Of a stretch of 64,000 bases of DNA, positions 1 through 64,000 are shown in pieces. Source of the stretch: Kitasatospora sp. A2-31 (GTDB taxonomy: Bacteria; Actinomycetota; Actinomycetes; Streptomycetales; Streptomycetaceae); the NCBI RefSeq assembly GCF_022288725.1, contig NZ_JAKNTA010000008.1:1-64000 (forward strand), given 5' to 3'. Position 1 is the stretch's first letter; the number at the start of each line of letters is the position of its first letter. Under the pieces are notes generated by a model, which worked only from the letters and a program-made list of their open reading frames with translations, was not told the DNA's origin and ran no database searches. A program made the position numbers and the translations under genes.

Positions 1-192
1 GCCGTGCCGGCGCTCGCGGACCGGGTGCGGCGGGAGCGCCGGGCAGACCTTGAGAGCCGCGCTGGGATGGTGATGCAGCTCTTCGTGCTGGCGAAGATCG
101 TCGGACGGCACGCTGGTCCGAACGACGACCCGCGAATGGGGCCGGCGCACCGGGAGGCCGCCCGACTGATCCGCGCTCTTCAGGGGGACTGA
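1..192 (+). CDS. C-terminal fragment of an unknown protein (cut by window edge)
   Basis: The frame is open from the first base and stops with TGA at 190-192, so the gene probably starts upstream of the window. The visible 63 residues are charged and helical, with an Arg-rich start, and contain no motif I recognise. A GTG at base 4 could be read as a start but has no visible ribosome binding site. The methyltransferase gene follows after about 50 bases on the same strand. Confidence 0.45.
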   Translation, partial: AVPALADRVRRERRADLESRAGMVMQLFVLAKIVGRHAGPNDDPRMGPAHREAARLIRALQGD

Positions 193-244
193 ACGTCTAC
201 CTGTCGGCAAGGCGCCAACGTCACCGAATAGGGAAGGAACACGC

Positions 245-967
245 ATGGATTCCTCCACACGCGGTCCAGCCGGCCACGACGCCGAGGACATCGCGAGCGC
301 GAAGGAGCGAGGTTGGAGCGATCTGGCACCCATCGATGACGCCTACCAGGCGGGCGAGATCACGGCCACCGAGTGGCACGCCGCCGTCCTGGACGTCATC
401 GAACCGGCCTACCTCAACGGCGACAACCCGCGGGCCCAGTCTGGCCACAGCGGCGACGACACCCGCTGGCGAGAAGCCCGCAGCCTGATCGTCGACCTGC
501 TCCCATCCCCCGGTGGGACGTTCCTCGACATCGGATGCGCCAACGGTCACCTTATGGAGAGCCTGACCGAATGGGCAGTCGAAGTCGGGATCACCATCGA
601 GCCGTACGGGGTGGAGATCTCCGCCGCCCTCGCCGACCTCGCCCGAACCCGCTGCCCACAGTGGGCCGGCCGGATCTGGACCGCCAACGCTATGGGCTGG
701 AAACCTCCGCATCGCTTCGACGCCGTCCGCACCGGCCTGGACTACGTCCCGGCGGACCTGCGGGGAGCGTACGTAGCTCATCTGCTGGACCAAGTCGTCG
801 CCCCGGGCGGCCGATTGATCATCGGCGTCTACAACGAGGAGCGGGACCGGTCCACGACGGCGGACCTGCTGCGGTCCTGCGGCTACACCCCGGCTGGTAC
901 CACTGCAAGAGACCACCGGCACCCCAAGATCCAGTACAAGGGTCTGTGGGTGGCAAACGCCGAGTAA
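245..967 (+). CDS. class I SAM-dependent methyltransferase
   Basis: The 240-residue protein has a Rossmann-type SAM-binding motif I, FLDIGCANGHLM, at about residues 91-102, an acidic end of strand 2 (YGVEIS), and a later GGRLIIGVYNEE segment matching the post-motif strand of class I methyltransferases. The ATG is preceded by AGGGAAGGA at normal spacing. The first 80 residues are a helical extension. The substrate cannot be told from sequence; small-molecule or peptide methylation are both possible. It lies alone between a partial gene and a weak ORF, so context does not help. Confidence 0.85.
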   Translation: MDSSTRGPAGHDAEDIASAKERGWSDLAPIDDAYQAGEITATEWHAAVLDVIEPAYLNGDNPRAQSGHSGDDTRWREARSLIVDLLPSPGGTFLDIGCANGHLMESLTEWAVEVGITIEPYGVEISAALADLARTRCPQWAGRIWTANAMGWKPPHRFDAVRTGLDYVPADLRGAYVAHLLDQVVAPGGRLIIGVYNEERDRSTTADLLRSCGYTPAGTTARDHRHPKIQYKGLWVANAE

Positions 968-1031
968 GCCCTTCGCTGCCGCGCGTCACTCTGGCGAGCG
1001 ATAGTGAGCCGCGGCCTGGCTCGCTAGGGTC

Positions 1032-1475
1032 GTGTGTGGAAACGGAGTTGATGTGCTGCACTCTTTCGCGCTCGGGCTCGACGACCACCACCAGCCAGCG
1101 AGGAGTCTTGCCCTGACTGGGGTTCTCCCGGTCGGCTGTGTCGCCGATGAGGAAGGCAGTCGCTTCGTGTGTGAGCGCGAGGGCGAGCACCTGCTTGACG
1201 CGATCGGTCAGGTTGCTCGCGAGGTCCGTCGAAGCCACGGCGTCGTGCTGAACGACGTTGGGGTGGAGAAGCTCGACGAGTGGTTCTGCGACGGCCTCAA
1301 CGGCTACGGGGCTGAGTCGGTGGCACAGCTGCTGTTGCTCGCAGTCCACCGGGCTGAGCTGCTCGGCTACACCTCGGCGGATGTGGTGAGGTTCATCCAC
1401 GCGGTGACCGACCCATCGACTCACGTGACGGTCGATGCGGGTGGTGCTCACCAGCCGAGGGGCTTGCGCTCGTAG
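1032..1475 (+). CDS. hypothetical protein (uncertain)
   Basis: A 147-residue frame starting GTG fills the gap between the methyltransferase and the convergent SDR gene, and overlaps the SDR 3' end by 28 bases. The middle reads like a soluble helical protein (for example GAESVAQLLLLAVHRAELLG) and its codons favour G/C in third positions, though less strongly than neighbours. No ribosome binding site is clear and no family is recognised. It could be an antisense open frame of the kind common in high-GC DNA. Confidence 0.35.
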   Translation: MCGNGVDVLHSFALGLDDHHQPARSLALTGVLPVGCVADEEGSRFVCEREGEHLLDAIGQVAREVRRSHGVVLNDVGVEKLDEWFCDGLNGYGAESVAQLLLLAVHRAELLGYTSADVVRFIHAVTDPSTHVTVDAGGAHQPRGLRS

Positions 1476-2161
1476 AAGAGACCACCGGTAGGGCCGCCGT
1501 CGGGGAGGGTGGCGAGCCAGACCGGGGTATCGGCCGCCTCTTCGGGCGTGCGATCGGTCTCGCCATAGGCCATGCGAGTCGCCATGCGCCCGGGGGAGGC
1601 CGCGTTGACGAGGATGCCGGTGCCGTCGAGTTCGGCGGCGAGGATCTGGGTGAGGGCGTTGAGGCCAGCTTTGGAAACCCGGTAACTCACGTTGCCGGTC
1701 CCCATGTTGCTCTGCGAGCCGAGGTGGCTGGTGATGTTGACGATCCGGCCATACTCGTTCTTGCGCATCTCCTGAGCGGCTGCGGCGGCGAGCCGCCAGG
1801 CACCGAGGAGGTTGGTGTCCAGAGTGGCTCGGATGCGCTCGAAGTCCGGTGCGGCGGCGGCCTGGCCGCGGTCGACCGCGACGGCGGCGTTGTTGACCAG
1901 CACGTCCAGGCGGCCGAGCGGAGCGGCGACGTCGGCGACGCACCGGGCGACGCTGGCCGGGTCGGTGACGTCGAGTTCGTGGGAGTGGACGAACAGGCCC
2001 TTGCGGCCGAGGGCTTCCGTCGCCTCACGGCCGGCGAGGCGGTCGCGCACGCCGAGGACAACCTGCATGCCTTGTTCGGCGAGGCGGGTGGCAATGGCGA
2101 GCCCAAGACCGCGGTTTCCACCGGAGACGAGGGCGACGCGGGAGACGGGGTGTGTGGTCAT
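1448..2161 (-). CDS. SDR-family NAD(P)-dependent oxidoreductase
   Basis: The 237-residue protein is a classical short-chain dehydrogenase/reductase. It has the nucleotide-binding motif SGGNRGLGLAIA near residue 12, the NNAA motif, a serine in NITSHLGSQ, and the catalytic Y-x-x-x-K as SYRVSKAG. The ATG at 2161 overlaps the stop of the upstream regulator gene (ATGA), so the two are probably translated together and the regulator may control this enzyme or its pathway. Length is normal for the family. The substrate is not predictable. Confidence 0.92.
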   Translation of the reverse strand: MTTHPVSRVALVSGGNRGLGLAIATRLAEQGMQVVLGVRDRLAGREATEALGRKGLFVHSHELDVTDPASVARCVADVAAPLGRLDVLVNNAAVAVDRGQAAAAPDFERIRATLDTNLLGAWRLAAAAAQEMRKNEYGRIVNITSHLGSQSNMGTGNVSYRVSKAGLNALTQILAAELDGTGILVNAASPGRMATRMAYGETDRTPEEAADTPVWLATLPDGGPTGGLFYERKPLGW

Positions 2162-3516
2162 GCGGCCAGTGTGGCGAGCAGCTGGTCGAGGCGCTGGACT
2201 TTCGGGTCTTTGGCGGTGAGTGGCAGTTCGGCACGGGCGGCAGTCGCACGGGCGGCGTTCCGCTGGGACGGGGCGGCGGTGATCATCGGGACGGCCGTCT
2301 CCAGGAGGTGGACGGCGTGGTCCGCGTCGCCCAGAGCGGTGTGGGTTCGCGCGGTCTGGATGGTGTAGGTGGCGAGGTCGCGGTGCTTGGCAGCCGGCAT
2401 GAGGTCGAGCGCGGTGACGTAGTGGCGCTGTGCGAGCCGGGGGCGCCCGAGGTCTGCATGGCAGGTGGCGGTCTGAGCGTGGAACTCGGCCGCGTCGAAG
2501 TAGCTGGTCCAGGCGGGATCGTCGTCGCCCACGTTGGCTCGGCCCATCTGCGTCTCGGCGGCGGCCAGTAGGCGGTCGCACTCGGCGCGGTCGCCGCAGG
2601 CCGCTGCGGCGCGGGCCTGTCGTAGGAGCAGCATGGCGCGGGTGCGGGGGGTGACCTCGCCCGCGCCGTCAACGGCAGCTGCCGCGAGCGCACGGGAGTC
2701 CGCGAAGAGGCCGTGGTCGTAGCACTGGAGGCTGAGCGACTTGATGATGTTGGCGCCCAGCGCCCGGTCGCCGGCAGAGTGGGCGGAACGAAGGCCACTG
2801 GCCCAGTACCGCTGGGCGGCGGCGTGAAGGCCGGCGTCGAAGGACGACCACCCGGCGAGGCGGGCCAGTTCTGCGCCGAGGCGGAGAAGCCGCTGGCCGA
2901 CCCGGTCGGAGTAGGACGCCTCCTTGAGGATGCCGGTGACGGTGTCGAGTTCGGCTCCCAGGAGGTGGCGGGCACGCGGTCCACCGAGGCGGGCCTCGAG
3001 ACGGCGAAGGCGGGGCAGGCCGTCCTCCAGGTCCGCGACGAGCTGCGTGTCGATACGGCCTCCTGTGAGGGCGGCGACGACCGGCTCGGGGTCTTCGGTG
3101 AGCCACTGGCCAGCCAACGCGACCAGGGCCTCGCCGCCGAGCTTCATGAATCCGCGTCGGTCGAGCATGGCGTGCTCCAGGGTGTCATCCAACGACTGGA
3201 GCGTCCCCGACCGGGTCCAGGGGAAACCGGTGCGGACAGGGTTGCCGTCCGGCAGCCATCCGGGCCAGCCGAGTCGGTGCACCTCGCTCATCGGAATGCC
3301 GAGTTCGGCGGCGAGGGCTGCTTGGCTGTCGGCGTCCGGCTCAACGCCCCAGTGCTCCCACTTCCAAGCCTTGCGCCGGTCGGCGGTCCGACGAGTCGGC
3401 TTGGCGGCGATGTTGACAACATCCTGATAGGTCCAGCCGCGTTCCTCCCGCACCACACTCAGCGGATGTACCAGCCGGACCGGTGCTCGTAAGCCGGTCG
3501 ACCGGCCCATCCCCAA
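2158..3516 (-). CDS. helix-turn-helix / TPR-type regulator
   Basis: A 452-residue protein with an N-terminal DNA-binding-like region (about residues 15-90, including the ELGIPMSEVHRLGWP turn), the phrase DRRGFMKLGG found in many streptomycete HTH/TPR regulators, and then repeated 34-residue-like helical hairpins that look like tetratricopeptide repeats to the C-terminus. The organisation resembles NsdA-like regulators, but no specific orthology is claimed. It is the first gene of a leftward pair with the SDR. The roughly 390-base region in front separates it from the divergent glycan operon, so it could control either side. Confidence 0.8.
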   Translation of the reverse strand: MGMGRSTGLRAPVRLVHPLSVVREERGWTYQDVVNIAAKPTRRTADRRKAWKWEHWGVEPDADSQAALAAELGIPMSEVHRLGWPGWLPDGNPVRTGFPWTRSGTLQSLDDTLEHAMLDRRGFMKLGGEALVALAGQWLTEDPEPVVAALTGGRIDTQLVADLEDGLPRLRRLEARLGGPRARHLLGAELDTVTGILKEASYSDRVGQRLLRLGAELARLAGWSSFDAGLHAAAQRYWASGLRSAHSAGDRALGANIIKSLSLQCYDHGLFADSRALAAAAVDGAGEVTPRTRAMLLLRQARAAAACGDRAECDRLLAAAETQMGRANVGDDDPAWTSYFDAAEFHAQTATCHADLGRPRLAQRHYVTALDLMPAAKHRDLATYTIQTARTHTALGDADHAVHLLETAVPMITAAPSQRNAARATAARAELPLTAKDPKVQRLDQLLATLAA

Positions 3517-3910
3517 CCCCCGATCTGTTCACCGGACCGTAGCCGGTCCGCAACTGTGCGCTGATGGTACATCCGTTGCAGTTGGGGCCAGAAGACGACA
3601 GGAAGACGACAAACCCGCTCTGTTCAGCGCCAGTTGATCGGGGGTTAGCTAGTGCTCCCCCCGACGGGTGCCCGACTGGCTGAACTGCGGCCGGGCACCC
3701 CGGAGGGCCGACCGGGGACCACCTCAGAGACCTGACGCTGACCCGGCCGCACGACGAGAAGACGTCCGCTGACGGACGGACCACTCGCACCGATCACCGG
3801 GGCGCGACAAGCCGGCCGCGCCCGCACCCGTTCACCGTGTACGCCGCTTCAGTCCGCCGTGCCCTCGTGCCGCCGGGCGGGTCGGTCGTGCCCGAGCCTG
3901 GAGGAGTCCC
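3517..3910. promoter_or_regulatory. divergent intergenic region with short repeats
   Basis: This region separates the leftward HTH/TPR gene from the rightward glycan operon and must hold promoters for both. It contains CAACTG at 3551-3556 and its inverse CAGTTG at 3579-3584, and a direct repeat GAAGACGACA at 3591-3600 and 3602-3611. Spacing of the direct repeat is 11 bases, about one helical turn, so it could be a protein-binding site. No convincing -35/-10 pair was identified. The last bases before 3911 carry a GGAGG-type ribosome binding site. Confidence 0.4.
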
Positions 3911-4863
<953 letters not shown>

Positions 4864-4867
<4 letters not shown>

Positions 4868-5523
4868 GCGCGCCGACCGCCGAAGCCCTCGGCCAGCTCT
4901 GGGCCAACGGGTACACGGTCGTTCCGGCCGTGGTCACCGGCCCGCTGCTGGGGCGGCTGCGCGCCGAGGCCGACGCCTTGGTGGCCGCGTTCGAGGACGG
5001 CCACCGCAGCGAGGACTTCTGGCACTTCACCCGCGAAGGCGAGAGCACGCCGGTGCTCTACCGCGTCCACAATCTCGAGCGGCAGTCGGGCGCCCCGCTC
5101 GCGGCCGGGCTGTTCGCCACCGGCCCGCTGCACCACCTCGCCGAGACCATCCTGGGCGGTCCGGTGCGGGCCCGGGTCATCGCCATGATCGTCAAGATGC
5201 CGCAGGTGGCCGCCGCCGTCCCCTGGCACCGCGACCGCACCGACGCCGAACCCGGCCGCGCCATCAACCTGAGCCTGTTCCTGGACGACTCCGACGCCTC
5301 CAACGGAGCGCTGGAGTTCGTGCCCGGCAGCCACCTGCTGGCCGACGACGCCGAGGTGGAGAAGGTCCGCACCGCAGGGCCCGTGCTGACGGTCGGCGCG
5401 AAGGCCGGCGACGTGGCCGCGCACGACGTGCGGACCGTCCACGCCTCGCGCCCCAACCCCACCGAGCGGCCCCGCCGCAGCCTCGTCATCGAGTTCGTCC
5501 CCGACACCACGGAGGCACCGTGA
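4864..5523 (+). CDS. phytanoyl-CoA dioxygenase (PhyH) family protein
   Basis: The 219-residue protein has the PhyH/EctD-type non-haem iron(II)/2-oxoglutarate dioxygenase layout: the H-x-D iron motif in PWHRDRTD, then LSLFLDDSDASNGALEFVPGSH, and a distal His in RTVHASRPN followed by Arg residues for 2-oxoglutarate. It is expected to hydroxylate a small molecule or a sugar-linked intermediate. It overlaps the epimerase gene upstream (ATGA) and the GT2 gene downstream (GTGA), so it belongs to the glycan operon. Dioxygenases are unusual in ordinary cell-wall polysaccharide clusters and hint at a specialised product. Confidence 0.88.
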
Positions 5524-6536
5524 CCAGCCCCGCACCCGCGCCCCGCCGACCGAAGGTCGCCACCGTCACGGTCGGCACCAACGAGGCACGCTGGCTGACC
5601 GCCTGCCTGTCCACCCTCCTCGCCAGCAACACCCCCGACCTCGACCTCACCGTCTGGTACGTCGACAACGCCTCCACCGACGGCAGCACCGAGATGATCC
5701 GCGACACCTTCCCCACGGTGCAGATCATCCAGAACGACACCAACCTCGGCTTCGCCCGCGCCAACAACGTCGGCATGCGCGCCGCCCTGACCGCCGGCGC
5801 CGACTACGTGTTCCTCGTCAACCCCGACACCCGTACCCCGGCCGACCTCGTCCACCAGCTGACCGCCTTCATGGAGCAGTGGCCCACCTACGGCATCTGC
5901 GGCCCCATGCAGTACGTCTACACCGACGCCGACGGCAGCACCGTCGCGCTGGACGAGCACAACGACTGGTCACGCCTCGCGCTGAAGCTCGGCGAGGCCG
6001 ACGGCTTCGTGGGCGACCGCCCGAACCGGCCCTCCCCGGCCGGCCCCGAGCACGGCCGCGCCCCCGCCACCCTGGAGCACGCCTACGTCCAGGGCGCCGC
6101 CCTGTTCGTCCGGGCCGAGGTCCTGCGCACGCTCGGCCTGTTCGACCGGGTCTTCCACACCTACTACGAGGAGACCGACCTGTGCCGCCGGGCCCGCTGG
6201 GCGGGCTGGCGGGTCGCTCTCAACCTGGACCTGGGCATCCAGCACTACGGCGGTGGGGGAACCGGCGCGAGCACCTACCGGCGGGTGCAGATGCGCCGCA
6301 ACCGGTACTACTTCCTGCTCACCGACGTCACCTGGACGTGGCCCGCGATCCTCTCCCTGGCCGGGCGGTGGCTGCGCCAGGACCTGGCCGGCCGCTCGGT
6401 CGGCGGGAACACCACGGTGGTCCGCGGGTGGGCGGAGACGGCCACCGCCGCCTGGTGGCTGCTGCGGCTCACCCCGACCATCGCCCGGCGCCGCCGAGCC
6501 CACCACCGCCTGCGCACCGCCGGGGGTGCGCGGTGA
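5520..6536 (+). CDS. family 2 glycosyltransferase (rhamnosyltransferase-like)
   Basis: The 338-residue GT-A protein has the N-terminal VATVTVGTNEARWL strand, the YVDNASTDGS donor-binding motif, NLGFARANNVGM, the metal-binding FLVNPDTRTP (DxD-like), and the acceptor-side YYEETDLCRRARWAGW (ED/ExDxxxR). This pattern is typical of GT2 rhamnosyltransferase-like enzymes. The C-terminal 60 residues are hydrophobic and may touch the membrane. GTG start overlaps the preceding stop (GTGA). Confidence 0.9.
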   Translation: MTSPAPAPRRPKVATVTVGTNEARWLTACLSTLLASNTPDLDLTVWYVDNASTDGSTEMIRDTFPTVQIIQNDTNLGFARANNVGMRAALTAGADYVFLVNPDTRTPADLVHQLTAFMEQWPTYGICGPMQYVYTDADGSTVALDEHNDWSRLALKLGEADGFVGDRPNRPSPAGPEHGRAPATLEHAYVQGAALFVRAEVLRTLGLFDRVFHTYYEETDLCRRARWAGWRVALNLDLGIQHYGGGGTGASTYRRVQMRRNRYYFLLTDVTWTWPAILSLAGRWLRQDLAGRSVGGNTTVVRGWAETATAAWWLLRLTPTIARRRRAHHRLRTAGGAR

Positions 6537-7570
6537 CCAGGGTGCTGTTCGCCGGCGACTTCCACTGGCAGGCCGGATCGGCGCACATGATCAGCGAGTA
6601 CGTGCGCGCCGCCCCGGCACTGGACTGCGAAGTCGCCCTCGCCGGGCCGCTGTGCCGCCTGGACGACCAGGTCCCCGGCCTGCTGCCGGTCGTCGACGAC
6701 CTCGCCTGGGGCACCCACCTGGTCCTGGTCTTCGAGGGCCGCCAGTTCCTGGACGAGCGGCGGCTGGAGCTGTGCGAGCGCTTCCCGCGGAGCCGCCGGA
6801 TCGTCCTGGACCCGGACGCCCACTGGGGCGAGCACACCGTCCTCGGAGACGACGACTCCGCCGGACCCTACGGCCACCAGCAGTGGCAGCAGCTCTACCG
6901 GCAGCTGAGCGACGTCATCCTCCAGCCGCGCCTCGGCAAGCTCCCCGACGGCGCGCAGTTCTTCCCGTACTTCGGGATGCCCAAGCCGGTGCACCGGCCG
7001 GAGCGGACACCGGCCGCGACCTACGACCTCCAGTACGTCGGTGCGAACTGGTGGCGCTGGGACGCACTCGCAGACCTGGTCGAAGCCGCCCGGTCCGCCA
7101 AGCCGCCGCTGACCCGCCTGCGGGTGGCCGGCCGCTGGTGGTCCGGCGACCCCCACCCCGAGCACCTCACCGCCACCGCCAACCGGCCCGGCTGGCTGGC
7201 CGAGCACGGCGTCAAGGTCACCGGCCCCGTCCCGTTCGGCCAGGTCCTCACCCAGATGGCGAAGGCCGAGATCACCCCGATCTTGGCCCGCCCCCTGCTT
7301 GCCCACCAACAGCTGCTCACCCCACGCATGTTCGAGACCGTCGCGGCCGGCACCTTGCCCGCCCTGCCGCCCGAACTCGCCTACACCACCGACCTCTACG
7401 GCGAACAGATCGGCCCGTTCCTGCTCGGCGGCGACGCAGCCGAGGACCTCGCGCGGCTCCTGCGCGACGGCCCCGCCAACCGCCTGCGGCTCGGCCGCAT
7501 CCAGGACGAGCTCCGACGCCGGTTCAACTACCGGCGCGTCTTGGGCGACCTGCTCGCCTTCACCAACTAG
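6533..7570 (+). CDS. glycosyltransferase, GT-B fold (group 1-like)
   Basis: The 345-residue protein starts VTRVLFAGDFHW, has a GT-B-like two-domain layout, and ends with the C-terminal donor-domain signature LLTPRMFETVAAGTLPALP, as in glycosyl transferases group 1 and CgeB-like proteins. The GTG start at 6533 overlaps the GT2 stop, which fixes the reading. The middle part (LQYVGANWWRWDALADLV, then RVAGRWW) fits the linker into the donor domain. Donor and acceptor are unknown. Confidence 0.82.
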   Translation: MTRVLFAGDFHWQAGSAHMISEYVRAAPALDCEVALAGPLCRLDDQVPGLLPVVDDLAWGTHLVLVFEGRQFLDERRLELCERFPRSRRIVLDPDAHWGEHTVLGDDDSAGPYGHQQWQQLYRQLSDVILQPRLGKLPDGAQFFPYFGMPKPVHRPERTPAATYDLQYVGANWWRWDALADLVEAARSAKPPLTRLRVAGRWWSGDPHPEHLTATANRPGWLAEHGVKVTGPVPFGQVLTQMAKAEITPILARPLLAHQQLLTPRMFETVAAGTLPALPPELAYTTDLYGEQIGPFLLGGDAAEDLARLLRDGPANRLRLGRIQDELRRRFNYRRVLGDLLAFTN

Positions 7571-7584
7571 CCCGGGAGGCCACC

Positions 7585-8784
7585 GTGCCGAACATCCTGC
7601 TCACCGGCATCACCAGCTGCGAGAGCCGAGGAGTCGAGGCCCTCGCCCGCTCCCTGGCCACCTCGCTGACCGCCGCTCCCGATACCACGGTCACCGTTCT
7701 CACCCAGACCCCCGACCTCGACAGCGAAGCGCTCGCCGGCAGCGGCGCCGACTGCACCGCGGACCCGTTCGTCGTCTCCCGCTCCTGGGCCACGATGCGG
7801 CCGGTCGAAACCGAGCAGCACCGCCGCGAACGCGCCTCCCGCCTCGTCAAGCAGGCGGACCTGGTCCTCGCCACTGGCGGTGACCTGCACACCTCCGATT
7901 ACGGCGTCTCCACCTCCTACCTCGCCGTGCTCGACCGGGCCCAGAAGCTAGGCATCCCCACCGCGATGGTCGGCCAGTCCGTCGGCTTCACCGACCCCGC
8001 CGAGCAGGCCGCGTTCACCGTCACCGCCCAGCGCCTCGACCTGTTGACCGTCCGCGAGAGCACCACCTGGGCCTACCTCACCGGCCCCCTCGCCTTACCC
8101 GAGGACCGGGTAGTGCTCGCCGCCGACCCTGCCTTCCTCCTCCAGCCGTCCAGCCCCGACCGCACCGCGCAGCTGCTCGCCGACGCCGGCCTCGACGCCA
8201 CCCAGGAGTACGTGTGCCTGGCGCCGAGCCGGGGCGTCACCCGCTACAGCCCGATCAGCGACGCCCAGCACCTGGACGCGCTGACCCGACTCGCCGACAC
8301 CCTGTGGCGCGTTCGCTGCCGCCCGCTGGTCCTCGTGCCGCACTGCCACGACTCCCGCGAGCACAACGACGACCGCCTCCTGGCCCGGCAGATCGCGGCC
8401 CGCCTCCCGAACGTGCCGGTGCACGTCCTGGACGCCGACGGCACCGGGGCCGGCGACTACAAGGCCGTCCTCGGAGGGGCGGAGCTGGTGGTCTCCGAGC
8501 GCTTGCACGCCTCGATCGGCGCCCTCTCCAGCGGTACCCCCGCCGTCGCCCTCGGCCACAGCCCGAAGTTCCACGGCGTCCTCGCCGACACCTACGGCCC
8601 CGACGTCCCGCCCGGCGACGTCCACCGTGACATCGCCGCATTCACCGCCGACCCGGGCGCCGCCGAACACCTCGCCCACCTCGACACCGAGAAGCTCCGC
8701 GACCACCTCGCCACCCGGCTCCCCACTCAGGCCGCACTCGCCACCGCGGACATCGCCCGGGTGCGGGCGCTCCTCAATTCCTGA
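7585..8784 (+). CDS. polysaccharide pyruvyl transferase family protein
   Basis: The 399-residue protein matches the CsaB/WcaK-type fold. It starts with ILLTGITSCESRGVEAL, has a central DLVLATGGDLH strand, TAMVGQSVG, LVPHCHD, and the family C-terminal signature SERLHASIGALSSGTPAVALGHSPK (around residues 300-325). Family members ketalise pyruvate onto sugars, but some homologues act in other transfers, so pyruvylation is an inference. GTG start is preceded by GGGAGG. It sits 14 bases after the GT-B gene in the same operon. Confidence 0.85.
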   Translation: MPNILLTGITSCESRGVEALARSLATSLTAAPDTTVTVLTQTPDLDSEALAGSGADCTADPFVVSRSWATMRPVETEQHRRERASRLVKQADLVLATGGDLHTSDYGVSTSYLAVLDRAQKLGIPTAMVGQSVGFTDPAEQAAFTVTAQRLDLLTVRESTTWAYLTGPLALPEDRVVLAADPAFLLQPSSPDRTAQLLADAGLDATQEYVCLAPSRGVTRYSPISDAQHLDALTRLADTLWRVRCRPLVLVPHCHDSREHNDDRLLARQIAARLPNVPVHVLDADGTGAGDYKAVLGGAELVVSERLHASIGALSSGTPAVALGHSPKFHGVLADTYGPDVPPGDVHRDIAAFTADPGAAEHLAHLDTEKLRDHLATRLPTQAALATADIARVRALLNS

Positions 8785-8810
8785 CTCTCCCAGCCCGATC
8801 GGAGCACAGC

Positions 8811-9833
8811 ATGGCCCTTCACCTGGTGACCGGCGGAGCCGGATTCATCGGCTCCCACCTCGCCGACCGGCTCCTGGGCGCCGGACACGAGGTCGTCGTC
8901 CTCGACAACCTCGACGGCGGCAAGAAGGAGAACGTCCCCGACGGCGCGCGGCTCGTTGTCGGCTCGATCGCCGACCGGGGCACCGTGGACGACCTCTTCG
9001 CCGACCACGCCTTCGACAGCGTCTTCCACTTGGGAGCCTTTGCCGCCGAGGGCATCAGCCACGCCGTCAAGGCCCACAACTACGAGGTCAACGTCCTCGG
9101 CAGCATCCACCTGATCAACGCCGCCCTGCGCACCCGCGTCCGGTACTTCTCCTACGCCTCCTCCGTCGCCGTCTACGGCACCGGCCGCGTCCCGATGTGC
9201 GAGGACGACCACCCCCAGCCCGTCGACAGCTACGGCAACGCCAAGCTCACCATCGAGCGCGAACTCGCCATCACCGCGCACATGCAGGGCCTGCCGTTCA
9301 CCGCGCTGCGGATGCACAACGTCTACGGCGAGCGTCAGAACATGGGCGATCCACTGCGCAACGCCGTGGCGATCTTCCTCAACCAGATCCTGCGCGGCGA
9401 GCCGATCACCGTCTACGGCGACGGCAGCCAGCGCCGCTCCTTCACCTACGTCCACGACATCGTCGGCTGCTTCCTCGACGCCGCCGACAACTCCCAGCAC
9501 TGGAACCGGGTGATCAACGTCGGCAGCCAGCAGCCCTGCACCGTCCTGGAGATGGCCCACGCGGTCCGCGAGGCGATGGGCGTGCCGGACCACCCGATCC
9601 GCCACCTGGAGACCCGCGAGGAGGTCCACGCCGCCTACACCAGCAGCGAACTCGCCCGGATGCTGCTCGGTGACTGGAAGGACACCCCGCTGGCCGCCGG
9701 CCTCGCCGCCACCGCCGCCTGGGCCAAGGGCCACGGCCCCGTCACCCCGCGCAGCACGCTCACCCTCGAAACCGGCTCCGACACCCAGCCCGAGTGGTAC
9801 ACCACCGCCACCTCCCGGACGGACACTCCGTGA
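8811..9833 (+). CDS. NAD-dependent epimerase/dehydratase (UDP-glucose 4-epimerase-like)
   Basis: The 340-residue extended SDR has HLVTGGAGFIGSHL at the N-terminus, an acidic residue after strand 2 (VVLDNLDGG), YASSVAVYG, catalytic Y-x-x-x-K as SYGNAK, and MHNVYGERQ before the substrate domain. It is the second sugar-nucleotide enzyme of the operon. The first 20 codons resemble those of the enzyme at 3911, showing shared family rather than recent duplication. The ATG follows GGAGCAC. The last 50 residues are a low-complexity Thr/Ser/Pro extension. Confidence 0.88.
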   Translation: MALHLVTGGAGFIGSHLADRLLGAGHEVVVLDNLDGGKKENVPDGARLVVGSIADRGTVDDLFADHAFDSVFHLGAFAAEGISHAVKAHNYEVNVLGSIHLINAALRTRVRYFSYASSVAVYGTGRVPMCEDDHPQPVDSYGNAKLTIERELAITAHMQGLPFTALRMHNVYGERQNMGDPLRNAVAIFLNQILRGEPITVYGDGSQRRSFTYVHDIVGCFLDAADNSQHWNRVINVGSQQPCTVLEMAHAVREAMGVPDHPIRHLETREEVHAAYTSSELARMLLGDWKDTPLAAGLAATAAWAKGHGPVTPRSTLTLETGSDTQPEWYTTATSRTDTP

Positions 9834-10606
9834 CCAAGCCCGCCAAGGCCGCCGACCCGGCCGTCGAGACCATCGCCACCGACGTCGGCGGCGTCCTCTA
9901 CTACGACGAGCCCTTCGAACTCGCCTGGCTCCAAGGCGTCCTGGAGCTGGCCGGCGAGGCCGACCCGACTCTGACCATCGAGCGGTTCACCGCCGAGATG
10001 CGCCGCTTCTACCTCCAGCGGGCCAGCGCCACCGCCAGCCCCGGTCTCTACAGCCCGGCCGGCGCGCACGCCTGGACCAGCGTCCGCCGCCGCTGGTCCG
10101 ACCTCGCGCAGCTGGTCCCCGGCGCCGTCACTGCCCTCGCCAGCCTCGCCGAGCACCGGCCGGTGTGCGTGGTCGCCAACCAGCCCCCCGAGTGCGAGGA
10201 GGTCCTGCGCGCCAGCGGCGCCACCGAGCACCTGGCCCTCGTCGCCCTCGACACCACCGTTGGCATCGCCAAGCCCGACCCCGGCCTGCTCGGCTGGGCG
10301 ATCGAGCAGCTCGGCTGGAACCCGGCCACCACCCTGATGGTCGGCGACCGGCCAGACCACGACGCCGCCCCCGCCCAGCGCCTCGGTGCCCACGCCGCGC
10401 TCGTCACCCCGCCCACCGGCTGGAGCGCCCCGCCCGGCACCGACCCGGCGCTGGTCGCCGCCTACCGGGAGGTGCGGGCCGAACGCATGGGGGTCCGCCG
10501 GCACCCCGCCGCCGACCACAGCCTGCACGCCCGCGACCTCGCCGACCTGGCCACCCGGTTCGCCGACCGCGCCCCGGCCCGGCACCGCACGGTGGTGGTC
10601 CGATGA
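9830..10606 (+). CDS. HAD-family hydrolase
   Basis: The 258-residue protein has HAD motif I in the form TDVGGVLYYDE (the D-x-G-G-V-L variant), motif II-like VVANQP, the lysine motif AKPDPGLL, and motif IV VGDRPDHDAAPA. It is probably a phosphatase acting on a sugar phosphate or glycan intermediate of the operon. The GTG start overlaps the epimerase stop (GTGA) and its own stop overlaps the following ATG (ATGA). The C-terminal 60 residues extend beyond the usual HAD core. Confidence 0.85.
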   Translation: MTKPAKAADPAVETIATDVGGVLYYDEPFELAWLQGVLELAGEADPTLTIERFTAEMRRFYLQRASATASPGLYSPAGAHAWTSVRRRWSDLAQLVPGAVTALASLAEHRPVCVVANQPPECEEVLRASGATEHLALVALDTTVGIAKPDPGLLGWAIEQLGWNPATTLMVGDRPDHDAAPAQRLGAHAALVTPPTGWSAPPGTDPALVAAYREVRAERMGVRRHPAADHSLHARDLADLATRFADRAPARHRTVVVR

Positions 10607-11454
10607 CTGTCCCGCTCACGGTGGCGGTGTGCAGCAACCGGCCCGACCTGCTGCTGGCCGCCCTCGACCGGCTCCCCGGCGTACTCGGCACGGACGACCA
10701 CCTCGTGGTCGTCGTGGATACCGCCGCGGACGCCGCCACCCAGCGGCGGCTCACCGTGCCCGCCGACCGGCGCACCGTACTCTTCAACGGGGCCACCATC
10801 GGCCTGTCGTACAGCCGCAACCTCGCGCTGAAGGAGGCCCCCACCCGGCACGTCGTGTTCGTGGACGACGACATCGTGCCCACCACCGACGCCGTAGAGG
10901 ACTTGCGCGCCGCCCTGGCCGACGGGGCGCACGTGGCCGGCACCCGGATCACCGCCGATCTCCAGGGCCGCCGAACTCCGTGGTGGCTGACCACCGGGCA
11001 GCTGCACTACCTCGGTTCCCACCACCCGGACCTGCCCGCCAGCATCTGGGGCGGGTGCTTCGCCCTCGACCGCGACCACGCCCGGCTGCTCGGCCTCGAC
11101 TTCGACAGCCGTCTGGGCCGCGTGGGCACCAACCTGGCCTCCGCCGAGGACACCACGCTCGTGCGTCGGCTCGCCACTCTCGGCGCGACCACCGCTGTTC
11201 TCCACGACACGCAGGTGCGCCACCTGATCCCTGTCCACCGGCTCCGCCCCGGCTACCTCCTGCGCCGTGCCTACTGGCAGGGCCGCAGCGAGGTCCGCCG
11301 CGGCACCGCCCGCGCCGGCCTGCACAAGGAGTGGAGACGCAACCGCTCCGGCGGCCCCGGCGGTCGCCCCGCCGTGCTCGCCGTCCTCTACACGGCCGCC
11401 GTGCTGACCGGCATCGGCCGCGAACTCCTCGATCCCGCTCGGAGGCGCTCGTGA
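10603..11454 (+). CDS. family 2 glycosyltransferase
   Basis: The 283-residue GT-A protein begins LTVAVCSNRPDLL, has LSYSRNLALKEAPT (donor helix), the metal motif VFVDDDIVPT, and a galactosyltransferase-like IWGGCFALDRD and SAEDTTLVRRL segment. It is shorter than the GT2 at 5520 and not a recent copy of it. The C-terminus has a hydrophobic helix (LAVLYTAAVLTGIG). Overlaps on both sides with four-base start/stop junctions. Confidence 0.87.
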   Translation: MTVPLTVAVCSNRPDLLLAALDRLPGVLGTDDHLVVVVDTAADAATQRRLTVPADRRTVLFNGATIGLSYSRNLALKEAPTRHVVFVDDDIVPTTDAVEDLRAALADGAHVAGTRITADLQGRRTPWWLTTGQLHYLGSHHPDLPASIWGGCFALDRDHARLLGLDFDSRLGRVGTNLASAEDTTLVRRLATLGATTAVLHDTQVRHLIPVHRLRPGYLLRRAYWQGRSEVRRGTARAGLHKEWRRNRSGGPGGRPAVLAVLYTAAVLTGIGRELLDPARRRS

Positions 11455-12452
11455 AGATCGCCATGCTCAACCCGCCCCACCGCTTCGGGCAGGACACCAC
11501 CCGGTGGATCACCGTCCCGCCGCAGGGCTACGGCGGCATCCAGTGGGTGGTCGCCACCCTCATCGACGGACTCCTCGCCGCCGGACACGAGATCCTCCTG
11601 GTCGGTGCCCCCGGCAGCACCCCCCAGCCGGGCCTCACCGTCTCCGACGCCACCACCTACGACACCACTCGGGACGCGCTGAGCGCGTTCGGCCCGGACG
11701 TGGTGCACGACCACACCAACGGCCAGCTGCTGCCTGCCGAACCCGACTGGCCCGCCGTCCGCACCCACCACCTCAACGGCGTGCCCGAGCACACGGCGAA
11801 CGGCGTCTACCTCTCCCACGCCCAGCGCCGCGCCGCCGGGTCCGCGGAGGCACCGGTCATCCGGCTGCCGGTCAACCCCGACCGCTACACCTACCGGGAG
11901 GAGAAGGAGGACTTCCTGCTGTTCCTCGGCCGAGTCTCCGTCCACAAGGGCGCAAGGGACGCCGCCGCCTTCGCCCAAGCCGCCGGCCTCCCACTGAAGC
12001 TCGCCGGACCCGCCTGGGAGCCGGACTACCTGCACGGCATCCTCACCGACTACCCCGGCACCGCCGAGTACGTCGGCGAGGTCGGAGGCAGCCGGCGCAC
12101 CGAGCTGCTCGCCGCCGCCCACGCCCTGCTCGTCCTCTCCCAGCCGTTCGGCGGACCCTTCGGAGGCGAGTGGATCGAACCTGGCGCCACCGTCGTCGCC
12201 GAGGCCGCCGTCAGCGGTACCCCGGTCATCGCCACCGACAACGGGTGCCTCGCCGAGATCGCTCCGCACGTCGGCACCGTCCTGCCGGTCGAGCGGACGC
12301 CCACCCCGGAGGAGACCGCCAAGATCCTGGCCGGCCTCCCGGCCCCGGAGTACCTCCGCGTCACCGCCGTCGACCGCTGGGGCCACCACGTGATCGCCGC
12401 GAAGTACCTGGAGGTCTACCGCCGCGCCGCCGTGGGCGGCACCTGGACCTGA
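11451..12452 (+). CDS. family 4 glycosyltransferase
   Basis: The 333-residue GT-B protein starts VKIAMLNPP and has the glycine loop PQGYGGIQWVVA near residue 25, DFLLFLGRVSVHKG at the start of the donor domain, and the EPGATVVAEAAVSGTPVIA donor signature. It matches GT4 enzymes acting on nucleotide sugars. It is the last gene of the nine-gene operon and ends seven bases from the convergent SpoU methyltransferase gene. Confidence 0.9.
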   Translation: MKIAMLNPPHRFGQDTTRWITVPPQGYGGIQWVVATLIDGLLAAGHEILLVGAPGSTPQPGLTVSDATTYDTTRDALSAFGPDVVHDHTNGQLLPAEPDWPAVRTHHLNGVPEHTANGVYLSHAQRRAAGSAEAPVIRLPVNPDRYTYREEKEDFLLFLGRVSVHKGARDAAAFAQAAGLPLKLAGPAWEPDYLHGILTDYPGTAEYVGEVGGSRRTELLAAAHALLVLSQPFGGPFGGEWIEPGATVVAEAAVSGTPVIATDNGCLAEIAPHVGTVLPVERTPTPEETAKILAGLPAPEYLRVTAVDRWGHHVIAAKYLEVYRRAAVGGTWT

Positions 12453-12459
12453 CCTGCGG

Positions 12460-13296
12460 TCAGCACGAACGCTTCCCGGCCGCGATCCGCTGCCGGGAAG
12501 CCTCGTACAGGATCGCCGTCGCGGCGTTCGCGGCGTTCAGCGAACTGGCCGCCCCAGTCATCGGGATGCTCACCGTGAAGTCGCACAGCTCCCGCCACGC
12601 GCTGGACAGCCCGGTCGTCTCGTTGCCCACCAGCAGCAGCACCGGCTGAGTCAGGTCGAAGTCGAAGACATCGGCGTCGCCCTTCTCGTCTGTGCCCACC
12701 AGGACCAGGGGGTGACCGGCGGCACGCTGCTGCTCCACCCAGGCCATCACCTCGGTCGGCCCCGGCACCCGGACGGACGGCAGCGAGAACAGGCTGCCGG
12801 TGGTCGCCCGCACGGCCTTCGGGTCGTAGACGTCAGCGGCGTGGCCGGAGACGATCATGCCGTGTGCGCCGAAGGCATCTGCCGACCGGATGATGCTCCC
12901 GATGTTGCCCGGCGTGGTCGGCCTGTCGAACAGGACACCCAGGAAGTCCGGCCCGACCTCGATCCGACCGAGGTCGTCCGCCGGCACGCCGACCACCGCG
13001 ATCACCTCGGGCGCCCCCTCGGTCTTCTCACCCAGCTCCGCCAGCAGCTCGGGAGCCATCACGACCCGCTCGGCCCGGGTCGTCCGGAGCAGCTCCTGCG
13101 CCCAGCTCGACAGTTTCCGCCGGTCGTCGTACAGAAGTGCGTGGATCGGCCAGCCGTACTCAACGGCGAGTGAGATTGGCCGAACCCCCTGGACCAGGAA
13201 CTCGCCGAGCTGGTTGCGCTTCTTCCGGTTCGTGAGCAGGGCCTCCCACAGCTGGAACTTCGCGTTGCGGGAGGTGATCCGCTGGATCGCTGGCAC
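12460..13296 (-). CDS. TrmH/SpoU-family RNA 2'-O-methyltransferase
   Basis: The 278-residue protein has the SPOUT knot motifs RPTTPGNIGSIIRSADAFG, VGNETTGLS and IPMTGAASSLNAANAATAIL, and an N-terminal substrate-binding domain of the L30e-like type. It should methylate a ribose in rRNA or tRNA. A role in antibiotic self-protection, as for thiostrepton-resistance-type enzymes, is possible given the neighbouring biosynthetic genes but unproven. It is convergent with the glycan operon and divergent from the APH-like gene. Confidence 0.9.
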   Translation of the reverse strand: MPAIQRITSRNAKFQLWEALLTNRKKRNQLGEFLVQGVRPISLAVEYGWPIHALLYDDRRKLSSWAQELLRTTRAERVVMAPELLAELGEKTEGAPEVIAVVGVPADDLGRIEVGPDFLGVLFDRPTTPGNIGSIIRSADAFGAHGMIVSGHAADVYDPKAVRATTGSLFSLPSVRVPGPTEVMAWVEQQRAAGHPLVLVGTDEKGDADVFDFDLTQPVLLLVGNETTGLSSAWRELCDFTVSIPMTGAASSLNAANAATAILYEASRQRIAAGKRSC

Positions 13297-13472
13297 CTGT
13301 CCTCCAAGATGAGCCGTCTTCTTCGATGCGTTCCGACCACGGCGGAGTCCGCACCAGCGCAGCTCAAAACCCTACACCGGCAGCAGTGCCCGACCGTGTT
13401 CGCGGACCGGACCACAATGAGACCGAAGAACCTGGCAACCGTCACCGCCACCGCCACCGCCCGGAGCATGCC

Positions 13473-14417
13473 GTGATCACCCGCCGCGACGCCAGCAGCA
13501 TCACTGCCGATGCCGAGAACACCCTCCTCGACGCCCGCGGACTCACCCCCGCCGACCTGATCGCCGCCGGCACCGAGGCCCGTGTCTACGCCCTCGGCCA
13601 CGACCAGGTCCTCAAGGTCTACGCCGACCCCGACCAGCGCTCTGCGCTGGAGACCATCGCCGACCTCTACTGGCGCTTCGACCGCACCAGCGTGCCCTTC
13701 GCCCTGCCCGAGATCCAGAACATCGAGCAGCACGGCCCCCTGCTGGCCGTCACCGAGACCCGCCTGCCCGGCGCCTCGATGGGCGACGCCCTCGACCTCA
13801 CCGACCCGGCCACCGAAGCCGTGTACCTGGCCGCCGTCCGCGACTTCACCGGCCTGCGCCTGACCACCCCGCTCGACCGGCGCATGCTCCTCGACCCCGA
13901 CCCGGCCCACCAGGGCGAGGACTGGCACGCCTTCCTGCGCCGCCTCCTCGCGCAGAAGCTCCCCAAGGTCCTCCCCGACCTGCGCCGCGACGTCCCGGCC
14001 GTAGACCACATCACCGACCGGCTCACCGCGCGGCTCGCCCGCCCCTACACCGGCCCCGAAGGCGTCATCCACGGCGACCTCTACCCGGACAACATCCTCG
14101 TCGCCGACAGCAAGGTATCTGGCGTCATCGACCTTGGCACCTTCACCCTGCTCGGAGACCCGCTCTACGACCTCGCGGGGGCCTGCGCCTACTACCGGAT
14201 GTACGACCCGGACCGCGTCGAGGTCCGCAACCGGCTGCTGGCCGCTGCTGCCCAGGACCTCTCCGCTGATCGGCGCGGTGACCTCGCCGACTACCTGCAC
14301 ACGATCGCCTTGCTCAGCTGCGACCTCTACCCCGAGCAGAACACAGACATCCGCGAGACCGGCCACTACCAGTGGGCCGCCGACGTCCTCAACGCCGCGA
14401 CGACCCGGCGCCGCTGA
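13473..14417 (+). CDS. aminoglycoside phosphotransferase (APH)-family kinase
   Basis: The 314-residue protein has the APH/choline-kinase catalytic loop HGDLYPDNIL and the metal site VIDLGTF with downstream LLGDPLYDLAGA. The first lobe has a glycine-poor nucleotide loop and Lys in QVLKVYADPD. I prefer the GTG at 13473, which has GGAG six bases upstream; an open extension to 13326 is Arg/His-rich and unlikely to be translated. It may phosphorylate an antibiotic, a sugar or another small molecule. Confidence 0.87.
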   Translation: MITRRDASSITADAENTLLDARGLTPADLIAAGTEARVYALGHDQVLKVYADPDQRSALETIADLYWRFDRTSVPFALPEIQNIEQHGPLLAVTETRLPGASMGDALDLTDPATEAVYLAAVRDFTGLRLTTPLDRRMLLDPDPAHQGEDWHAFLRRLLAQKLPKVLPDLRRDVPAVDHITDRLTARLARPYTGPEGVIHGDLYPDNILVADSKVSGVIDLGTFTLLGDPLYDLAGACAYYRMYDPDRVEVRNRLLAAAAQDLSADRRGDLADYLHTIALLSCDLYPEQNTDIRETGHYQWAADVLNAATTRRR

Positions 14418-14606
14418 CTGCAGACATGCTGCCGTGCGCGCTGACCGCGACACCGCTGTGGCAGATGCCGGGGAGGGCGCTATGCGCACTTTCATCCAGT
14501 GTGATCAAGGTCGCTCGGCGCCGGCTTCACTTGCGGACGGTTCGCGGCTATGGTCCGTCGTCCCTCCGGTCGGGGCAGGCCCGGCCGAGGAACGAGGAGG
14601 CCCTCC

Positions 14607-15554
14607 CTGCGTATCCACCGCAGCCCCCACCCGTCGAACTTCGTGATCATCCCGAACGCTCTGGCGCAGAACCGCTCCCTCTCCTACACCGCCAAGGGTC
14701 TGTTCGTCGATCTGATCTCGCGGCCGGAGGAGTGGCGTGAGACCTGTCGGCAGATGGCGGACTCCAGTCCGCAGGGCCGGAAGACGGTGGAGGACGCGCT
14801 CGACGAGCTTCGGGCGTGGGGGTACTACCGGGTGGACGTGGTGCGGTTGCCGACCGGACGGCTTCGCTCCGAGGCGCATCTCTTCGACGTGCCGCAGCGG
14901 GCAATGCTGCCGGGTGCCGACATACCGGCGTCCGGTGGACCGGAGTGCGGTGATCCTGACGCCCTTCTTGGAAAGTACCTGGTGAAAGAACCCTCCCGCC
15001 CTGTCGCCGAGGAGCCGCAGGCGGAGGAGCCGCGCGGATCGCGGCCCGAGGAGGAGAAGGGAGGGCGGGGGGACGAACCCGACTCCCGAACGACCGCCGA
15101 GGGCGGGCGGGAGGCTGACGAGGAGACTAGGGCGGCGGCTGCGGTCCTCCTGCGGGCGGTCCGGCCCGAGCGCAGACTGCCGCTCGGGCAGGCCGAAGCG
15201 GCGGCCCTCGCACCGCTGGTGCGGGCGTGGCTGGACCGGGGCGGCTCGGAAGAGGGGCTGCGCGAGGCGCTGCTGGCCGGACTGCCCAGCGTGATCTACT
15301 CGCCGGCCAAGGTGGTGCAGAGCCGTCTCGAGCGCAAGATGCCGCCGTCGCAGTACCTGGACACGCCGCCGCCGCGCCGACGCCTCGCCGAGTGCGAGGA
15401 GTGCCGGGATCCGCTGCCGAAGCCGGGCCTGTGCCCGGCGTGCTCGGGAACTCGCCGCCAGAGCGCTCCGGACGAGGCGCGGGCACGGACGACGGCCAGG
15501 GGGCTGGCCAAGGTCCGGGCGGCGATGGCCACCGGGACGGCCGAGGCCGCGTAG
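14607..15554 (+). CDS. helix-turn-helix / zinc-ribbon protein, CTG start likely
   Basis: The protein starts in the segment LRIHRSPHPSNFVIIPNAL and has a winged-HTH-like region (SYTAKGLFVDLISRPEEW, then RKTVEDALDELRAWGYYRV), an acidic linker, a helical domain and a C-terminal Cys cluster (CEECRDPLPKPGLCPAC) that looks like a zinc ribbon. An ATG at 14550 is in frame but lacks a ribosome binding site, while CTG at 14607 has GAGGAGG six bases upstream and begins where this kind of plasmid HTH protein usually begins. Role in plasmid regulation or replication is inferred. Confidence 0.75.
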   Translation: MRIHRSPHPSNFVIIPNALAQNRSLSYTAKGLFVDLISRPEEWRETCRQMADSSPQGRKTVEDALDELRAWGYYRVDVVRLPTGRLRSEAHLFDVPQRAMLPGADIPASGGPECGDPDALLGKYLVKEPSRPVAEEPQAEEPRGSRPEEEKGGRGDEPDSRTTAEGGREADEETRAAAAVLLRAVRPERRLPLGQAEAAALAPLVRAWLDRGGSEEGLREALLAGLPSVIYSPAKVVQSRLERKMPPSQYLDTPPPRRRLAECEECRDPLPKPGLCPACSGTRRQSAPDEARARTTARGLAKVRAAMATGTAEAA

Positions 15555-15638
15555 GGCCCGCTGTCGGGCGCGTGGGCAGACCAGCGACTGCGCTGACCTG
15601 GGCGAACGCTTGCGACCCGTGTGGGCCCCGTGTGGGCC

Positions 15639-15677
15639 GTGTGCGGGGGCGGGGAGGAAGCCCCCACCCCCGCACAC
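15639..15677. terminator. strong hairpin between convergent genes
   Basis: Arms GTGTGCGGGGG (15639-15649) and CCCCCGCACAC (15667-15677) pair perfectly, with further G/C pairing inside. It lies between the convergent HTH gene (ends 15554) and P450 gene (ends 15686), which suits a bidirectional terminator. There is no T-tract. GTGTGGGCC is repeated directly just upstream. Confidence 0.6.
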
Positions 15678-15685
15678 GCCGGTAC

Positions 15686-16867
15686 CTAGACGTGCACCGG
15701 CAGGGAGACCAGACCGCGGACCAGCCGGGACTGCCGCCAGACGAGCTGGTCGGCCGGGATGGCCAGCCGAAGGCCGGGGGAGTGCGCCAGCAGGACGGAG
15801 AGCACGATCTCGACCTCCGCGCTGGCCAGCGGTGCACCCAGGCACCGGTGGATCCCGTGGCCGAAGGCCAGGTGGCTGCCCGCGTTCGCGCGGCCGAGGT
15901 CGAGCCGGTCGGGGTCGGGGAACTTCGCCGGGTCGCGGTTGGCCGCGCCCGGGCACACGAAGACCGGGCTGCCGGCGGGCACGGTGGCCTCGGCGAGTTC
16001 GACATCCTCGGGTGCCCATCGCCACGTGGCGATGCTGACCGGGGAGTCGTACCGCAGCAGCTCGTCGACGGCGTCGGCGATGCAGTGCGGGCTGGTGCGC
16101 AGATGCTCCAGTTCGGCGGGGTGCTGGAGAAGCGCCAGCACGGAGTTGCCGATCGCCGCAGTGGTGGTCTCGTGGCCGGCGACCAGGAGCAGCACGGCGA
16201 GCGAGAGCAGCTCGTCCTCGCTGAGCCGGTTCTCGTCCTGGTCGTGGACCGAGATCAGGTCGGAGAGCAGCGAGCGGTCCGGGTGGGCGCGCTTGGCCTC
16301 GATCAGCCCGGCCATGTATCCGGCCAGGGCGTGGGAGGCCGCGTCGATCCGCTGGTGGTCGCCGGTGGCGAACAGGTCGGTTGACCAGGCCCTGATCGAG
16401 TCCCTGTCGGTCGTCGGTACGCCGAGGAGCTGGCAGATGACGGTGACCGGCAGCGGGCCCGCCAGCTCCTCGACGAGGTCGACCTCGGTGCCGCCCTCCC
16501 AGTTCCCGACCAGCTGCTCGGCGAGAGCGCGGATGTACGGGCGCAGCCCGTCCACCCGGGCCGGGGTGAACGCCCTCGTCAGCAGCCGGCGCAGCCGGGT
16601 GTGTTCGGGCGGGTCGACGGTGAGCATGGTGCGGGCGATGGCGGGGTGGAGCGACCGTCCCGAGGGCCTGTCCGCGAAGTAGGCGCCGGCGTCCTTGGAC
16701 AGCGGTGCGGTGAACGCCTTCCGAGCCTCGTCGTAGCCGGTGACGACGGCCGAGGTGGAGGCCCCGCCGTCCAAGGACACCTGCAGGACCGGGGAGGAGG
16801 TCCGCAAGGCGGAGTAGGTGGGGTAGCGGTCGGCGTAGAACGCCGGGTCGGCGAAGGGAGAGGCCAT
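15686..16867 (-). CDS. cytochrome P450
   Basis: The 393-residue protein has all P450 landmarks: the I-helix AGHETTTAA, the E-x-x-R in DELLRYDSP, and the haem-binding FGHGIHRCLGAPLA with the proximal Cys. Length is typical for soluble bacterial P450s. No ferredoxin is adjacent. It lies nine bases after the MAB_1171c-type gene and is likely in the same leftward operon, a grouping that recurs in streptomycetes with XRE/ImmA-IrrE pairs. Confidence 0.93.
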   Translation of the reverse strand: MASPFADPAFYADRYPTYSALRTSSPVLQVSLDGGASTSAVVTGYDEARKAFTAPLSKDAGAYFADRPSGRSLHPAIARTMLTVDPPEHTRLRRLLTRAFTPARVDGLRPYIRALAEQLVGNWEGGTEVDLVEELAGPLPVTVICQLLGVPTTDRDSIRAWSTDLFATGDHQRIDAASHALAGYMAGLIEAKRAHPDRSLLSDLISVHDQDENRLSEDELLSLAVLLLVAGHETTTAAIGNSVLALLQHPAELEHLRTSPHCIADAVDELLRYDSPVSIATWRWAPEDVELAEATVPAGSPVFVCPGAANRDPAKFPDPDRLDLGRANAGSHLAFGHGIHRCLGAPLASAEVEIVLSVLLAHSPGLRLAIPADQLVWRQSRLVRGLVSLPVHV

Positions 16868-16876
16868 GGTCGTTCC

Positions 16877-18130
16877 CTATGCCGCAGTCGCAGTGGGCGC
16901 CGCTTGCCGCTGGACGGCCACGGCGGTGCGGACGATGTCGGAGGTCGCGTACTGCTGGGAGACCGAGCGTAGCCACAGGGCCTCGGCGCGGAGGTCTCCC
17001 GCGCGGGCGGACTCGCCGGTGGCCTGGCGGGTGGGAGCCTGCTGGGGCTGGGCGCCGCTGCGGGCCGCCTCGATCGCCGCGGCGACGACGGCCGCCTCGA
17101 CGATTGCCGCACCGGTCGGGGTGCCGTCCTGGCCGCGGCGGGCGACGGCGTCGGTGGCCAGCCGTTCGATCGCGGGTGAGCGGTAGGGGTCCAGGTCGAG
17201 GATGCCGTCGCAGACCTCCACCACTCGGCGGTGCAGGACGACGTCCGGGTCGGTCTCGATGACGACGGCGCGCAGGACGACCTGCGGGCGCACCGCGGTC
17301 AGATCCGTCCACAGCGGCAGAAGGTCCTGGGCGGTCTTGCGCTCCCAGCGTCGGCGCAGCATCTTGGCGGCCGGCCACAGCAGGGCCGGGACGGTGAGGC
17401 CGGCGGTGATCAGCAGCACGCCGACCAGGGGTGCGGTGAACGAGAACGCGCAGCGGTACGGGGTGACGAGGCTGGTGCAGCGGGGGCCGCCCGGGAAGAG
17501 CTCGACGCCGGCGATCGAGGCTCCGGCGTTGACCACCTTGTAGGCCAGGTAGAGCAGGACGAAGAAGCAACCGATCGCGGCGGCACGAAGTCCGGCACGG
17601 TGGACCCGCCAGGGCGACTGGCTGCTGCGGCGCCAGGTCTGGGCGAGGCAGTCGTAGGTGGCGTGGCCCATGACCAGCACGTAGGCGAGGGTGTAGACGT
17701 GCAGGAGCGCAGGGGCCTGGCCCCAGTGGGTGTTCGTGAACTCGCTGCTCCAACGGCGGTCTGCGGGGACCGCGAAGAAGGAGGCCGTCATCACGGCGAC
17801 CGCCACGCCGAGGATGGCGAGTCGGGGCCGGAGCCGTCTGCGGGCCTCGGTCTTCTCGTGGTTGAGGGCCATGAGCCAGGAGACGACGCTGACGCTTGCG
17901 ACGAGCATCAGCACGTTGCTGACCAACTTCGCGAGGTCGCGGGTGACGCCGTCCGCCGCGTCCTGCACGCCGGGGTGGAATCCCACGATGGCAACTGCCC
18001 AGGCGAGCAGCATCGTGATGGTGCTGCCGGAATGCGCCGGCCGGGCCTGGCCGTTCCGGCGCGGGCGGATCCAGAACAGGGCGGCTGCCACAAGGAGGGC
18101 AGGGAGTCCGAGCGTAATGAGGCGGATCAT
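16877..18130 (-). CDS. MAB_1171c-family putative transporter (membrane protein)
   Basis: The 417-residue protein has about seven hydrophobic segments in the first 260 residues and a cytoplasmic helical C-terminal domain (from about RWERKTAQDLLPLW) like DUF6545. This matches streptomycete proteins called MAB_1171c-family putative transporters. Its function is unknown. It sits 18 bases after an ImmA/IrrE peptidase gene and just upstream of the P450, as in other loci of this type. Confidence 0.8.
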   Translation of the reverse strand: MIRLITLGLPALLVAAALFWIRPRRNGQARPAHSGSTITMLLAWAVAIVGFHPGVQDAADGVTRDLAKLVSNVLMLVASVSVVSWLMALNHEKTEARRRLRPRLAILGVAVAVMTASFFAVPADRRWSSEFTNTHWGQAPALLHVYTLAYVLVMGHATYDCLAQTWRRSSQSPWRVHRAGLRAAAIGCFFVLLYLAYKVVNAGASIAGVELFPGGPRCTSLVTPYRCAFSFTAPLVGVLLITAGLTVPALLWPAAKMLRRRWERKTAQDLLPLWTDLTAVRPQVVLRAVVIETDPDVVLHRRVVEVCDGILDLDPYRSPAIERLATDAVARRGQDGTPTGAAIVEAAVVAAAIEAARSGAQPQQAPTRQATGESARAGDLRAEALWLRSVSQQYATSDIVRTAVAVQRQAAPTATAA

Positions 18131-18148
18131 GGGTGGTTGTTCTTTCGG

Positions 18149-18637
18149 TCAGGTGAACATCGCGTTCCACCGCTCGTCGGCGGCGGTGGGGCGCTGTGCG
18201 GGCATCACGGTCGCGCGATACATCCGCTGGATGAGGAGGGAGGCCATCAGCTCGGCCTCCTGCTCGTCCTTCGACTCGTAGGACGTGCGGGCGGAAACGC
18301 CGAGGATCGACCAGTCGGTCATGTCGGTCAATTCCTCGTCCGACGGAATATCGGCGAGCCTGATCGAGCCCGGGTGGCCGCAGAGGATGTGGCCGAGTTC
18401 ATGGGCGATGATCTGGATTCGATGAAGCGGTGAGGCGGTTATCTCATAAGAGATGACCTCGCGGTCCGAATACCTTTCCCGGAGGCCGCAGGCGAAATTG
18501 CCCTTCATGTCGCGTGGTTCCACGATGATGGGGCGGCCGATCAGCGTGGAGACTGCCTGGACCAGCTCTTCCTCGGTGAAGCGGTGAGGCAGCAGGGGGA
18601 AGAGGTCGCTGAGGCGGTCCTCGCAGGCCGCATACAC
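18149..18637 (-). CDS. ImmA/IrrE-family metallopeptidase-like protein
   Basis: The 162-residue protein has the zinc-peptidase motif HELGH in QIIAHELGHILCGHPG near residue 80 and a later acidic stretch (KDEQEAELMASLL) that supplies the third ligand in this family. The ATG is preceded by AGGAGGGG. Such proteins cleave or bind partner HTH repressors; the XRE gene at 19089 is the obvious partner, although an intergenic gap and a terminator separate them. Confidence 0.87.
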   Translation of the reverse strand: MYAACEDRLSDLFPLLPHRFTEEELVQAVSTLIGRPIIVEPRDMKGNFACGLRERYSDREVISYEITASPLHRIQIIAHELGHILCGHPGSIRLADIPSDEELTDMTDWSILGVSARTSYESKDEQEAELMASLLIQRMYRATVMPAQRPTAADERWNAMFT

Positions 18638-19088
18638 AATCCCCTCCTAAGGCGATCTTGAAGGCCGATCTGCACTCATGGCGACGGCCTGCACCGTGGT
18701 CGTGACGGGGACGATCGTAGGCATACAGTGAAGATCATTTCTTTTAATGATCTTTGCCCCGGCGGAGGGTGGCGCAGTGGGCCGCCTGGGTTTTGTTTCA
18801 GGTCGTGACAGAACGTGCTGATGTGCATCGTGCAACCTGTTGGAATGCGCGAGATCTCGGGGCTGGCTCAGGTGACGAGGCGTTAGTTCATTACCGAAAG
18901 TGAGGCCGCGTGCCCACGTCAAATGGACTCGTGATCTGCGTCTCAGTTCCGCAAGGCAGCCTCAGTCCGCCCGCATTTTGGAGGAGTCGTGGCGGGATAT
19001 GGAAAATGCGCACGGACTCGTCAGTCGAGTCTATGCGCATAGATTCCGTTGAAAAATGAAGCGCCCCGAGGGCGCGTGTGTGTGCAGG
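18638..19088. promoter_or_regulatory. intergenic region with several palindromes
   Basis: This 450-base gap is noticeably AT-richer than its surroundings. It holds an inverted repeat AAGATCATT/AATGATCTT (18731-18739 and 18746-18754, loop of six), a hairpin GACTCG...CGAGTC ending at 19031, and a perfect 14-base palindrome TCTATGCGCATAGA at 19030-19043. These are candidate operators for the ImmA/IrrE-MAB_1171c-P450 operon promoter. No reliable gene was seen. Confidence 0.5.
19052..19075 (-). terminator. Rho-independent terminator of the XRE gene
   Basis: On the minus strand, the stem GCGCCC/GGGCGC with a three-base loop (19061-19075) begins 14 bases after the XRE stop and is followed by a T-rich run (TTCATTTTTC). 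This is a classic intrinsic terminator and indicates that the XRE gene is transcribed separately from the ImmA/IrrE operon. Confidence 0.8.
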
Positions 19089-19511
19089 TCAGGACGCGCC
19101 CGACTCCTCGGGGTCCAGTCCCTGGGACTTGCGTGCGACGGTGATCATGTCGGCAACCAGCCTACGGTTCTCCGGGTTCAGGTCCTTGCTGCGCAGGGCG
19201 ATCGACTCGATGCCGGCGTCCCGCATCGCGTTGTGGAGGTCGCGGTCGATCAGGACCTCGTTCAGCGGCTTGTCGGTCACCCAGATGTCCGGCGGCACGT
19301 CGAAGAACTTCGCCACCGCGACCAGGGTGTTGATCTTGGGGTTGTCGTTCGCCCCGGCCTTCATCTGCTTGAGCGTGCTCTCGCTGATGCCCGTGCCCGT
19401 GGCCACCTCGGGGATCGAGTACGGACCTCGCTCCTGGGGGTGGCGGTTGTCCAATAGGTAGTTGAAGGTCGCGGCGATCCGCGCCACGCCCTCTCTCGCG
19501 GCCTCGGTCAT
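19089..19511 (-). CDS. XRE-family HTH transcriptional regulator
   Basis: The 140-residue protein has an HTH in SIPEVATGTGISESTLKQMK (about residues 31-50), then a segment NPKINTLVAVAKFFDVPPDI that is typical of XRE regulators from streptomycete XRE/ImmA-IrrE pairs. ATG is preceded by GGAGGA. Two GACAGTTAACT-type palindromes lie 75-143 bases upstream and are the likely operators. It has its own terminator downstream. Confidence 0.88.
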   Translation of the reverse strand: MTEAAREGVARIAATFNYLLDNRHPQERGPYSIPEVATGTGISESTLKQMKAGANDNPKINTLVAVAKFFDVPPDIWVTDKPLNEVLIDRDLHNAMRDAGIESIALRSKDLNPENRRLVADMITVARKSQGLDPEESGAS

Positions 19512-19585
19512 CGGTGCTCCTCCGTGTCAGATCGTCCCACGCAGACACTTTAGTGCCCGATGGTGCTCGGATGCACATCTCGATC

Positions 19586-19654
19586 GACAGTTAACTATCC
19601 CCACGGCCGACTTTTTGGTGTACGTTGATCGCACCCGACGGACAGTTAACTGTC
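19586..19654. promoter_or_regulatory. paired GACAGTTAACT palindromic operators
   Basis: GACAGTTAACTGTC at 19641-19654 is a perfect 14-base palindrome and GACAGTTAACTATC at 19586-19599 differs from it at one position. Their centres are 55 bases apart. They sit between the leftward XRE gene and the rightward gene at 19883, in an unusually AT-rich stretch. They are probably binding sites for one regulator controlling both directions. Confidence 0.6.
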
Positions 19655-19882
19655 GATTGCCTGGTCAGGGGGTGTTTCTGGCGCCTGCGGCACGGTGATC
19701 GGTGGAGGGGGAACGAGTGGCAGATCGCTGCGCGGCCCGCGTCCACGGGCCGTCCTCGGCGGGCTTCCGGGAGATTGCAGCTCCCTGATGCCACCCGCCG
19801 AGGCCGCGGAACACGTCCGAAGCAGCCGGCCAGCCTGTTTCCACCACGCGGCCGATCTGCTCCACCTGCCCAGGAGTCTCCC
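19655..19882. other. leader region upstream of 19883
   Basis: About 230 bases follow the palindromes before the next start. An open frame runs through part of it but reads as low-complexity Arg/Pro sequence. I see no convincing gene; it is probably a 5' leader, ending with AGGAG at 19872-19876. Confidence 0.3.
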
Positions 19883-20221
19883 ATGCCCACCTACACGGGT
19901 ACAGCCGGGTCGCCCTCGCGACCGGACAGCATCGAGATCGCCACCGCCCCGGCCTCCTTCGTCGAGATCCTCGCCAGCCTCCTCGACCCCGACGTCGCCG
20001 TCGTCCGCCTGAACACCGGATCGGCCGGCTACCCCCGCACCGCTGGCGTATTCGACGCCCAGGGCCGGGCCGTGCCCCAGCCGCTCGCCTACCGTCAGGC
20101 CGCAGCCCGCTGGATCGTCCAGTGCTTCCCCGGCCTCGACCCCCGCAATGTCCACGAGCTGGACCTCGCCACCGGGCGCCTGACCGCTGTGGCCGTCGAC
20201 GCCACCCCGATGGCGGCCTGA
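19883..20221 (+). CDS. hypothetical protein, plasmid accessory
   Basis: The 112-residue protein has a compact central part (PASFVEILASLLDPDVAVVR, then a segment ending RWIVQCFPGLDPRNVHELDL) and no recognised domain. The ATG has AGGAG six to seven bases upstream; an in-frame extension to 19625 looks non-coding. It is the first gene of the rightward replication/mobilisation run and lies downstream of the paired operators, so it may be controlled by the XRE protein. Confidence 0.65.
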   Translation: MPTYTGTAGSPSRPDSIEIATAPASFVEILASLLDPDVAVVRLNTGSAGYPRTAGVFDAQGRAVPQPLAYRQAAARWIVQCFPGLDPRNVHELDLATGRLTAVAVDATPMAA

Positions 20222-20282
20222 CCCCGCACCACCCCGAAGGCCCGACCGCCGCGACCACGAGGCACCACCTCCGCGACGTCGG

Positions 20283-21836
20283 GTGACCAGCCCTGCCCCG
20301 CTCCACGGGGCGAGGCCGTGCTGCCGCGCCCGAGCGCGGCGTCCCCTTCCGACCGGTGACGCGCCGTCGAAGCCCCTTCCGCCGCGCACCGAGTTCACCG
20401 CACCCGCCGCCGCACCCCGACCGCCCAGGGTGCCGGCCGCCGTGCCCAGCGAAACCAGGACTCCCGTGCCCAGTGCCCCCCTGCCCGCCTGCGCCCCCGA
20501 AGCGCAGCCCCCGGGGACGACGACAGGCGGCCCCGGCCTGCATGTCCCCGACCCCGCCCAGTGGATATCCACCACCACCGGCCGGATCGCGCCGGACACC
20601 TACACGTGGATGCAGGCCGTCCACTGGGTCTCCGACACCCAGGCCCACGCCCCGGCCCGCTCCCACGGCCCGAGATTCGGCCGCACCACGATCCGCATCG
20701 CCCAGCTGCTCGCCCAGCTCACCCCGTGCAGACCCGGCATCGGGTACCTCGTACGGATGCTCAAGTTGAGCGAGCGCACCGTGCAGTACCACCTGTCCAT
20801 CCTCCGCGAGTCCGGCCTGCTCAGCTACACCGCCAAGGGCAGCCGTGTGCGCCAGGTGGGCGGCAGGGCAAGCGAGTTCGTCCGCACCATCCCCGCGAAG
20901 TTCGACGAGGCGATCGGCCTGCGGACCACCGAGTCCGAGTCCTTCATCCGCAAGGTCGTCGGTGTCGGCACCGACGAGGGCCGCCGCGCCCTCGCCCAGC
21001 TGGGAAAGAAGGCCGCCCGAACGGTCCGACGGACCAAGCGGCGCACCACCAGGAAGGCCGGTACCCGTTCCTCCTCGGGCTCCCCCCGTTGCACCCCAAT
21101 GGGGGTCGGTGCTGTCACTTCTTCTCCTGCAGCACCTACCAACAATCCCTCTGAGAGCGACTTCGGAAACGGGAACGACCAGCAGCACCAGGGGGAACGG
21201 AAGCGCCGTCGGCAGCTGAACCGGGTCGGTCGTCGCCACCAGCTCGGCCTCGAGCTCGTCCGCCAGGTCGCGTGGCTCAGCGGCAGCCCGGTCCCGCGGG
21301 TCGCCTGGGCCGTGCGCCACCTCGCGGACGCTGGGTGGACCGCCCACCAGGTCATCGCCGTGCTCGCCCAGCGGACGCCGGCCACCCGGATCCACCGTCC
21401 GGTCGGCTTCCTCACCGCCCGCCTGGCCGGAGCCGAGCTGCTGTACGACACCGAGGCCAAGCGCGAGGCGATCACCGCCTGGTGGCGCGACTCTCCGCAG
21501 GCCACCCGGGACCGCCACGCCGAGTGGTCCGGCACCTGGCAGGCACCCCGCAGCACCGCGGTGCGAACCCTCGTCCAGGGCGCCTGGGCGAGAGCACGGG
21601 AGACCTTCCGCCAGCCGCTGGCCGTCCTGGACGACCAGCCCACCAGCGAGGAACACCGCGAAGCCCGCACCACGGCGTGGCGCCAGTACCTCAGCGGCAG
21701 ACCCTCCCTGGTCACCTCCGCCCTGGCCATCGCCGGCCGCGAGCAGGCCGAGCAGATCTACGGCCGCGACCTCGTCGAGCGCGTCCTGCGCCTCCGCGCC
21801 ACCACCAGCCACCTCCGAACGGGAACAGCACGATGA
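20283..21836 (+). CDS. Rep-like helix-turn-helix protein
   Basis: The 517-residue protein has a winged HTH at about residues 140-190 (IGYLVRMLKLSERTVQYHLS then ILRESGLLSYTAKG), a basic linker with KKAARTVRRTKRRTTRK, and a C-terminal helical domain (VRQVAWLSGSPVPRVAWAVR onward). This layout is seen in streptomycete plasmid proteins proposed as replication initiators. It overlaps by four bases with the DciA-like gene, which supports a replication role. The first 80 residues are Pro/Ala-rich and the exact start is uncertain. Confidence 0.65.
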   Translation: MTSPAPLHGARPCCRARARRPLPTGDAPSKPLPPRTEFTAPAAAPRPPRVPAAVPSETRTPVPSAPLPACAPEAQPPGTTTGGPGLHVPDPAQWISTTTGRIAPDTYTWMQAVHWVSDTQAHAPARSHGPRFGRTTIRIAQLLAQLTPCRPGIGYLVRMLKLSERTVQYHLSILRESGLLSYTAKGSRVRQVGGRASEFVRTIPAKFDEAIGLRTTESESFIRKVVGVGTDEGRRALAQLGKKAARTVRRTKRRTTRKAGTRSSSGSPRCTPMGVGAVTSSPAAPTNNPSESDFGNGNDQQHQGERKRRRQLNRVGRRHQLGLELVRQVAWLSGSPVPRVAWAVRHLADAGWTAHQVIAVLAQRTPATRIHRPVGFLTARLAGAELLYDTEAKREAITAWWRDSPQATRDRHAEWSGTWQAPRSTAVRTLVQGAWARARETFRQPLAVLDDQPTSEEHREARTTAWRQYLSGRPSLVTSALAIAGREQAEQIYGRDLVERVLRLRATTSHLRTGTAR

Positions 21837-22510
21837 GCGACCACCAGCCCGCCTCCGGGATCGACCTCGCCCGCCTCGCCCTGCGCCGCGCCCGCGCCGA
21901 CGCCGCCAAGCGCGGCGACAGCGTGGTGAAGGCCAAGGCCGCCGGGGGACCGACCGCGCCCAGGCGGGGCCGGGCCGATCCGGTGGGCCTCGGCGCGGCC
22001 CTGTCCGACCTGATGGTCCAGCACGCCTGGCAGGAGCCGCTGACCGGCGGCGGACTGCTCGACCTGTGGCCGGCCGCCGTCGGTGAACTCGCCAGCCACG
22101 TCACCGCGGTGAGCTTCGACCACCAGACGGGCCGCCTCGACGTCCGCGCCGACTCCCCGGCCTACGCGACGCACGTCCGCACCCTCGCCCCGGCCCTCGT
22201 CGCAACGCTCAACCAGGCCAACGGAGAAACGATCCTGCGGAGCATCCGAGTGCTGGGCACGCACCGGGCCAGCGCCGCGGCGGAGGCCCGACCGGCCGCG
22301 GCCCGCGCCGCCGCCCCCGCGCCGGAGGCCAAGATCAAGACTCGGGAGGACGCCTCGCCCGGCTACCTGCGGGCCCTGGCCCAGCTGCAGGCCAGCCGCC
22401 CGAGCGCACCTGCGGACTCCAGGACGAGCCCGGCGGTCGACCGACGGATCAGATCGCTGGCCAGAGGTCCGGAGACGGCGCCCCGTCTCTCCGGCCCTCG
22501 CCCGCGCTAG
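21833..22510 (+). CDS. DciA-like (DUF721) helicase-loader protein
   Basis: The 225-residue protein starts in a basic helical region (GIDLARLALRRARADAAKRG) and has a KH-like DUF721 core: WPAAVGELASHVTAVSFD, then LDVRADSPAYATHVRTLAP and ILRSIRVLG. This is the pattern of DciA, which loads the replicative helicase DnaB in most bacteria. The ATG overlaps the Rep-like stop (ATGA). A plasmid copy beside a Rep-like gene suggests element-specific helicase recruitment. The C-terminal 60 residues are a disordered basic tail ending in RPR. Confidence 0.78.
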   Translation: MSDHQPASGIDLARLALRRARADAAKRGDSVVKAKAAGGPTAPRRGRADPVGLGAALSDLMVQHAWQEPLTGGGLLDLWPAAVGELASHVTAVSFDHQTGRLDVRADSPAYATHVRTLAPALVATLNQANGETILRSIRVLGTHRASAAAEARPAAARAAAPAPEAKIKTREDASPGYLRALAQLQASRPSAPADSRTSPAVDRRIRSLARGPETAPRLSGPRPR

Positions 22511-22519
22511 CCACCGGCT

Positions 22520-22551
22520 GGTCGGCGCGACCGCCCCCAGTCGCGCCGGCC
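22520..22551. terminator. hairpin between DciA-like and WhiB genes
   Basis: Arms GGTCGGCGCGAC (22520-22531) and GTCGCGCCGGCC (22540-22551) pair in 11 of 12 positions with one G-T, with an eight-base loop. It lies nine bases after the DciA-like stop. No T-run follows, so terminator activity is inferred. Confidence 0.5.
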
Positions 22552-22604
22552 AACCCCTCGAACCTCCGCACCCTGCTTGCGGACCCACCCGGAGACCCAA
22601 CCCC

Positions 22605-23135
22605 GTGTCCACCATTACCTCGATCGCCACCCGCCGCCGCGACAACACCTGGGTTCAGCGCGCCGCCTGCGCAGGCACCGCCGCCCCGGACTGCTTTTAC
22701 CCCCTGCCCGACCAGGCCGAGGAGACCGAGGCCGCCAAGGCCCTGTGCGCCGGCTGCCCGGTCAGCGAGGAGTGCCTCACCGAAGCGCTGGAGACCAACG
22801 ACCGCTACGGGATCCGTGGCGGACTCGTCGAGAGCGAGCGGATCGTGCTGCACCGTCTCGGCAAGGTGCGCTGGGAAGAGGAGCGAGTCGTCGCCGCGCT
22901 CAACGGCCGCCCGGTCAGCCTCTCCCCGCAAGAGAAGCACAGCGTCTCGGTCGTCGCCGCCATCCTCGACCTCGACCCGCGGATCTGGGCACCGGTGCTC
23001 GGCATCGGCCGCAAGCGGGCGCTCACTCGACTGCGCGAAGCCCGCGCCCAGCTCGAGAAGCAGCCCTTCCTCCTTCGGCGCGAGCAGCGCATCGCCGCTG
23101 CGTTCAGCCCAGAGGCCGCGGCGGTGGCGGCGTGA
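22605..23135 (+). CDS. WhiB-like protein with C-terminal extension
   Basis: The 176-residue protein has the WhiB signature: Cys in RAACAG, a paired Cys in PDCFYP, C-x-x-C-x5-C as LCAGCPVSEEC, and the YGIRGGL turn. It should bind a 4Fe-4S cluster and act with sigma factor or DNA. The C-terminal half (SLSPQEKHSVSVVAAIL onward) is extra and looks like a small helical DNA-binding domain. GTG start has GGAG ten bases upstream. It overlaps the DUF2637 gene (GTGA). Confidence 0.87.
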   Translation: MSTITSIATRRRDNTWVQRAACAGTAAPDCFYPLPDQAEETEAAKALCAGCPVSEECLTEALETNDRYGIRGGLVESERIVLHRLGKVRWEEERVVAALNGRPVSLSPQEKHSVSVVAAILDLDPRIWAPVLGIGRKRALTRLREARAQLEKQPFLLRREQRIAAAFSPEAAAVAA

Positions 23136-24325
23136 GCAAGAGCGGCAACATGCCGAACAGCATGTCCCCATGGGACAAGACCGCGATCGGCGTCATGGGC
23201 GCGGTCGGCGGAACCCTGAGCTACGACGCACTGCAGCAGATGGCCGTCGCCATGCACGTCCGCCCCGAACTGAGCTACCTCTTCCCAGTCGCCATCGACG
23301 GGTTCATCGCATACGGCGTCAGGGCGCTGGTCGTGCTGAAGGAGGCCCCGCTTCGCGCCCGTGCTTACACCTGGACCCTGTTCGGCGCTTCCACGGCCAC
23401 CAGCGTCTGGGCCAACTGGACCCACGCCGTCCGCCTGAACGAGACGACGACCGGCCAGGGATTCCACCTGACCAACACCGCGGTCGGCGCGCTCAGCACC
23501 ATCGCTCCGCTGGTCCTCGGCGGCGCCACCCACCTGTACATCGTCATGTCGCGACACACCTCTGCCGCTGTGCAGGCCAGCGAGCCGGCCGACGCGGAGA
23601 CCGAGGGAAGGGGTGCAGCAGCAACCGGCAAGAGCGACCGCGACGAGCTGACCACGGTCCGGTCCTGGTGGCGAAACCGTCTCCGCCGCACCCGCCCTGA
23701 AGCTGAGGAACTCGATCACGCTCCGGCCCGCACCGAACAACCGCACCTTCGCCTGATCAGCAGTCCGTCCGGTCCGGTCCCCGGGTCGGGTCCGTCCGGT
23801 CCGGTCCCCGGGTCGGGCTCGTCCGGTCCGGCTCCCGCGTCGGGCTCGTCCGGTCCGGCTCCCGCGCCGGGTCCGTCCGGTCCGGCTCCCGCGCCGGGCT
23901 CGTCCGGTCCGGCTCCCGCGTCGGGCTCGTCCGGTCCGGCTCCCGCGTCGGGTCCGTCCGGTCCGGTCCCCGCGCCGGGCTCGTCCGGTCCGGTCCCCGG
24001 GGCGGGCTCGTCCGGTCCGGCTCCCGCGCCGGGTCCGTCCGGTCCGGCTCCGACGACCGGACGGGCGCGGGTGAAGTTGGAGGAGCTGGTGCCTGTCGCC
24101 CGAAAGGCCGCCGCTCGGGCTGGCCGGACCAACCGAGAGGTCGTGGCCGCCGGCCTCCGCGAGGAGGGCTACTCCATCAGCAACGAGCGCATGGGAAAGC
24201 TGCTCCGGATGATCGAGGACACCAAACCTCCGCCGACCTCGCCGCCCGGCTCCGCGCGCCCGCCGCAATCCGTCGCACCGCACTCCCGCCCCACGCCCAA
24301 CTCCTTCCCGAGGAAACGTCCATGA
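23132..24325 (+). CDS. DUF2637-family membrane protein with repeat linker
   Basis: The 397-residue protein has four hydrophobic segments in the first 135 residues (starting AIGVMGAVGGTLSYDAL), matching DUF2637 proteins found on streptomycete plasmids near transfer genes. It continues through a nine-residue tandem repeat (S/P-S-G-P-A/V-P-x-x-G) into a C-terminal basic helical domain (TNREVVAAGLREEGYSISNE) resembling a small DNA-binding module. A membrane anchor joined by a flexible linker to a DNA-binding end could tether plasmid DNA to the membrane; that is inference. Confidence 0.78.
   Translation: MSKSGNMPNSMSPWDKTAIGVMGAVGGTLSYDALQQMAVAMHVRPELSYLFPVAIDGFIAYGVRALVVLKEAPLRARAYTWTLFGASTATSVWANWTHAVRLNETTTGQGFHLTNTAVGALSTIAPLVLGGATHLYIVMSRHTSAAVQASEPADAETEGRGAAATGKSDRDELTTVRSWWRNRLRRTRPEAEELDHAPARTEQPHLRLISSPSGPVPGSGPSGPVPGSGSSGPAPASGSSGPAPAPGPSGPAPAPGSSGPAPASGSSGPAPASGPSGPVPAPGSSGPVPGAGSSGPAPAPGPSGPAPTTGRARVKLEELVPVARKAAARAGRTNREVVAAGLREEGYSISNERMGKLLRMIEDTKPPPTSPPGSARPPQSVAPHSRPTPNSFPRKRP
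23765..24061 (+). repeat. eleven 27-base tandem repeats in the DUF2637 gene
   Basis: Eleven consecutive units encode nine residues each, of the form P/S-S-G-P-A/V-P-x-x-G. Units differ at a few bases (TCGTCC or CCGTCC starts; GCTCCC or GTCCCC cores). The array is in frame and probably varies in length between isolates by slippage or recombination. Confidence 0.95.
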
Positions 24326-24546
24326 CCCGCACCGCCATGCCGAAGACCACCCCCGAAGCTCTGATGCGCCTCCTGCTGGAGCAGCGCCTCGTCCGCGCCG
24401 CCACCGCCGCCAACGACGGAAGCTGGCTCGTCCGCCGCACCGCACACGGACCCAAGGTCGTCCTCGAAGGCCCGATCGAGGTCATGGACTACGGGCTCGG
24501 CGTGCTCCTCGACGCCAAGCTCGAACTGGAGGATGCCGCAGCCTGA
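24322..24546 (+). CDS. small hypothetical protein
   Basis: A 74-residue protein with segments PKTTPEALMRLLLEQRLVRA and RTAHGPKVVLEGPIEVMDYG. The ATG overlaps the DUF2637 stop (ATGA), so it is co-translated. No family is recognised; it could be an accessory factor of the membrane protein or the relaxosome. Codon use is strongly G/C-ending. Confidence 0.7.
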   Translation: MTRTAMPKTTPEALMRLLLEQRLVRAATAANDGSWLVRRTAHGPKVVLEGPIEVMDYGLGVLLDAKLELEDAAA

Positions 24547-24765
24547 TATGGCCAAAGTGCTTGCCGCGTAACGCAGTTCGGTGCCTGACCGCTTGGCCCC
24601 TACGGCGCAGCAAGCTATCGCGAAAGCCGGGCATACGCCCGGTTTCGCACTTGCCCTCGCCCCCAGGGGGCGAGGGAGACCGAGGGCGAGTCGAGCGGGG
24701 GCGCTCGACTCGTCCTCGGTCTCCCGGCACCAGGGGGTGCCGGGAGGAAGAAGGAGGAGGAGAAG
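24547..24765. other. oriT-like region with four nested hairpins
   Basis: Four inverted repeats occur in 125 bases: 24620-24648 (GCGAAA/TTTCGC with GC extension and one bulge), 24654-24676 (CCCTCGCCCCC/GGGGGCGAGGG), 24674-24725 (two 24-base arms with one G-T pair around GGGG), and 24723-24744 (CCCGGCACC/GGTGCCGGG). They end in a purine run at the MobC ribosome binding site. Nested repeats just upstream of mobC and a relaxase are the usual form of an origin of transfer. A nic site was not identified. Confidence 0.65.
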
Positions 24766-25233
24766 ATCGAGCCGCTGACCGACGCTGTCGAACCGCCCAC
24801 CGCCGAACCGACTGCCGACGCGCTGCCCGCGCGCCGCCCGCGCCGCCGCCATCGCGACCCACAGAGCCGCACGTGCAAGCTGACCGTGCGTCTGAACGCT
24901 GAAGAGAAAGCCGAGATCGACACCGCCGCCGCTGCCCGCGCCGTCACCGTCGGCCGCTTCCTCGCGACCAGCGCCATCAGCGCCGCCCGCGGAACACCCG
25001 CTGACCGCGACCCCCAAGACCGCCTCGACCACGCCGTCGACGAACTCGCAGCCTCCCGTGCGCAGCTCGCTCGCGTCGGCAACAACCTGAACCAGCTGGT
25101 CTTCGGCCTCAACGCCTCCGGCTACGTCGAGCCGGCGGCGCTGGCCCCGACGCTCGGAGCCGTCCGTACCGCAGTCGCTGCGGTCGACGCTGCCGCCGCA
25201 CAGCTGGTCGCCGGTGGTCCGGTTGGTCCCTGA
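24766..25233 (+). CDS. mobC: MobC-like relaxosome protein, ATC start proposed
   Basis: The protein has a basic region (RRPRRRHRDPQSRTCKLTVR) followed by RLNAEEKAEIDTAAAARAV, a ribbon-helix-helix-like segment, and the MobC hallmark RVGNNLNQL. GTG at 24886 is possible but would remove the basic arm and has no ribosome binding site. ATC at 24766 is in frame and lies five bases after AGGAGG. It overlaps the relaxase gene by 20 bases. It should bind oriT DNA and help the relaxase. Confidence 0.82.
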   Translation: MEPLTDAVEPPTAEPTADALPARRPRRRHRDPQSRTCKLTVRLNAEEKAEIDTAAAARAVTVGRFLATSAISAARGTPADRDPQDRLDHAVDELAASRAQLARVGNNLNQLVFGLNASGYVEPAALAPTLGAVRTAVAAVDAAAAQLVAGGPVGP

Positions 25234-26950
25234 CATCAGTCGCGGCAGCAAGACCTACGGCTTGTTGGCCTACCTGTACGGCCCCGGCAAGCACGACGAA
25301 CACTTCGACCCGCACATGGTGGCCTCCTTCGACGGGTTCGCGCCCGACCCGGGCCGCGACCCCGCTGCCAGCCTGAAGCAGCTGGAGCAGGTCCTGGACC
25401 TGCGGGTCAACCAGCTCGGACCGAGGCGGCCGAAGAAGCATGTCTGGCACTGCCCCGTCAGCGCTGACCCCGAGGACCGGCTGCTCTCCGACGAGGAGTG
25501 GGCCGAGGTCGCCCGCCGGGTCGTCGCCGCCGCCGGCATCGCCGACCCCGGCGACCCGGACGGATGCCGCTGGATCGCGGTCCGCCACGACCCGCGCCAC
25601 ATCCACATCATGGCCACCGTCGTACGCGGCGACGGGCGCCAGGCCCGCCTCCACGGCGACGCCCAGCGCGCCCAGGACGAGTGCCGGCAGATCGAGAAGG
25701 ACTTCGGCCTCAAGCAGCTCAACCCCGGCGACAAGACCGCCGCCAAGCGCCCGACCAGCGCGGAAACCCACAAAGCCGAGCGGCTCGGACGACCGGAACC
25801 CGTACGCCTCCAGCTCCGGGACCAGGTGCGCCGCGCCGTCGCGGGCTGCCAGACCGAAGCCGAGTTCTTCGACCGCCTCGCCGCCGCCGGCCTGCTGGTG
25901 CAGCGGCGCATCGGACCGTCCGGTGACACCCTGGGGTACTCGGTCGCGGACCCTGACGACCGCAACGGGAAGGGCGACCCGGTCTACTTCCCCGGTTCCA
26001 AACTGGCCCCCGACCTCTCCCTCCCGCGCATCCGCAAGCGGCTGAGCGGCGGCGTCCGGGCCGCCGAGGCGAGCACCGTCGAGCAGGGAGACCCGGCCAC
26101 CGGCAAGGCCCGTGTGCCCGGCTCCAAGGCCGCCCGCGCCCGCCGAGACGCCGCAGCCGCAGTCGACGACGCCACCCAGACCATCGAAGAAGGGAACGAA
26201 GAGGACGCAGCAGCGCAGCTGGTCGGTGCGATCGAGATCATCGACGTCTTGGCCGTCCGCGCCCCGGCCGACACCAGGGTCCAACTTCTCGCTGCAGCGA
26301 GGGCATTCGAGCGGGCGTCACGCTCCCACGTGCGCGCCGAGCGGGCCGACAACCGGGCGGTGCGAGCAGCTGCCCGCGAGATGCTCAGCAGCGGCTACTC
26401 CGGGAACCGGGGGGAGGACGGCGGCGTGACCGCCATGCTGCTTTCCGCCCTGATCCTGCTGGCCGTCGCCTCCGCCCGGTGGCACTCCGCCCGCTCGCAC
26501 GCCCAGCAGGCTGCCGCCGCCAGCGCCGCCGCCGAGCAACTGCGAGCGGCGTACGCCACGGTGGCCGCCCGCCCGATGGCGGCCATGGCCGCTCGGGGAC
26601 GCTCCCTGCCTTCGTCGGTTCGCGAGCGCCAGGACGCGGTGATCCGGGCGAAACTGCCCGACGTGGGCACCGAGCACGGCGGGAGCGACTGGGACGCGCT
26701 CGCCGCCACCCTGGCCGAGGCGGAGGCGGCCGGCCACGATCCGGCCGCGCTTCTCGAGAAGGCCCGGAACCGCCGTGAGCTGGACACCGCGGACTCCGTC
26801 ACTGCCGTCATGGTCTGGCGGGTCCGACGGATCGCGAAGCTGTCGGCCGCACCCTTGGCCCAGCCCGAGACCGGCGTCCGAACCAGGAGCGAAGGACCAG
26901 CGGCTCCGGCACCGGCACCCGGGCGTCAGGCCCGCAACAGCCGGCGCTGA
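25214..26950 (+). CDS. MobA/MobP-type relaxase (module 1)
   Basis: The 578-residue protein has an N-terminal relaxase domain: the segment KTYGLLAYLYGPG that is common in actinobacterial relaxases, and the metal-binding HDPRHIHIMATVVR with the H-x-H pair near residue 137. The candidate catalytic Tyr lies in the first 30 residues. After residue 300 there is a long helical region with a hydrophobic segment (MLLSALILLAVASARW) and a C-terminal tail ending NSRR. It should nick oriT and pilot the strand in transfer. Confidence 0.88.
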   Translation: MVRLVPDISRGSKTYGLLAYLYGPGKHDEHFDPHMVASFDGFAPDPGRDPAASLKQLEQVLDLRVNQLGPRRPKKHVWHCPVSADPEDRLLSDEEWAEVARRVVAAAGIADPGDPDGCRWIAVRHDPRHIHIMATVVRGDGRQARLHGDAQRAQDECRQIEKDFGLKQLNPGDKTAAKRPTSAETHKAERLGRPEPVRLQLRDQVRRAVAGCQTEAEFFDRLAAAGLLVQRRIGPSGDTLGYSVADPDDRNGKGDPVYFPGSKLAPDLSLPRIRKRLSGGVRAAEASTVEQGDPATGKARVPGSKAARARRDAAAAVDDATQTIEEGNEEDAAAQLVGAIEIIDVLAVRAPADTRVQLLAAARAFERASRSHVRAERADNRAVRAAAREMLSSGYSGNRGEDGGVTAMLLSALILLAVASARWHSARSHAQQAAAASAAAEQLRAAYATVAARPMAAMAARGRSLPSSVRERQDAVIRAKLPDVGTEHGGSDWDALAATLAEAEAAGHDPAALLEKARNRRELDTADSVTAVMVWRVRRIAKLSAAPLAQPETGVRTRSEGPAAPAPAPGRQARNSRR

Positions 26951-27044
26951 CGTCACCGGGCCGCCCCTCCCGCACAGCCGCGCGGGGGGTACAGCGGTTC
27001 ATGCTGAAGCCGATCTTGTCGCGGTGGCCCGGCCGATCGCCGGT

Positions 27045-27188
27045 TCAGCAGCAGAGATCGGAGTCGTCCTCGGGCTCCGCTTCCGGGTCGTCCTGGGCGG
27101 TCCAGGTGCCGAACGGGCCGGGCAGCCCGGCCTCCTCGGCTCCGAGTTGGAGGGCGCCGCCCTTCGTGCGGTGCGGCCCCGGGATCAC
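27045..27188 (-). CDS. 47-residue acidic peptide ending in Cys-Cys
   Basis: A GTG at 27188 overlaps the stop of the gene in front (GTGA) and begins a 47-residue frame with 44 of 48 codons ending in G or C, as in true genes here. It reads GALQLGAEEAGLPGPFGTW in the middle and ends DDSDLCC before TGA. No family is recognised. The length and Cys-Cys end recall ribosomal peptide precursors or small carrier peptides. It faces away from the MFS/FemAB/ATP-grasp operon at 27627, so a shared role is speculative. Confidence 0.5.
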   Translation of the reverse strand: MIPGPHRTKGGALQLGAEEAGLPGPFGTWTAQDDPEAEPEDDSDLCC

Positions 27189-27382
27189 GAGAGCACCTGC
27201 TCAGCGTCCATGGCGACGCGCTGGGCGACCAGCCGCTCGCGCAGCTCGGACTGTTCGGTGGTGATCGGATCGTCCGGGCGGCGAATCCGCACGGGCGTCG
27301 GCCGCAGGGGCAGGCTACTGCCGGCCTCGGCCGCCGCAGCGGCTTTCTCGGCCTTGGCGGGCGCCCGGTCGTCGCTGGTCAC
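27185..27382 (-). CDS. small hypothetical protein, coupled to the Cys-Cys peptide
   Basis: A 65-residue frame from GTG at 27382: an Ala-rich start (RAPAKAEKAAAAAEAG), then LPLRPTPVRIRRPDDPITTE and a helical end SELRERLVAQRVAMDAEQV. Codon third positions are strongly G/C. No clear ribosome binding site is seen. It overlaps the following 47-residue gene by four bases. Function unknown. Confidence 0.45.
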   Translation of the reverse strand: MTSDDRAPAKAEKAAAAAEAGSSLPLRPTPVRIRRPDDPITTEQSELRERLVAQRVAMDAEQVLS

Positions 27383-27626
27383 AGCCAGCAGGGTACCGGC
27401 TGAGCCAGGCCGATGGCCTCCGCCGGGCACCGCATCCAGTGATCACTGAGGCGTCGGCGGCATTTCACCGAACCGTGTCGATCACCTGGTCAGGGTCATT
27501 ACCACATGATCGGCGCGATGCGTCGGGCCGCGCGGCGCGGAGTCTTGGGGTCCGCCCGCCGACGGATGCGCCCAGACGCTTCGTCGGCGGGCGTACCACC
27601 GGCCCGTCGACGCCAGCAGGAGCAGC
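27383..27626. promoter_or_regulatory. divergent region with palindrome and leader hairpin
   Basis: This region separates the two short leftward genes from the rightward MFS gene. It contains a perfect 12-base palindrome CAGTGATCACTG (27437-27448) and, just before the MFS start, an 11-base inverted repeat GCCCGCCGACG/CGTCGGCGGGC (27554-27564 and 27582-27592, 17-base loop). The first is a likely operator; the second could form a leader hairpin in the MFS transcript. Confidence 0.5.
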
Positions 27627-28946
27627 ATGTCCGTCTTCCCGTTCACGGAGTCCGGCGACCGCGCCGAGCGTGCCCAGCGCCGGGCGCCGCAGGGCGACCG
27701 GGACTGGCTGCTGCGCTGCTACGTGCTGCGCGGCACCGACGCCCTCGCGGGGTCGGTGATCACCTACGCCGTGCCGCTGCTGGTCCTCACGCTCACCCAC
27801 TCGGTGATGTGGACGGGAGCGGCGTTCCTGCTGGAGTGGCTGCCCAGGCTCGCCGCGATCGTGCTCGGCGGCCCGCTGGTGGACCGTCACAGCCCGCAGA
27901 CCGCGGTCCTGGCGACCAGCCTGGCGCGCGGCGGGGCCGCCCTGCTCACCCTGGTGGGGATGAGCCTGGGGCTCGGCGTGCCGATCGTGCTCGGCTTCGG
28001 CGTGGTGGCCGGGATGCTCGCCGAAGGTTCGTTCCTGGCTGTTGAGTCGCTCGGGTCGGAGGCGAGCCGGCGAGCCGGCTCCCAGGCGCACCGTGTGCAG
28101 TCGCGATTCACCGCGATTGACCAGAGCGCCGCCCTGCTGGGGCCGCTGATCGGCGGCGCGCTGCTGCTCGCCGGTCCGGCGCTCCTGCTAGCCACCGTGG
28201 CGATCCTGTCCGCTGTCACCATCACCATGGCGCTGGTCATGCACACTCCGCGCGTGCGGCTGCGCCTGGTCGCCGAGCACCGCCGCGAGCGGGCCCGCGA
28301 CGCCCTGGCCGGCGGCCTGAACGGCGTGCTCGGCACCCCGGCCCTCGCCTGGCTGGTCGCCACACTCGCCGCCGCGAACCTGCTGTCCGGCCTCCTGCAG
28401 GTCTCCACCCCGATCACCGTCACCCGGGACCTGCACCACAGCACCGCCGCCACCGGCCTGGTGTGGAGCGTCGCGGCGGTGGCCTCCCTGCTGGCCGTCC
28501 TGGCCGCGAAGCGGTTCATCGACCGGCACGGCCTGTTCCCCGTGATCCTCACCTCCTCCGTTGTCACCTGCGCCGCCGCCGCCGGTGCCGCCATTGCCCC
28601 GACCCTGGTCACCTACACCGCCGCGGTCGCCACCCTGATGGCCGCCGAGGGTGCTGCGACGGTCGCCCTGCGCACCGCCCGCGCCCGCCTGATCCCCGCC
28701 CGGCGCTTCGGCGCGACGCTGTCGGTCTGCGTCCTGCTCGTCCTGGCCCCGCTCCCGCTGGCTGGCCTCCTGGTCGCCGTCGTCCCCGCCAGCGGCGTAC
28801 GCGCGCTGCTGTTCGCCGCCACCGTTGCCGCCACCGTCGCCACCGCCTTCTGCCTGGTCGGCCTCCACCGGCACCGCCACACCTACGAACACCCGGCCGC
28901 CGAGCCCGCCTCCCGGGACGAGGCCACCCAGGTAGAAGCTGCCTGA
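27627..28946 (+). CDS. MFS transporter
   Basis: The 439-residue protein has about 12 hydrophobic helices, with a conserved-looking loop LGGPLVDRHSPQTAVL between helices 2 and 3 in the position of the MFS signature. It resembles drug or metabolite exporters of the bacterial MFS type. ATG has AGGAGCAG upstream. It starts a rightward operon with a FemAB-like protein and an ATP-grasp ligase, so it may export their product. Confidence 0.87.
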   Translation: MSVFPFTESGDRAERAQRRAPQGDRDWLLRCYVLRGTDALAGSVITYAVPLLVLTLTHSVMWTGAAFLLEWLPRLAAIVLGGPLVDRHSPQTAVLATSLARGGAALLTLVGMSLGLGVPIVLGFGVVAGMLAEGSFLAVESLGSEASRRAGSQAHRVQSRFTAIDQSAALLGPLIGGALLLAGPALLLATVAILSAVTITMALVMHTPRVRLRLVAEHRRERARDALAGGLNGVLGTPALAWLVATLAAANLLSGLLQVSTPITVTRDLHHSTAATGLVWSVAAVASLLAVLAAKRFIDRHGLFPVILTSSVVTCAAAAGAAIAPTLVTYTAAVATLMAAEGAATVALRTARARLIPARRFGATLSVCVLLVLAPLPLAGLLVAVVPASGVRALLFAATVAATVATAFCLVGLHRHRHTYEHPAAEPASRDEATQVEAA

Positions 28947-28986
28947 CCCGTCCCCCTGCCTCCAACCTCTCGGAGACCGCCACCGC

Positions 28987-30114
28987 ATGACCCTGCCCCG
29001 CACCGACGTACCCCAGGTCACCACCCGCTGGTACGAGCACCCCGACGACTCCCCGGCCGACACCCGGCGGGCACCGCACCCCTCCCGCACCCGGGCCTGG
29101 GCGAGCGCCTGGTCGACGCTGACCACCGAGCGGATCCTGGAACACCACCACCTCCACCTGGCCGACCCTGCCACCGGGAACGCCGAGACCGTCTCCTTCT
29201 TCCTCACCACCGCGGACGGCTCCCCGTACTGGACGAGCCAGGAGACCGACGCCGGCCTCCCCCCGGTGTGGCCCGGCCGAGTCCTCTACGCCGGGAGCCC
29301 GCACGCCGAGTACAGCGGGGCCGGCACCGCGACCGCCGCGATGGCCACCGCCACCACCCGGGCCGGACTCGACCTCGCCGCCCGGCTCGGCGCCAGCGCC
29401 CTCGTCCACCCCGGCCTGGACCAGGACCAGGCCGATCGGCTGACCGCCGCCGCCCGCGCTGCCGGTGCAAGCCAGGCCCTGGACCTGGCCACCGATGTCG
29501 CCTGGACCCGCACCCTCGGACCGACCCTCGACCAGTGGTGGCAGGGCATGCCCTCCCGCCAGCGCCGCGACATCCGCCGCCGCTGGCGCCGCGGCACCGA
29601 AGCCGGCCTCGTCCTCGACCCGCTCACCACCAGCCGCGGAATCCTCGACACGGTCCCCGCCTTCGCCCCGCTGGCCGCCGGCACCGCCGACCGCCACGGC
29701 ACCCGGCTCTACGGCAGCGACATGTTCGAGCAGCTGCTCGCCGTACCCGGCACCGTCCTGCTCGCCGCCCGCCACGACGGCCGCCTCGTCGGCGGGATCT
29801 ACGGCTGGCTGTACGACGGCTGCCTCTACCTCTGGGCGTCCGGCCTCGACTACGACCACCCGCTCGCCCCGCTCGCCTACACCTGGCTGATGTGCGAGTC
29901 CGCCCGCTGGGCCATCGACCAGGGCGCGATCCTCATCGACGCCGGCCGCGCCAACCACCTCGCGAAGGCCCGCCTCGGCTACCGGCCGCGCATCCTGCGC
30001 ACCGTCGTCCACCTGATCGGCCACCAGCCCGCCACCGAACGCGCGCTGCGGCGCCTGTCCGAGCGCCTGGGCGACCAGGCCGCCCCGCACCTGCCGACGG
30101 CTGCCCGCTGGTGA
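28987..30114 (+). CDS. FemAB-like / GNAT-fold acyltransferase
   Basis: The 375-residue protein has a C-terminal GNAT-type core of the peptidogalycan/FemAB-like class: HDGRLVGGIYGWLYDGCLYL, then SGLDYDHPLAPLAYTWLM and IDAGRANHLAKARLGYRP. Members of this superfamily transfer amino acyl or acyl groups. It lies between a transporter and an ATP-grasp ligase, suggesting joint synthesis of an amide-bonded small molecule. ATG follows GGAGACC. Confidence 0.78.
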   Translation: MTLPRTDVPQVTTRWYEHPDDSPADTRRAPHPSRTRAWASAWSTLTTERILEHHHLHLADPATGNAETVSFFLTTADGSPYWTSQETDAGLPPVWPGRVLYAGSPHAEYSGAGTATAAMATATTRAGLDLAARLGASALVHPGLDQDQADRLTAAARAAGASQALDLATDVAWTRTLGPTLDQWWQGMPSRQRRDIRRRWRRGTEAGLVLDPLTTSRGILDTVPAFAPLAAGTADRHGTRLYGSDMFEQLLAVPGTVLLAARHDGRLVGGIYGWLYDGCLYLWASGLDYDHPLAPLAYTWLMCESARWAIDQGAILIDAGRANHLAKARLGYRPRILRTVVHLIGHQPATERALRRLSERLGDQAAPHLPTAARW

Positions 30115-30158
30115 ACCCCACCGTGCCCGCCGCACCGACCCGTACCGGAAGGACCAGC

Positions 30159-31427
30159 ATGACCACCGCCAACGGCCCGACGAACGACAACCGCGACGAG
30201 GGGGTGCTCCTGGTCCTCGGCTCCGGGGACAGGGCCTACCGGTCGTACTGTCTGGCCTCCGCCGCCGCCCGCAGCCCCCTGGTCCTGGTGAACGCCACCG
30301 AGCCGACCTGGCAGCTGGATCACGTCCGCGACCACGAGGTGGCCCACCTCACCGACCTGGAGGAGTTGCGCTGGGCGGTCGCCCGCCTCGCCGAGCGGCA
30401 CGACATCAAGGGCGTGGTGACCTGGGACGAGTACGCGCTGGTGTCGGCCGCGCACGTTGCCGCCGACCTCGGCGTGCCCGGCCAGTCCTCGGCCACCGCC
30501 GCGGCCTGCCGCAACAAGTCCGCCTCGCGGGCGGTGTGGGCGTCGGAGGGCGTGCCGTCCGCCCAGTCGATCCGGGTGACCTCCCTGCTGACCGCCGCCC
30601 GCGCGGCCCGGCGCATCGGCTACCCCGTGGTCCTCAAGCCGGCCGCCCACGCGGGCAGCATCGGCGTGATCAAGGTGGAGAACCCCGACGACCTGCCGGG
30701 CGCGTTCGCCTACGCCAGCGGCCGGGCCGAGGACCAGGGCGAGGAGGGAAGCGGCATCCTCGTCGAGGAGTACCTGGCCGGACCCGAGATCTCGGTGGAG
30801 TGCGTCACCGTGCACGGCATCACCACCGCGGTCGCCGTCACCCGCAAGGAACTCGGAGCCGAACCGCACTTCGAGGAGGTCGGCCACGTCGTATCCGCCG
30901 ACGACCCGCTGCTCGCCGAGGCCGGGCCGGTGGCCGAAGCGGCCCTGGACGCCCTCGGCATGAACTCCGGCGTCTCCCACGTCGAGATGCGCCTGACCGC
31001 CGACGGCCCCCGGCTGATCGAGGTCAACGGGCGCATCGGCGGCGACCTGATCGGCCACCTGGTCCGGCTCGCCACCGGCATCGACCTCGCCGCCGCAGCG
31101 GCCGACATCGCCCTCGGCCGCGAACCCGACCTGACCCCCACCCGCTCGGCCGCCGCCGGCGTCCGCTTCCTCTACCCGGACACCTCCGGCACCGTCCGCA
31201 CCGCCCGGCCCCGCCCCGAACTGGGCAACCCCGCCTGGCTGGCACGCCTGGTATGGGAGTGCAAGCCGGGCGAGCAGGTCCTCCTGCCCCCGGCCGGCGA
31301 CCTCGGCACCGCCCGCCTGGGGCACCTGGTGGTCACCGGCACCGACGCCGCCCAGGTCCACGAGCACCTCGCCCACGCCGAGGGCCTGCTCGACACCACG
31401 GTCGACCCCGCCCCGGCCGACGGCTGA
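30159..31427 (+). CDS. ATP-grasp ligase
   Basis: The 422-residue protein has the ATP-grasp elements: RRIGYPVVLKPAAHAGSIGV (nucleotide-binding Lys and Gly loop), ILVEEYLAGPEISVECV, and the metal site RLIEVNGRIGGDL. This family joins a carboxylate to an amine through an acyl phosphate. The substrates are unknown; with a FemAB-like neighbour it could build a peptide-like metabolite or modify a small peptide. ATG has GGAAGGA upstream. A perfect hairpin follows the stop. Confidence 0.88.
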   Translation: MTTANGPTNDNRDEGVLLVLGSGDRAYRSYCLASAAARSPLVLVNATEPTWQLDHVRDHEVAHLTDLEELRWAVARLAERHDIKGVVTWDEYALVSAAHVAADLGVPGQSSATAAACRNKSASRAVWASEGVPSAQSIRVTSLLTAARAARRIGYPVVLKPAAHAGSIGVIKVENPDDLPGAFAYASGRAEDQGEEGSGILVEEYLAGPEISVECVTVHGITTAVAVTRKELGAEPHFEEVGHVVSADDPLLAEAGPVAEAALDALGMNSGVSHVEMRLTADGPRLIEVNGRIGGDLIGHLVRLATGIDLAAAAADIALGREPDLTPTRSAAAGVRFLYPDTSGTVRTARPRPELGNPAWLARLVWECKPGEQVLLPPAGDLGTARLGHLVVTGTDAAQVHEHLAHAEGLLDTTVDPAPADG

Positions 31428-31441
31428 CCCACCGAACCGAC

Positions 31442-31476
31442 GGCGGGCCCGGCGCACTGCTCGCGCCGGGCCCGCC
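31442..31476. terminator. perfect 14-base hairpin after the ATP-grasp gene
   Basis: Arms GGCGGGCCCGGCGC (31442-31455) and GCGCCGGGCCCGCC (31463-31476) pair perfectly around a seven-base loop, 14 bases after the ATP-grasp stop. No T-run follows. It probably separates this operon from the family-A gene at 31546. Confidence 0.7.
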
Positions 31477-31545
31477 CCGTGACCGTACCCGCTCGATCAC
31501 ACCGACGACAGCCCCAGGCCCGAGCCGACAACCGAGAACAGGACC

Positions 31546-32535
31546 GTGGACCTTCCCACCTACGCCACCGCCCTCGCCGCCCGCCTGCCCGGCACCTGGA
31601 CGGCCGAACACCACCAGCACCTCAACGCGGACATGGCCGACATCATCTCGATGCTCACCCTCGGCCCCATCCGGTACGCCGACTTCCGCAACGCCTCCAT
31701 CCTCACCAACCCAGCCCGGCCAATCAGCCTCCTCGTCACCGAGGAGCAGCCCGCCACCGGGCACGGCTACGCGATCCGCTCGATCGCCCTGACCGACGGA
31801 CACGCCTACACCCGGCAGGCGGTCGCCGGCGAACAGCTCGAACTCGCCCTCCCCGCAGACCCGGAGACCGCAGCAGCCCACATCGAGCGCACCCTGCTGC
31901 CGTACCACGAACAGCTCCAGGCCCGGCACCGGCTGGCCATCCTCGAAGAAGCCCTCCAGGGCGCCCAACGGGCACTCGACCACTGGGACTCGATCTCCGA
32001 CGGCCTCTGCGACGACGACGGCTGGCCCCTCGACGAGCAGCTCTACGGCGACGGCAAGGTCCGCCGCGACGCCACCGCGCTCGCCCACCTCCAGCGAGTC
32101 CTGCCCCACGCCGCTGCTCTCCTGCAAGACGGCCGCGCCGCCCACCGGCTCCTGCCGCCCGGGCAGGAAGCCGACCGGACCGGCTACTACTTGCGCGCGC
32201 TGGCCAGCACCTTCGAGCGCGCCAACCAGATCCTCGACGAATGGAAGCCCGCCCTGCAGCGCCACAGCCGACCGGACGGGACACCGATCGAGCCCGGCCA
32301 CACCGCCGCAGTCGAGGAACGCAACGCGGAGATCTGGTCGGACATCGACACCTGGCTCACCACGGGGCCTGCCCTCGCCGCCCTCCTGCGCGGTGCTGCC
32401 GTCTCCACCGAGCCGGCCGGTCGCACCGCCGCCGCCGAGGCACGCTCGCCCCGGCTCCCCGCAGCGGCTTCCTCCCTCGTCGTCCAGGTTCTGCGCGCTG
32501 AACAGGCCGACCGGAACCGAGCACCCCGCAGGTGA
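31546..32535 (+). CDS. family-A accessory protein with shared C-terminal tail
   Basis: The 329-residue protein begins TYATALAARLPGTW, like the proteins at 43211 (AVAGRLPGTW) and 45599 (HALAQRLPDRW), followed by an alpha/beta domain with a SILTNPARPISLLV strand and the LLPYHEQL helix seen in the paralogues. I call this family A; its function is unknown. The C-terminus reads RTAAAEARSPRL, then SSLVVQVLRAE and ends NRAPRR, the tail type found on many proteins of the 36-62 kb block. It is the only clear rightward member. Confidence 0.75.
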   Translation: MDLPTYATALAARLPGTWTAEHHQHLNADMADIISMLTLGPIRYADFRNASILTNPARPISLLVTEEQPATGHGYAIRSIALTDGHAYTRQAVAGEQLELALPADPETAAAHIERTLLPYHEQLQARHRLAILEEALQGAQRALDHWDSISDGLCDDDGWPLDEQLYGDGKVRRDATALAHLQRVLPHAAALLQDGRAAHRLLPPGQEADRTGYYLRALASTFERANQILDEWKPALQRHSRPDGTPIEPGHTAAVEERNAEIWSDIDTWLTTGPALAALLRGAAVSTEPAGRTAAAEARSPRLPAAASSLVVQVLRAEQADRNRAPRR

Positions 32536-32749
32536 AGCCCGTATTCTGACGCGGTCGACCCCGTCCTCGCGGGTTCCGGCGCGCGGGCGGGGAGTTCTGG
32601 GGTCAGGGCATCGGGCACTCCAGGCGCTTACCGAGGTCGGGGACGAATCACCGCGTCAGTCGCATCACGCATTGATAACAAACCGCCACATCGGGAATAA
32701 ATCCAACCCCGGCCCGGTTACACCCGGCACCTCTACGAAAGGGCTGCAC
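32536..32749. promoter_or_regulatory. intergenic region with promoter-like sequence
   Basis: TTGATA at 32672-32677 and AATAAA at 32696-32701 are separated by 18 bases in a locally AT-rich stretch and look like a vegetative -35/-10 pair for the gene at 32750. The first 100 bases are GC-rich with GACCCC...GGGGTC arms that could form a weak terminator for the family-A gene. Nothing else was seen. Confidence 0.55.
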
Positions 32750-33142
32750 TTGTCGGATTCGCCGAGACCTCACCACGACCACGGGCCCAACGAGCCGGCT
32801 GATCTCCCGCCGCTCGACCACGAGTTCTCGATTCCCGACTTCCCCACCCTCTCCCAGGACAAGCCCCTGATCCGGGCGGTCCCGCACCACGACGAGCTGA
32901 ACCCCCGCGGCACCGTGATCCTCTGCGGTGAGTGCAAGGCCGGCCGCGACTGGCTGCTCCTCAACACCCGCCGGCATGTCTTCGTTCGCTGCCGCTGCGG
33001 CCACGAGTGGCTCGAGGAGGACCTGACGGTCGAGTACTTCGAGCAGCACTACTCGACGCCGACCGCGGCCTGGGATGACTTCGAGACGGCCATGACCTCG
33101 ACCGGCTACGACGGCTCCTGGGCGGGGATGTATCTCAACTGA
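32750..33142 (+). CDS. small zinc-ribbon-like protein, TTG start
   Basis: A 130-residue protein from TTG at 32750, which has GAAAGGG six bases upstream and a promoter-like sequence in front; the frame is open further upstream but reads as non-coding. It has Cys pairs in ILCGECKAGRDW and VRCRCGHEW that could hold one zinc. The C-terminus has a WDDFETAM segment. Family unknown; possibly nucleic-acid binding. It is followed by a perfect bidirectional terminator. Confidence 0.72.
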   Translation: MSDSPRPHHDHGPNEPADLPPLDHEFSIPDFPTLSQDKPLIRAVPHHDELNPRGTVILCGECKAGRDWLLLNTRRHVFVRCRCGHEWLEEDLTVEYFEQHYSTPTAAWDDFETAMTSTGYDGSWAGMYLN

Positions 33143-33216
33143 GCCGGCGGCCGTAGCCGCGGCTGGCGCTCGGAGGGTCCTTGGGTCGGGCTCTGGTGGA
33201 CTCCGCGAAACGACAC

Positions 33217-33256
33217 GAAGGGGCGGCACCGCGATTTCTCGCGGTGCCGCCCCTTC
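33217..33256. terminator. perfect 18-base hairpin between convergent genes
   Basis: Two 18-base arms (33217-33234 and 33239-33256), starting GAAGGGGCGG and ending CCGCCCCTTC, pair without mismatch around TTTC. It lies between the zinc-ribbon gene (ends 33142) and the leftward gene ending at 33283, so it likely stops transcription from both sides. Confidence 0.85.
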
Positions 33257-33282
33257 ACCGTTGCCCCGACGGGGCGCCGCAC

Positions 33283-33651
33283 CTACCGGTCGTGGCGGCG
33301 GACGAAGCCGCGCCCGTCCTTCTCGACCTGGCCGGAGTTCCGCAGCCGAGCGAGGCTGAGCCGTACGACCGCGACCCGCAGGCCCAGGTCGGCGGCAAGC
33401 TCGTCGGGCGTGGCCGCACCGGAGGCCAGGCCAGCGAGCACCGCACGGTCGGCGTCGGCGTCGAGCCATCTGCTCACGCGGTGAAGCCCAAGGGCGGACA
33501 CCCCGCACGCGGTCAGTCCGACAGCCGCCGACACGCTGTGGTGCAGCAGGCCCGCCGCGACGGCGATGGCACCCGAAGCGGTGGTGAGCACGATCAACAT
33601 GACCGCGGCGCGGCGCAGGCCGCGGCGGGAGATGTTCGGGTTGGTGGTCAC
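33283..33651 (-). CDS. small membrane protein with C-terminal helical domain
   Basis: The 122-residue protein has a basic N-terminus, two hydrophobic segments (AAVMLIVLTTASGAIAVAAG and SVSAAVGLTACGVSALGL), and a C-terminal wHTH-like part (ATPDELAADLGLRVAVVRLS). GTG at 33651 overlaps the preceding gene stop (GTGA). A membrane-anchored DNA-binding or sensor role is possible. Family not recognised. Confidence 0.65.
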   Translation of the reverse strand: MTTNPNISRRGLRRAAVMLIVLTTASGAIAVAAGLLHHSVSAAVGLTACGVSALGLHRVSRWLDADADRAVLAGLASGAATPDELAADLGLRVAVVRLSLARLRNSGQVEKDGRGFVRRHDR

Positions 33652-34061
33652 AGAGCCTCCTGGGGCAGGGGAGCGTAACGGGACTGGGAGAAGAAGGCGC
33701 AGTCGGTGCGGGGAGGGCGGATCCGGCAGACCCGGCAGGGGCGTTCGGGTGTGCCGGGGACGATGTGGTGGTGGCAGAAGGTCCGACCACCATCGTCGGC
33801 TCGGACCGGGTGGGCGACGACGAGTTCGGCGAGCTGGCCGGCATCGCTCCACCCGCAGTGGCCCTCGCGGGGATGGGGCCGACCGCTTCCGCCGTCGATT
33901 CCGCCGACGGCCAGCAGGTAGCGGTCGGACGGGGCGAGGTAGGCCAGCACGTGGTACCGGGTCCGCTCACCCGCACTGTTCGCGGGACCGTAGGCGGTGC
34001 CGAACGCGCGGGCGATGTTGCCGACGCGGTCGCCGAGCGGGTCGAGGGTTTCGGGTTCCAA
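33648..34061 (-). CDS. hypothetical protein with His/Cys cluster, TTG start
   Basis: The 137-residue protein starts TTG with GGAGG four bases upstream. It contains ARAFGTAYGPANSAGERTRY and a C-terminal FCHHHIVPGTPERPCRVC segment that may bind metal. No family is recognised. It overlaps the membrane protein gene downstream and probably belongs to the leftward run from 36.8 kb. Confidence 0.62.
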   Translation of the reverse strand: MEPETLDPLGDRVGNIARAFGTAYGPANSAGERTRYHVLAYLAPSDRYLLAVGGIDGGSGRPHPREGHCGWSDAGQLAELVVAHPVRADDGGRTFCHHHIVPGTPERPCRVCRIRPPRTDCAFFSQSRYAPLPQEAL

Positions 34062-34151
34062 CGGGCCTCCGTGGTCGCGGTGCTCGACGCGGGTGTGCGT
34101 CGATGACTGGGCCGCCGGGCCGGGGCGCGGCGGCGTGCGCGGAGGCGGTGG

Positions 34152-34394
34152 TCAGCAGTGCGGGCAGCGCTGGCGGGGAATCCGGTGGCCGGAGGGCTCG
34201 ACGACGGCCGGGAGACGGATGAGCAGGACCCGCGCGACTGCCAGCTGCAGGGTCATCAGGAGCAGCCCGACGCGGACGGCGGCGTGCTCGCTGAGCAGCA
34301 GCGCGTGGAGTGCCAGGCCCACGGCGGCGGCGCTGATCAGGTACTCGGCGAGGGCGAGGCGGCGACGGGCAGGCAGGTGGAGAGTGCGAGGGAT
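34152..34394 (-). CDS. small membrane protein, ATC start proposed
   Basis: The frame gives two hydrophobic helices (LAEYLISAAAVGLALHALLL and VRVGLLLMTLQLAVARVLLI) and a Cys-x-x-Cys end (QRCPHC). No ATG, GTG or TTG lies between the stop of the DUF317 gene and the first helix. ATC at 34394 is six bases after AAAGGA and begins ATC-CCT-CGC; a CTG at 34409 overlaps the upstream stop and is the alternative. Function unknown. Confidence 0.6.
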   Translation of the reverse strand: MPRTLHLPARRRLALAEYLISAAAVGLALHALLLSEHAAVRVGLLLMTLQLAVARVLLIRLPAVVEPSGHRIPRQRCPHC

Positions 34395-34405
34395 GGCGCG
34401 TCCTT

Positions 34406-34783
34406 TCAGGAGGGCGACGAGGCGGTGGCGGACGGGCGGGGGGTGGAGCGGGCGACCATGGAGGTGAGGAGGTCGATGACCAGCTCGGCGGGGGTGTGCC
34501 GGTTGAAGGTGGCCCGCCAGCCGGGCTGCCGGGCGGTGCCGCTCAGCGCGATGATCCAGGTGTCGACGTGCGGGTTGTCCGGCTGGTAGCCGACGTACAC
34601 CTGGGTGCACGGCGACGCGGCGTGCAGGCCGCCCTCGGCGTCGATCACCCAGGACCAGCCGTGCTCGTAGAGGAAGGCACTGACGGCGGTGGGGTTGCCC
34701 TCGCCGAGCGGCCAGGTGCGGTGGGCGATGGCGTCGCCGGGACGGGGACCGCGGACAACGGGGGCGGAGATCACGACGGACAG
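34406..34783 (-). CDS. single-domain DUF317 protein, CTG or GTG start
   Basis: A roughly 125-residue protein with one DUF317 unit: PRPGDAIAHRTWPLGEGN, the SPCTQVYVGY core, and WRATFNRHTPAELVIDLL with the T-P-x-E ending. CTG at 34783 has AAGGAGG five bases upstream. GTG at 34774 is the alternative and overlaps the stop of a 16-codon ATG frame (34821-34771), so translation by coupling is possible. It ends in a Ser/Pro-rich tail without the Arg cluster seen on later genes. Confidence 0.75.
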   Translation of the reverse strand: MSVVISAPVVRGPRPGDAIAHRTWPLGEGNPTAVSAFLYEHGWSWVIDAEGGLHAASPCTQVYVGYQPDNPHVDTWIIALSGTARQPGWRATFNRHTPAELVIDLLTSMVARSTPRPSATASSPS

Positions 34784-35001
34784 AGGGGCCTCCTTGGGGC
34801 TGGCGCTACGAGGTCGTCCATGTTGACTTGGACTGCCCCGATTCGCGTAGTCCTTTCCAGGGGTTGCTGTCTGCCGCAGGCGAACATGCCGAAGACCCAG
34901 CCGGAGAGACGACTGGGTCATGGCGGCGCAGGCCGCAAGCCACCGCGCTGAGCGCCGGACCGAGGGGCGGTTCTTCGCCACGCCCTGGCTCGGCCGGCGT
35001 C
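34784..35001. other. short intergenic stretch before the VWA gene
   Basis: About 220 bases between the DUF317 start and the VWA stop. It contains the 16-codon minus-strand frame at 34771-34821 and no other gene I can support. A promoter for the DUF317 gene would be expected here; no good match to consensus was found. Confidence 0.3.
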
Positions 35002-36804
35002 TCAGCGTGTCCTGCGGATGGCGTCGGTCGCCGCCTTGGCGATGGCGGCGGGGGCGCTGGATGGCCGGGGCAGGTGGAGCAGGGTGGTCCCTGGTAGGTG
35101 GCGGGATTCCTTGTCGAGGGTGAGCTGAAGGACGGCGCAGCCGGCGGTGCTGAGGCGCTGGATGCGGGTGACGGCGTTGGCGGTTTCGTTGGGGGTGTAC
35201 TGGGCGTCGGTGACGATCACCAGGAGGCGGCCGGCGCCGGGGCGGCTGAGGTCGAGGCCGTGGTCGAGCGCGTCGAGGGCGTCGCCGAGGTTGTGGCTGG
35301 CGCCGCGGGCGTCGAACGTCGTCACCCGCGCCGGGGCCCGGTGGGTGGGCCGGGTCAGTGCGGTCAGATGGGTGTCGTAGGCGATGGTGGCGGTGCGGGA
35401 GTCGGGGTCGGTCAGGGCCGCTGCGCGGGCCACGATCCAGGCGGCGGACGCGACGGGGCCGCAGGCGGCGCGCATGGAGCCGGACACGTCCACCGCGATC
35501 CCCACCCGCAACGGCGGGGGGGGAGAGTGGCGACGCCGGGTGTGGGTGAACGGTTCGGCAGTGGGCACCGAGCCGGCCGCGCGCTGGGCGTCGCGGGCGA
35601 GGGCCCGACCCATGTTGAGCCGGCCGGGTGGGGTGGGGCTGGTGGTCCGCTCCTCCGTCCGCTCGCGGTAGGCAGCGGCACGGAGCGCGCGGCTCAGGCG
35701 CGCCGCAGCGGTCTGCTCAGCGGCGGTAGGCCGGCGGCTGCCGGTGACAGGGTTGCTGTAGGGCGCCGGTGTGCCGTCGGGGTTGACGGTGCCGCCGCCG
35801 GAGTTGAAGACCGACCTCGCGGTGGCGGCGGCCTGGCGTCGCCGGCTGGCCTGCTGGGCGCGGTCGTTGGCCTGTGCCCTTGACCGAGTGGCCGTGGCGC
35901 TGTTCGCGGCGGCCTGTGCCGCGAGGTCGGCGGCGTCGTTGGCGGCCATACTGTCCATCACGACCCCTGCGGCGGCGGACAGCAGATCGGTGAGGTCCTC
36001 CGGAGGGGCGGGCAGGGACGGTGCAGCCTTGTCCAGAGCCTCGCACCAGTCCTGAGCGTGCGCGAGCATGGTCGTGGCATCGTGGTCGGCGCACTGGTGG
36101 GCCGCGGTCCAGATGCCGGTGAGGGTGGCCAGCAGGTCGGCGCCGAGCACCTGTTCGCACAGCTCGGCGACGGCGCGGGTCTCACCGGCGTCCAGGATGC
36201 CGACGTCACGGCGGCCGAGAATCAGGGCTGCCACGCTGGCGGCGTGCTCGATGCCCTGGAAGCTCGGGTTGGCGATGTCGGGCATGACCAGGGTCCGGGC
36301 GCTGGTGCGCAGGTACGTGCGGTCCATCGGACGCCTGGTCAGGTGGGCGCCTTCGACGCGGCTCTCCTCCAGCAAGAGCGCGGCCTCCACGATCCGGGGG
36401 TCCGCGCCGGCTGGCTCCGTCCATACGGAGTGGGCGGCATGGGCGCCCTCGTGGACGAACACCCCCCAGGCGGCCGGATACTTCTCCTCGTCGCCCGGGA
36501 TCCGTGGATGGACTTCGTGCGGTTGGAGAGGGGCGAACAGCTCGGCGTCGAACTCGACCTCCCCCAGCATGGGGAAGTAGGCGGCCGGTGCGCCGCTGCG
36601 GGTACCCGGCCGGCAGGTGACGAGGAGGTCCTGGCGGCCGGACAGGGCGACGAGCCGGTCGCCGAGCTCGGCTCCCACGCGCAGCCACGCGGCCGGGGAG
36701 GTGCGGGGCTGCGCGGGCGGAGCACCGTCGTCGTCCCAGCGCGCGAGGTCGGCGGCGTCGTCGGGCGCGGGGGCGGAGGACTGGACGTGCTGGTGAGCGC
36801 TCAT
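35002..36804 (-). CDS. metallopeptidase-like plus VWA-domain protein
   Basis: The 600-residue protein has an N-terminal half with H-E-x-x-H in AAWGVFVHEGAHAAHSVW (about residues 112-130) and a downstream ALLLEESRVEGAH, like DUF2201-type metallopeptidase-like domains. The C-terminal half is a von Willebrand A domain with the MIDAS motif VDVSGSMRAA and later LVIVTDAQYTP. The middle is Ala-rich. ATG at 36804 overlaps the stop of the AAA+ ATPase gene. VWA/MoxR pairs act as chaperones that remodel or metallate targets. Confidence 0.85.
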   Translation of the reverse strand: MSAHQHVQSSAPAPDDAADLARWDDDGAPPAQPRTSPAAWLRVGAELGDRLVALSGRQDLLVTCRPGTRSGAPAAYFPMLGEVEFDAELFAPLQPHEVHPRIPGDEEKYPAAWGVFVHEGAHAAHSVWTEPAGADPRIVEAALLLEESRVEGAHLTRRPMDRTYLRTSARTLVMPDIANPSFQGIEHAASVAALILGRRDVGILDAGETRAVAELCEQVLGADLLATLTGIWTAAHQCADHDATTMLAHAQDWCEALDKAAPSLPAPPEDLTDLLSAAAGVVMDSMAANDAADLAAQAAANSATATRSRAQANDRAQQASRRRQAAATARSVFNSGGGTVNPDGTPAPYSNPVTGSRRPTAAEQTAAARLSRALRAAAYRERTEERTTSPTPPGRLNMGRALARDAQRAAGSVPTAEPFTHTRRRHSPPPPLRVGIAVDVSGSMRAACGPVASAAWIVARAAALTDPDSRTATIAYDTHLTALTRPTHRAPARVTTFDARGASHNLGDALDALDHGLDLSRPGAGRLLVIVTDAQYTPNETANAVTRIQRLSTAGCAVLQLTLDKESRHLPGTTLLHLPRPSSAPAAIAKAATDAIRRTR

Positions 36805-38027
36805 CGCTGGCGGCCCCGGTTCGCGGAGGCGGTGCTGACCGGGGTCTGCCGTGCAGCGGAAGCGGTCGTGGCGGAGAGCTGCTTGCCGAGGGTGAGGGGC
36901 GCGAGCTGCTTGACACCGACGGCCTTGCTGACGGCCTCGGCGACGGCGTCGCGGTCCTCGATGGGCGCGATTCCGACCAGGTTCGCGAGCGCCGCCCGGG
37001 TACCGAGGACGGCCTCCGTCTTCTGGTAGCTGAGCAGCTCGCGCAGCTGGGGGGCCCAGCCCAGCTCCCCGAGTTCGACCTGCTTGGCAAGGTTTCGGGC
37101 AACCCGGACCACCCGGGCGTCGATCCGCAGGGCCATGGCGAGGTCGTAGTCCGTGCCGACCTGGATCTGCACGCTGAACCGGCTCGCGAGCGCCTCCGTT
37201 AGCACGGCGCCGTGCACGCCCGGATTGTGGCCCGCCACCACGTAGAAGCCAGCCTTGGCCTGGATCGTCTCGCCCTTGTGCGCCTTGACCTGGATCTGCC
37301 GACGTCCGTCCATGGCCGGGTACAGGGACGCCAGGACCTTGGGGGAGATCAGAGTGGCGTCGTCGATCAGCAGGGCGCGGCCTTCCTGCATGGCGGTGAC
37401 CAATGGGCCGTACTGGAAGACGTACCGCCCGTCGTCGTCCTGGGTGTACTCGCCGATCAGGTCGCCGACCGTGGTGTCGCCGTCGCCGGCGACGGTGAGC
37501 AGGTCGGGGAACGCCGCCTCGACCAAACTCGTCTTGCCGGTGCCCGGAGGGCCGTAGAGCAGTACCGGTATGTCGGCGTCGCGCAGACGCGCCAGCGCTT
37601 CGACGTCGGGAAGGTCGGCCAACTCACGGGGGTGGTAGAGCTGTCCCCCTGCGCGGCGGATCGGGCCGGTGTGCTTGGGTGCGGGTGCGGGTGCGGGTGC
37701 GGGTGCGGGTGCGGTCGTGCGGGCCGTGGCCGCGGCGGCGCGAGGAGAGTGGGTGCCTGGTGGGCTGATCACCGCGACTCGCGCGGCGGCGGCCGTCTTC
37801 CCGTTCGCGCGGAACCTCGGCCCGGCACCAGGCTGGTCGGCCTCGCCACGGCGCACCAGGGTCTTGACCGCTTGCTGGACAGCGCCGTGGGAGTGGCCCA
37901 ACGCCCTGCATATCTCCCCGATGGTGAGCGTGTCCGCCGGCCGGTCGGCCAACATGCCGGCGACTTTGGCCCGCAGCTCGCCGGGCTTGGCCTTCACTGG
38001 CTTGACGGCCGGTCCGGGTGTAGTCAA
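36801..38027 (-). CDS. MoxR/CbbQ-like AAA+ ATPase with N-terminal HTH, TTG start
   Basis: The 408-residue protein has an N-terminal winged-HTH-like domain (TIGEICRALGHSHGAVQQAV), an Ala-Pro repeat linker, and an AAA+ core with Walker A LLYGPPGTGKTSL, Walker B RALLIDDATL, and FYVVAGHNPG typical of CbbQ/NirQ-type MoxR ATPases. TTG at 38027 has GGAGG eight bases upstream. Its end (SATTASAARQ, then NRGRQR) resembles the shared tail. It should work with the VWA protein; DNA binding through the HTH is unusual for the family. Confidence 0.87.
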   Translation of the reverse strand: MTTPGPAVKPVKAKPGELRAKVAGMLADRPADTLTIGEICRALGHSHGAVQQAVKTLVRRGEADQPGAGPRFRANGKTAAAARVAVISPPGTHSPRAAAATARTTAPAPAPAPAPAPKHTGPIRRAGGQLYHPRELADLPDVEALARLRDADIPVLLYGPPGTGKTSLVEAAFPDLLTVAGDGDTTVGDLIGEYTQDDDGRYVFQYGPLVTAMQEGRALLIDDATLISPKVLASLYPAMDGRRQIQVKAHKGETIQAKAGFYVVAGHNPGVHGAVLTEALASRFSVQIQVGTDYDLAMALRIDARVVRVARNLAKQVELGELGWAPQLRELLSYQKTEAVLGTRAALANLVGIAPIEDRDAVAEAVSKAVGVKQLAPLTLGKQLSATTASAARQTPVSTASANRGRQR

Positions 38028-38075
38028 AGCGAAGATCCTCCAAGGGGGTTGACGCTGGCAAGGTGCGCCCGGTGT

Positions 38076-39713
38076 TCAGCGGGCGAGCTTCCGCGGGGAC
38101 GTTGGGGTGGTGGTGGCGGTGGCCGAGGAGCTGGGTGCAGCCGACGTGGGCGCGCTGCCGGAGAGGGCAGCGGCCCGCCGCTCCGTCGGGGTGGCCCGGT
38201 CCTCGGCGGTGACCGGGTTGACCGGGGTGACGATCGCGACCTTCCGGTCGGTCGCGTCGAGGTGGAGTCCGGTGGTGCTGCGCACAAGGGGGTCGGGGGA
38301 GGCGAGGTCGCGGCAGAGGGCGGAGGCGAGGCGTGAGGGGGTGTTCGCGCTGATCTCCGCCAGCCAGTACCCGCGGGCCCGGTAGCAGCTGATGCGGGCG
38401 GCGGGCTTGCCGCGCAGGTCGTGCAGGGCGGTCGGGACGTCGCAGTGGGCGTTGACGTAGCCGTCGGGCGAGCGGAAGGAGACGGCGCCGCGGGGGTCGA
38501 CTTCGCTCTTCCACCCGGCCTCGGCCAGGGGCAGGAAGCCCAGGCCCAGGACGCCCGGCTGGAACGGTGCTCGGGTGTCCGGTCCGGCTTCGTCCAGGAT
38601 GGCGAGTGCCTCGTCGACGACGCCGGCGATCAGCTCGGGTGGGACGAGGTCGCCGCTGGTGATGCGCCAGGCGACGCCCGCTCCCCGGTGCTGGGCACCC
38701 CAGACCCGCCAGGCGGCGCTCTGCCGCGTCGGAGTGTCGGTGCCGTCGGGCCAGGCGAGCCCGAGCCTTCCGCACGGGCTGGTCATCGAGTTCGTGTCCA
38801 CCGTCCAGCCCAGGGAGGCGAGATGCCCCTTGATCTGGTCGGCACCGCCTCGGCCGGGGCCGGCGTAGTGGCGGGGGGTCACGGTGACCAGGGCCGGTGC
38901 GGGGTCGGTGCCACGCGGTGGTTCGGCGGCGGTCGGGGCGGGGGTGGTCGGCAGGGGGTTCTCCAGGTCGGGCGGGAGGTCCGGGGCCGCCAGTAGGGGG
39001 CGCCACCGGGGCAGGGAGGCGGAGGCGGCGGGTCCGATCGTGACCCGGGCCAGGTGGTGGGCGGGGATCTCGCTGCGGCGGCGCAGCGCTGTGTCCGAGG
39101 CCACCGTCACCGCTGCCGTACGCAGGATCGCCTCGGGAGTCCACGGCGAGGCGATGACCTCCCACGCCAACTCGGAGCTGGTGTTGCCCAGGCTGAAGGC
39201 GAGCGTGCGCTCCGGGTGGGAGGGGACCAGGAGGGTGGCGGCGCCGGGCGAGTGGATGAACGTCCGCCACGTGCCCCGCTCGGTCGTCCATCCGGCGTCG
39301 GAGAGGATCCGCTCGATGTCGTCACCGGCCCGGCGGTCGGCAAGGACGGTAGCGGGGTCGCTCTCGAGCCGGCCAGCGGCGTCCAGAACGAGGCCGTGCG
39401 TGAGTTCGTAGGGCGTCCTGGGGCTGAACCAGGCACACCAGAGCTCCGTGGCGTCCTCTTCCCCGCTGTCGTAAGCGGAGAGCTTCCAGTGGTTCTGGAG
39501 GATGGTGCGGCCGAGGGGGAAGTCGCCGCGCTCCAGGGCCATGCGGCGGCACGGGCTGACGAGCAGGGGTTCTTCGGGGGTGCTGTCCGGGTCGTGCTCC
39601 CACCCGTACGCGGTGATGAGGTGGTCGCCGAGGTCGCTGGGGGCGGTGCCGGTGCCGGCCAGCTCCAAGGGGCGGACCGCGACCAACGGGTCGATATCGG
39701 TATCGGTGGGCAA
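38076..39713 (-). CDS. four-unit DUF317 protein, TTG start
   Basis: A 545-residue protein with four DUF317 units, centred on SPCRRMALERGDF, SPGAATLLVPSHPERTLAFS, SPCGRLGLAWPDG and SPDGYVNAHCDVPTALH. TTG at 39713 is chosen because GGAG lies six bases upstream and the resulting start PTDTDIDPLVAVRPLEL aligns with the proteins at 42388 and 43197. A GTG at 39737 is in frame but precedes the ribosome binding site. The end (ERRAAALSGS onward, to SPRKLAR) is the shared tail. Its closest relative here is the gene at 40757. Function of DUF317 is unknown. Confidence 0.85.
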   Translation of the reverse strand: MPTDTDIDPLVAVRPLELAGTGTAPSDLGDHLITAYGWEHDPDSTPEEPLLVSPCRRMALERGDFPLGRTILQNHWKLSAYDSGEEDATELWCAWFSPRTPYELTHGLVLDAAGRLESDPATVLADRRAGDDIERILSDAGWTTERGTWRTFIHSPGAATLLVPSHPERTLAFSLGNTSSELAWEVIASPWTPEAILRTAAVTVASDTALRRRSEIPAHHLARVTIGPAASASLPRWRPLLAAPDLPPDLENPLPTTPAPTAAEPPRGTDPAPALVTVTPRHYAGPGRGGADQIKGHLASLGWTVDTNSMTSPCGRLGLAWPDGTDTPTRQSAAWRVWGAQHRGAGVAWRITSGDLVPPELIAGVVDEALAILDEAGPDTRAPFQPGVLGLGFLPLAEAGWKSEVDPRGAVSFRSPDGYVNAHCDVPTALHDLRGKPAARISCYRARGYWLAEISANTPSRLASALCRDLASPDPLVRSTTGLHLDATDRKVAIVTPVNPVTAEDRATPTERRAAALSGSAPTSAAPSSSATATTTPTSPRKLAR

Positions 39714-39842
39714 GGAGGTCTCCAGGAGTAGAGGCACCCGGGGTCACGGCGAGGCTGGGGTCGGGTTCGAACCAGTCCGGGTGCTCCAGCCGGTCGTCGA
39801 GGTGGGTAGGTACAAGCGGCCGGAGCCACCGAGACGGGATGA

Positions 39843-40658
39843 TCAACGGGACCGTGGCGGCGCGACCGGCCCGCTCACGGGCACCTGGACCGATACGTCC
39901 GTGCCCTTGGCTCCCGGCTTCGGCTGGCCCGTGGCGGTGCGGGCGGCGTCGGCGCGGGAGGTCGTGTCGCCGTCGCGCACGGGCGTACCCGGCAGGGGGG
40001 TACCGTCAGCGGTCACCGGCTGCCCAAGGGCTCCGTCCAGGCGCACGGGGTAGCCGACGGCGAGCAGCTCGCTGGCTGCCGAGCAGGCCCGTGGGTCCGG
40101 CCCGTGCTGGTTGCCGTCGGAGGGAAGCCGCAGCCAGGATTCGCCCGAGCGCAGGTGGACCTCCTCGAAGCCGGCCCGCAGCAGGATCCGCTGAGCGGCG
40201 GGGTCGTAGCCGGTGGCGGTGATATCGCCGGTGTCGGTGCGCAGGATCGTCACGCGGGGCCGGGCAGTGGGGTTCACCGCTGCCGACCGGGACGCCGGGT
40301 GGGCGGGCGACGGCTCGGTGGGATCGAGGTCGCGGGTGCGGACGGCCGACAAGGATTCCAGCACTGCCATCCGGCAGTCCCACACTTCCTCGCCGAGCCG
40401 GGCCAGGGCGTGCATGAGCCTGTACGCCGGGACGGAGCCCGGGTCGGGGTGGGTTTCGTCGAGGTCGGGGTCGACCGCGGCACGTGCGAGGTCGAGCAGC
40501 CGCTCGGCGGCGTGGAGCAGACCTCCGTCCTGCAGGAGGTCTCCCAGCAGTTGGTCCAACTGATCCGTCTCGATGGTGGCGAGATGGTCAGCGAGTTCAT
40601 GCAGCGTCGCGGCGCTGGCGTTGACGTGGACGACGGAGTCGAGAGGGTGCGAGGGCAG
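39843..40658 (-). CDS. hypothetical protein with shared tail, CTG start
   Basis: A roughly 271-residue protein lying between two four-unit DUF317 genes. It has an N-terminal helical domain (SAATLHELADHLATIETDQL) and a mixed domain (RVTILRTDTGDITATGYD, then LLAVGYPVRLDGALG). CTG at 40658 has GGAG five bases upstream; upstream sequence in frame looks non-coding. The end SRADAARTATG, VSVQVP and PPRSR is a clear example of the shared tail. No family is recognised. Confidence 0.7.
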   Translation of the reverse strand: MPSHPLDSVVHVNASAATLHELADHLATIETDQLDQLLGDLLQDGGLLHAAERLLDLARAAVDPDLDETHPDPGSVPAYRLMHALARLGEEVWDCRMAVLESLSAVRTRDLDPTEPSPAHPASRSAAVNPTARPRVTILRTDTGDITATGYDPAAQRILLRAGFEEVHLRSGESWLRLPSDGNQHGPDPRACSAASELLAVGYPVRLDGALGQPVTADGTPLPGTPVRDGDTTSRADAARTATGQPKPGAKGTDVSVQVPVSGPVAPPRSR

Positions 40659-40756
40659 GATTTCTCCAGGTTGTCGGCTCAAGTGATCAAAGGGCTCGAA
40701 TCCCCGGTGCCAGCCGTGCTCAGGGAGCGGGACTCGGAGGCGGGCGGCCGATGGCC

Positions 40757-42388
40757 TCACCGCTGCAGGTGGCTTGAGGTCGCGGGCACGGAGACCGTGA
40801 GGACGACCGGTACGGCGGGGCTCGCCGCAGCGCCGGCGGGCAGGGAGCGGGTGACGGCCGCGGCCCGGCGGCTGGTGGAGGTGGTGAGGGACTGCGCGGT
40901 GACCGGGGTGACGACGGCGACCTCCCGGTCGGTGGCGTCCAGGCGCAGGTGATCGGGATCACGAATCAGAGGGCCCGGGTCGGCGACGTCGCGGCACAGG
41001 GCGGCGGCCAGCCGGGAGGGGGTGTTCGCGCTGATCTCGACCTCCCAGAATCCGAGCGCCCGGCGGCAGGAGATGCGGGCGGCCGGGCGGCCTCGGAGTT
41101 CGTACAGGGCGTCCGGGGGCCCGCAGCGGGCGCTGAGGAGTCCGTCGGGAGACTCGAAGGTGGCGGCGCCCTTGGGCGTGACCTCGCTGGTCCAGCCTGC
41201 GGCTGCCAGCGGCAGGAACCCCAACGCCAGGACGCCGGCCTCGAACGGCGGCCGGCCGGCCTGGTCGGCCTCGTCCAGCATCGTGGTCGCCTCGCCGATC
41301 AGACCTTCGATGATCTCCTGGGGAACCAGCCGCCAGCCGGTGACCCGCCAGGCGACGCCCGCGCCGCGGTGCTGAGTGCCCCAGATGCGCCACGGTGCGT
41401 ACGTCCGCTCGCGCCCCCAGCCTCGTGGCTTGTCCGATTCCGTGGGCCAGGCGACGCCCAGTCGGCCGCACGCGCTGGTGAGAACGCCTTCGCCGCGGAC
41501 CCAGCCCTCGGCCTCGAGACGGTGCCGTAGCCGCTCGATGTCGCCGGCCCCGGGCCCGGCGTAGTGACGAGGGGTGACTGCGACCAACGCCGGTGGCGGG
41601 CTGGGCTGTTCAGCGGCGGCCTCGTTCGAGCCGGTGGGCGCGAGCGTTCCTTCGGCGGCGTGGTCGGGCAGCAGTGCCGCCCAACGAGACGGGAGGGCGG
41701 TACTGGGCGGCGCGGTCGAGACCCGCTCGCGGTGGTGGGCGGGGATCTCGCTGCGGCGGCGCACCGCCGAGTCGTCGACCAGGGCCGTCGCCATGACCTG
41801 CAGTAGCACCTCCGGTGTCCGGGGCGACATGGAGACCGACCAGGCCAGTTCGGAGCTGGTGTTGTTCATGCTGAACGACAGGGCCCGCTCAGGGAGTTCG
41901 TAGGTGTGGGCCGTGCCGGTGTTGCCGGTGGGGGTGATCATGCGAACGCCGGGCAGAGGGTGTTCCCGCTCCAGCCAGCCGCAAGCGGCGAGCAGCTCGC
42001 CCGCGTCGTCGGCCACGTCCCGGCGGACCAGGACGCTGCTCGGCTCGCTGCCCAGGCGCCGGGCTGTCTCCAGCACGAAGCCGTAGGTGAGTTCGTGCGG
42101 TGTCTGAGGGCTGAAGCACGCCCACCACAACCACTCCGCGGCTGGTGACTCGCGGGCGGTGAGCATCCAGTTGTCGGCCAGCAGGAGGTTGCCGGACAGG
42201 AAGTCGCCGTGCTGCAGCCGCAGCCGCCCGCAGGGGCTCTCCAACTGCGGGTTCTCGCCGCCGGAGACCACCCGCCAGTGGTACTCGGCGGTGAGGTGGC
42301 GCAGGAGGTCGAATGGCGCGGTGCCGGGGCCGGCGAGTTCCAGCGGGCGGACGGCGACCAGGTCGTCGGTGTCGGGATCGGCAGGCAG
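40757..42388 (-). CDS. four-unit DUF317 protein, CTG start supported by paralogue
   Basis: A 543-residue protein with four DUF317 units (SPCGRLRLQHGDF, TPTGNTGTAHTYELP, SACGRLGVAWP, SPDGLLSARCGPPDALYE), closely related to 38076. CTG at 42388 has GGAG about six bases upstream and starts PADPDTDDLVAVRPLELAG, which lines up with the TTG start of the paralogue (PTDTDIDPLVAVRPLELAG). No ATG, GTG or TTG occurs near. The end (SRRAAAVTRS, VLTVSVP, SSHLQR) carries the shared tail. The pair suggests duplication around the gene at 39843. Confidence 0.85.
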   Translation of the reverse strand: MPADPDTDDLVAVRPLELAGPGTAPFDLLRHLTAEYHWRVVSGGENPQLESPCGRLRLQHGDFLSGNLLLADNWMLTARESPAAEWLWWACFSPQTPHELTYGFVLETARRLGSEPSSVLVRRDVADDAGELLAACGWLEREHPLPGVRMITPTGNTGTAHTYELPERALSFSMNNTSSELAWSVSMSPRTPEVLLQVMATALVDDSAVRRRSEIPAHHRERVSTAPPSTALPSRWAALLPDHAAEGTLAPTGSNEAAAEQPSPPPALVAVTPRHYAGPGAGDIERLRHRLEAEGWVRGEGVLTSACGRLGVAWPTESDKPRGWGRERTYAPWRIWGTQHRGAGVAWRVTGWRLVPQEIIEGLIGEATTMLDEADQAGRPPFEAGVLALGFLPLAAAGWTSEVTPKGAATFESPDGLLSARCGPPDALYELRGRPAARISCRRALGFWEVEISANTPSRLAAALCRDVADPGPLIRDPDHLRLDATDREVAVVTPVTAQSLTTSTSRRAAAVTRSLPAGAAASPAVPVVLTVSVPATSSHLQR

Positions 42389-42417
42389 CGAGGTCTCCAG
42401 GAGCGAGGGAGGCGGGG

Positions 42418-43197
42418 TCAGGACGGGCGGCGCCGCGGAGCTGGCACGGACGCGCTGCTGCCGGTGCGCGGCCGGTCGGAGAGCGGCAGCGGGGCGGAGA
42501 CCGGCCGGGCCGCGGTGCTCCGGGCGCGAGCCGCGCCGAACCGTCCGGTGCGCGGTGGCCGTTCGGCGAGCGTCTGGGTGGTCAGCAGGTCCCGGTGCCG
42601 CGCCGGGAGCTGCCCGGCCAGGCGGACGACCGGGGCCAGAAGTGCGGCGGTCGCGGCGGTGAGCAGCGGCTCGGGAGCGGTCGCGCCGAACCGCACCGTC
42701 CACGTGCCCTTCTCGGCGGCGCCGGTCAGCATCACCTCGCTGCCCGGGGCGTCCAGCGGGAAGGAGAGGGCTGCGTGGCGGTCGGGGGCGGAGACCAGTT
42801 CGTAGCCGTCCCGCTGGTGTCCGGACCAGCCGGCCGCGAGAAGCGCCGCGCGGGCGTGCTGGCCGACGAGGCGGCCCGTACCGGCGAAGAGGTCCGGGGC
42901 GTGGCGGATGCCGGTGGCGGCCTCGTTGAGCAGGGCCCGGGTGATCTCGGCAGGCACCTGGTGGCAGAAGCCGACCGACCAGCCGATCCCGTTCAGGGAC
43001 AGAGGGGTCGGGTCTGGTCCGTTGGAGAGGGCGATGCCGCTGGTGCCGCTCACGAGGACGACGTGGGTGGGCGAGTTGTAGGGGCGGAACCAGCCGTGCT
43101 CGGCGGTGAGGAGGGACGGCAGGTCCACCTCACCGGGCCCGGCGAGGTGGGCGGGCCGGACGGAGAGGAGCGGGTCGGTGGAGACAGCAGTTGGCAC
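42418..43197 (-). CDS. two-unit DUF317 protein with shared tail
   Basis: The 259-residue protein starts PTAVSTDPLLSVRPAHLAGPG, aligning with the other DUF317 starts, and has two units (VLVSGTSGIALSNG... and ELVSAPDRHAALSFP). GTG at 43197; only a weak ACGAGA lies upstream. The end (FGAARARSTAARPV then APRRRPS) is rich in Ala/Arg like the others. It lies 29 bases upstream of the 40757 gene. Confidence 0.8.
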   Translation of the reverse strand: MPTAVSTDPLLSVRPAHLAGPGEVDLPSLLTAEHGWFRPYNSPTHVVLVSGTSGIALSNGPDPTPLSLNGIGWSVGFCHQVPAEITRALLNEAATGIRHAPDLFAGTGRLVGQHARAALLAAGWSGHQRDGYELVSAPDRHAALSFPLDAPGSEVMLTGAAEKGTWTVRFGATAPEPLLTAATAALLAPVVRLAGQLPARHRDLLTTQTLAERPPRTGRFGAARARSTAARPVSAPLPLSDRPRTGSSASVPAPRRRPS

Positions 43198-43210
43198 AAA
43201 TCTCGTTCGG

Positions 43211-43786
43211 TCAGGGGGCCGGGACTCGGCCTCGGCCCGGAATCGGGGTGGCCGGGCTCATAGGCCCGGCGGAGTAGACGACGACCGGGGTGGTGCCGGT
43301 CGGCAGGCTGGTGCGGGCGGTGGCGGCGCGGACCCGGCGGTACCCGTCGTCGGAAGGCGGCCCGGGATAGACCCCGCGCTCCTCGGCCAGCAGCAGCGCG
43401 TAGTCGAGCCGGGGCAGGAGCCGACGGCGGACCGTCTCAGCCGCCCGGGCCGGTGCCCCGCTGACAGTCAGTCCGAACGGCGTCAGGTCCTCCACCGCCC
43501 CCGGGTCCGTGCCGGTGGGGACCAGCGGGGCGATCAGGTAGCGGCTCTGGCGGAGCGGGCGCGGGAGAACGACCAGCTCCCGGCCCTGCACGTCACGGAG
43601 CATCCCGAGACGGTCGTTGGCGAAATCCAGCAGGGCCCATTGAGTGATCCCGAGGTCCCAGAGCCGCTCGTACACCTCGGTCAGAGCCGCAGACCTGCGC
43701 ACGTCCGCCAGTGCCGGCCGCCAGGTACCGGGAAGTCGGCCGGCCACCGCTTCGGTGAACGCCTCCAGGGCGCGGCTGTCCCTCAC
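43211..43786 (-). CDS. short family-A protein with shared tail
   Basis: The 191-residue protein starts RALEAFTEAVAGRLPGTW and has RELVVLPRPLRQSRYLIAPL and LLPRLDYALLL, matching the N-terminal domain of the proteins at 31546 and 45599. It lacks the C-terminal part of those. The tail is RRVRAATARTS, VVVYSAG and GRGRVPAP. GTG start overlaps the DUF317 gene upstream (GTGA). Confidence 0.72.
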   Translation of the reverse strand: MRDSRALEAFTEAVAGRLPGTWRPALADVRRSAALTEVYERLWDLGITQWALLDFANDRLGMLRDVQGRELVVLPRPLRQSRYLIAPLVPTGTDPGAVEDLTPFGLTVSGAPARAAETVRRRLLPRLDYALLLAEERGVYPGPPSDDGYRRVRAATARTSLPTGTTPVVVYSAGPMSPATPIPGRGRVPAP

Positions 43787-44760
43787 CGCAACCGCCTCCG
43801 GTCCGCGGGGGCAGTCCGCAAAGGTCCGGCCGGATCAGGCAGCGGAGTGCGGGAGGCCGGTGCGGTGCCCGAGCGGGCGGCGCTGGCCGCCACCCGCTCG
43901 ACGTCGCGGGGCCCGGCCGGGGACGGCGGGCTGACGGCCACCGGGGGCTCCAGGCCGTCGCCGTCGGCGAGGAGTTCGGCCGCGGTCGGCAGAGCGGCGC
44001 GGGCCTCGGCTTCGCGCCGGTCGACCTCGGCCTGCTCGGCGAGGGCCCGGGCGAGCACCCGCCGGGGCAGGTCGTCACTCACGCGGACGAGCGGGTTGTT
44101 GTCGACGACGGCGCCGTTCACGGCGGCGATCAGGTGCAGTGGCGTGCACGAGCTGAATCCGGCGCTCCACCCCACATCCGGGTCGCCCGGAACGATCCGC
44201 CAGGTGAAGCCGCGCTGTACGTCGGCGGCCAGCTCGACCGCCGGGTCGACGAGCGGGGCGACCTCGTACTCGACCTCGCCGTCGCCCGACCTGGTCAGCC
44301 AGAAGCCGTCGGTGTAGGACGTCGGCCAACCCGCTTCGGAGAGAGGCTCGTTGGCGTCTGCCCAGGTGCCCTCCATCGACACGAATGTGCCCGCGGTGTC
44401 GTTGACGGTGTCGAAGTGGAGGGAGTCGGCCAGCTGGCCGAGGAACGCCTCGATGATCTCCGGCGGGGTGGTCCGGCTGAATCCGCCGCGCCAGGCGGGG
44501 ATGGCGAAGGGGTCCAGGGCCGCGGTGACCTGCCACGCCTGCTCCTGGCCGGGCCGGTACCCGACGCGGATGCGGTGGCAAGGGCTGGTGGCGATCACCT
44601 CGGTGAGGTCCCGGCCGAGGGCCGTGACGTGCCACCCTGACCCGCGCAGCGGCCCGAAGGCGGTGTCGACGGCCTCCCGGTCGCCGGGGCCGGCCAGGTA
44701 GCGGGGGCGGACCAGGGTCTCGGTGTCGGGGTCGTGGTGCGGCAGGTAGGTGTCGGGCAA
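43783..44760 (-). CDS. two-unit DUF317 protein, TTG start
   Basis: A 325-residue protein with two DUF317 units: SPCHRIRVGYRPGQEQAWQV followed by WRGGFSRTTPPEIIEAFLG, and WRIVPGDPDVGWSAGFSSC with TPLHLIAAV. I choose TTG at 44760, with GGAG nine bases upstream, giving PDTYLPHHDPDTETLVRPRY, which aligns with the other DUF317 starts; TTG at 44775 overlaps the ribosome binding site. The end (VAASAARSGTAP... ADRRRLR) has the shared tail. Confidence 0.82.
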   Translation of the reverse strand: MPDTYLPHHDPDTETLVRPRYLAGPGDREAVDTAFGPLRGSGWHVTALGRDLTEVIATSPCHRIRVGYRPGQEQAWQVTAALDPFAIPAWRGGFSRTTPPEIIEAFLGQLADSLHFDTVNDTAGTFVSMEGTWADANEPLSEAGWPTSYTDGFWLTRSGDGEVEYEVAPLVDPAVELAADVQRGFTWRIVPGDPDVGWSAGFSSCTPLHLIAAVNGAVVDNNPLVRVSDDLPRRVLARALAEQAEVDRREAEARAALPTAAELLADGDGLEPPVAVSPPSPAGPRDVERVAASAARSGTAPASRTPLPDPAGPLRTAPADRRRLR

Positions 44761-44791
44761 GGGCCAGAGCTCCAAAGGGTGGTGAGGCGTG

Positions 44792-45562
44792 TCAGCGGCC
44801 GTGGGGGCGGTGGGCGTTGGGCATGGTCAGCGGCGGCGCCGGGGCTTGCGCGGGCGAGGGCTGGACCGGCGCGACGCGAAGCCGGGCGGCCCGGGTACGG
44901 GGGGACGCGGGAAGGGGCGCGGAGGTGTCCCGGGTCCACTCGTACGCGGCTTCGATGCTGGCGAACTGCCCGCGGCGCACCGTGTAGGCGGGGTTCTGGT
45001 CGTCGGGCAGCCGCCAGATGAAGACCTCCGCCGGGCCGGGAGGCTGCTCGGTGTCGGTGGCGATCACCCAGATCTCGTACGGCGCTTCGTGGCGGCTGAA
45101 GGTGTCGTGGACCTCGAACCGCTCGCCGCTGCTGCGCAGGAAGCCCTCCAGCCGCTCGGTCTCGGCGTCCAGCGGATCGCTCCACCCCTGCGGCTCCAGG
45201 ACCCTGCTGGGGTCCGCCCCGCGTCCGACCAGCCAGTTCTGTGCGAGCGGGATCAGCGCGTGGGAGGTCATGCTGGCCCGGACCGTGCGGGTGCTCGGGT
45301 CGCGGTCGAAGTGGGCGGCGATGATCTGCGGTGCCCCGGGGCGCTCGTTGTAAACGGCGTACGAGTCGAGCAGGAGGAAGTAGTCGTGCAACCGCGCCCC
45401 TGGGCGGCGCAAGGTGTCCGACGCCCACTGCTTCGCGATGATCCACAGCGAACTCTCGGGGTCGAACAGCCGGTTGATGGTCCGGGCCGTCTCGGGGTCG
45501 ACCGCGTCCAACTCGTCGAGGTCGAGTTCGTCGCGGGCGTCGTGGAAGGAGGCGATGTACAA
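44792..45562 (-). CDS. family-B accessory protein with shared tail, TTG start
   Basis: The 256-residue protein shares three blocks with those at 47759 and 53843: LIPLAQNWLVGRGADPS, a block with FEVHDTFSRHEAPYEIWVIA, and YTVRRGQFASIEAAYEW near the end. I call this family B; no known domain is recognised. TTG at 45562 has AGAAAGA upstream. The end (SPRTRAARLRVA... AHRPHGR) is the shared tail. It lies between DUF317 and family-A genes. Confidence 0.72.
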   Translation of the reverse strand: MYIASFHDARDELDLDELDAVDPETARTINRLFDPESSLWIIAKQWASDTLRRPGARLHDYFLLLDSYAVYNERPGAPQIIAAHFDRDPSTRTVRASMTSHALIPLAQNWLVGRGADPSRVLEPQGWSDPLDAETERLEGFLRSSGERFEVHDTFSRHEAPYEIWVIATDTEQPPGPAEVFIWRLPDDQNPAYTVRRGQFASIEAAYEWTRDTSAPLPASPRTRAARLRVAPVQPSPAQAPAPPLTMPNAHRPHGR

Positions 45563-45598
45563 CGGGCGGTCTTTCTGATCAGGTCAGCCGGCGTTGGT

Positions 45599-46468
45599 TC
45601 ACCGGGTGTACGTCGCGAAGGCGGAGCGCACCAGGGCTCGCTGCTGCTCGATCGGGAGGGCGTCGATCGCCGCGATCTTCGCCGTGATCGCGGGATCGAA
45701 GATGCCGCTGCTGGTGTCGGCCAGACCGGCGGCAGCCAGGATCCGGCCGATCACCTCGGCCTCGATCAGCGCCTCGCAGCTGTCGTGCACCTCGCAGTAC
45801 ATCCGCACGTGGGCGGTGACGCCGACCAGGGCTTCGGACAGCGGCCCGCGGTGGCCCAGCAGCAGACCCAGAGCGGCGAGGACTTCCTCGGTGGCACAGC
45901 GCAGCAGGTCGGTGTCCTCCGGGTGGGACAGCCAGCGCACCGCCCTCATGTCGTACAGGTCCTCCGCCAGTTCGGGGTCGTGTTCGACCTCGGAGGCCAG
46001 GAAGGTGGCGAGGGCCGCCGCGGTGGGGTCCAGGATCCCGAGGGCTCGCTCGAGCCGGGTGCGCAGTTCGCTCTCGTAGACGGGCAGCAGCGACTCGGCG
46101 AGTTCGCCGGCGGCCGTGGCCGGGTCAGCCGGAACGACGGCGGAGCTGAGCTGGGAGTTGCTGGCGTACACGGGCACGTCGAAAGCGATGAGGGGGCAGA
46201 TCAGGAACCGGGCCTCCTCGGCGGCGGGCAGCACCAGGAGCCGGCGTCCGTCGGGGCTGTCGAGCACGGCGCTCTCCGCCATGGTGTCGCGGTCCAGTCC
46301 GAGGTCCTGGGCGTTGCGGCGGTCCCACACGCGGTCGTAGAAGTGATGGCGAAGGTCGGCGTCGTCGCGCAGGTCCATCGCGGTGGCCTCCCACCGGTCC
46401 GGGAGCCGCTGGGCCAGGGCGTGCGCGAACTCCGCCACGGGGCTGAGGTGGTTCTGGGGGCTGGTCAT
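45599..46468 (-). CDS. family-A protein without the shared tail
   Basis: The 289-residue protein begins EFAHALAQRLPDRWEATAMD and has RRLLVLPAAEEARFLICPLI and LLPVYESELRTRLERAL, matching family A, then a helical C-terminal domain (EEVLAALGLLLGHRGPLSEA). It ends RSAFATYTR with no Pro/Ala linker, so it lacks the tail. The ATG at 46468 overlaps the relaxase stop (ATGA) and has AAGGA upstream; longer open sequence in front is the relaxase region read in another frame. Confidence 0.75.
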   Translation of the reverse strand: MTSPQNHLSPVAEFAHALAQRLPDRWEATAMDLRDDADLRHHFYDRVWDRRNAQDLGLDRDTMAESAVLDSPDGRRLLVLPAAEEARFLICPLIAFDVPVYASNSQLSSAVVPADPATAAGELAESLLPVYESELRTRLERALGILDPTAAALATFLASEVEHDPELAEDLYDMRAVRWLSHPEDTDLLRCATEEVLAALGLLLGHRGPLSEALVGVTAHVRMYCEVHDSCEALIEAEVIGRILAAAGLADTSSGIFDPAITAKIAAIDALPIEQQRALVRSAFATYTR

Positions 46469-47331
46469 GATCGGATTCCTTCGGCGGGCTTCTTCTCGGA
46501 CAGGTGGTGCAGGACGCGGGGCAGGGTCATCGCGGAGTCCAGGCGCCCGGCGGCGAAGTGGACGGCCTTCCCTCCGGCGCCGACGTCGCCGGGGCGGGCC
46601 AGGCTGTAGCCGACGGCGGTGTTGTCCTCGTCGCGGCGGACGCGGACGAGGACCCCGCGCTCGGCCAGCGCGGCGAAGTAGGTGTCGAGGTCGGCCGCCT
46701 CGGACAGCGCCAGGTGCATCTGCTGCTGGAGCCACACCCGGGAGGGCTCGCTCCAGCCGTGCCGCTCCGCCTTGATGATCTCGGCGCTGGTGGGGTAGCT
46801 GGTGGTGACGCGGGGTCCGGTGCCGACGGGCCGCAGCGCCCATTCGGCCTCGATCGCCCGGCACTCGGCCTGGGCGCGCGCCGCGTCGCGCTGCGTCAGG
46901 GGCCGGGAGCCGTCCGGCCGGACCGTGACGGCGGCCAGATGGATGTGGTGGACGGCGTGCCGGACGGCCACCCACCGGCACGCCGGGCCGTTCTCGGGCG
47001 CGATGCCGGTGGCCCGCACGATGCGCCGGGCGACCTCGGCCCATTGGGCGTCGTCCAGGATCGGATCCTCGGGAGCGGCCCGGACCGCGCAGTGCCACAC
47101 CCGGTTCGGAGGCGTCGTCCCCAGCTCGGCGGCGCGCAGCCGGGCGTGCTGGTCGAGCCGTGCGGCCAGACGCCTGATGGTTGCGTCCGGGGCGCGGCCC
47201 GGGTCGGGGGCGCCGTGCACGTCCCAGGCGGCGACGAGGTGCGGATCGTCGTGCTCCTCGCGCCGGCCGGGGCCGTAGAGGTAGGCCAGCAGCGGTCGGA
47301 TGCTGTTGCCCCGGGAGATGTCGGGGATCAC
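46465..47331 (-). CDS. second relaxase (module 2), short form
   Basis: The 288-residue protein aligns with the first part of the relaxase at 25214: PDISRGNSIRPLLAYLYGPG, VWHCAVRAAPEDP, the H-x-H metal site in HAVHHIHLAAVTVRPDG, and PTSAEIIKAERHG. It stops after the relaxase domain and lacks the long helical C-terminal region of module 1. GTG at 47331 overlaps the MobC-like stop (GTGA). It may be an active short relaxase or an auxiliary factor. Confidence 0.85.
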   Translation of the reverse strand: MIPDISRGNSIRPLLAYLYGPGRREEHDDPHLVAAWDVHGAPDPGRAPDATIRRLAARLDQHARLRAAELGTTPPNRVWHCAVRAAPEDPILDDAQWAEVARRIVRATGIAPENGPACRWVAVRHAVHHIHLAAVTVRPDGSRPLTQRDAARAQAECRAIEAEWALRPVGTGPRVTTSYPTSAEIIKAERHGWSEPSRVWLQQQMHLALSEAADLDTYFAALAERGVLVRVRRDEDNTAVGYSLARPGDVGAGGKAVHFAAGRLDSAMTLPRVLHHLSEKKPAEGIRS

Positions 47332-47729
47332 GCAGCCTCCAGCACGGCGTCCAGGACGGTGTACGTCCGCTCGGCGAGGTCCGGCAGGAGCGCGAGTGCG
47401 GCCTCGCGCGCCGGCCCGTCGCCTGAGTCGCGGACGGTGGCGACGGCGGCGTTCAGCTCGCCGGCCATGCGGTCGACGGCCTCGGCGAGCGGGCGCCGCG
47501 GATCGCGCTCGGCGCGTGCGAGCGGATCGGTGGACCTGGCGGCGGCCAGGGCGGCGTCGCCGATGAACCCGGCGATCGTGAGGCGCTCGGCGGCGGCGCG
47601 CTCGCCGATGGCGGCGATGGCCGTTGGGGTGAACCGCACCGTGATCTGCACGCTGCGGCGCTCTGTCGTGCGCGGTCGCCGCTGAGGCCCGGCGGTGGCC
47701 GGCGACTCGGTGCTGTCGGTCGGGGAGAT
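47328..47729 (-). CDS. second MobC-like protein, ATC start proposed
   Basis: A protein of about 133 residues with a basic arm (GPQRRPRTTERRSVQITVR), a ribbon-helix-helix-like core (TAIAAIGERAAAERLTIAGF) and a helical end. It precedes relaxase 2 as mobC precedes relaxase 1. The GTG at 47651 would remove the basic arm. ATC at 47729 is in frame, six bases after GGAAGGA. The NNLNQ motif of MobC 1 is not preserved, so assignment rests on position and overall layout. Confidence 0.65.
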   Translation of the reverse strand: MSPTDSTESPATAGPQRRPRTTERRSVQITVRFTPTAIAAIGERAAAERLTIAGFIGDAALAAARSTDPLARAERDPRRPLAEAVDRMAGELNAAVATVRDSGDGPAREAALALLPDLAERTYTVLDAVLEAA

Positions 47730-47758
47730 GTGCAGTCCTTCCAGGGAGTGATGGGGCG

Positions 47759-48556
47759 TCAGCGGCGGTTCGGTCGGGTGGGGCTGCCCTCCGCCGTAGC
47801 GGGTGCCTGCGCGGGGCCCGGGGTGGAGAGGGTGATCGCGACGGAGCTGTGCGCTGTGGCGCCGGCGGCGCGGGCGCTGGGGGCGGCGGTCAGTGGTGGC
47901 AGCGGGTTGTCCGGGTGTCCCAGCCGGTCGACCCAGCTCCGGGCGGCTTCGACGGTGGCGAAGCCGCCCTGGCGCAGGGTGTACGAGTGGTTCGCCGTGT
48001 CGACGTCCTCGTAGAAGACCCTGACCGGCTGCTGGCCCGGATCGGGCCGGCTATCGGTGGCGATGATCCACGTCTTGTAGAAGTCCGGGCTGTCGTGGGT
48101 GTAGTCGTCTCGGATCCCGAAGCGGTCGCCGGAGACGGCCAGGAAGTCCTCCAGGTCCCGGGTGGCCTGGTCGGTGCTCATGGGGTCTTCGGCGTCCACG
48201 GTGAGCTGGCCCGGGTCCGCGCCGCGGGAGATGAGCCAGTTCTGGGCGAGCGCGGCGATGGGGTGGCGGCTGAAGTCGAAGCGGTACGTGCCCTCCCCGA
48301 GGTCGCGCTCGACGTGGATGGCCGCGTACTGCGGGAGGCCGGGGACGTCGTGCCAGGTCATGGTGCCGTCGTGCACGACGTGGAAGCTGTCGGCGAGGAG
48401 CTCGGTGTGCGGGTTCGTTGTGTGCTGGACCGCCAGCGAGGTGTACATGTCCAGGCTGAGGCAGAGGTCATCGAGCCTCGACTCGTCGTCGGCGGTGACC
48501 GGTCGGAGGCCGTCGACGTCGAAGCGGGTCTCTTCGAGGGTTTCGTGGGTGGGGAT
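47759..48556 (-). CDS. family-B accessory protein, ATC start supported by paralogue
   Basis: A 265-residue family-B protein with ALAQNWLISRGADPG, a block with FGIRDDYTHDSPDFYKTWIIA, and YTLRQGGFATVEAARSW. An ATG at 48448 is in frame, but the 36 codons before it encode RFDVDGLRPVTADDESRL, which aligns with ELDLDELDAVDPETART near the start of the paralogue at 44792. ATC at 48556 has GAAGGA eight bases upstream and is the only plausible start there. The end (SARAAGATAHSS, VAITLS, PTRPNRR) is the shared tail. Confidence 0.78.
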   Translation of the reverse strand: MPTHETLEETRFDVDGLRPVTADDESRLDDLCLSLDMYTSLAVQHTTNPHTELLADSFHVVHDGTMTWHDVPGLPQYAAIHVERDLGEGTYRFDFSRHPIAALAQNWLISRGADPGQLTVDAEDPMSTDQATRDLEDFLAVSGDRFGIRDDYTHDSPDFYKTWIIATDSRPDPGQQPVRVFYEDVDTANHSYTLRQGGFATVEAARSWVDRLGHPDNPLPPLTAAPSARAAGATAHSSVAITLSTPGPAQAPATAEGSPTRPNRR

Positions 48557-48573
48557 GAGCGGGGTCCTTCGGT

Positions 48574-49500
48574 TCAGCGACGCGGGCCGGGGCGGTGGCC
48601 GGCGGAATCGGGTGGAGGCAGCGAGTCGGTGGTTCCGCGGCCGGGGACGGCGTCGCCGGGCGTGGTCCGGGTCCGGGCAGCCGCCGACCGCGGGGCAACG
48701 GCCTGGTCCGTCCCGCTGGCGACGGCGTACTCGTACCGGTTGGCCAGCTCCTGCAGATCACGGCTGGCGAGAGCGAAGCGGGCCCCGAGGGTCTCCAGTT
48801 CGATGCCGGTGAAGCGCAGGACGCCGTTCGTCTGGACCGCTGAGTGCTTGCCGTCGGCGACCTGGGCGAGCGTCTCGCGCGCTCGGGAGGCCGTCGCGCG
48901 CAGTTCCCGGTCGAGGGTGTCCACCTCGTACGACTGGCGCTCCATCAGATCGGCAAGAGCGTGCGCCGGTGATTCCTTGGGATGCCGGGCGTGCAGGTCC
49001 AAGGCGTCCTCGACGCCGAACCTGTCGCGAAGGAGCTGCTGGCCGGCGAACACTCGCCGCTGCGGTCGGGGCGCCGCAGGCTCCGGGCTGGAGGCCGGGG
49101 CCGTCAGGATGAGGCGGATCCGTTGCACGTTGCCGAGCCACTGCTCGCCTCGCTCCCGGACGTACCAGCGGTCCACCTCGGCGTCGGCGTGGGCGAGGAC
49201 ACGGTCGAGGGCTGCGGCAGCCTTCGGCCGGAGAACCGTCGGCAGAGGTGGGACCGGCTCGCGCGGGCCGCTGTTGAGGTTGACGTCGCCGCCGTCCGGG
49301 CACTGCGAGGCGATGACAGCCGCGGCGGCGACGACCTCCTGCGCCAGGTCGGTGTCGAGCGGGCCCTCCGGCATGGCGACCGCGACGTCGAAGAGGCGGT
49401 GGAGCCACGGCGGTAGCTCGCTGTCGAAGAGGCTGTCGAAGCGCTCGGCGGTGCCGACGGCGGCGTCGTTGTGGAACGGACCGGTGTCCCAGCTTCCGAT
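48574..49500 (-). CDS. DUF4259-type protein, ATC start
   Basis: The N-terminus from ATC at 49500 reads GSWDTGPFHNDAAVGTAERF, the exact beginning of DUF4259 proteins, which normally start with Met-Gly-x-Trp. The ATC replaces that Met and has AGGAGA six bases upstream. An ATG at 49374 would cut off the conserved motif. After the DUF4259 part there is a helical domain with a TNGVLRFTGIELETLGARF segment similar to the protein at 49564. The end (PRSAAARTRTT... RPGPRR) is the shared tail. Confidence 0.85.
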   Translation of the reverse strand: MGSWDTGPFHNDAAVGTAERFDSLFDSELPPWLHRLFDVAVAMPEGPLDTDLAQEVVAAAAVIASQCPDGGDVNLNSGPREPVPPLPTVLRPKAAAALDRVLAHADAEVDRWYVRERGEQWLGNVQRIRLILTAPASSPEPAAPRPQRRVFAGQQLLRDRFGVEDALDLHARHPKESPAHALADLMERQSYEVDTLDRELRATASRARETLAQVADGKHSAVQTNGVLRFTGIELETLGARFALASRDLQELANRYEYAVASGTDQAVAPRSAAARTRTTPGDAVPGRGTTDSLPPPDSAGHRPGPRR

Positions 49501-49563
49501 GAGGGGTCTCCTGAGCGTGGTCGAAGGCCGGGCCCGGCGGGCCCGCTGAGGTGAAGACGGCGG

Positions 49564-50370
49564 TCAGCGCAGGGACCGGGCCGCCGGCGGCGACACGGAG
49601 ACCACGACGGCTGCGGGCTCCTCCGGCGCTGCGGGAAGTACGGCTGGCCGAGCACGGGCGGCGGCCGAGCGAGCGGCGGTCGTCGTGGTGGTCAGGGCCT
49701 CGTACCTGGTCTGCCCCTGGGGAGTGAGAGTCAGATCGTGGCCCCGGAAGAGGTCCTTGCGGGCGTAGTGGTCCACCAGGCCCTTGCCGATCAGGGCATC
49801 GACGGTGGCGACCTTGACGTCGGCCCCGCCGGCCACGACCCTGACCGACCCGCGCGCGCCCTTAAAGATGGTGACGGTGGACGAGCCGACCAGCCGCAAC
49901 GCCTCCTCCTGCCGCGGCGGCAGGCGGCCGTGCGCTGGTGCCGCCTTCGCTGCCGGCACCGGGGCCGGCGGCGCGACGAAGGCGGGCAGCTCCTTGTAGA
50001 CGCCGATCAGCGCGGTGAGCGAGCGGTGCAGTTCGGTGCGGCGCGTGACCAGGAGGTCGATGTCGAGAGCGCCGTTGCGCAGGATGCCGTTGGTGACGGG
50101 CATGGCGGTGTCGCGGCCGGCCGCGATGCGCTGGAGGTCGTCGCGCAGAGCAGCGGCCAGAGCGACCAGCCGGGTCTGCACGTCGTCGAGCTTGACGGCG
50201 GTGGAGGCGATCTGGTCGGCGACCGCGCCGTGGAGGGTCGCTGTGCCGTGCCCGGGAAGGTCGCGGGGCTCGACCTGGAGCTCGGACCACACCGTCCGGT
50301 TGCCGAGGTCGGTATTGCCGGGCACCCGGGGCCTCCACGGGGCGATCGGGCGCCCGCTGTCCGCGCTCAC
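49564..50370 (-). CDS. helical-domain protein with shared tail
   Basis: The 268-residue protein has a helical domain with TNGILRNGALDIDLLVTRRT, similar to the second domain of the protein at 48574 (TNGVLR...). It continues with a winged-helix-like part (VATVDALIGKGLVDHYARKD then LTPQGQTRYEAL) and ends AARSAAARARPA, VVVSVSPPAARSLR, one of the clearest examples of the tail. GTG start overlaps the HAD gene stop (GTGA). Function unknown. Confidence 0.72.
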   Translation of the reverse strand: MSADSGRPIAPWRPRVPGNTDLGNRTVWSELQVEPRDLPGHGTATLHGAVADQIASTAVKLDDVQTRLVALAAALRDDLQRIAAGRDTAMPVTNGILRNGALDIDLLVTRRTELHRSLTALIGVYKELPAFVAPPAPVPAAKAAPAHGRLPPRQEEALRLVGSSTVTIFKGARGSVRVVAGGADVKVATVDALIGKGLVDHYARKDLFRGHDLTLTPQGQTRYEALTTTTTAARSAAARARPAVLPAAPEEPAAVVVSVSPPAARSLR

Positions 50371-51068
50371 GCCGCCGCCAGCTGGCCGGAGGCGATGATG
50401 GCGATGCCGGTGGCGACGGCGTCCTGGATCGTGTCCACCAGCGGGACGCCAGCGGTGGCCAGCCGGGTCGCGCCGTGAAGCCCTGCGGTGTGCAGCACCG
50501 GGACGGCTCCGACGGCGTGCGCGGCGACGGCGTCGTCGACGCTGTCCCCGATCACCAGGGTCCGCGCCGGATCGACCCCCGGGCCGAGGGCCCGCAGGTG
50601 CTCGATCATGGCGGGCGCCTTGCTCGCCACCGCTGCTCCGGGGCGGCCGTCGATCCGCTCCAGCAGGCCGGTGATGCCCGCCTTGGCCACTTCACCGACG
50701 AGCCGCTCGTGCGGGGCCAGCGACAGCAGGCTCTGCCGCACACCCCGGGCGCGCAGGCCCATCATCAGCTGCCGGGCGCCCCGCTGGAGCCGGACCGTCC
50801 GGCGGGCGAGTTCGGCGAGGAAGGCGTCATCGGCGGCGTGCCACTCCTCGTCGCCGAGCTGGCGGCCGAGCAGGTCGGCGTAGAAGTCGCGGATGGGCAT
50901 CCGGTGCAGCGCCTGGTAGGTCTCCACGCTGATCGGCTCACCGCCCAGACCGGGCAGGGTCGCGTTCAGGGCTGCGACGTGATCGTCCAAGTCGGCCCGA
51001 AGTGTCCCGTTCCAGTCCCAGATGATGGTGATCGGCGCGGGCGTGGCCTTGGTGGTGCGGTTGGGCAA
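50367..51068 (-). CDS. HAD-family hydrolase, TTG start
   Basis: The protein has HAD motif I in WDWNGTLRADLDDH, a cap region (YQALHRMPIRDFYADLLG), motif II-like LLSLAPHERL, a motif III Lys and the motif IV VIGDSVDDAVAAHAVGA. It resembles phosphoglycolate-phosphatase-like enzymes. TTG at 51068, nine bases after GGAG, is preferred over TTG at 51083, which overlaps the ribosome binding site. Substrate unknown. It lacks the shared tail (ends ASGQLAAA). Confidence 0.82.
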   Translation of the reverse strand: MPNRTTKATPAPITIIWDWNGTLRADLDDHVAALNATLPGLGGEPISVETYQALHRMPIRDFYADLLGRQLGDEEWHAADDAFLAELARRTVRLQRGARQLMMGLRARGVRQSLLSLAPHERLVGEVAKAGITGLLERIDGRPGAAVASKAPAMIEHLRALGPGVDPARTLVIGDSVDDAVAAHAVGAVPVLHTAGLHGATRLATAGVPLVDTIQDAVATGIAIIASGQLAAA

Positions 51069-51098
51069 GAAGTCCAGCTCCAAGAAGAAAGGGGTAGA

Positions 51099-52376
51099 TC
51101 AGGGAAGCGAGAGCCGGCGGCGTCCCGCGACGAGTGCGGCAGCGGCCAGCGCGGCGCCGAGCAAGGGGACGGCGGCCGTGGCGGTGTGGCCGTGCGCGGA
51201 GAACTGGCCGGCGAGGGCGGTGCCCGCTGCCTGGCCGAGACCGATCACCGCGATCAGCCAGGCGGCGGCCTCGGTGGCGGTGCCGCTCGGCGCCAGGGCG
51301 TCGCAGGCGACGAAGGCTGAGGCCAGCCACGGGGCGAGGAACAGGCCCGGCAGGACGCTTGCCGTGATCATCAGCCACGGAGGGGCGGGCAGCAGCAGGA
51401 CAGCGAAGGCGCAGGCGTACGCCGTGCCGACCGCGGGCAGGGCGCGGCCCGGCGGCCACGGGTGCTTGAGCTTGGCCCAGGCAGCGCCGCCGACGAGGCT
51501 GCCGAGCGACAGTGCGGCCGGAAGCACTCCGGCGAGCCACCCTTCGTGGTGCCGGTCAGCGTAGGACAGGGCCAGGACGGTGAAGGAGCCGAGCGTCACC
51601 CCGAAGAACACCGAGGCCGTGAGCAGGACCAGCAGACCGGGCGAGCGCAGCGGCCCGAGCCAGTGGACCGTGCGTGCCGCGGTCCGGACGCTGGCGGGAG
51701 GGCGGGCGGCGACGGCCAGGGTGCCCGCGCTGCCGGCCGCTGCGCAGGCGACCAGCGCCAAGTCGGGCGAGGCGAGCAGGCACACGGCGGTGACCAGCAG
51801 CGGTCCGGCGACGAACACCACCTCCTGGGAGGCGGAGTCGAGGGCGAAGACCTTGTGGTGGTGGCGCGGTTCGACCAGCCGGGTCCACATCGCCCGCAAG
51901 CCCGCCTCCAGCGGCGGGGTGGCCGCACCCGCGACGACCGACAGCATGGCGGCGGCCAGCGGCTGGGCCGCGCAGTCCACGAAGGCCAGTGCGACGGACG
52001 CCGCGCCGGAGACGGCTGCTGCGGGCACCGCGACGGCGGCCAGGGTGGAGCGGTCGACCACTCGGCCGAGCAGCGGCTGCCCGATCGCCCCGGCCAATGC
52101 GTACAGCGCGGCCAGGACGGCTCCGACCGCGGTGGAGGCATGGTCGGCCCGGGCCGCCAGGAGGACGGCGATCGGGGCCATCGCCGCGGGCAGACGACCC
52201 ACCAGGGTTCCCGCCAGCAGCGGCGTGACGTGCGGGGTCCGAAGGATGGATCGCCCACCTGCCCGGCCGGAGCCTGCCGGAAGCGCTGGCCGGAGGCGTT
52301 CGGGATCCGCCGCTGAGGCCGTGGCCGGCGTGGGGGTGCTGCTCGTAGGGACAGAGGACGGGGAAGGCGGGATCAT
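51099..52376 (-). CDS. MFS transporter
   Basis: The 425-residue protein has about 12 hydrophobic helices, with LLGRVVDRSTLAAVAV in the loop after helix 2 and a gap between the two halves. It is similar in type to streptomycete drug-efflux proteins, not specially close to the MFS at 27627. The first 40 residues are a Ser/Pro extension. It lacks the shared tail (ends GRRRLSLP). ATG at 52376. Confidence 0.85.
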   Translation of the reverse strand: MIPPSPSSVPTSSTPTPATASAADPERLRPALPAGSGRAGGRSILRTPHVTPLLAGTLVGRLPAAMAPIAVLLAARADHASTAVGAVLAALYALAGAIGQPLLGRVVDRSTLAAVAVPAAAVSGAASVALAFVDCAAQPLAAAMLSVVAGAATPPLEAGLRAMWTRLVEPRHHHKVFALDSASQEVVFVAGPLLVTAVCLLASPDLALVACAAAGSAGTLAVAARPPASVRTAARTVHWLGPLRSPGLLVLLTASVFFGVTLGSFTVLALSYADRHHEGWLAGVLPAALSLGSLVGGAAWAKLKHPWPPGRALPAVGTAYACAFAVLLLPAPPWLMITASVLPGLFLAPWLASAFVACDALAPSGTATEAAAWLIAVIGLGQAAGTALAGQFSAHGHTATAAVPLLGAALAAAALVAGRRRLSLP

Positions 52377-52418
52377 GAACCTCGGGGTGGGGGTCGCGGG
52401 CCGGGCGGTCGGGGTTCG

Positions 52419-53303
52419 TCAGCGGCGGTGCGCCGAGGCGGCGACGAGCAGCGGAGCGGGCGGCTGCGGAGCCGGGGCGTGGGAGAAGGAGATGTGAAGG
52501 GTGATGCTGCGCAGGTCCGCCGCCGCTGCTCGGGTGCTCACCGGCCGCTCCGCGTTCTGCAGTTCGGAGAACAGGTCGCCCTGTGCCGGGCTCTGCACGA
52601 CGACGGCGGCGCGGCCGGCGGCGGCCAGCGCGGTGCCGGGCTTGGCCGGTGCGGACGGGGTGTGGGAGCCGGAGGTCCAGGCCGCCAGGGCGCCGTACAC
52701 CCGGCCGATCGCCAGCCCCGCCTCGGTGGCGCTCCACCGGTAGGTGCGGCGGGTGCCGCTGCGGGCCACGAGGCCGCGCTCCTCCAGCGCGAGCAGCCGC
52801 TGGTAGGCCGCCGCCTTGTCGCGGGCGCTCAGGGAAGGGACCAGGTTCGGGTAGGGCATCGGCGCGCTGCCCGCCAGTTCGCTCAGCAGGGGCACGGTGT
52901 GGGAGCTGGCCAGCAGGCCCAACGCCTCCTCGATCATCTCCGGCGCCTCTTCGGCTTCGACACCCTGTCGGGGGTAGCGCTCGGCCCAGGCAAGGGCCGA
53001 GGCGTACACGGGCGCCAGCGCCTGGCCCTTGGGAGACAGCGAGAGGTCGAACCACGCCGCGGCACTGTTGCTCGGGGTCCGGGTGATGATGTCGGCTCCG
53101 GCGAGCGCGCGGAGAGCCGAGTAGGCGCTGCTCGTCGGAATGAACGGGTCGGCCGCCAGGAGGTCGCCGCTGGTCGTCGTGCCCTGGCGCAGCGCGTGGA
53201 CGATGCGGGTGGCCCACCGGATGGAGAGGACCTCGGCGGACCGCTGGACGGTGCTGGTGGAGGGCTTCGACGTGGCGGGCAGGACGGCGGTGGCGGTCGA
53301 CAC
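52419..53303 (-). CDS. double winged-helix transcription factor-like protein with shared tail
   Basis: The 294-residue protein has two PadR/HxlR-like winged-helix domains: SIRWATRIVHALRQGTTTSG with SSAYSALRALAGADIITRTP, and LVPSLSARDKAAAYQRLLAL followed by RGLVARSGTRRTYRWSA. It could bind DNA as a regulator of this block. GTG at 53303 has GGAGA upstream. The tail is STRAAAADLRSIT, LHISFSHAPAP and AASAHRR. Confidence 0.78.
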   Translation of the reverse strand: MSTATAVLPATSKPSTSTVQRSAEVLSIRWATRIVHALRQGTTTSGDLLAADPFIPTSSAYSALRALAGADIITRTPSNSAAAWFDLSLSPKGQALAPVYASALAWAERYPRQGVEAEEAPEMIEEALGLLASSHTVPLLSELAGSAPMPYPNLVPSLSARDKAAAYQRLLALEERGLVARSGTRRTYRWSATEAGLAIGRVYGALAAWTSGSHTPSAPAKPGTALAAAGRAAVVVQSPAQGDLFSELQNAERPVSTRAAAADLRSITLHISFSHAPAPQPPAPLLVAASAHRR

Positions 53304-53348
53304 GGGGTGATCTCCGATTCAGGCGTGCGGTTGGGCAGTTGGGCGGCG

Positions 53349-53846
53349 TCAGCGCTGGCGGGCGGCCGGGGAGAGAGCGACGGCCGGAGACACTCCTGCC
53401 GGCACGTGGGCAGAGGCGGCGGACTGGGCCGGGGAGGTCCGGGTGGAGGAGGCGAGGGCGGCCTGGAAGCGGGCCGGCATTCCGCGCCGCACCTCCTGGC
53501 CGGCGGCCTGCCGAAGGCGGCGGGCCGCGGTCTCGTAGACCGCGACCCCCCTGCGTTCACCGACGGCGACCAAGTGGATGCCCTGCAGATGGCGCGGGTT
53601 GTGGGGTGCGCGGCGCTCCACGTAGACGAGCCGGTAGTCCAGCGCGTCGTCGAGGTAGAGCTTCCGGGCACCGCGCAGGTCGCGCTCGCCCTGCTCTTCG
53701 AGGAGGGGGCCTCGGACCTCGGCGCGTACCAGCCGACCGAGGTAGCTCAGGGCGAGCATCCGCACGTGCTGCGGCACGGACAGCAGGTCGTCCAGGGCCT
53801 CGGGGTGCGCGCTGAACCCCGCCAGGGGCCGGGTGGGTGTGGTCAC
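53349..53846 (-). CDS. RelE/ParE-fold-like protein with shared tail
   Basis: The 165-residue protein has a core GARKLYLDDALDYRLVYVER and GIHLVAVGERRGVAVYETAA that looks like the beta-sheet of RelE/ParE-type toxins and their relatives. No antitoxin gene is adjacent. GTG at 53846 overlaps the family-B stop (GTGA). The C-terminal part (ASSTRTSPAQSAAS, AVALSPAARQR) is the shared tail. Toxin function is not established. Confidence 0.6.
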   Translation of the reverse strand: MTTPTRPLAGFSAHPEALDDLLSVPQHVRMLALSYLGRLVRAEVRGPLLEEQGERDLRGARKLYLDDALDYRLVYVERRAPHNPRHLQGIHLVAVGERRGVAVYETAARRLRQAAGQEVRRGMPARFQAALASSTRTSPAQSAASAHVPAGVSPAVALSPAARQR

Positions 53847-54580
53847 CGGACGGACCTGCGAGCCGAGGTCGCCGCCGCTGCGGCGAGGGCGGGAGCGGGT
53901 TCCGCAGCGGCCGTGTGGCGCTGGCCGGTCGCTGTGCGGGTTCGCGCGGCGTTGGCCTGCGGGCTGACCACGACGGACACGTTCCCGTCGGCGACCGGGG
54001 GCAGCGGGGTGCGCCGGTTCTCCAGCCACTGCTGGGCCTCCTGCGGCGAGGCGAAGGAGCCCTCGCGCAACTTGTACCCGCGGTCCGGGTCGACGGTCTC
54101 CAAGTGCAGCAGGAAGGGCCGCTCGGCGCCGGCGGCGCTGCCGTCGCGCAGCATCGCCCAGGTCTCGCCGGGCTCGGCGCCGTGGTCGACCAGCCGGTAG
54201 CGGGAGCCGGACTCCAGGAGGCGGGCGGCGGCGGAGGCGCTGCGGGCGTCGGCCGGGGCGCCGGGGTGGCCGGAGCGGTCGAGGAAGGGGTCGGTCTCGG
54301 CGCCGCGCTGGACGAGCCAGGCCGCGGCCAGGGCGAAGGTGGGCAGGGTCTCAGTGGCGAGGGTGAAGGTCTTGCCGTCCTCGCCGTAGTGCAGGTGCGC
54401 GGCGACCGCGGAGTAGCCGGAGACGTCCGCGAAGAGGAGGAAGTCCTCCGCGCCGCCGTCGTGGTCGAGGTGCACCTCGGTCAGCAGCTCGTACGCATCC
54501 TCCGCGGCGAGGAACTGCACCTGGGCCTCGGCGGAGGCGGCGTCCGCGGGACGCCGTCCGGGCAGGTTGAAGTCGGGCAA
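53843..54580 (-). CDS. family-B accessory protein with shared tail, TTG start
   Basis: The 245-residue family-B protein has ALAAAWLVQRGAETDP, a block with YRLVDHGAEPGETWAML, and YKLREGSFASPQEAQQW. TTG at 54580 has GAAAGAG seven bases upstream and gives PDFNLPGRRP; longer open sequence upstream is out of context. The tail (VSVVVSP, NAARTRTATG, SARRSVR) is present with the two elements in reversed order. Confidence 0.72.
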   Translation of the reverse strand: MPDFNLPGRRPADAASAEAQVQFLAAEDAYELLTEVHLDHDGGAEDFLLFADVSGYSAVAAHLHYGEDGKTFTLATETLPTFALAAAWLVQRGAETDPFLDRSGHPGAPADARSASAAARLLESGSRYRLVDHGAEPGETWAMLRDGSAAGAERPFLLHLETVDPDRGYKLREGSFASPQEAQQWLENRRTPLPPVADGNVSVVVSPQANAARTRTATGQRHTAAAEPAPALAAAAATSARRSVR

Positions 54581-54594
54581 GGGTCGGCTCTTTC

Positions 54595-55170
54595 TCAGGT
54601 GAGGGGGTGGTCGACAGGAGCGGTGTCGGTCAGCGCGGGGTGCGGCAGCACCCGGTGGCTGATGTGGCCACCGCTGCTGGTGCAGGCGGCGAACGGCCCG
54701 TCGGCGGAGCGGAGCTTCATCAGCGCGGGCTCGAGGTGGTCTCGCTGCCACGAGCTGGGCCCGGCGGCACCCGACTCGGGGTCGAGCGCGGCCTGCCAGG
54801 CCAGCCAGAGGGCGTGCAGTCGCGCGACGGCCTCCGGGTGCTCCTTCCAGCGCGGGCACCAGGGCTTTCCGGCGGTGGTCTCGGGGCCGTAGATCTTGGT
54901 CCAGATCTCGTCTACCCATGGGGTCATCAGCTCCAGTTCCTGCTCGTACTGCGGGTCGTCGAAGGCGAGGATGAACAGCGGCTCGGCGCCGCCGGGGTCG
55001 TCCGGATCGTCGCCGGCCTCCGGGGGGAGAGCGGTGGTCATGCTGGCCAGCTGCTCGGCCTGCAGGTCGAATCCCGCCGCGAGAGCGGACAGCTTCGCGG
55101 TCAGCACGTCGATCTGGGCGTTGGTGTAGCCGTCCGGCGCGGACGTCGGGTCGGGCTCGGGGGTGGTCAA
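54595..55170 (-). CDS. DUF4913 protein
   Basis: The 191-residue protein has the DUF4913 pattern: LMTPWVDEIWTKIYG, PWCPRWKEHPEAVARLHALW with WQAALDP, WQRDHLEPALMKL, and DGPFAACTSSGGH followed by LPHPALTD. This domain is common on streptomycete plasmids and near conjugation genes; its function is unknown. TTG at 55170 with AGAGG upstream. It lacks the shared tail. Confidence 0.82.
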   Translation of the reverse strand: MTTPEPDPTSAPDGYTNAQIDVLTAKLSALAAGFDLQAEQLASMTTALPPEAGDDPDDPGGAEPLFILAFDDPQYEQELELMTPWVDEIWTKIYGPETTAGKPWCPRWKEHPEAVARLHALWLAWQAALDPESGAAGPSSWQRDHLEPALMKLRSADGPFAACTSSGGHISHRVLPHPALTDTAPVDHPLT

Positions 55171-55221
55171 AGGGGCGGGTGCCTCTCGTCGGCGGGTGAT
55201 GACACGAGGATGTGCGCTCGA

Positions 55222-55241
55222 CGGCCCGACGTATCGGGCCG
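55222..55241. terminator. hairpin between methyltransferase and DUF4913 genes
   Basis: CGGCCCGA (55222-55229) and TCGGGCCG (55234-55241) pair perfectly around CGTA. It lies 25 bases after the methyltransferase stop on the minus strand. There is no T-run, so it may instead be a regulatory site. Confidence 0.45.
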
Positions 55242-55266
55242 GACTTGGTGTATAAGCACCCCCCGC

Positions 55267-56527
55267 TCACCGCCGGCCGCAGCAGTGGGCGGCGGCGAGC
55301 AGGTCTGCGGCACCCAGCAACTCCATTGCTCGGCTGGCCTGTTGAGGTACGACACCGTTGCCCAGGGCGGTCAGCTGGGCGGAGCGGGACAGGCCCGGGA
55401 CGGCTGTGACGTGGCCCTCGCTGACGCCCATGATCCATTCGACGAAGCGGGGGGCGAGCCGGCCCCGCTCGTCGGTCGGCTCCGGCGCGGGCCGGGTGGC
55501 CCGCTCCCAGCGGGCGATGGCGGGCCCGTACGGGCCCCACCGATTCAGTCCGAGTCGTCCTGCTCCCAGATCGGCAGCACCACCGCCGACAGCGGGGGCC
55601 GGAACCCCGCCCCGGCCCGGCGCCCGGGCGTCCCGGTGTCCGAGGCCCTCGGCGTCGGCAGCAGCTGGGCCGCCGCCGACGGCAGGGTCAGATCCCCTTT
55701 GCTGCCACGGCTGTTGGGGCCGCCGTGCGTCCCGTCGGAGGCTTTCGGTGTCGGGAACAGCAGGTGCTCCACCTCGTCGCTCAAGTTCGGCCCGTGGCCT
55801 CCCTGGCGTCGCTTGTCCGGGTGCTGCGAGCCGCCGATCGAGCCCAAGTTGCTCGTCGGGGTCTTCAGCAAGGTGACCGCATGCCCCAGGTCCTCCCGCT
55901 TCGCGTCCGGCCCCTTCGCATCGCGAGCCTTCGGTGTCGGAAGGCCAGGCGACGAGGAACAGCCGCTCCCGGCGGTGGGGGGCGCCGACGGCGGCAGCGG
56001 GTAGCACCGTCCACCGCGCATCCATCCCGAGGTCGGCCAGGTCTCCGAGAACCGCGCCGAGTGCCCGCAGAGCAGGCTCACCTCCGCCGTCTCCCAGATC
56101 GCACCAGCCGCACTCCAGATCGCCATCGGCTGGCGAGGCAGCGGCTGCGGAGAGGATGCCGCGGACGTTTTCAATGATCACCAACTTCGGCTTGAGGACG
56201 TCGATCGCGCGGGCGATGGTCAGCCACAGTCCGGAGCGGGTGCCCTCCATCAGACCGGCCCGACGGCCGGCGACGCTCAGGTCCTGGCAGGGGAATCCCG
56301 CCGTGAGGACGTCGATCGGCTCGACATCGCTCCATTCAACTGCGTTGATATCGCCAAGATTTGGCGTCTCTAGGCCAGTGGTGGGCGAGGATCGCGGCGG
56401 CGTTGGGGTTCATCTCGGCGTGCCAGGCCACGCTGCCACCGAGGACGGCCTGGACGCCAAGGTCCAGGCCGCCGTAGCCCGAGCACATGCTGCCGATGCG
56501 CGGCCACCCGCCGCCCGGCACGGTCAT
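55267..56527 (-). pseudogene. C5-cytosine DNA methyltransferase, frameshifted
   Basis: The N-terminal part from ATG at 56527 reads IGSMCSGYGGLDLGVQAVLG (SAM-binding motif I) to AAILAHHWP, then the frame breaks at about 56371 and would stop at 56336. In the next frame the family text resumes as ETPNLGDINAVEW and continues with the catalytic GFPCQDLSVAGRRAG, IIENVRG and GAPHRRERLFLV to a normal end (APRFVEWIMGVSEGH, TALGNGVVPQQ). Removing one base (A on the minus strand at 56371) gives HHWPETPNLGD, the expected text. It is either a recent pseudogene, a recoded gene or a sequence error. Confidence 0.8.
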
Positions 56528-57159
56528 CGGCGCGCTCCGTCGCAGGCCGTCGCGGCGCGCGCGGCGGGCGCTGACACCTGCACCGCGGCACCGGGGCCGG
56601 CGGCCGTCTGCGACGTGAGCGGTTTGGCCGGCCGCTGGGACAGGGCCGCGGAGCGGGTGAGGACGATCGCCTGCTCTCCGGTGAGGGCAAGGAAGTCCGG
56701 TGCCGGGCCGGTCAGGTCCGCCGCGACCTCCTTGAGCTTCCAGACCGCCTCTTCGAGGACTTCCCGGGAGGAGGAGAGGGACTTGAAGTAGGCGGTGCGG
56801 TGCGGCCACGGGGCGGACGCGGGGCTGATCCGCTTGAGCGCGACCGCGACGACGGCGGGCTGGGCGCGCAGGATCGCCTTCGCGGTCAGCAGGCCGGCGT
56901 AGGCGTAGGCGAGGGAGCCGCGCCGCCAGGCGATGTCCTCGGGCCTGGTGGACTCGGGGGAGGTGGTGTCGTACTCGTCCACGACGTTGGACAGGACGGT
57001 CTTCTGCACCTCGGACATGGAGTCCAGGACGGCGCCGAGGCGCTCGGGCAGCGGATCGCGGTGGCAGTAGATGCTGAACAGCTCTTCGCTGAAGTAGTGA
57101 AGGTTGGCCGCGGTGCGGAGCAGCCACTGGGCCTGGGTGTCGGGGGAGATGGTGGTCAG
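56524..57159 (-). CDS. small helical protein with shared tail, CTG start
   Basis: A 211-residue protein of helical character (AQWLLRTAANLHYFSEELFS, then IAWRRGSLAYAYAGLLTAKA) of no recognised family. CTG at 57159 has AAGGA six bases upstream and is the first plausible start after the stop of the gene in front. The end (TRSAALSQRPAKP, AVQVSAPAARAA, CDGARR) is the shared tail. It overlaps the methyltransferase start (ATGA). Confidence 0.68.
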   Translation of the reverse strand: MTTISPDTQAQWLLRTAANLHYFSEELFSIYCHRDPLPERLGAVLDSMSEVQKTVLSNVVDEYDTTSPESTRPEDIAWRRGSLAYAYAGLLTAKAILRAQPAVVAVALKRISPASAPWPHRTAYFKSLSSSREVLEEAVWKLKEVAADLTGPAPDFLALTGEQAIVLTRSAALSQRPAKPLTSQTAAGPGAAVQVSAPAARAATACDGARR

Positions 57160-57173
57160 TGTGGATCCTTGGG

Positions 57174-57782
57174 TCAACGGCGGGGGGCGGGGGCGCTGCT
57201 GCGGGGCAGTGCGGCGATCGGGGGGGGGTCGGTCCGGCGGCCGGGCAGTGCGCGGCGCAGGCGCTGGGTGACGCTGAGGGCGGCGGACCGGCGGGGCCTG
57301 GCCGGGACGGCGGAGACGCCGGCCGAGGCGAGGTGGTCGGCGTCGATCCGCAGCTGCCCTGCGGTTCGCCGCAGTTCGGTGGAGGCGGCGCCGTAGACGG
57401 CGGCGGCGTTGACCGGCTGGGCGTCGGGCAGGGCCCAGACATCGGCGCTCACAGCGTGCTGGAGCAGGTAGGACAGGTGCCGGGTGGCTTCGGTGACCCC
57501 GGCGTGGGCGCGGGCCAGCGACAGAGCGGTGAGCCGGGCGGCCGTCATCGTGGTCGGGTGTGTCGGGAACCACTCGGAGAACTCGGCCGCGGCGAGCGTG
57601 CTGGTCTGCAGAGACTGCATCGCGCGCAGGTGACCGGCGACGTCCCGGGCGTTGGGCACTCCGGCGGCGGAGGCCGTGCGGGAGGTGGGCAGTTTCGCTG
57701 CCAGGGCCTCGGCCTGGTGCGCGACGTCACGCAGGTGCCGCTGGTGGTCCTTGACCTCGGAGGTCGGGCGGGTGGAAGGCGT
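57174..57782 (-). CDS. small helical protein with shared tail, start uncertain (ACG proposed)
   Basis: A GTG at 57659 would give 161 residues but has no ribosome binding site, and the coding text continues upstream as VKDHQRHLRDVAHQAEALAA. The only site with a GGAG at normal distance (seven bases) is an in-frame ACG at 57782. The protein is helical (AARLTALSLARAHAGVTEAT). The end (RRSAALSVTQRL... APAPRR) is the shared tail. The true start needs experiment. Confidence 0.6.
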   Translation of the reverse strand, partial: TPSTRPTSEVKDHQRHLRDVAHQAEALAAKLPTSRTASAAGVPNARDVAGHLRAMQSLQTSTLAAAEFSEWFPTHPTTMTAARLTALSLARAHAGVTEATRHLSYLLQHAVSADVWALPDAQPVNAAAVYGAASTELRRTAGQLRIDADHLASAGVSAVPARPRRSAALSVTQRLRRALPGRRTDPPPIAALPRSSAPAPRR

Positions 57783-57843
57783 GGTGGGACTCCATCGGAT
57801 CGGGATCTGCCGGCGGAGGGCAGGCTCGGAGCTTCGTCGGCCG

Positions 57844-58491
57844 TCAGGTGCGCCGGAGCGGAACGACCGTCGCCGGCGGTGCGGGGGCGGCCGGCGGTGC
57901 CGGGGGCTCGGCGGGCGGGGAGATGAGCACGAGCGCGGGTGAGCGGCGAAGGGCTGCGTCCACGCGGCGCTCGGAGTCGCCTGCGGCCGGGGGGTGGCTC
58001 TCGGGGGGCGAGGCCGGCTGGCGGCGGGAGGCGAGGGCGGTGACGCTGCTGGGCCCGGGGCCGGCGGTCGCGCTCTTGCCCAGCTCCTCGGCCATCGAGC
58101 GGATGGTTTCGCGTGCGGTGGCGAGGGAGCGGCGGGCGCTGCTCTGCGCCTCGGGTGTCGGCTCTGCCTCGGTGAGCAGGTTCGCCGCCCGGGCCAGCGC
58201 GGCCTGGCTGAGGGTGAGGGCCGTCGTCGTCGCGGTGAAGACGCCGAGCCCCGGGGGGCTGGCGGTGTTGGTCGCGAGGAAGAAGGTCTCGTCCAGCGGG
58301 ATCGTGATCAGCTCGTGCAAGCGGATCATCGGCCAGACCAGCTCCCGGACCTCGGGCAGTGGCTCGTACGGGGCGGGCACGGGGATGGCTTTGCTGAAGG
58401 CCGCCAGTTGCTCGGCGAGTGAGCCCAGCGTGTCGATGTCGCGCTGGCTGAGCCCGACCGCGGCGGGCGGGAGAGGGGGTTCGGCGGTCAA
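57844..58491 (-). CDS. small helical protein with shared tail, TTG start
   Basis: The 215-residue protein is largely helical (SQRDIDTLGSLAEQLAAFSK, then TLSQAALARAANLLTEAEP) with no recognised family. TTG at 58491 has AGGAAG five bases upstream and overlaps the preceding stop (TTGA). The end (ERRVDAALRRSPAL, VLISPPAEPPAPP, VVPLRRT) is a clear tail. It belongs to a run of similar-sized helical proteins. Confidence 0.7.
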   Translation of the reverse strand: MTAEPPLPPAAVGLSQRDIDTLGSLAEQLAAFSKAIPVPAPYEPLPEVRELVWPMIRLHELITIPLDETFFLATNTASPPGLGVFTATTTALTLSQAALARAANLLTEAEPTPEAQSSARRSLATARETIRSMAEELGKSATAGPGPSSVTALASRRQPASPPESHPPAAGDSERRVDAALRRSPALVLISPPAEPPAPPAAPAPPATVVPLRRT

Positions 58492-59075
58492 CGGCGCTTC
58501 CTGGCAGGGGTGGTGGCGGGTGAGCCGAGTACGAGCGCGGCCTCGGCGGGCGCCGCCGGCGCGACCGGGGCGAGGCGGGCGGTGAACGCGAGCACTTCCT
58601 CGGCTCCCTCGGTCGCACACTGGTCCGCGCTGTCCAGCGCGGCGACCGTGTGCTCGGCTCGGCGCAGTCGCAGCTTCTCGGCAGGGCTGCCGGGCTCGGC
58701 CGGGGCGGTGGTGGCGCACTTGATCGACAGGTCGAGGGCGGCGCCCAGGTGCCGGTGGACGGTGGCCGCGCTGCTCATCGCGACGTCGTAGGCGCCGGCC
58801 AGTGCCGCCGCGGAGGGGTTGTCCGCGACCAGCTGGTGGCGGTAGTGCTCGGCGTTGTCGCCGCAGTGCCGGATGAACGCAGCCGCTTGGCGGCAATGCT
58901 CCAGCAGGGCGTCGCGGCTGGGGATGCCGGGGACCGGCCCGCTTGGGGTGGCGGCGGCGTTGCGCCCAAGGGCGCGCAGCATCCCGGCGACCACCGCCAG
59001 GTCGTTGCGGTAGTCGGGGCGAGAGCTTGCCGACACGGCCCCGCCGAAGGTCGCGGCGGCGGCAGGGGCCCTCAA
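58488..59075 (-). CDS. small helical protein with shared tail, TTG start
   Basis: The 195-residue protein is helical (DLAVVAGMLRALGRNAAAT, ALLEHCRQAAAFIRHCGDN, SSAATVHRHLGAALDLS). TTG at 59075 overlaps the stop of the upstream gene (TTGA) with no separate ribosome binding site, so it relies on coupling. The end (AALVLGSPATTPARKRR) fits the shared tail, although the Ala/Arg helix is weaker here. Function unknown. Confidence 0.68.
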   Translation of the reverse strand: MRAPAAAATFGGAVSASSRPDYRNDLAVVAGMLRALGRNAAATPSGPVPGIPSRDALLEHCRQAAAFIRHCGDNAEHYRHQLVADNPSAAALAGAYDVAMSSAATVHRHLGAALDLSIKCATTAPAEPGSPAEKLRLRRAEHTVAALDSADQCATEGAEEVLAFTARLAPVAPAAPAEAALVLGSPATTPARKRR

Positions 59076-59680
59076 CGGCGCCGCCCGCCGACGATGGTGC
59101 TCGCTCCGGTGCGGGCCGGCAGCGAGGCGACAGTTGCTGCTCCCGCCCCAGCGGCGGAACGGGCGGTGGCGGCTGAAGCCCGAGGGGTCGGCCGGTGTGC
59201 GAGAACGGCGACGGGGCCGGTGAGCGAGCGGGCATCGCGGCGCAGGTTCTCGCTGGCGCCGGTCAGGGCGAGGCGGGTGCGGGAGAGTGCGAGGTTGAGC
59301 TGCTGGGAGCCGCGCTCGCGGACCTCGTCGGCGCGCGGGCCGCCTATGCCGTCGACCTCGTACAGGCGGCCGGCCATCGCGGCGGCCCGGCCCAGTGCGC
59401 CCAGTGCCTCGCCCAGCTGCGCGGTCGCCGCGGTCAGGGAACGGACGACGGCGCGGTCGGCGCTCTGGGCGTGGGGGTGGTGCAGGGCCGCGGTGACCTG
59501 CAGCACGTCGTCCTGGCAGTCGCGGATCGCCCGGGTGTGCCCGGCCAGTTCCTCTAGGCCCGGCAGGCCCTCCTCGCGGTACGCACGCGGGAGTTGGTTC
59601 GTGAGGTAGTCGATGGCGTCGGCCGCCGCGTGCAGCCGGTGCACGGACTGGGCACGGGGGTGGGAGGTGGTGGGAGGCAG
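59072..59680 (-). CDS. small helical protein with shared tail, CTG start
   Basis: A 202-residue helical protein (AAADAIDYLTNQLPRAYREE, then AATAQLGEALGALGRAAAM). GTG at 59644 is in frame, but CTG at 59680 has GGAG seven bases upstream and is preferred. The end (PRASAATARSAAG, ATVASLPART, VGGRRR) is the shared tail. It overlaps the following gene by four bases. Confidence 0.68.
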   Translation of the reverse strand: MPPTTSHPRAQSVHRLHAAADAIDYLTNQLPRAYREEGLPGLEELAGHTRAIRDCQDDVLQVTAALHHPHAQSADRAVVRSLTAATAQLGEALGALGRAAAMAGRLYEVDGIGGPRADEVRERGSQQLNLALSRTRLALTGASENLRRDARSLTGPVAVLAHRPTPRASAATARSAAGAGAATVASLPARTGASTIVGGRRR

Positions 59681-59696
59681 TGGAGTACTCCGGAGG

Positions 59697-60845
59697 TCAG
59701 CGGCGGGGGCGGGCGACGGGCTCGCCCGCCCGGTCGGTGGTGGTGGCGGCCGGTGGGGCGGGGCTTCGGCTCAGGGCGCCCTTGCGGCGGGCGGCGCCGA
59801 GGACGACCGGACCGGTACGCTCCGCAGGGGCGGCGGTCACGGCGCGCAGCCGGTCCTGCACCCGGTCCGCGGGGACCAGCGCCTGGACGGCCGAGCCGAG
59901 CAGCGGACCGGCGGCGATGGAGGCGTCCAGCGCCATCACCCGCACGATGCTGGCCGAGGTGGCGGCGGTGCGCAGCAGCGAGGCGCGCAGGACGTGCTCC
60001 GCCCAGTAGGCGGGATCGCCCGGCATCCCGGCCGAGCAGATCTCCCGGACCTGGGCCACGGAGATCACGCCGGCGGCGAGCGCCCCGCGCCGCTGGACCT
60101 CCCACAGCACCGTCAGCTCGTCGAGGGGCTCGCGCCGGTGCGCGAGCGCGGCCATCGCCAGGTAGACGGCGCGGTGGCCGGGGTCAACGAAGTCCTCGCC
60201 GACCAGCTGGGCGGCGACCTCGGAGATCCGCCCGGGCGCGCTGAGCAGGCTGGAGAGCAGTGCCTGCTCGTGCTCTCGGGCGGCCTCGACCGCGGCGGAG
60301 GCGTTCTCCGGTGGCGGCGGGGTGGGCAGCGGGCGGCGCGAGCGCTGGTCGATCGTGCCCCAGGCGTCGGCGAGGCGCTGGATGACGGAGTGCAGCGCGC
60401 CGGTCAGCTCGACGGTCGCCTCGACTGACGCGGTCTGGACCGCGGCGAGCAGCCGGTGGGCGTGTTCGTCGAGCGCCCTCCTCACGGCCGTCTCCAACAC
60501 CATCCGGCCGTAGCTGGTGGCGTGCTCGGACCGGGGGCAGGTCGAGATCAGGGTGTGGCCGTAACTGGCGGTGACGCCGGGGATCTCGCGGGCGGCGGTG
60601 GCGATGGCCGTCAGCGCCCAGTCCCTCAGCTGCTCGTCCCCGGCGTCCGGGGCGAGAGCCGGGTGGCCGGCGGCGTACTGGGCCAGCAGGATCGCGAAGA
60701 CACGCTCGTGGGCCGGACGGTAGAAGTGCCGGGGCTCCAGCCACCCGGCCAGCAGCCCGACCCGGGACGGATCGAGCAGGCACGCGCCGAGCACCGCCTG
60801 CTCGGCCTCCAGCTGCGGGCTCGTGTCCCGGCTGACCGGCGTCAC
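59697..60845 (-). CDS. DnaB N-terminal-domain protein lacking the helicase motor
   Basis: The 382-residue protein begins with a DnaB N-terminal-type domain (LEAEQAVLGACLLDPSRVGL, then FYRPAHERVFAILLAQYAAG) and has a second related unit (REHEQALLSSLLSAPGRISE, DFVDPGHRAVYLAMAALAH). There is no Walker A motif or RecA-like core. Such a protein could bind primase or the chromosomal helicase, as loader or decoy. GTG at 60845 overlaps the small gene before it (GTGA). The end (GPVVLGAARRKGALSRS... VARPRR) resembles the shared tail. Confidence 0.78.
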   Translation of the reverse strand: MTPVSRDTSPQLEAEQAVLGACLLDPSRVGLLAGWLEPRHFYRPAHERVFAILLAQYAAGHPALAPDAGDEQLRDWALTAIATAAREIPGVTASYGHTLISTCPRSEHATSYGRMVLETAVRRALDEHAHRLLAAVQTASVEATVELTGALHSVIQRLADAWGTIDQRSRRPLPTPPPPENASAAVEAAREHEQALLSSLLSAPGRISEVAAQLVGEDFVDPGHRAVYLAMAALAHRREPLDELTVLWEVQRRGALAAGVISVAQVREICSAGMPGDPAYWAEHVLRASLLRTAATSASIVRVMALDASIAAGPLLGSAVQALVPADRVQDRLRAVTAAPAERTGPVVLGAARRKGALSRSPAPPAATTTDRAGEPVARPRR

Positions 60846-61012
60846 CGCGGCGCCACCTCCTCGCGGAGGGCGGCGGGGAGCATCAGGTCGCGCAGCCGGT
60901 CCAGGTCCTCGACGAGGGCCTCGTCGCGGATCCACAGACGGCCGGAACCAGCCGCCAGGTACCAGGTACCGTCCGCGCGGTTGATCGGCAGAAAGGGAAG
61001 TTCGTGGTTGAT
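60842..61012 (-). CDS. 56-residue protein, ATC start proposed
   Basis: A short frame ending in the GTGA overlap with the DnaB-N gene reads NHELPFLPINRADGTWYLAA, SGRLWIRDEALVEDLDRL and ends LREEVAPR, with strong G/C codon ends. No ATG, GTG or TTG lies in frame in the right place. ATC at 61012 has GGAG five bases upstream. Function unknown; it may be a translational leader or partner of the DnaB-N protein. Confidence 0.55.
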   Translation of the reverse strand: MNHELPFLPINRADGTWYLAAGSGRLWIRDEALVEDLDRLRDLMLPAALREEVAPR

Positions 61013-61048
61013 GTCAACTCCGTTACGCAGAAGGCAGGATGGAGGTGG

Positions 61049-61954
61049 TCAGCGGGAGGGCCGGGCGTGCTGCCGGGGTGCGGCCTGGGCCACCGAACCG
61101 GTCGCGGGTGCCGACATCGCCACCGCGGCGTTCGCGGTTCGGGCGGCTCCGGCTCGGCTGGTCTTCCGACTCGGCGGCGGGGCGGCGGCACGGTCGGCGG
61201 CCAGGTCGGCCGAAATCTCGGCGTCGATCGCGTCCAGCGACCGCGCGTGCTCGCGGAACAACTGCGCCTGGCCGGTGTGGCCGGCCTCCTCGGCACCGCA
61301 GGCGAGTTCGGTCAGCGCGGTGCGGACCGTGCCCAGGGCGGCCAGCCCGTCGGACAGCTCGACGGCCGAGCTGTCCGCGCCCCGCCACTCGCCCGCCAGG
61401 GGGAGCAGGCCGAGGTGGATCTCGCCGACCACCTCCCGCAGGACCTCGGCGTGGGCGAACGCGCGCCCGGCCAGGTGCTGCGGATTGATGGAGCCGAGGT
61501 GATCCAGCTGCCGTGCCGTCGCATGGAGGGCACCCAGCTTGGCGGCGACGGTGAACTCCGGCGCGGGCGCCGGCACGAAGGCAGAGGTGTAGGCGGCGAC
61601 GGCGTCCCGCAGGCGGTCAGCGTCGATGCCGTCGTAGGTCAGCATGAACTCCGCGTTGTAGGCGGTCAGTTCCGCGCCGCCGTCCCGGGCGGACGGCGCT
61701 CGGTTCCCCTCGTTGAACAAGCGGTGCTCGGCGAAGCCGAACCAGTTGGCGTCGACAGGTCCGGCGCTCGGGGAGACAATCCGTACCCGCACACCGTTCC
61801 AGGTGTCCGCCCGGATGGTCTGGGACAATTCGGCGGTGACGACCATGTCGCCGCGCCGAGCCACCTGCCGAAGGCCGGTGACGGTGCCGTCCGGCAGCGG
61901 ACAGATCAGCCGCAGCGCCTTCGCGCGGTCGACAGACTTGCTCCAGGGAGACAG
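61049..61954 (-). CDS. hypothetical protein with shared tail, CTG start
   Basis: A 301-residue protein. A GTG at 61864 is in frame, but 30 codons before it (SKSVDRAKALRLICPLPDGT) read as coding and reach CTG at 61954, which has AGGAGG five bases upstream. The first half is mixed alpha/beta (TWNGVRVRIVSPSAGPVDAN), the second helical (LHATARQLDHLGSINPQHLA). The end (TSRAGAARTANAA, VAMSAPATG, HARPSR) is the shared tail. No family recognised. Confidence 0.72.
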   Translation of the reverse strand: MSPWSKSVDRAKALRLICPLPDGTVTGLRQVARRGDMVVTAELSQTIRADTWNGVRVRIVSPSAGPVDANWFGFAEHRLFNEGNRAPSARDGGAELTAYNAEFMLTYDGIDADRLRDAVAAYTSAFVPAPAPEFTVAAKLGALHATARQLDHLGSINPQHLAGRAFAHAEVLREVVGEIHLGLLPLAGEWRGADSSAVELSDGLAALGTVRTALTELACGAEEAGHTGQAQLFREHARSLDAIDAEISADLAADRAAAPPPSRKTSRAGAARTANAAVAMSAPATGSVAQAAPRQHARPSR

Positions 61955-62016
61955 AGCAACCTCCTGGTAGTGGTGGACGGTTCAGCGCTGACGGGCACCG
62001 GCATGGTGAAGTCGGG

Positions 62017-62919
62017 TCACGCGACCGCCTCACCGCGGCAGCTGAACGGGGAGCAGCCGCCGTCGGGCCCGTTCTCCAGCTCGTCCTCGTCCAGGTCCAA
62101 CTGCGCTTGCAGTGCCCGGAGTTCGATCCGGCTGAGCTTGTCGATCGGCGCCTGGTCGAGGGGCAGGCGAGAGCGGTGCAGGTACGCCTGCCCGAGCAGC
62201 GGGCGCCCGTCGGCGTTGGCGCGGGCATTGCCGGCGCGGATCGCGGCGTCGAATTCCACGACGTCGGCCCATTCCTCGGGAGAGGTGTCGCGGATTTCCC
62301 GCCACTGGGCATTTCCGTGAAATGGACAACCCAGACAGCTCGACTTCGGCGTGGCTCCCCAACCGTGCTCGGCGAGCAGCTTGAGACAGTCCGTGCGAGA
62401 CATGCCGAGGTCGATCAGCGGGAAGGTGTGCCGGGTGTACTTGACGTCCGAGTCCTTGGCGCGATGGAATTCATCGGTGCTGATGCCGATCCACTGCTCG
62501 GCGTACACGCCATTCGGTACCCGGGTGGGGTGCGGGTACCCTAGGAGTTGGCGCACCTGTCGCTTTATCGGCTTGATTTTATATTCGCCCGTACATTGCC
62601 GCCGAGTCATTCCCGGGCTGCCGTCCTGGTTGAGAATGTAGAGCGGCATCGACGCGAAACGATGGGTGGGGTCGAGGGCGTCCCGGCGGATATTTCCGGA
62701 CGAGACCCGCAGAATCGGTATGTTGGCCGGACGGGCGATCTTCCGCTCCACCTCGTTGAGGTGATCGTAGACCCTCGCCGGTTCCCAGCCAGTGTCCGAG
62801 AAAATGGCGTAATCGAGTTTCGGAAGCTCGCCCAGGGCCGACAGTAGGAGTAGCGTAGTGGATTGCACACCCGCGCCTAGCGAGAGAATTCGGGTGGCCG
62901 GTTCGGTGGTATAAATCAT
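62017..62919 (-). CDS. PAPS-reductase-family (PP-loop) protein
   Basis: The 300-residue protein has the ATP pyrophosphatase loop SLGAGVQSTTLLLLSALG, AIFSDTGWEP, and a Cys-rich C-terminal half (SSCLGCPFHGNAQW, a distal FSCRG) typical of phosphoadenosine-phosphosulfate-reductase-like proteins on phages and plasmids. Some relatives act in DNA modification (DndC-like), but no other such genes are here. ATG at 62919 overlaps the coupling-protein stop (ATGA). No shared tail. Confidence 0.85.
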   Translation of the reverse strand: MIYTTEPATRILSLGAGVQSTTLLLLSALGELPKLDYAIFSDTGWEPARVYDHLNEVERKIARPANIPILRVSSGNIRRDALDPTHRFASMPLYILNQDGSPGMTRRQCTGEYKIKPIKRQVRQLLGYPHPTRVPNGVYAEQWIGISTDEFHRAKDSDVKYTRHTFPLIDLGMSRTDCLKLLAEHGWGATPKSSCLGCPFHGNAQWREIRDTSPEEWADVVEFDAAIRAGNARANADGRPLLGQAYLHRSRLPLDQAPIDKLSRIELRALQAQLDLDEDELENGPDGGCSPFSCRGEAVA

Positions 62920-64000
62920 GCGGCACCGCCGGCCTTGGCCATCGCCCGTTCGGTGATCAGAGCGGTCTGCCGCGAGGAGGCTGCGCCGACCTCGGCGGCA
63001 CCAGGCTCCTTGTACCAGGGGCGCAGAGTCAGCAGTGCGGGGCGCAGGCCGGTGGCGAAGAGGAGCGCCGTCCCCTTCTTCAGGGCACGGATCTGGTCGG
63101 GCGGGAGAATTCGCTCCTGGCGCATGCTGACGGAGGTGGATCGGCCCGATTCCGACGTGGAATGCGAAACCGTCTCCACGTCGTGGTCGCCGACCAGTCG
63201 TGAGAGCTTGTCGGCGAAATCGGCATCGTCGATGCCGGAGCCGACCAGTTTGATGGTGGCCGCGCTCCACATGGCGTCCATTCCCGCCTCGCCCCAGACT
63301 TTCTGGCCCTGGCGGTAGCTCTGCAGAATGGTGATCGGGATTACGCCACGCGACCCGAGGTGGGAATACAGGTCTGGCAGGTCGCCGATTTTGCACACAT
63401 TTGCGGCCTCGTCCAGAATGGCGAGGAGGGGCGGGTCGAGTCGGCCTCCGGCGCGCTCGGCCTCGATGACCGCGGTGCGCATCACGGAATCCGCTGCAGC
63501 AGCGATCAGGGCGCTTGCCGATCCGCCGCCGTCCTTGGACAGCAGGAACAGGGAGTCCTTGCGGGTGACGAACTCCTCCGGCTTGAACTCCGGCAGGTCG
63601 GGATTCGGCGTGACCCACTTGGAGATCTGCGGATCGAGAAGGCAGGCCGCATATTGGCGGGCGGTTTCGTAAATGCCGTCGCGGGTTTCGACCGCGCCGG
63701 AGACGGTTCCCTGGAGCTGGTCCGCGATGGCGATCAGCTGGTGTGCGCGGAGAATGTCGACCGGGGTGCGGTCGCTGGGGACGGCCAACCACTTGAGGAC
63801 GTCCGTGATCGGCCGGCCGTCGCGGCCCGCGGCGAGGAACAACCCGCACAGGGTGTTCTGGGCGGCGGTGGACCAGAAGTCGCCCTGGCTGGACTCGTCG
63901 ACGGCCGCGGCGACGAAGTGGCCGGCGAGGCGTCGCGCGCCCGGCAGGTCCTTGGCGTCGGCGAGGATGTCCCACCACATCGCCTGCGGGGTGTGGGCGA
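62916..64000 (-). CDS. TraG/VirD4-type coupling protein, C-terminal part (cut by window edge)
   Basis: The frame is open to the right edge, so only the C-terminal part of about 361 residues is seen. It has the Walker-B-like LAILDEAANVCKIGDLPDL and the GVIPITILQSYRQGQKVWGE segment typical of TraD/TraG/VirD4 coupling ATPases, and the TraM-recognition-type end. Coupling proteins link the relaxosome or protein substrates to a type IV secretion channel. It is first in the visible leftward run, upstream of the many tailed proteins, which is the basis for the cargo hypothesis. Confidence 0.88.
   Translation of the reverse strand, partial: AHTPQAMWWDILADAKDLPGARRLAGHFVAAAVDESSQGDFWSTAAQNTLCGLFLAAGRDGRPITDVLKWLAVPSDRTPVDILRAHQLIAIADQLQGTVSGAVETRDGIYETARQYAACLLDPQISKWVTPNPDLPEFKPEEFVTRKDSLFLLSKDGGGSASALIAAAADSVMRTAVIEAERAGGRLDPPLLAILDEAANVCKIGDLPDLYSHLGSRGVIPITILQSYRQGQKVWGEAGMDAMWSAATIKLVGSGIDDADFADKLSRLVGDHDVETVSHSTSESGRSTSVSMRQERILPPDQIRALKKGTALLFATGLRPALLTLRPWYKEPGAAEVGAASSRQTALITERAMAKAGGAA

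Follow-up and report, generated by a model that had tools for sequence, protein, structure and literature searches.

Protein effectors of the VirB/D4 type IV secretion systems (T4SSs) can be marked by Arg-rich C-terminal signals, for instance the Arg motif of VirF, and the shared modules BID and XVIPCD represent other T4SS signals (PMC10025392). The T4SS of the F plasmid moves PsiB, SSB and ParB/Par proteins into the recipients (PMC8406263). No consensus signal for the protein cargo of conjugation in Gram-positive bacteria was found in the literature searched. Likewise, neither a paper naming DUF317 or PF03771 nor one dealing with SCO6880 in conjugation was found in the open-access literature, outside the scope of which most subscription journals lie. 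The domain DUF317 was described as lacking a known function in an earlier note on the DNA analysed here, and the Pfam entry PF03771 indeed gives none.

The analysed stretch, hereafter the window, comprises 64,000 nucleotides of Kitasatospora sp. A2-31 and harbors five DUF317 genes, all of which are encoded on the minus strand. All five proteins matched PF03771 (DUF317, SPDY) with 28.4-70.0 bits, above the gathering cut-off of 25 bits, and the earlier count of 1, 4, 4, 2 and 2 units, 13 in total, was reproduced by a unit HMM iterated on this genome. The single-unit protein (34406..34774, 52.2 bits) carries an A-like unit without a basic tail, and its homologues occur at 52 genome loci. It is followed on the same strand by the VWA/ATPase pair that the earlier note had placed next to the DUF317 genes, namely a VWA-like protein with the C-terminus IRRTR (35002..36804, -; VWA_2 at E=0.0038, a weak match below the cut-off) and a MoxR-type AAA ATPase with a winged helix and the C-terminus NRGRQR (36801..37997, -; AAA_5 at E=1.9e-19). 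The two four-unit proteins, taken for paralogues from the outset, are 53% identical; one (38076..39737, 66.1 bits) consists of two A-B didomains and a Pro/Ala-rich tail ending RKLAR, and the other (40757..42421, approximate, 63.7 bits) has the tail RRAAAVTRS...LQR. Between them lies a protein without a Pfam match, the tail of which ends PPRSR (39843..40760, -). The start of gene 40757 is uncertain, as no ATG, GTG or TTG is present between 42703 and the first unit, and translation may begin at the CTG at 42421, overlapping the stop of the upstream gene (cTGA).

The remaining part of the array contains a two-unit protein with the tail AARARS...APRRRPS (42418..43197, 28.4 bits), a family-A (F23) protein assigned by clustering and without a Pfam match (43211..43786, -), and a second two-unit protein with the tail RVAASAARSG...ADRRRLR (43783..44775, 70.0 bits), the gene of which extends to 44775 instead of the 44760 given earlier. 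The next gene encodes a protein of family F1, assigned by clustering, with a basic tail ending HRPHGR (44792..45562, -). The first unit of 42418-43197 is the weakest of the 13, represented by a C-terminal fragment only (i-E 1.8e-05), and the other 12 units scored i-E 7e-10 or better with the unit HMM. The contig carries further DUF317 genes beyond the window, at 65.6-66.4 and 81.9-84.0 kb. Another ten are borne by a sister element located at 381-436 kb on contig C256 of this genome.

Comparison of 227 units from about 60 loci revealed that the odd and even DUF317 units are distinct types, with the nearest relative below 60% identity being of the same type for 169 of 176 units of multi-unit proteins. 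Since odd and even units differ in type, the module that is duplicated spans about 190 residues and is, on this comparison, an A-B didomain. Proteins of two or four units occur frequently across the loci, and single-unit proteins are nearer to type A, with a mean identity of 0.30 to A and 0.25 to B. By the same assignment, the 13 units of the array amount to one single A-like unit and six didomains.

The structure prediction of single and tandem units proposed in the earlier note yielded a topology and no confident structural match. In the AlphaFold2 models, each unit is predicted to consist of five strands preceded and followed by a helix (pLDDT 83 for the two-unit protein 43783..44775 and 75 for the single unit). 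The best matches of the two-unit model were PsiB of F-type plasmids (Z 6.5 over 94 residues) and the C-terminal DNA-binding domain of T4 MotA (Z 6.4), followed by a type III secretion chaperone (Z 5.6) and the immunity factor IFT (Z 5.5); the immunity protein PIM7 scored Z 4.4. For the single-unit model, the best Z was 5.1 and PsiB reached 4.9 over 89 residues. The best Foldseek hits (E 2.8e-3 and 0.35) were to proteins other than PsiB. As a structural Z below 8 is background for such folds and all values fall under it, topology alone is claimed for the DUF317 unit. A HicA/dsRBD fold was considered in view of a Pfam HicA match at E=0.0054 and was rejected, as the models show alpha-beta5-alpha and HicA is absent among the matches listed.

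Judged by the gene content of its surroundings, the array belongs to the block of accessory genes in a conjugative element of Streptomycetaceae with a relaxase, VirD4 and an SCO6880-type T4SS. A MobA/VirD2-type relaxase with a tail ending ARNSRR is encoded at 25214..26950 on the plus strand (PF03432, E=1.4e-08). On the minus strand lie three genes for proteins with basic tails, encoding an HxlR-type winged-helix protein of family F7 (52419..53303; PF01638, E=2.1e-12), an F8 protein without a Pfam match that is RelE/ParE-like by eye only (53349..53846) and a DnaB-N domain protein of family F10 (59697..60845; PF00772, E=1.9e-30). The VirD4 coupling protein, which has no basic tail, is encoded on the same strand with its C-terminal part in the window (62916..64000) and the gene extending to contig position 64772 (PF12696, E=1.4e-33; PF02534, E=3.4e-22). 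Beyond the window follow the SCO6880-family homologue (contig 75023-76486) and a TrbL/VirB6 T4SS gene (contig 76547-77773). Relaxase, VirD4-type coupling protein and T4SS channel gene, which together characterize a T4SS-type conjugative element, are thus all present.

No match to PF00589 (tyrosine integrase) or PF07508 (recombinase) was found within 20-87 kb of the contig, so that activity of the element is unproven; it may be self-replicating or may have decayed. The element also carries a gene for a DciA-type helicase loader (21833-22510) in addition to that for the DnaB-N protein. The sister element is bordered by a tRNA-Met gene (C256:376096-376170, locus L014), which may be its integration site.

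A scan of bacterial genomes for single-unit DUF317 homologues yielded 52 loci, each at most 20 kb long and all from Streptomyces and related genera. Their common gene order starts with the DnaB-N protein, a DUF4913 protein, F1, F8, F9, F13, the HxlR-type winged-helix F7 and a two-unit DUF317 protein. It continues with F11, F12, the single-unit DUF317 protein, F3, F6, F5, the MobA-type relaxase, MobC, DUF2637 and WhiB, the last four names being taken also from an annotated record. Genes for relaxase, MobC, DnaB-N and WhiB are kept in the 20-kb neighbourhoods. The VWA/MoxR pair, for which the earlier note had suggested a co-occurrence analysis, was present in just 5 of about 60 loci and was rejected as a general partner of DUF317. 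In Kitasatospora sp. MBT63, the single-unit DUF317 gene is split by a 14.7-kb insert (G002:C804:153706-168414; loci L032 and L033) containing four genes that by eye follow a TnsA-TnsB-TnsC-TniQ-like order, and a second TniQ-like gene.

The association of DUF317 with conjugation loci proposed in the earlier note was confirmed in a survey of 200 Streptomycetaceae genomes, in which a strong DUF317 match was present in 53, a cognate SCO6880-family protein in 54 and both in 44, with DUF317 only in nine and SCO6880 only in ten (Fisher p=1.5e-25). Wherever the two shared a contig, which was the case in 38 genomes, they were without exception within 50 kb of each other. In a phylum sample of 346 genomes, strong DUF317 matches were confined to five, all from Streptomycetaceae; a close SCO6880 homologue was detected in four of these five and in no other genome of the sample, and 34 others had only a more distant one. 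The association is therefore real and specific to one T4SS subtype, and the refuting outcome named in the earlier note, a lack of any such association, did not occur.

The statement that DUF317 is abundant in streptomycete plasmids did not hold, as tblastn matches were obtained in just 6 of 72,556 plasmid records, all from Streptomyces, and most copies reside on chromosomal contigs. No DUF317 match was obtained by tblastn in 50,697 phage records. Among the plasmids is the 13.7-kb NZ_CP050438 from Streptomyces (locus L018), with two DUF317 genes encoding Arg-ended tails, two integrase genes and no annotated VirD4; a second plasmid of the same strain carries VirD4 and may mobilise it.

Nearly all multi-unit DUF317 proteins end in a common tag, overlooked in the earlier note and consisting of R-V-x-A-A-x-A-R-[S/T], about 28 Pro/Ala-rich residues and a terminal Arg. 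The tails are rich in Pro, Ala, Ser and Thr, nearly devoid of acidic residues and mostly modeled with low confidence, and the motif itself forms a predicted short helix (residues 289-301) in the AlphaFold2 model of the two-unit protein 43783..44775. A C-terminal Arg or Lys was present in 89% of 82 multi-unit DUF317 proteins versus 17% of 316 proteins encoded on the chromosome of this genome, and the combination of a Pro/Ala-rich tail with a basic end in 80% versus 4%. The motif, searched as AA.{0,2}R[ST], was found in 71% of the multi-unit tails versus 19% of shuffled tails and 5% of the controls. Single-unit DUF317 proteins have no tail.

The same tag occurs on proteins of families that do not cluster with DUF317. 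The motif was detected in 89% of F7, 93% of F8, 97% of F11, 94% of F13, 95% of F20, 82% of F10 (DnaB-N) and 60% of F1, percentages in which the members of one family are related and hence not independent counts. Motif and terminal Arg occurred together in about eight to nine of ten members of F7, F8, F11, F13 and F20, and the motif was often without the terminal Arg in F10 and F1. VirD4, WhiB and the T4SS apparatus are free of the tag, the motif reaching 0% in VirD4 and 4% in WhiB, and it is also absent from DUF2637, DUF4913 and other families. The relaxase, which is the expected substrate of a T4SS, has a basic end in 89% of its family and the inner motif in 4%. About half of the proteins of the element end basic, and several neighbouring families are untagged. 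At loci L037-L088, VirD4 (20/26) and WhiB (21/24) share another C-terminus, for example RDDFGTAA or RNDFGLSA, which occurs in 0 of 316 controls and looks like an ssrA-type degradation tag.

An unsupervised motif search over all element tails gave no motif that held outside the training set, probably due to about half of the proteins being untagged, and a search on DUF317 tails alone (313 versus 146-161 in shuffles) settled on a subgroup motif. Because the motif searches were unsatisfactory, a simple expression and family-wise tests were used. With one protein per family and DUF317 excluded, the tag was present in 8 of 51 (p=4.4e-06) and 11 of 52 (p=1.7e-08) families of the two elements versus 2 of 299 chromosomal controls, in a test that is not blind, as the expression was fixed only once the tails of the DUF317 proteins and of the genome's two elements had been read. 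Spacing, an extra Arg and conservation were measured after the expression had been fixed. An alignment centred on the motif showed R-V-x-A-A-x-A-R-[S/T] to be common to ten families, at a median of 28-32 residues from the C-terminus. In 77%, a further Arg precedes the motif Arg by seven residues, at a position that played no part in the selection. Within families, the pairwise identity of the motif was 0.55-0.80 versus 0.20-0.37 for the linker. The terminal Arg as a by-product of a ribosome-binding site (Shine-Dalgarno) was rejected, since for 168 of 226 tagged genes the distance to the next gene exceeds 20 nt, and just 10 of 226 terminal Arg codons are AGG or AGA.

Four regions with DUF317 and without the cognate SCO6880 protein were compared. 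G520, with DUF317 and a cognate VirD4 and no cognate SCO6880, has Arg-ended tails. G543 (relaxase and MobC homologues) and G500 (distant T4SS homologues), both with DUF317 and neither cognate SCO6880 nor VirD4, have no tagged proteins. Many tagged proteins are present in G548, which has the cognate T4SS. In G489, the last of the four regions, no DUF317 gene emerged from a quick gene call on the stretch chosen. These few cases (G520, G543, G500 and G548) fit a tail that accompanies the T4SS and not the DUF317 domain. The tag was not seen in distant T4SS elements of other lineages.

As known T4SS signals are often C-terminal and Arg-rich or consist of a shared module, and as the F plasmid provides a case of protein cargo, the tail was proposed to recruit proteins to VirD4. 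It may be a docking or translocation signal that brings DUF317 and the other tagged proteins into the mating channel to aid the establishment of the element, a tentative reading with a probability of about 0.45. The tail would be recognized by the VirD4 of the element, and the tagged proteins, DUF317 among them, would enter the mating channel as T4SS cargo or at least gather there as clients. Their action would take place at the mating junction or within the recipient and would help the incoming element to establish. The DUF317 didomain would be the active portion and would probably bind nucleic acid or a protein of the host or the element. Export agrees with the relaxase ending basic like the tagged proteins; against it stand the lack of the whole tag in the relaxase, the sole expected substrate, and the basic ends on about half of the element's proteins, which are many for a payload, along with the untagged neighbouring families, the missing terminal Arg in many F10 and F1 proteins and the tailless single-unit DUF317 protein. 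Docking inside the donor, with the tail gathering accessory proteins on a scaffold such as the relaxosome, the T4SS base or the membrane and with no export, would account for the same motif, spacing and conservation, and the tagged winged-helix regulator and DnaB-N protein could work in the donor. It is nevertheless a doubtful account, because no scaffold gene was identified and the likeness to known Arg-rich export signals weakly favours export.

The other explanations fare worse against the same data. Basic, Pro/Ala-rich tails with almost no acidic residues could bind or condense DNA non-specifically, as in histone-H1-like proteins, with the DUF317 units binding nucleic acid as the weak similarity to the T4 MotA domain (Z 6.4) might hint. 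This is improbable, given that the constancy of the motif, of its spacing to the C-terminus and, almost without variation, of the last Arg resembles a recognised signal and not bulk charge, and that the MotA match is below the informative level. The proposal of the earlier note that the repeats serve to bind a partner that is itself repeated, such as a polymer, a channel or DNA, would agree with two- and four-unit proteins being common, but an A-B didomain of two unit types can do without a repeated ligand and nothing points to such a partner, leaving this idea very improbable. Equally remote is a role of the DUF317 proteins in immunity or exclusion, directed against toxins or against elements that enter the cell: the many diverged paralogues per element and the weak similarity to IFT and PIM7 would suit it, but the Z values are at background, no toxin partner was found and the DUF317 proteins had no PADLOC match.

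Export of tagged proteins, the preferred reading, can be extended to a broader and more hesitant proposal, drawn from sequence patterns, that actinobacterial T4SS elements may carry a payload of dozens of unrelated proteins, bipartite-tagged for VirD4 and delivered into the recipient with the DNA. With DUF317 tied to one T4SS subtype and the tag common to unrelated proteins, a domain without a function becomes a testable export question, and the tag offers a sequence signature for finding conjugation protein cargo in Gram-positive bacteria.

What this analysis adds to the PF03771 entry is the arrangement in A-B didomains and the tag at the C-terminus. The element resembles the T4SS-type integrative and conjugative elements of Actinobacteria in that genes for a relaxase, a VirD4-like coupling protein and a T4SS lie on the chromosome, but the survey of those elements required MOBF relaxases (PMC3218068), whereas the relaxase here is of the MobA/VirD2 type and the search for an integrase was negative. 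PsiB, SSB and ParB, accessory proteins of the F plasmid moved by the T4SS of the conjugative element itself, are the model for the proposed DUF317 role (PMC8406263); PsiB is also the top structural match, but a weak one (Z 6.5, and 4.9 with the single-unit model) with no sequence relation shown, and a Z below 8 is no evidence of a shared fold. The signals of Agrobacterium VirB/D4 effectors such as VirF and of Bartonella BID proteins with their basic tail are likewise C-terminal, Arg-rich and placed on unrelated proteins (PMC10025392), in contrast to which the present putative signal is bipartite with an upstream motif predicted as a helix. The Xanthomonas XVIPCD effectors likewise combine one C-terminal module on many unrelated proteins with VirD4 docking (PMC10025392), though XVIPCD spans about 120 residues with a Gln-rich tail and the present tag about 40 residues with an Arg end. 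Secretion systems in which unrelated proteins bear one common tag are known, and the present tag, if confirmed, is a new one.
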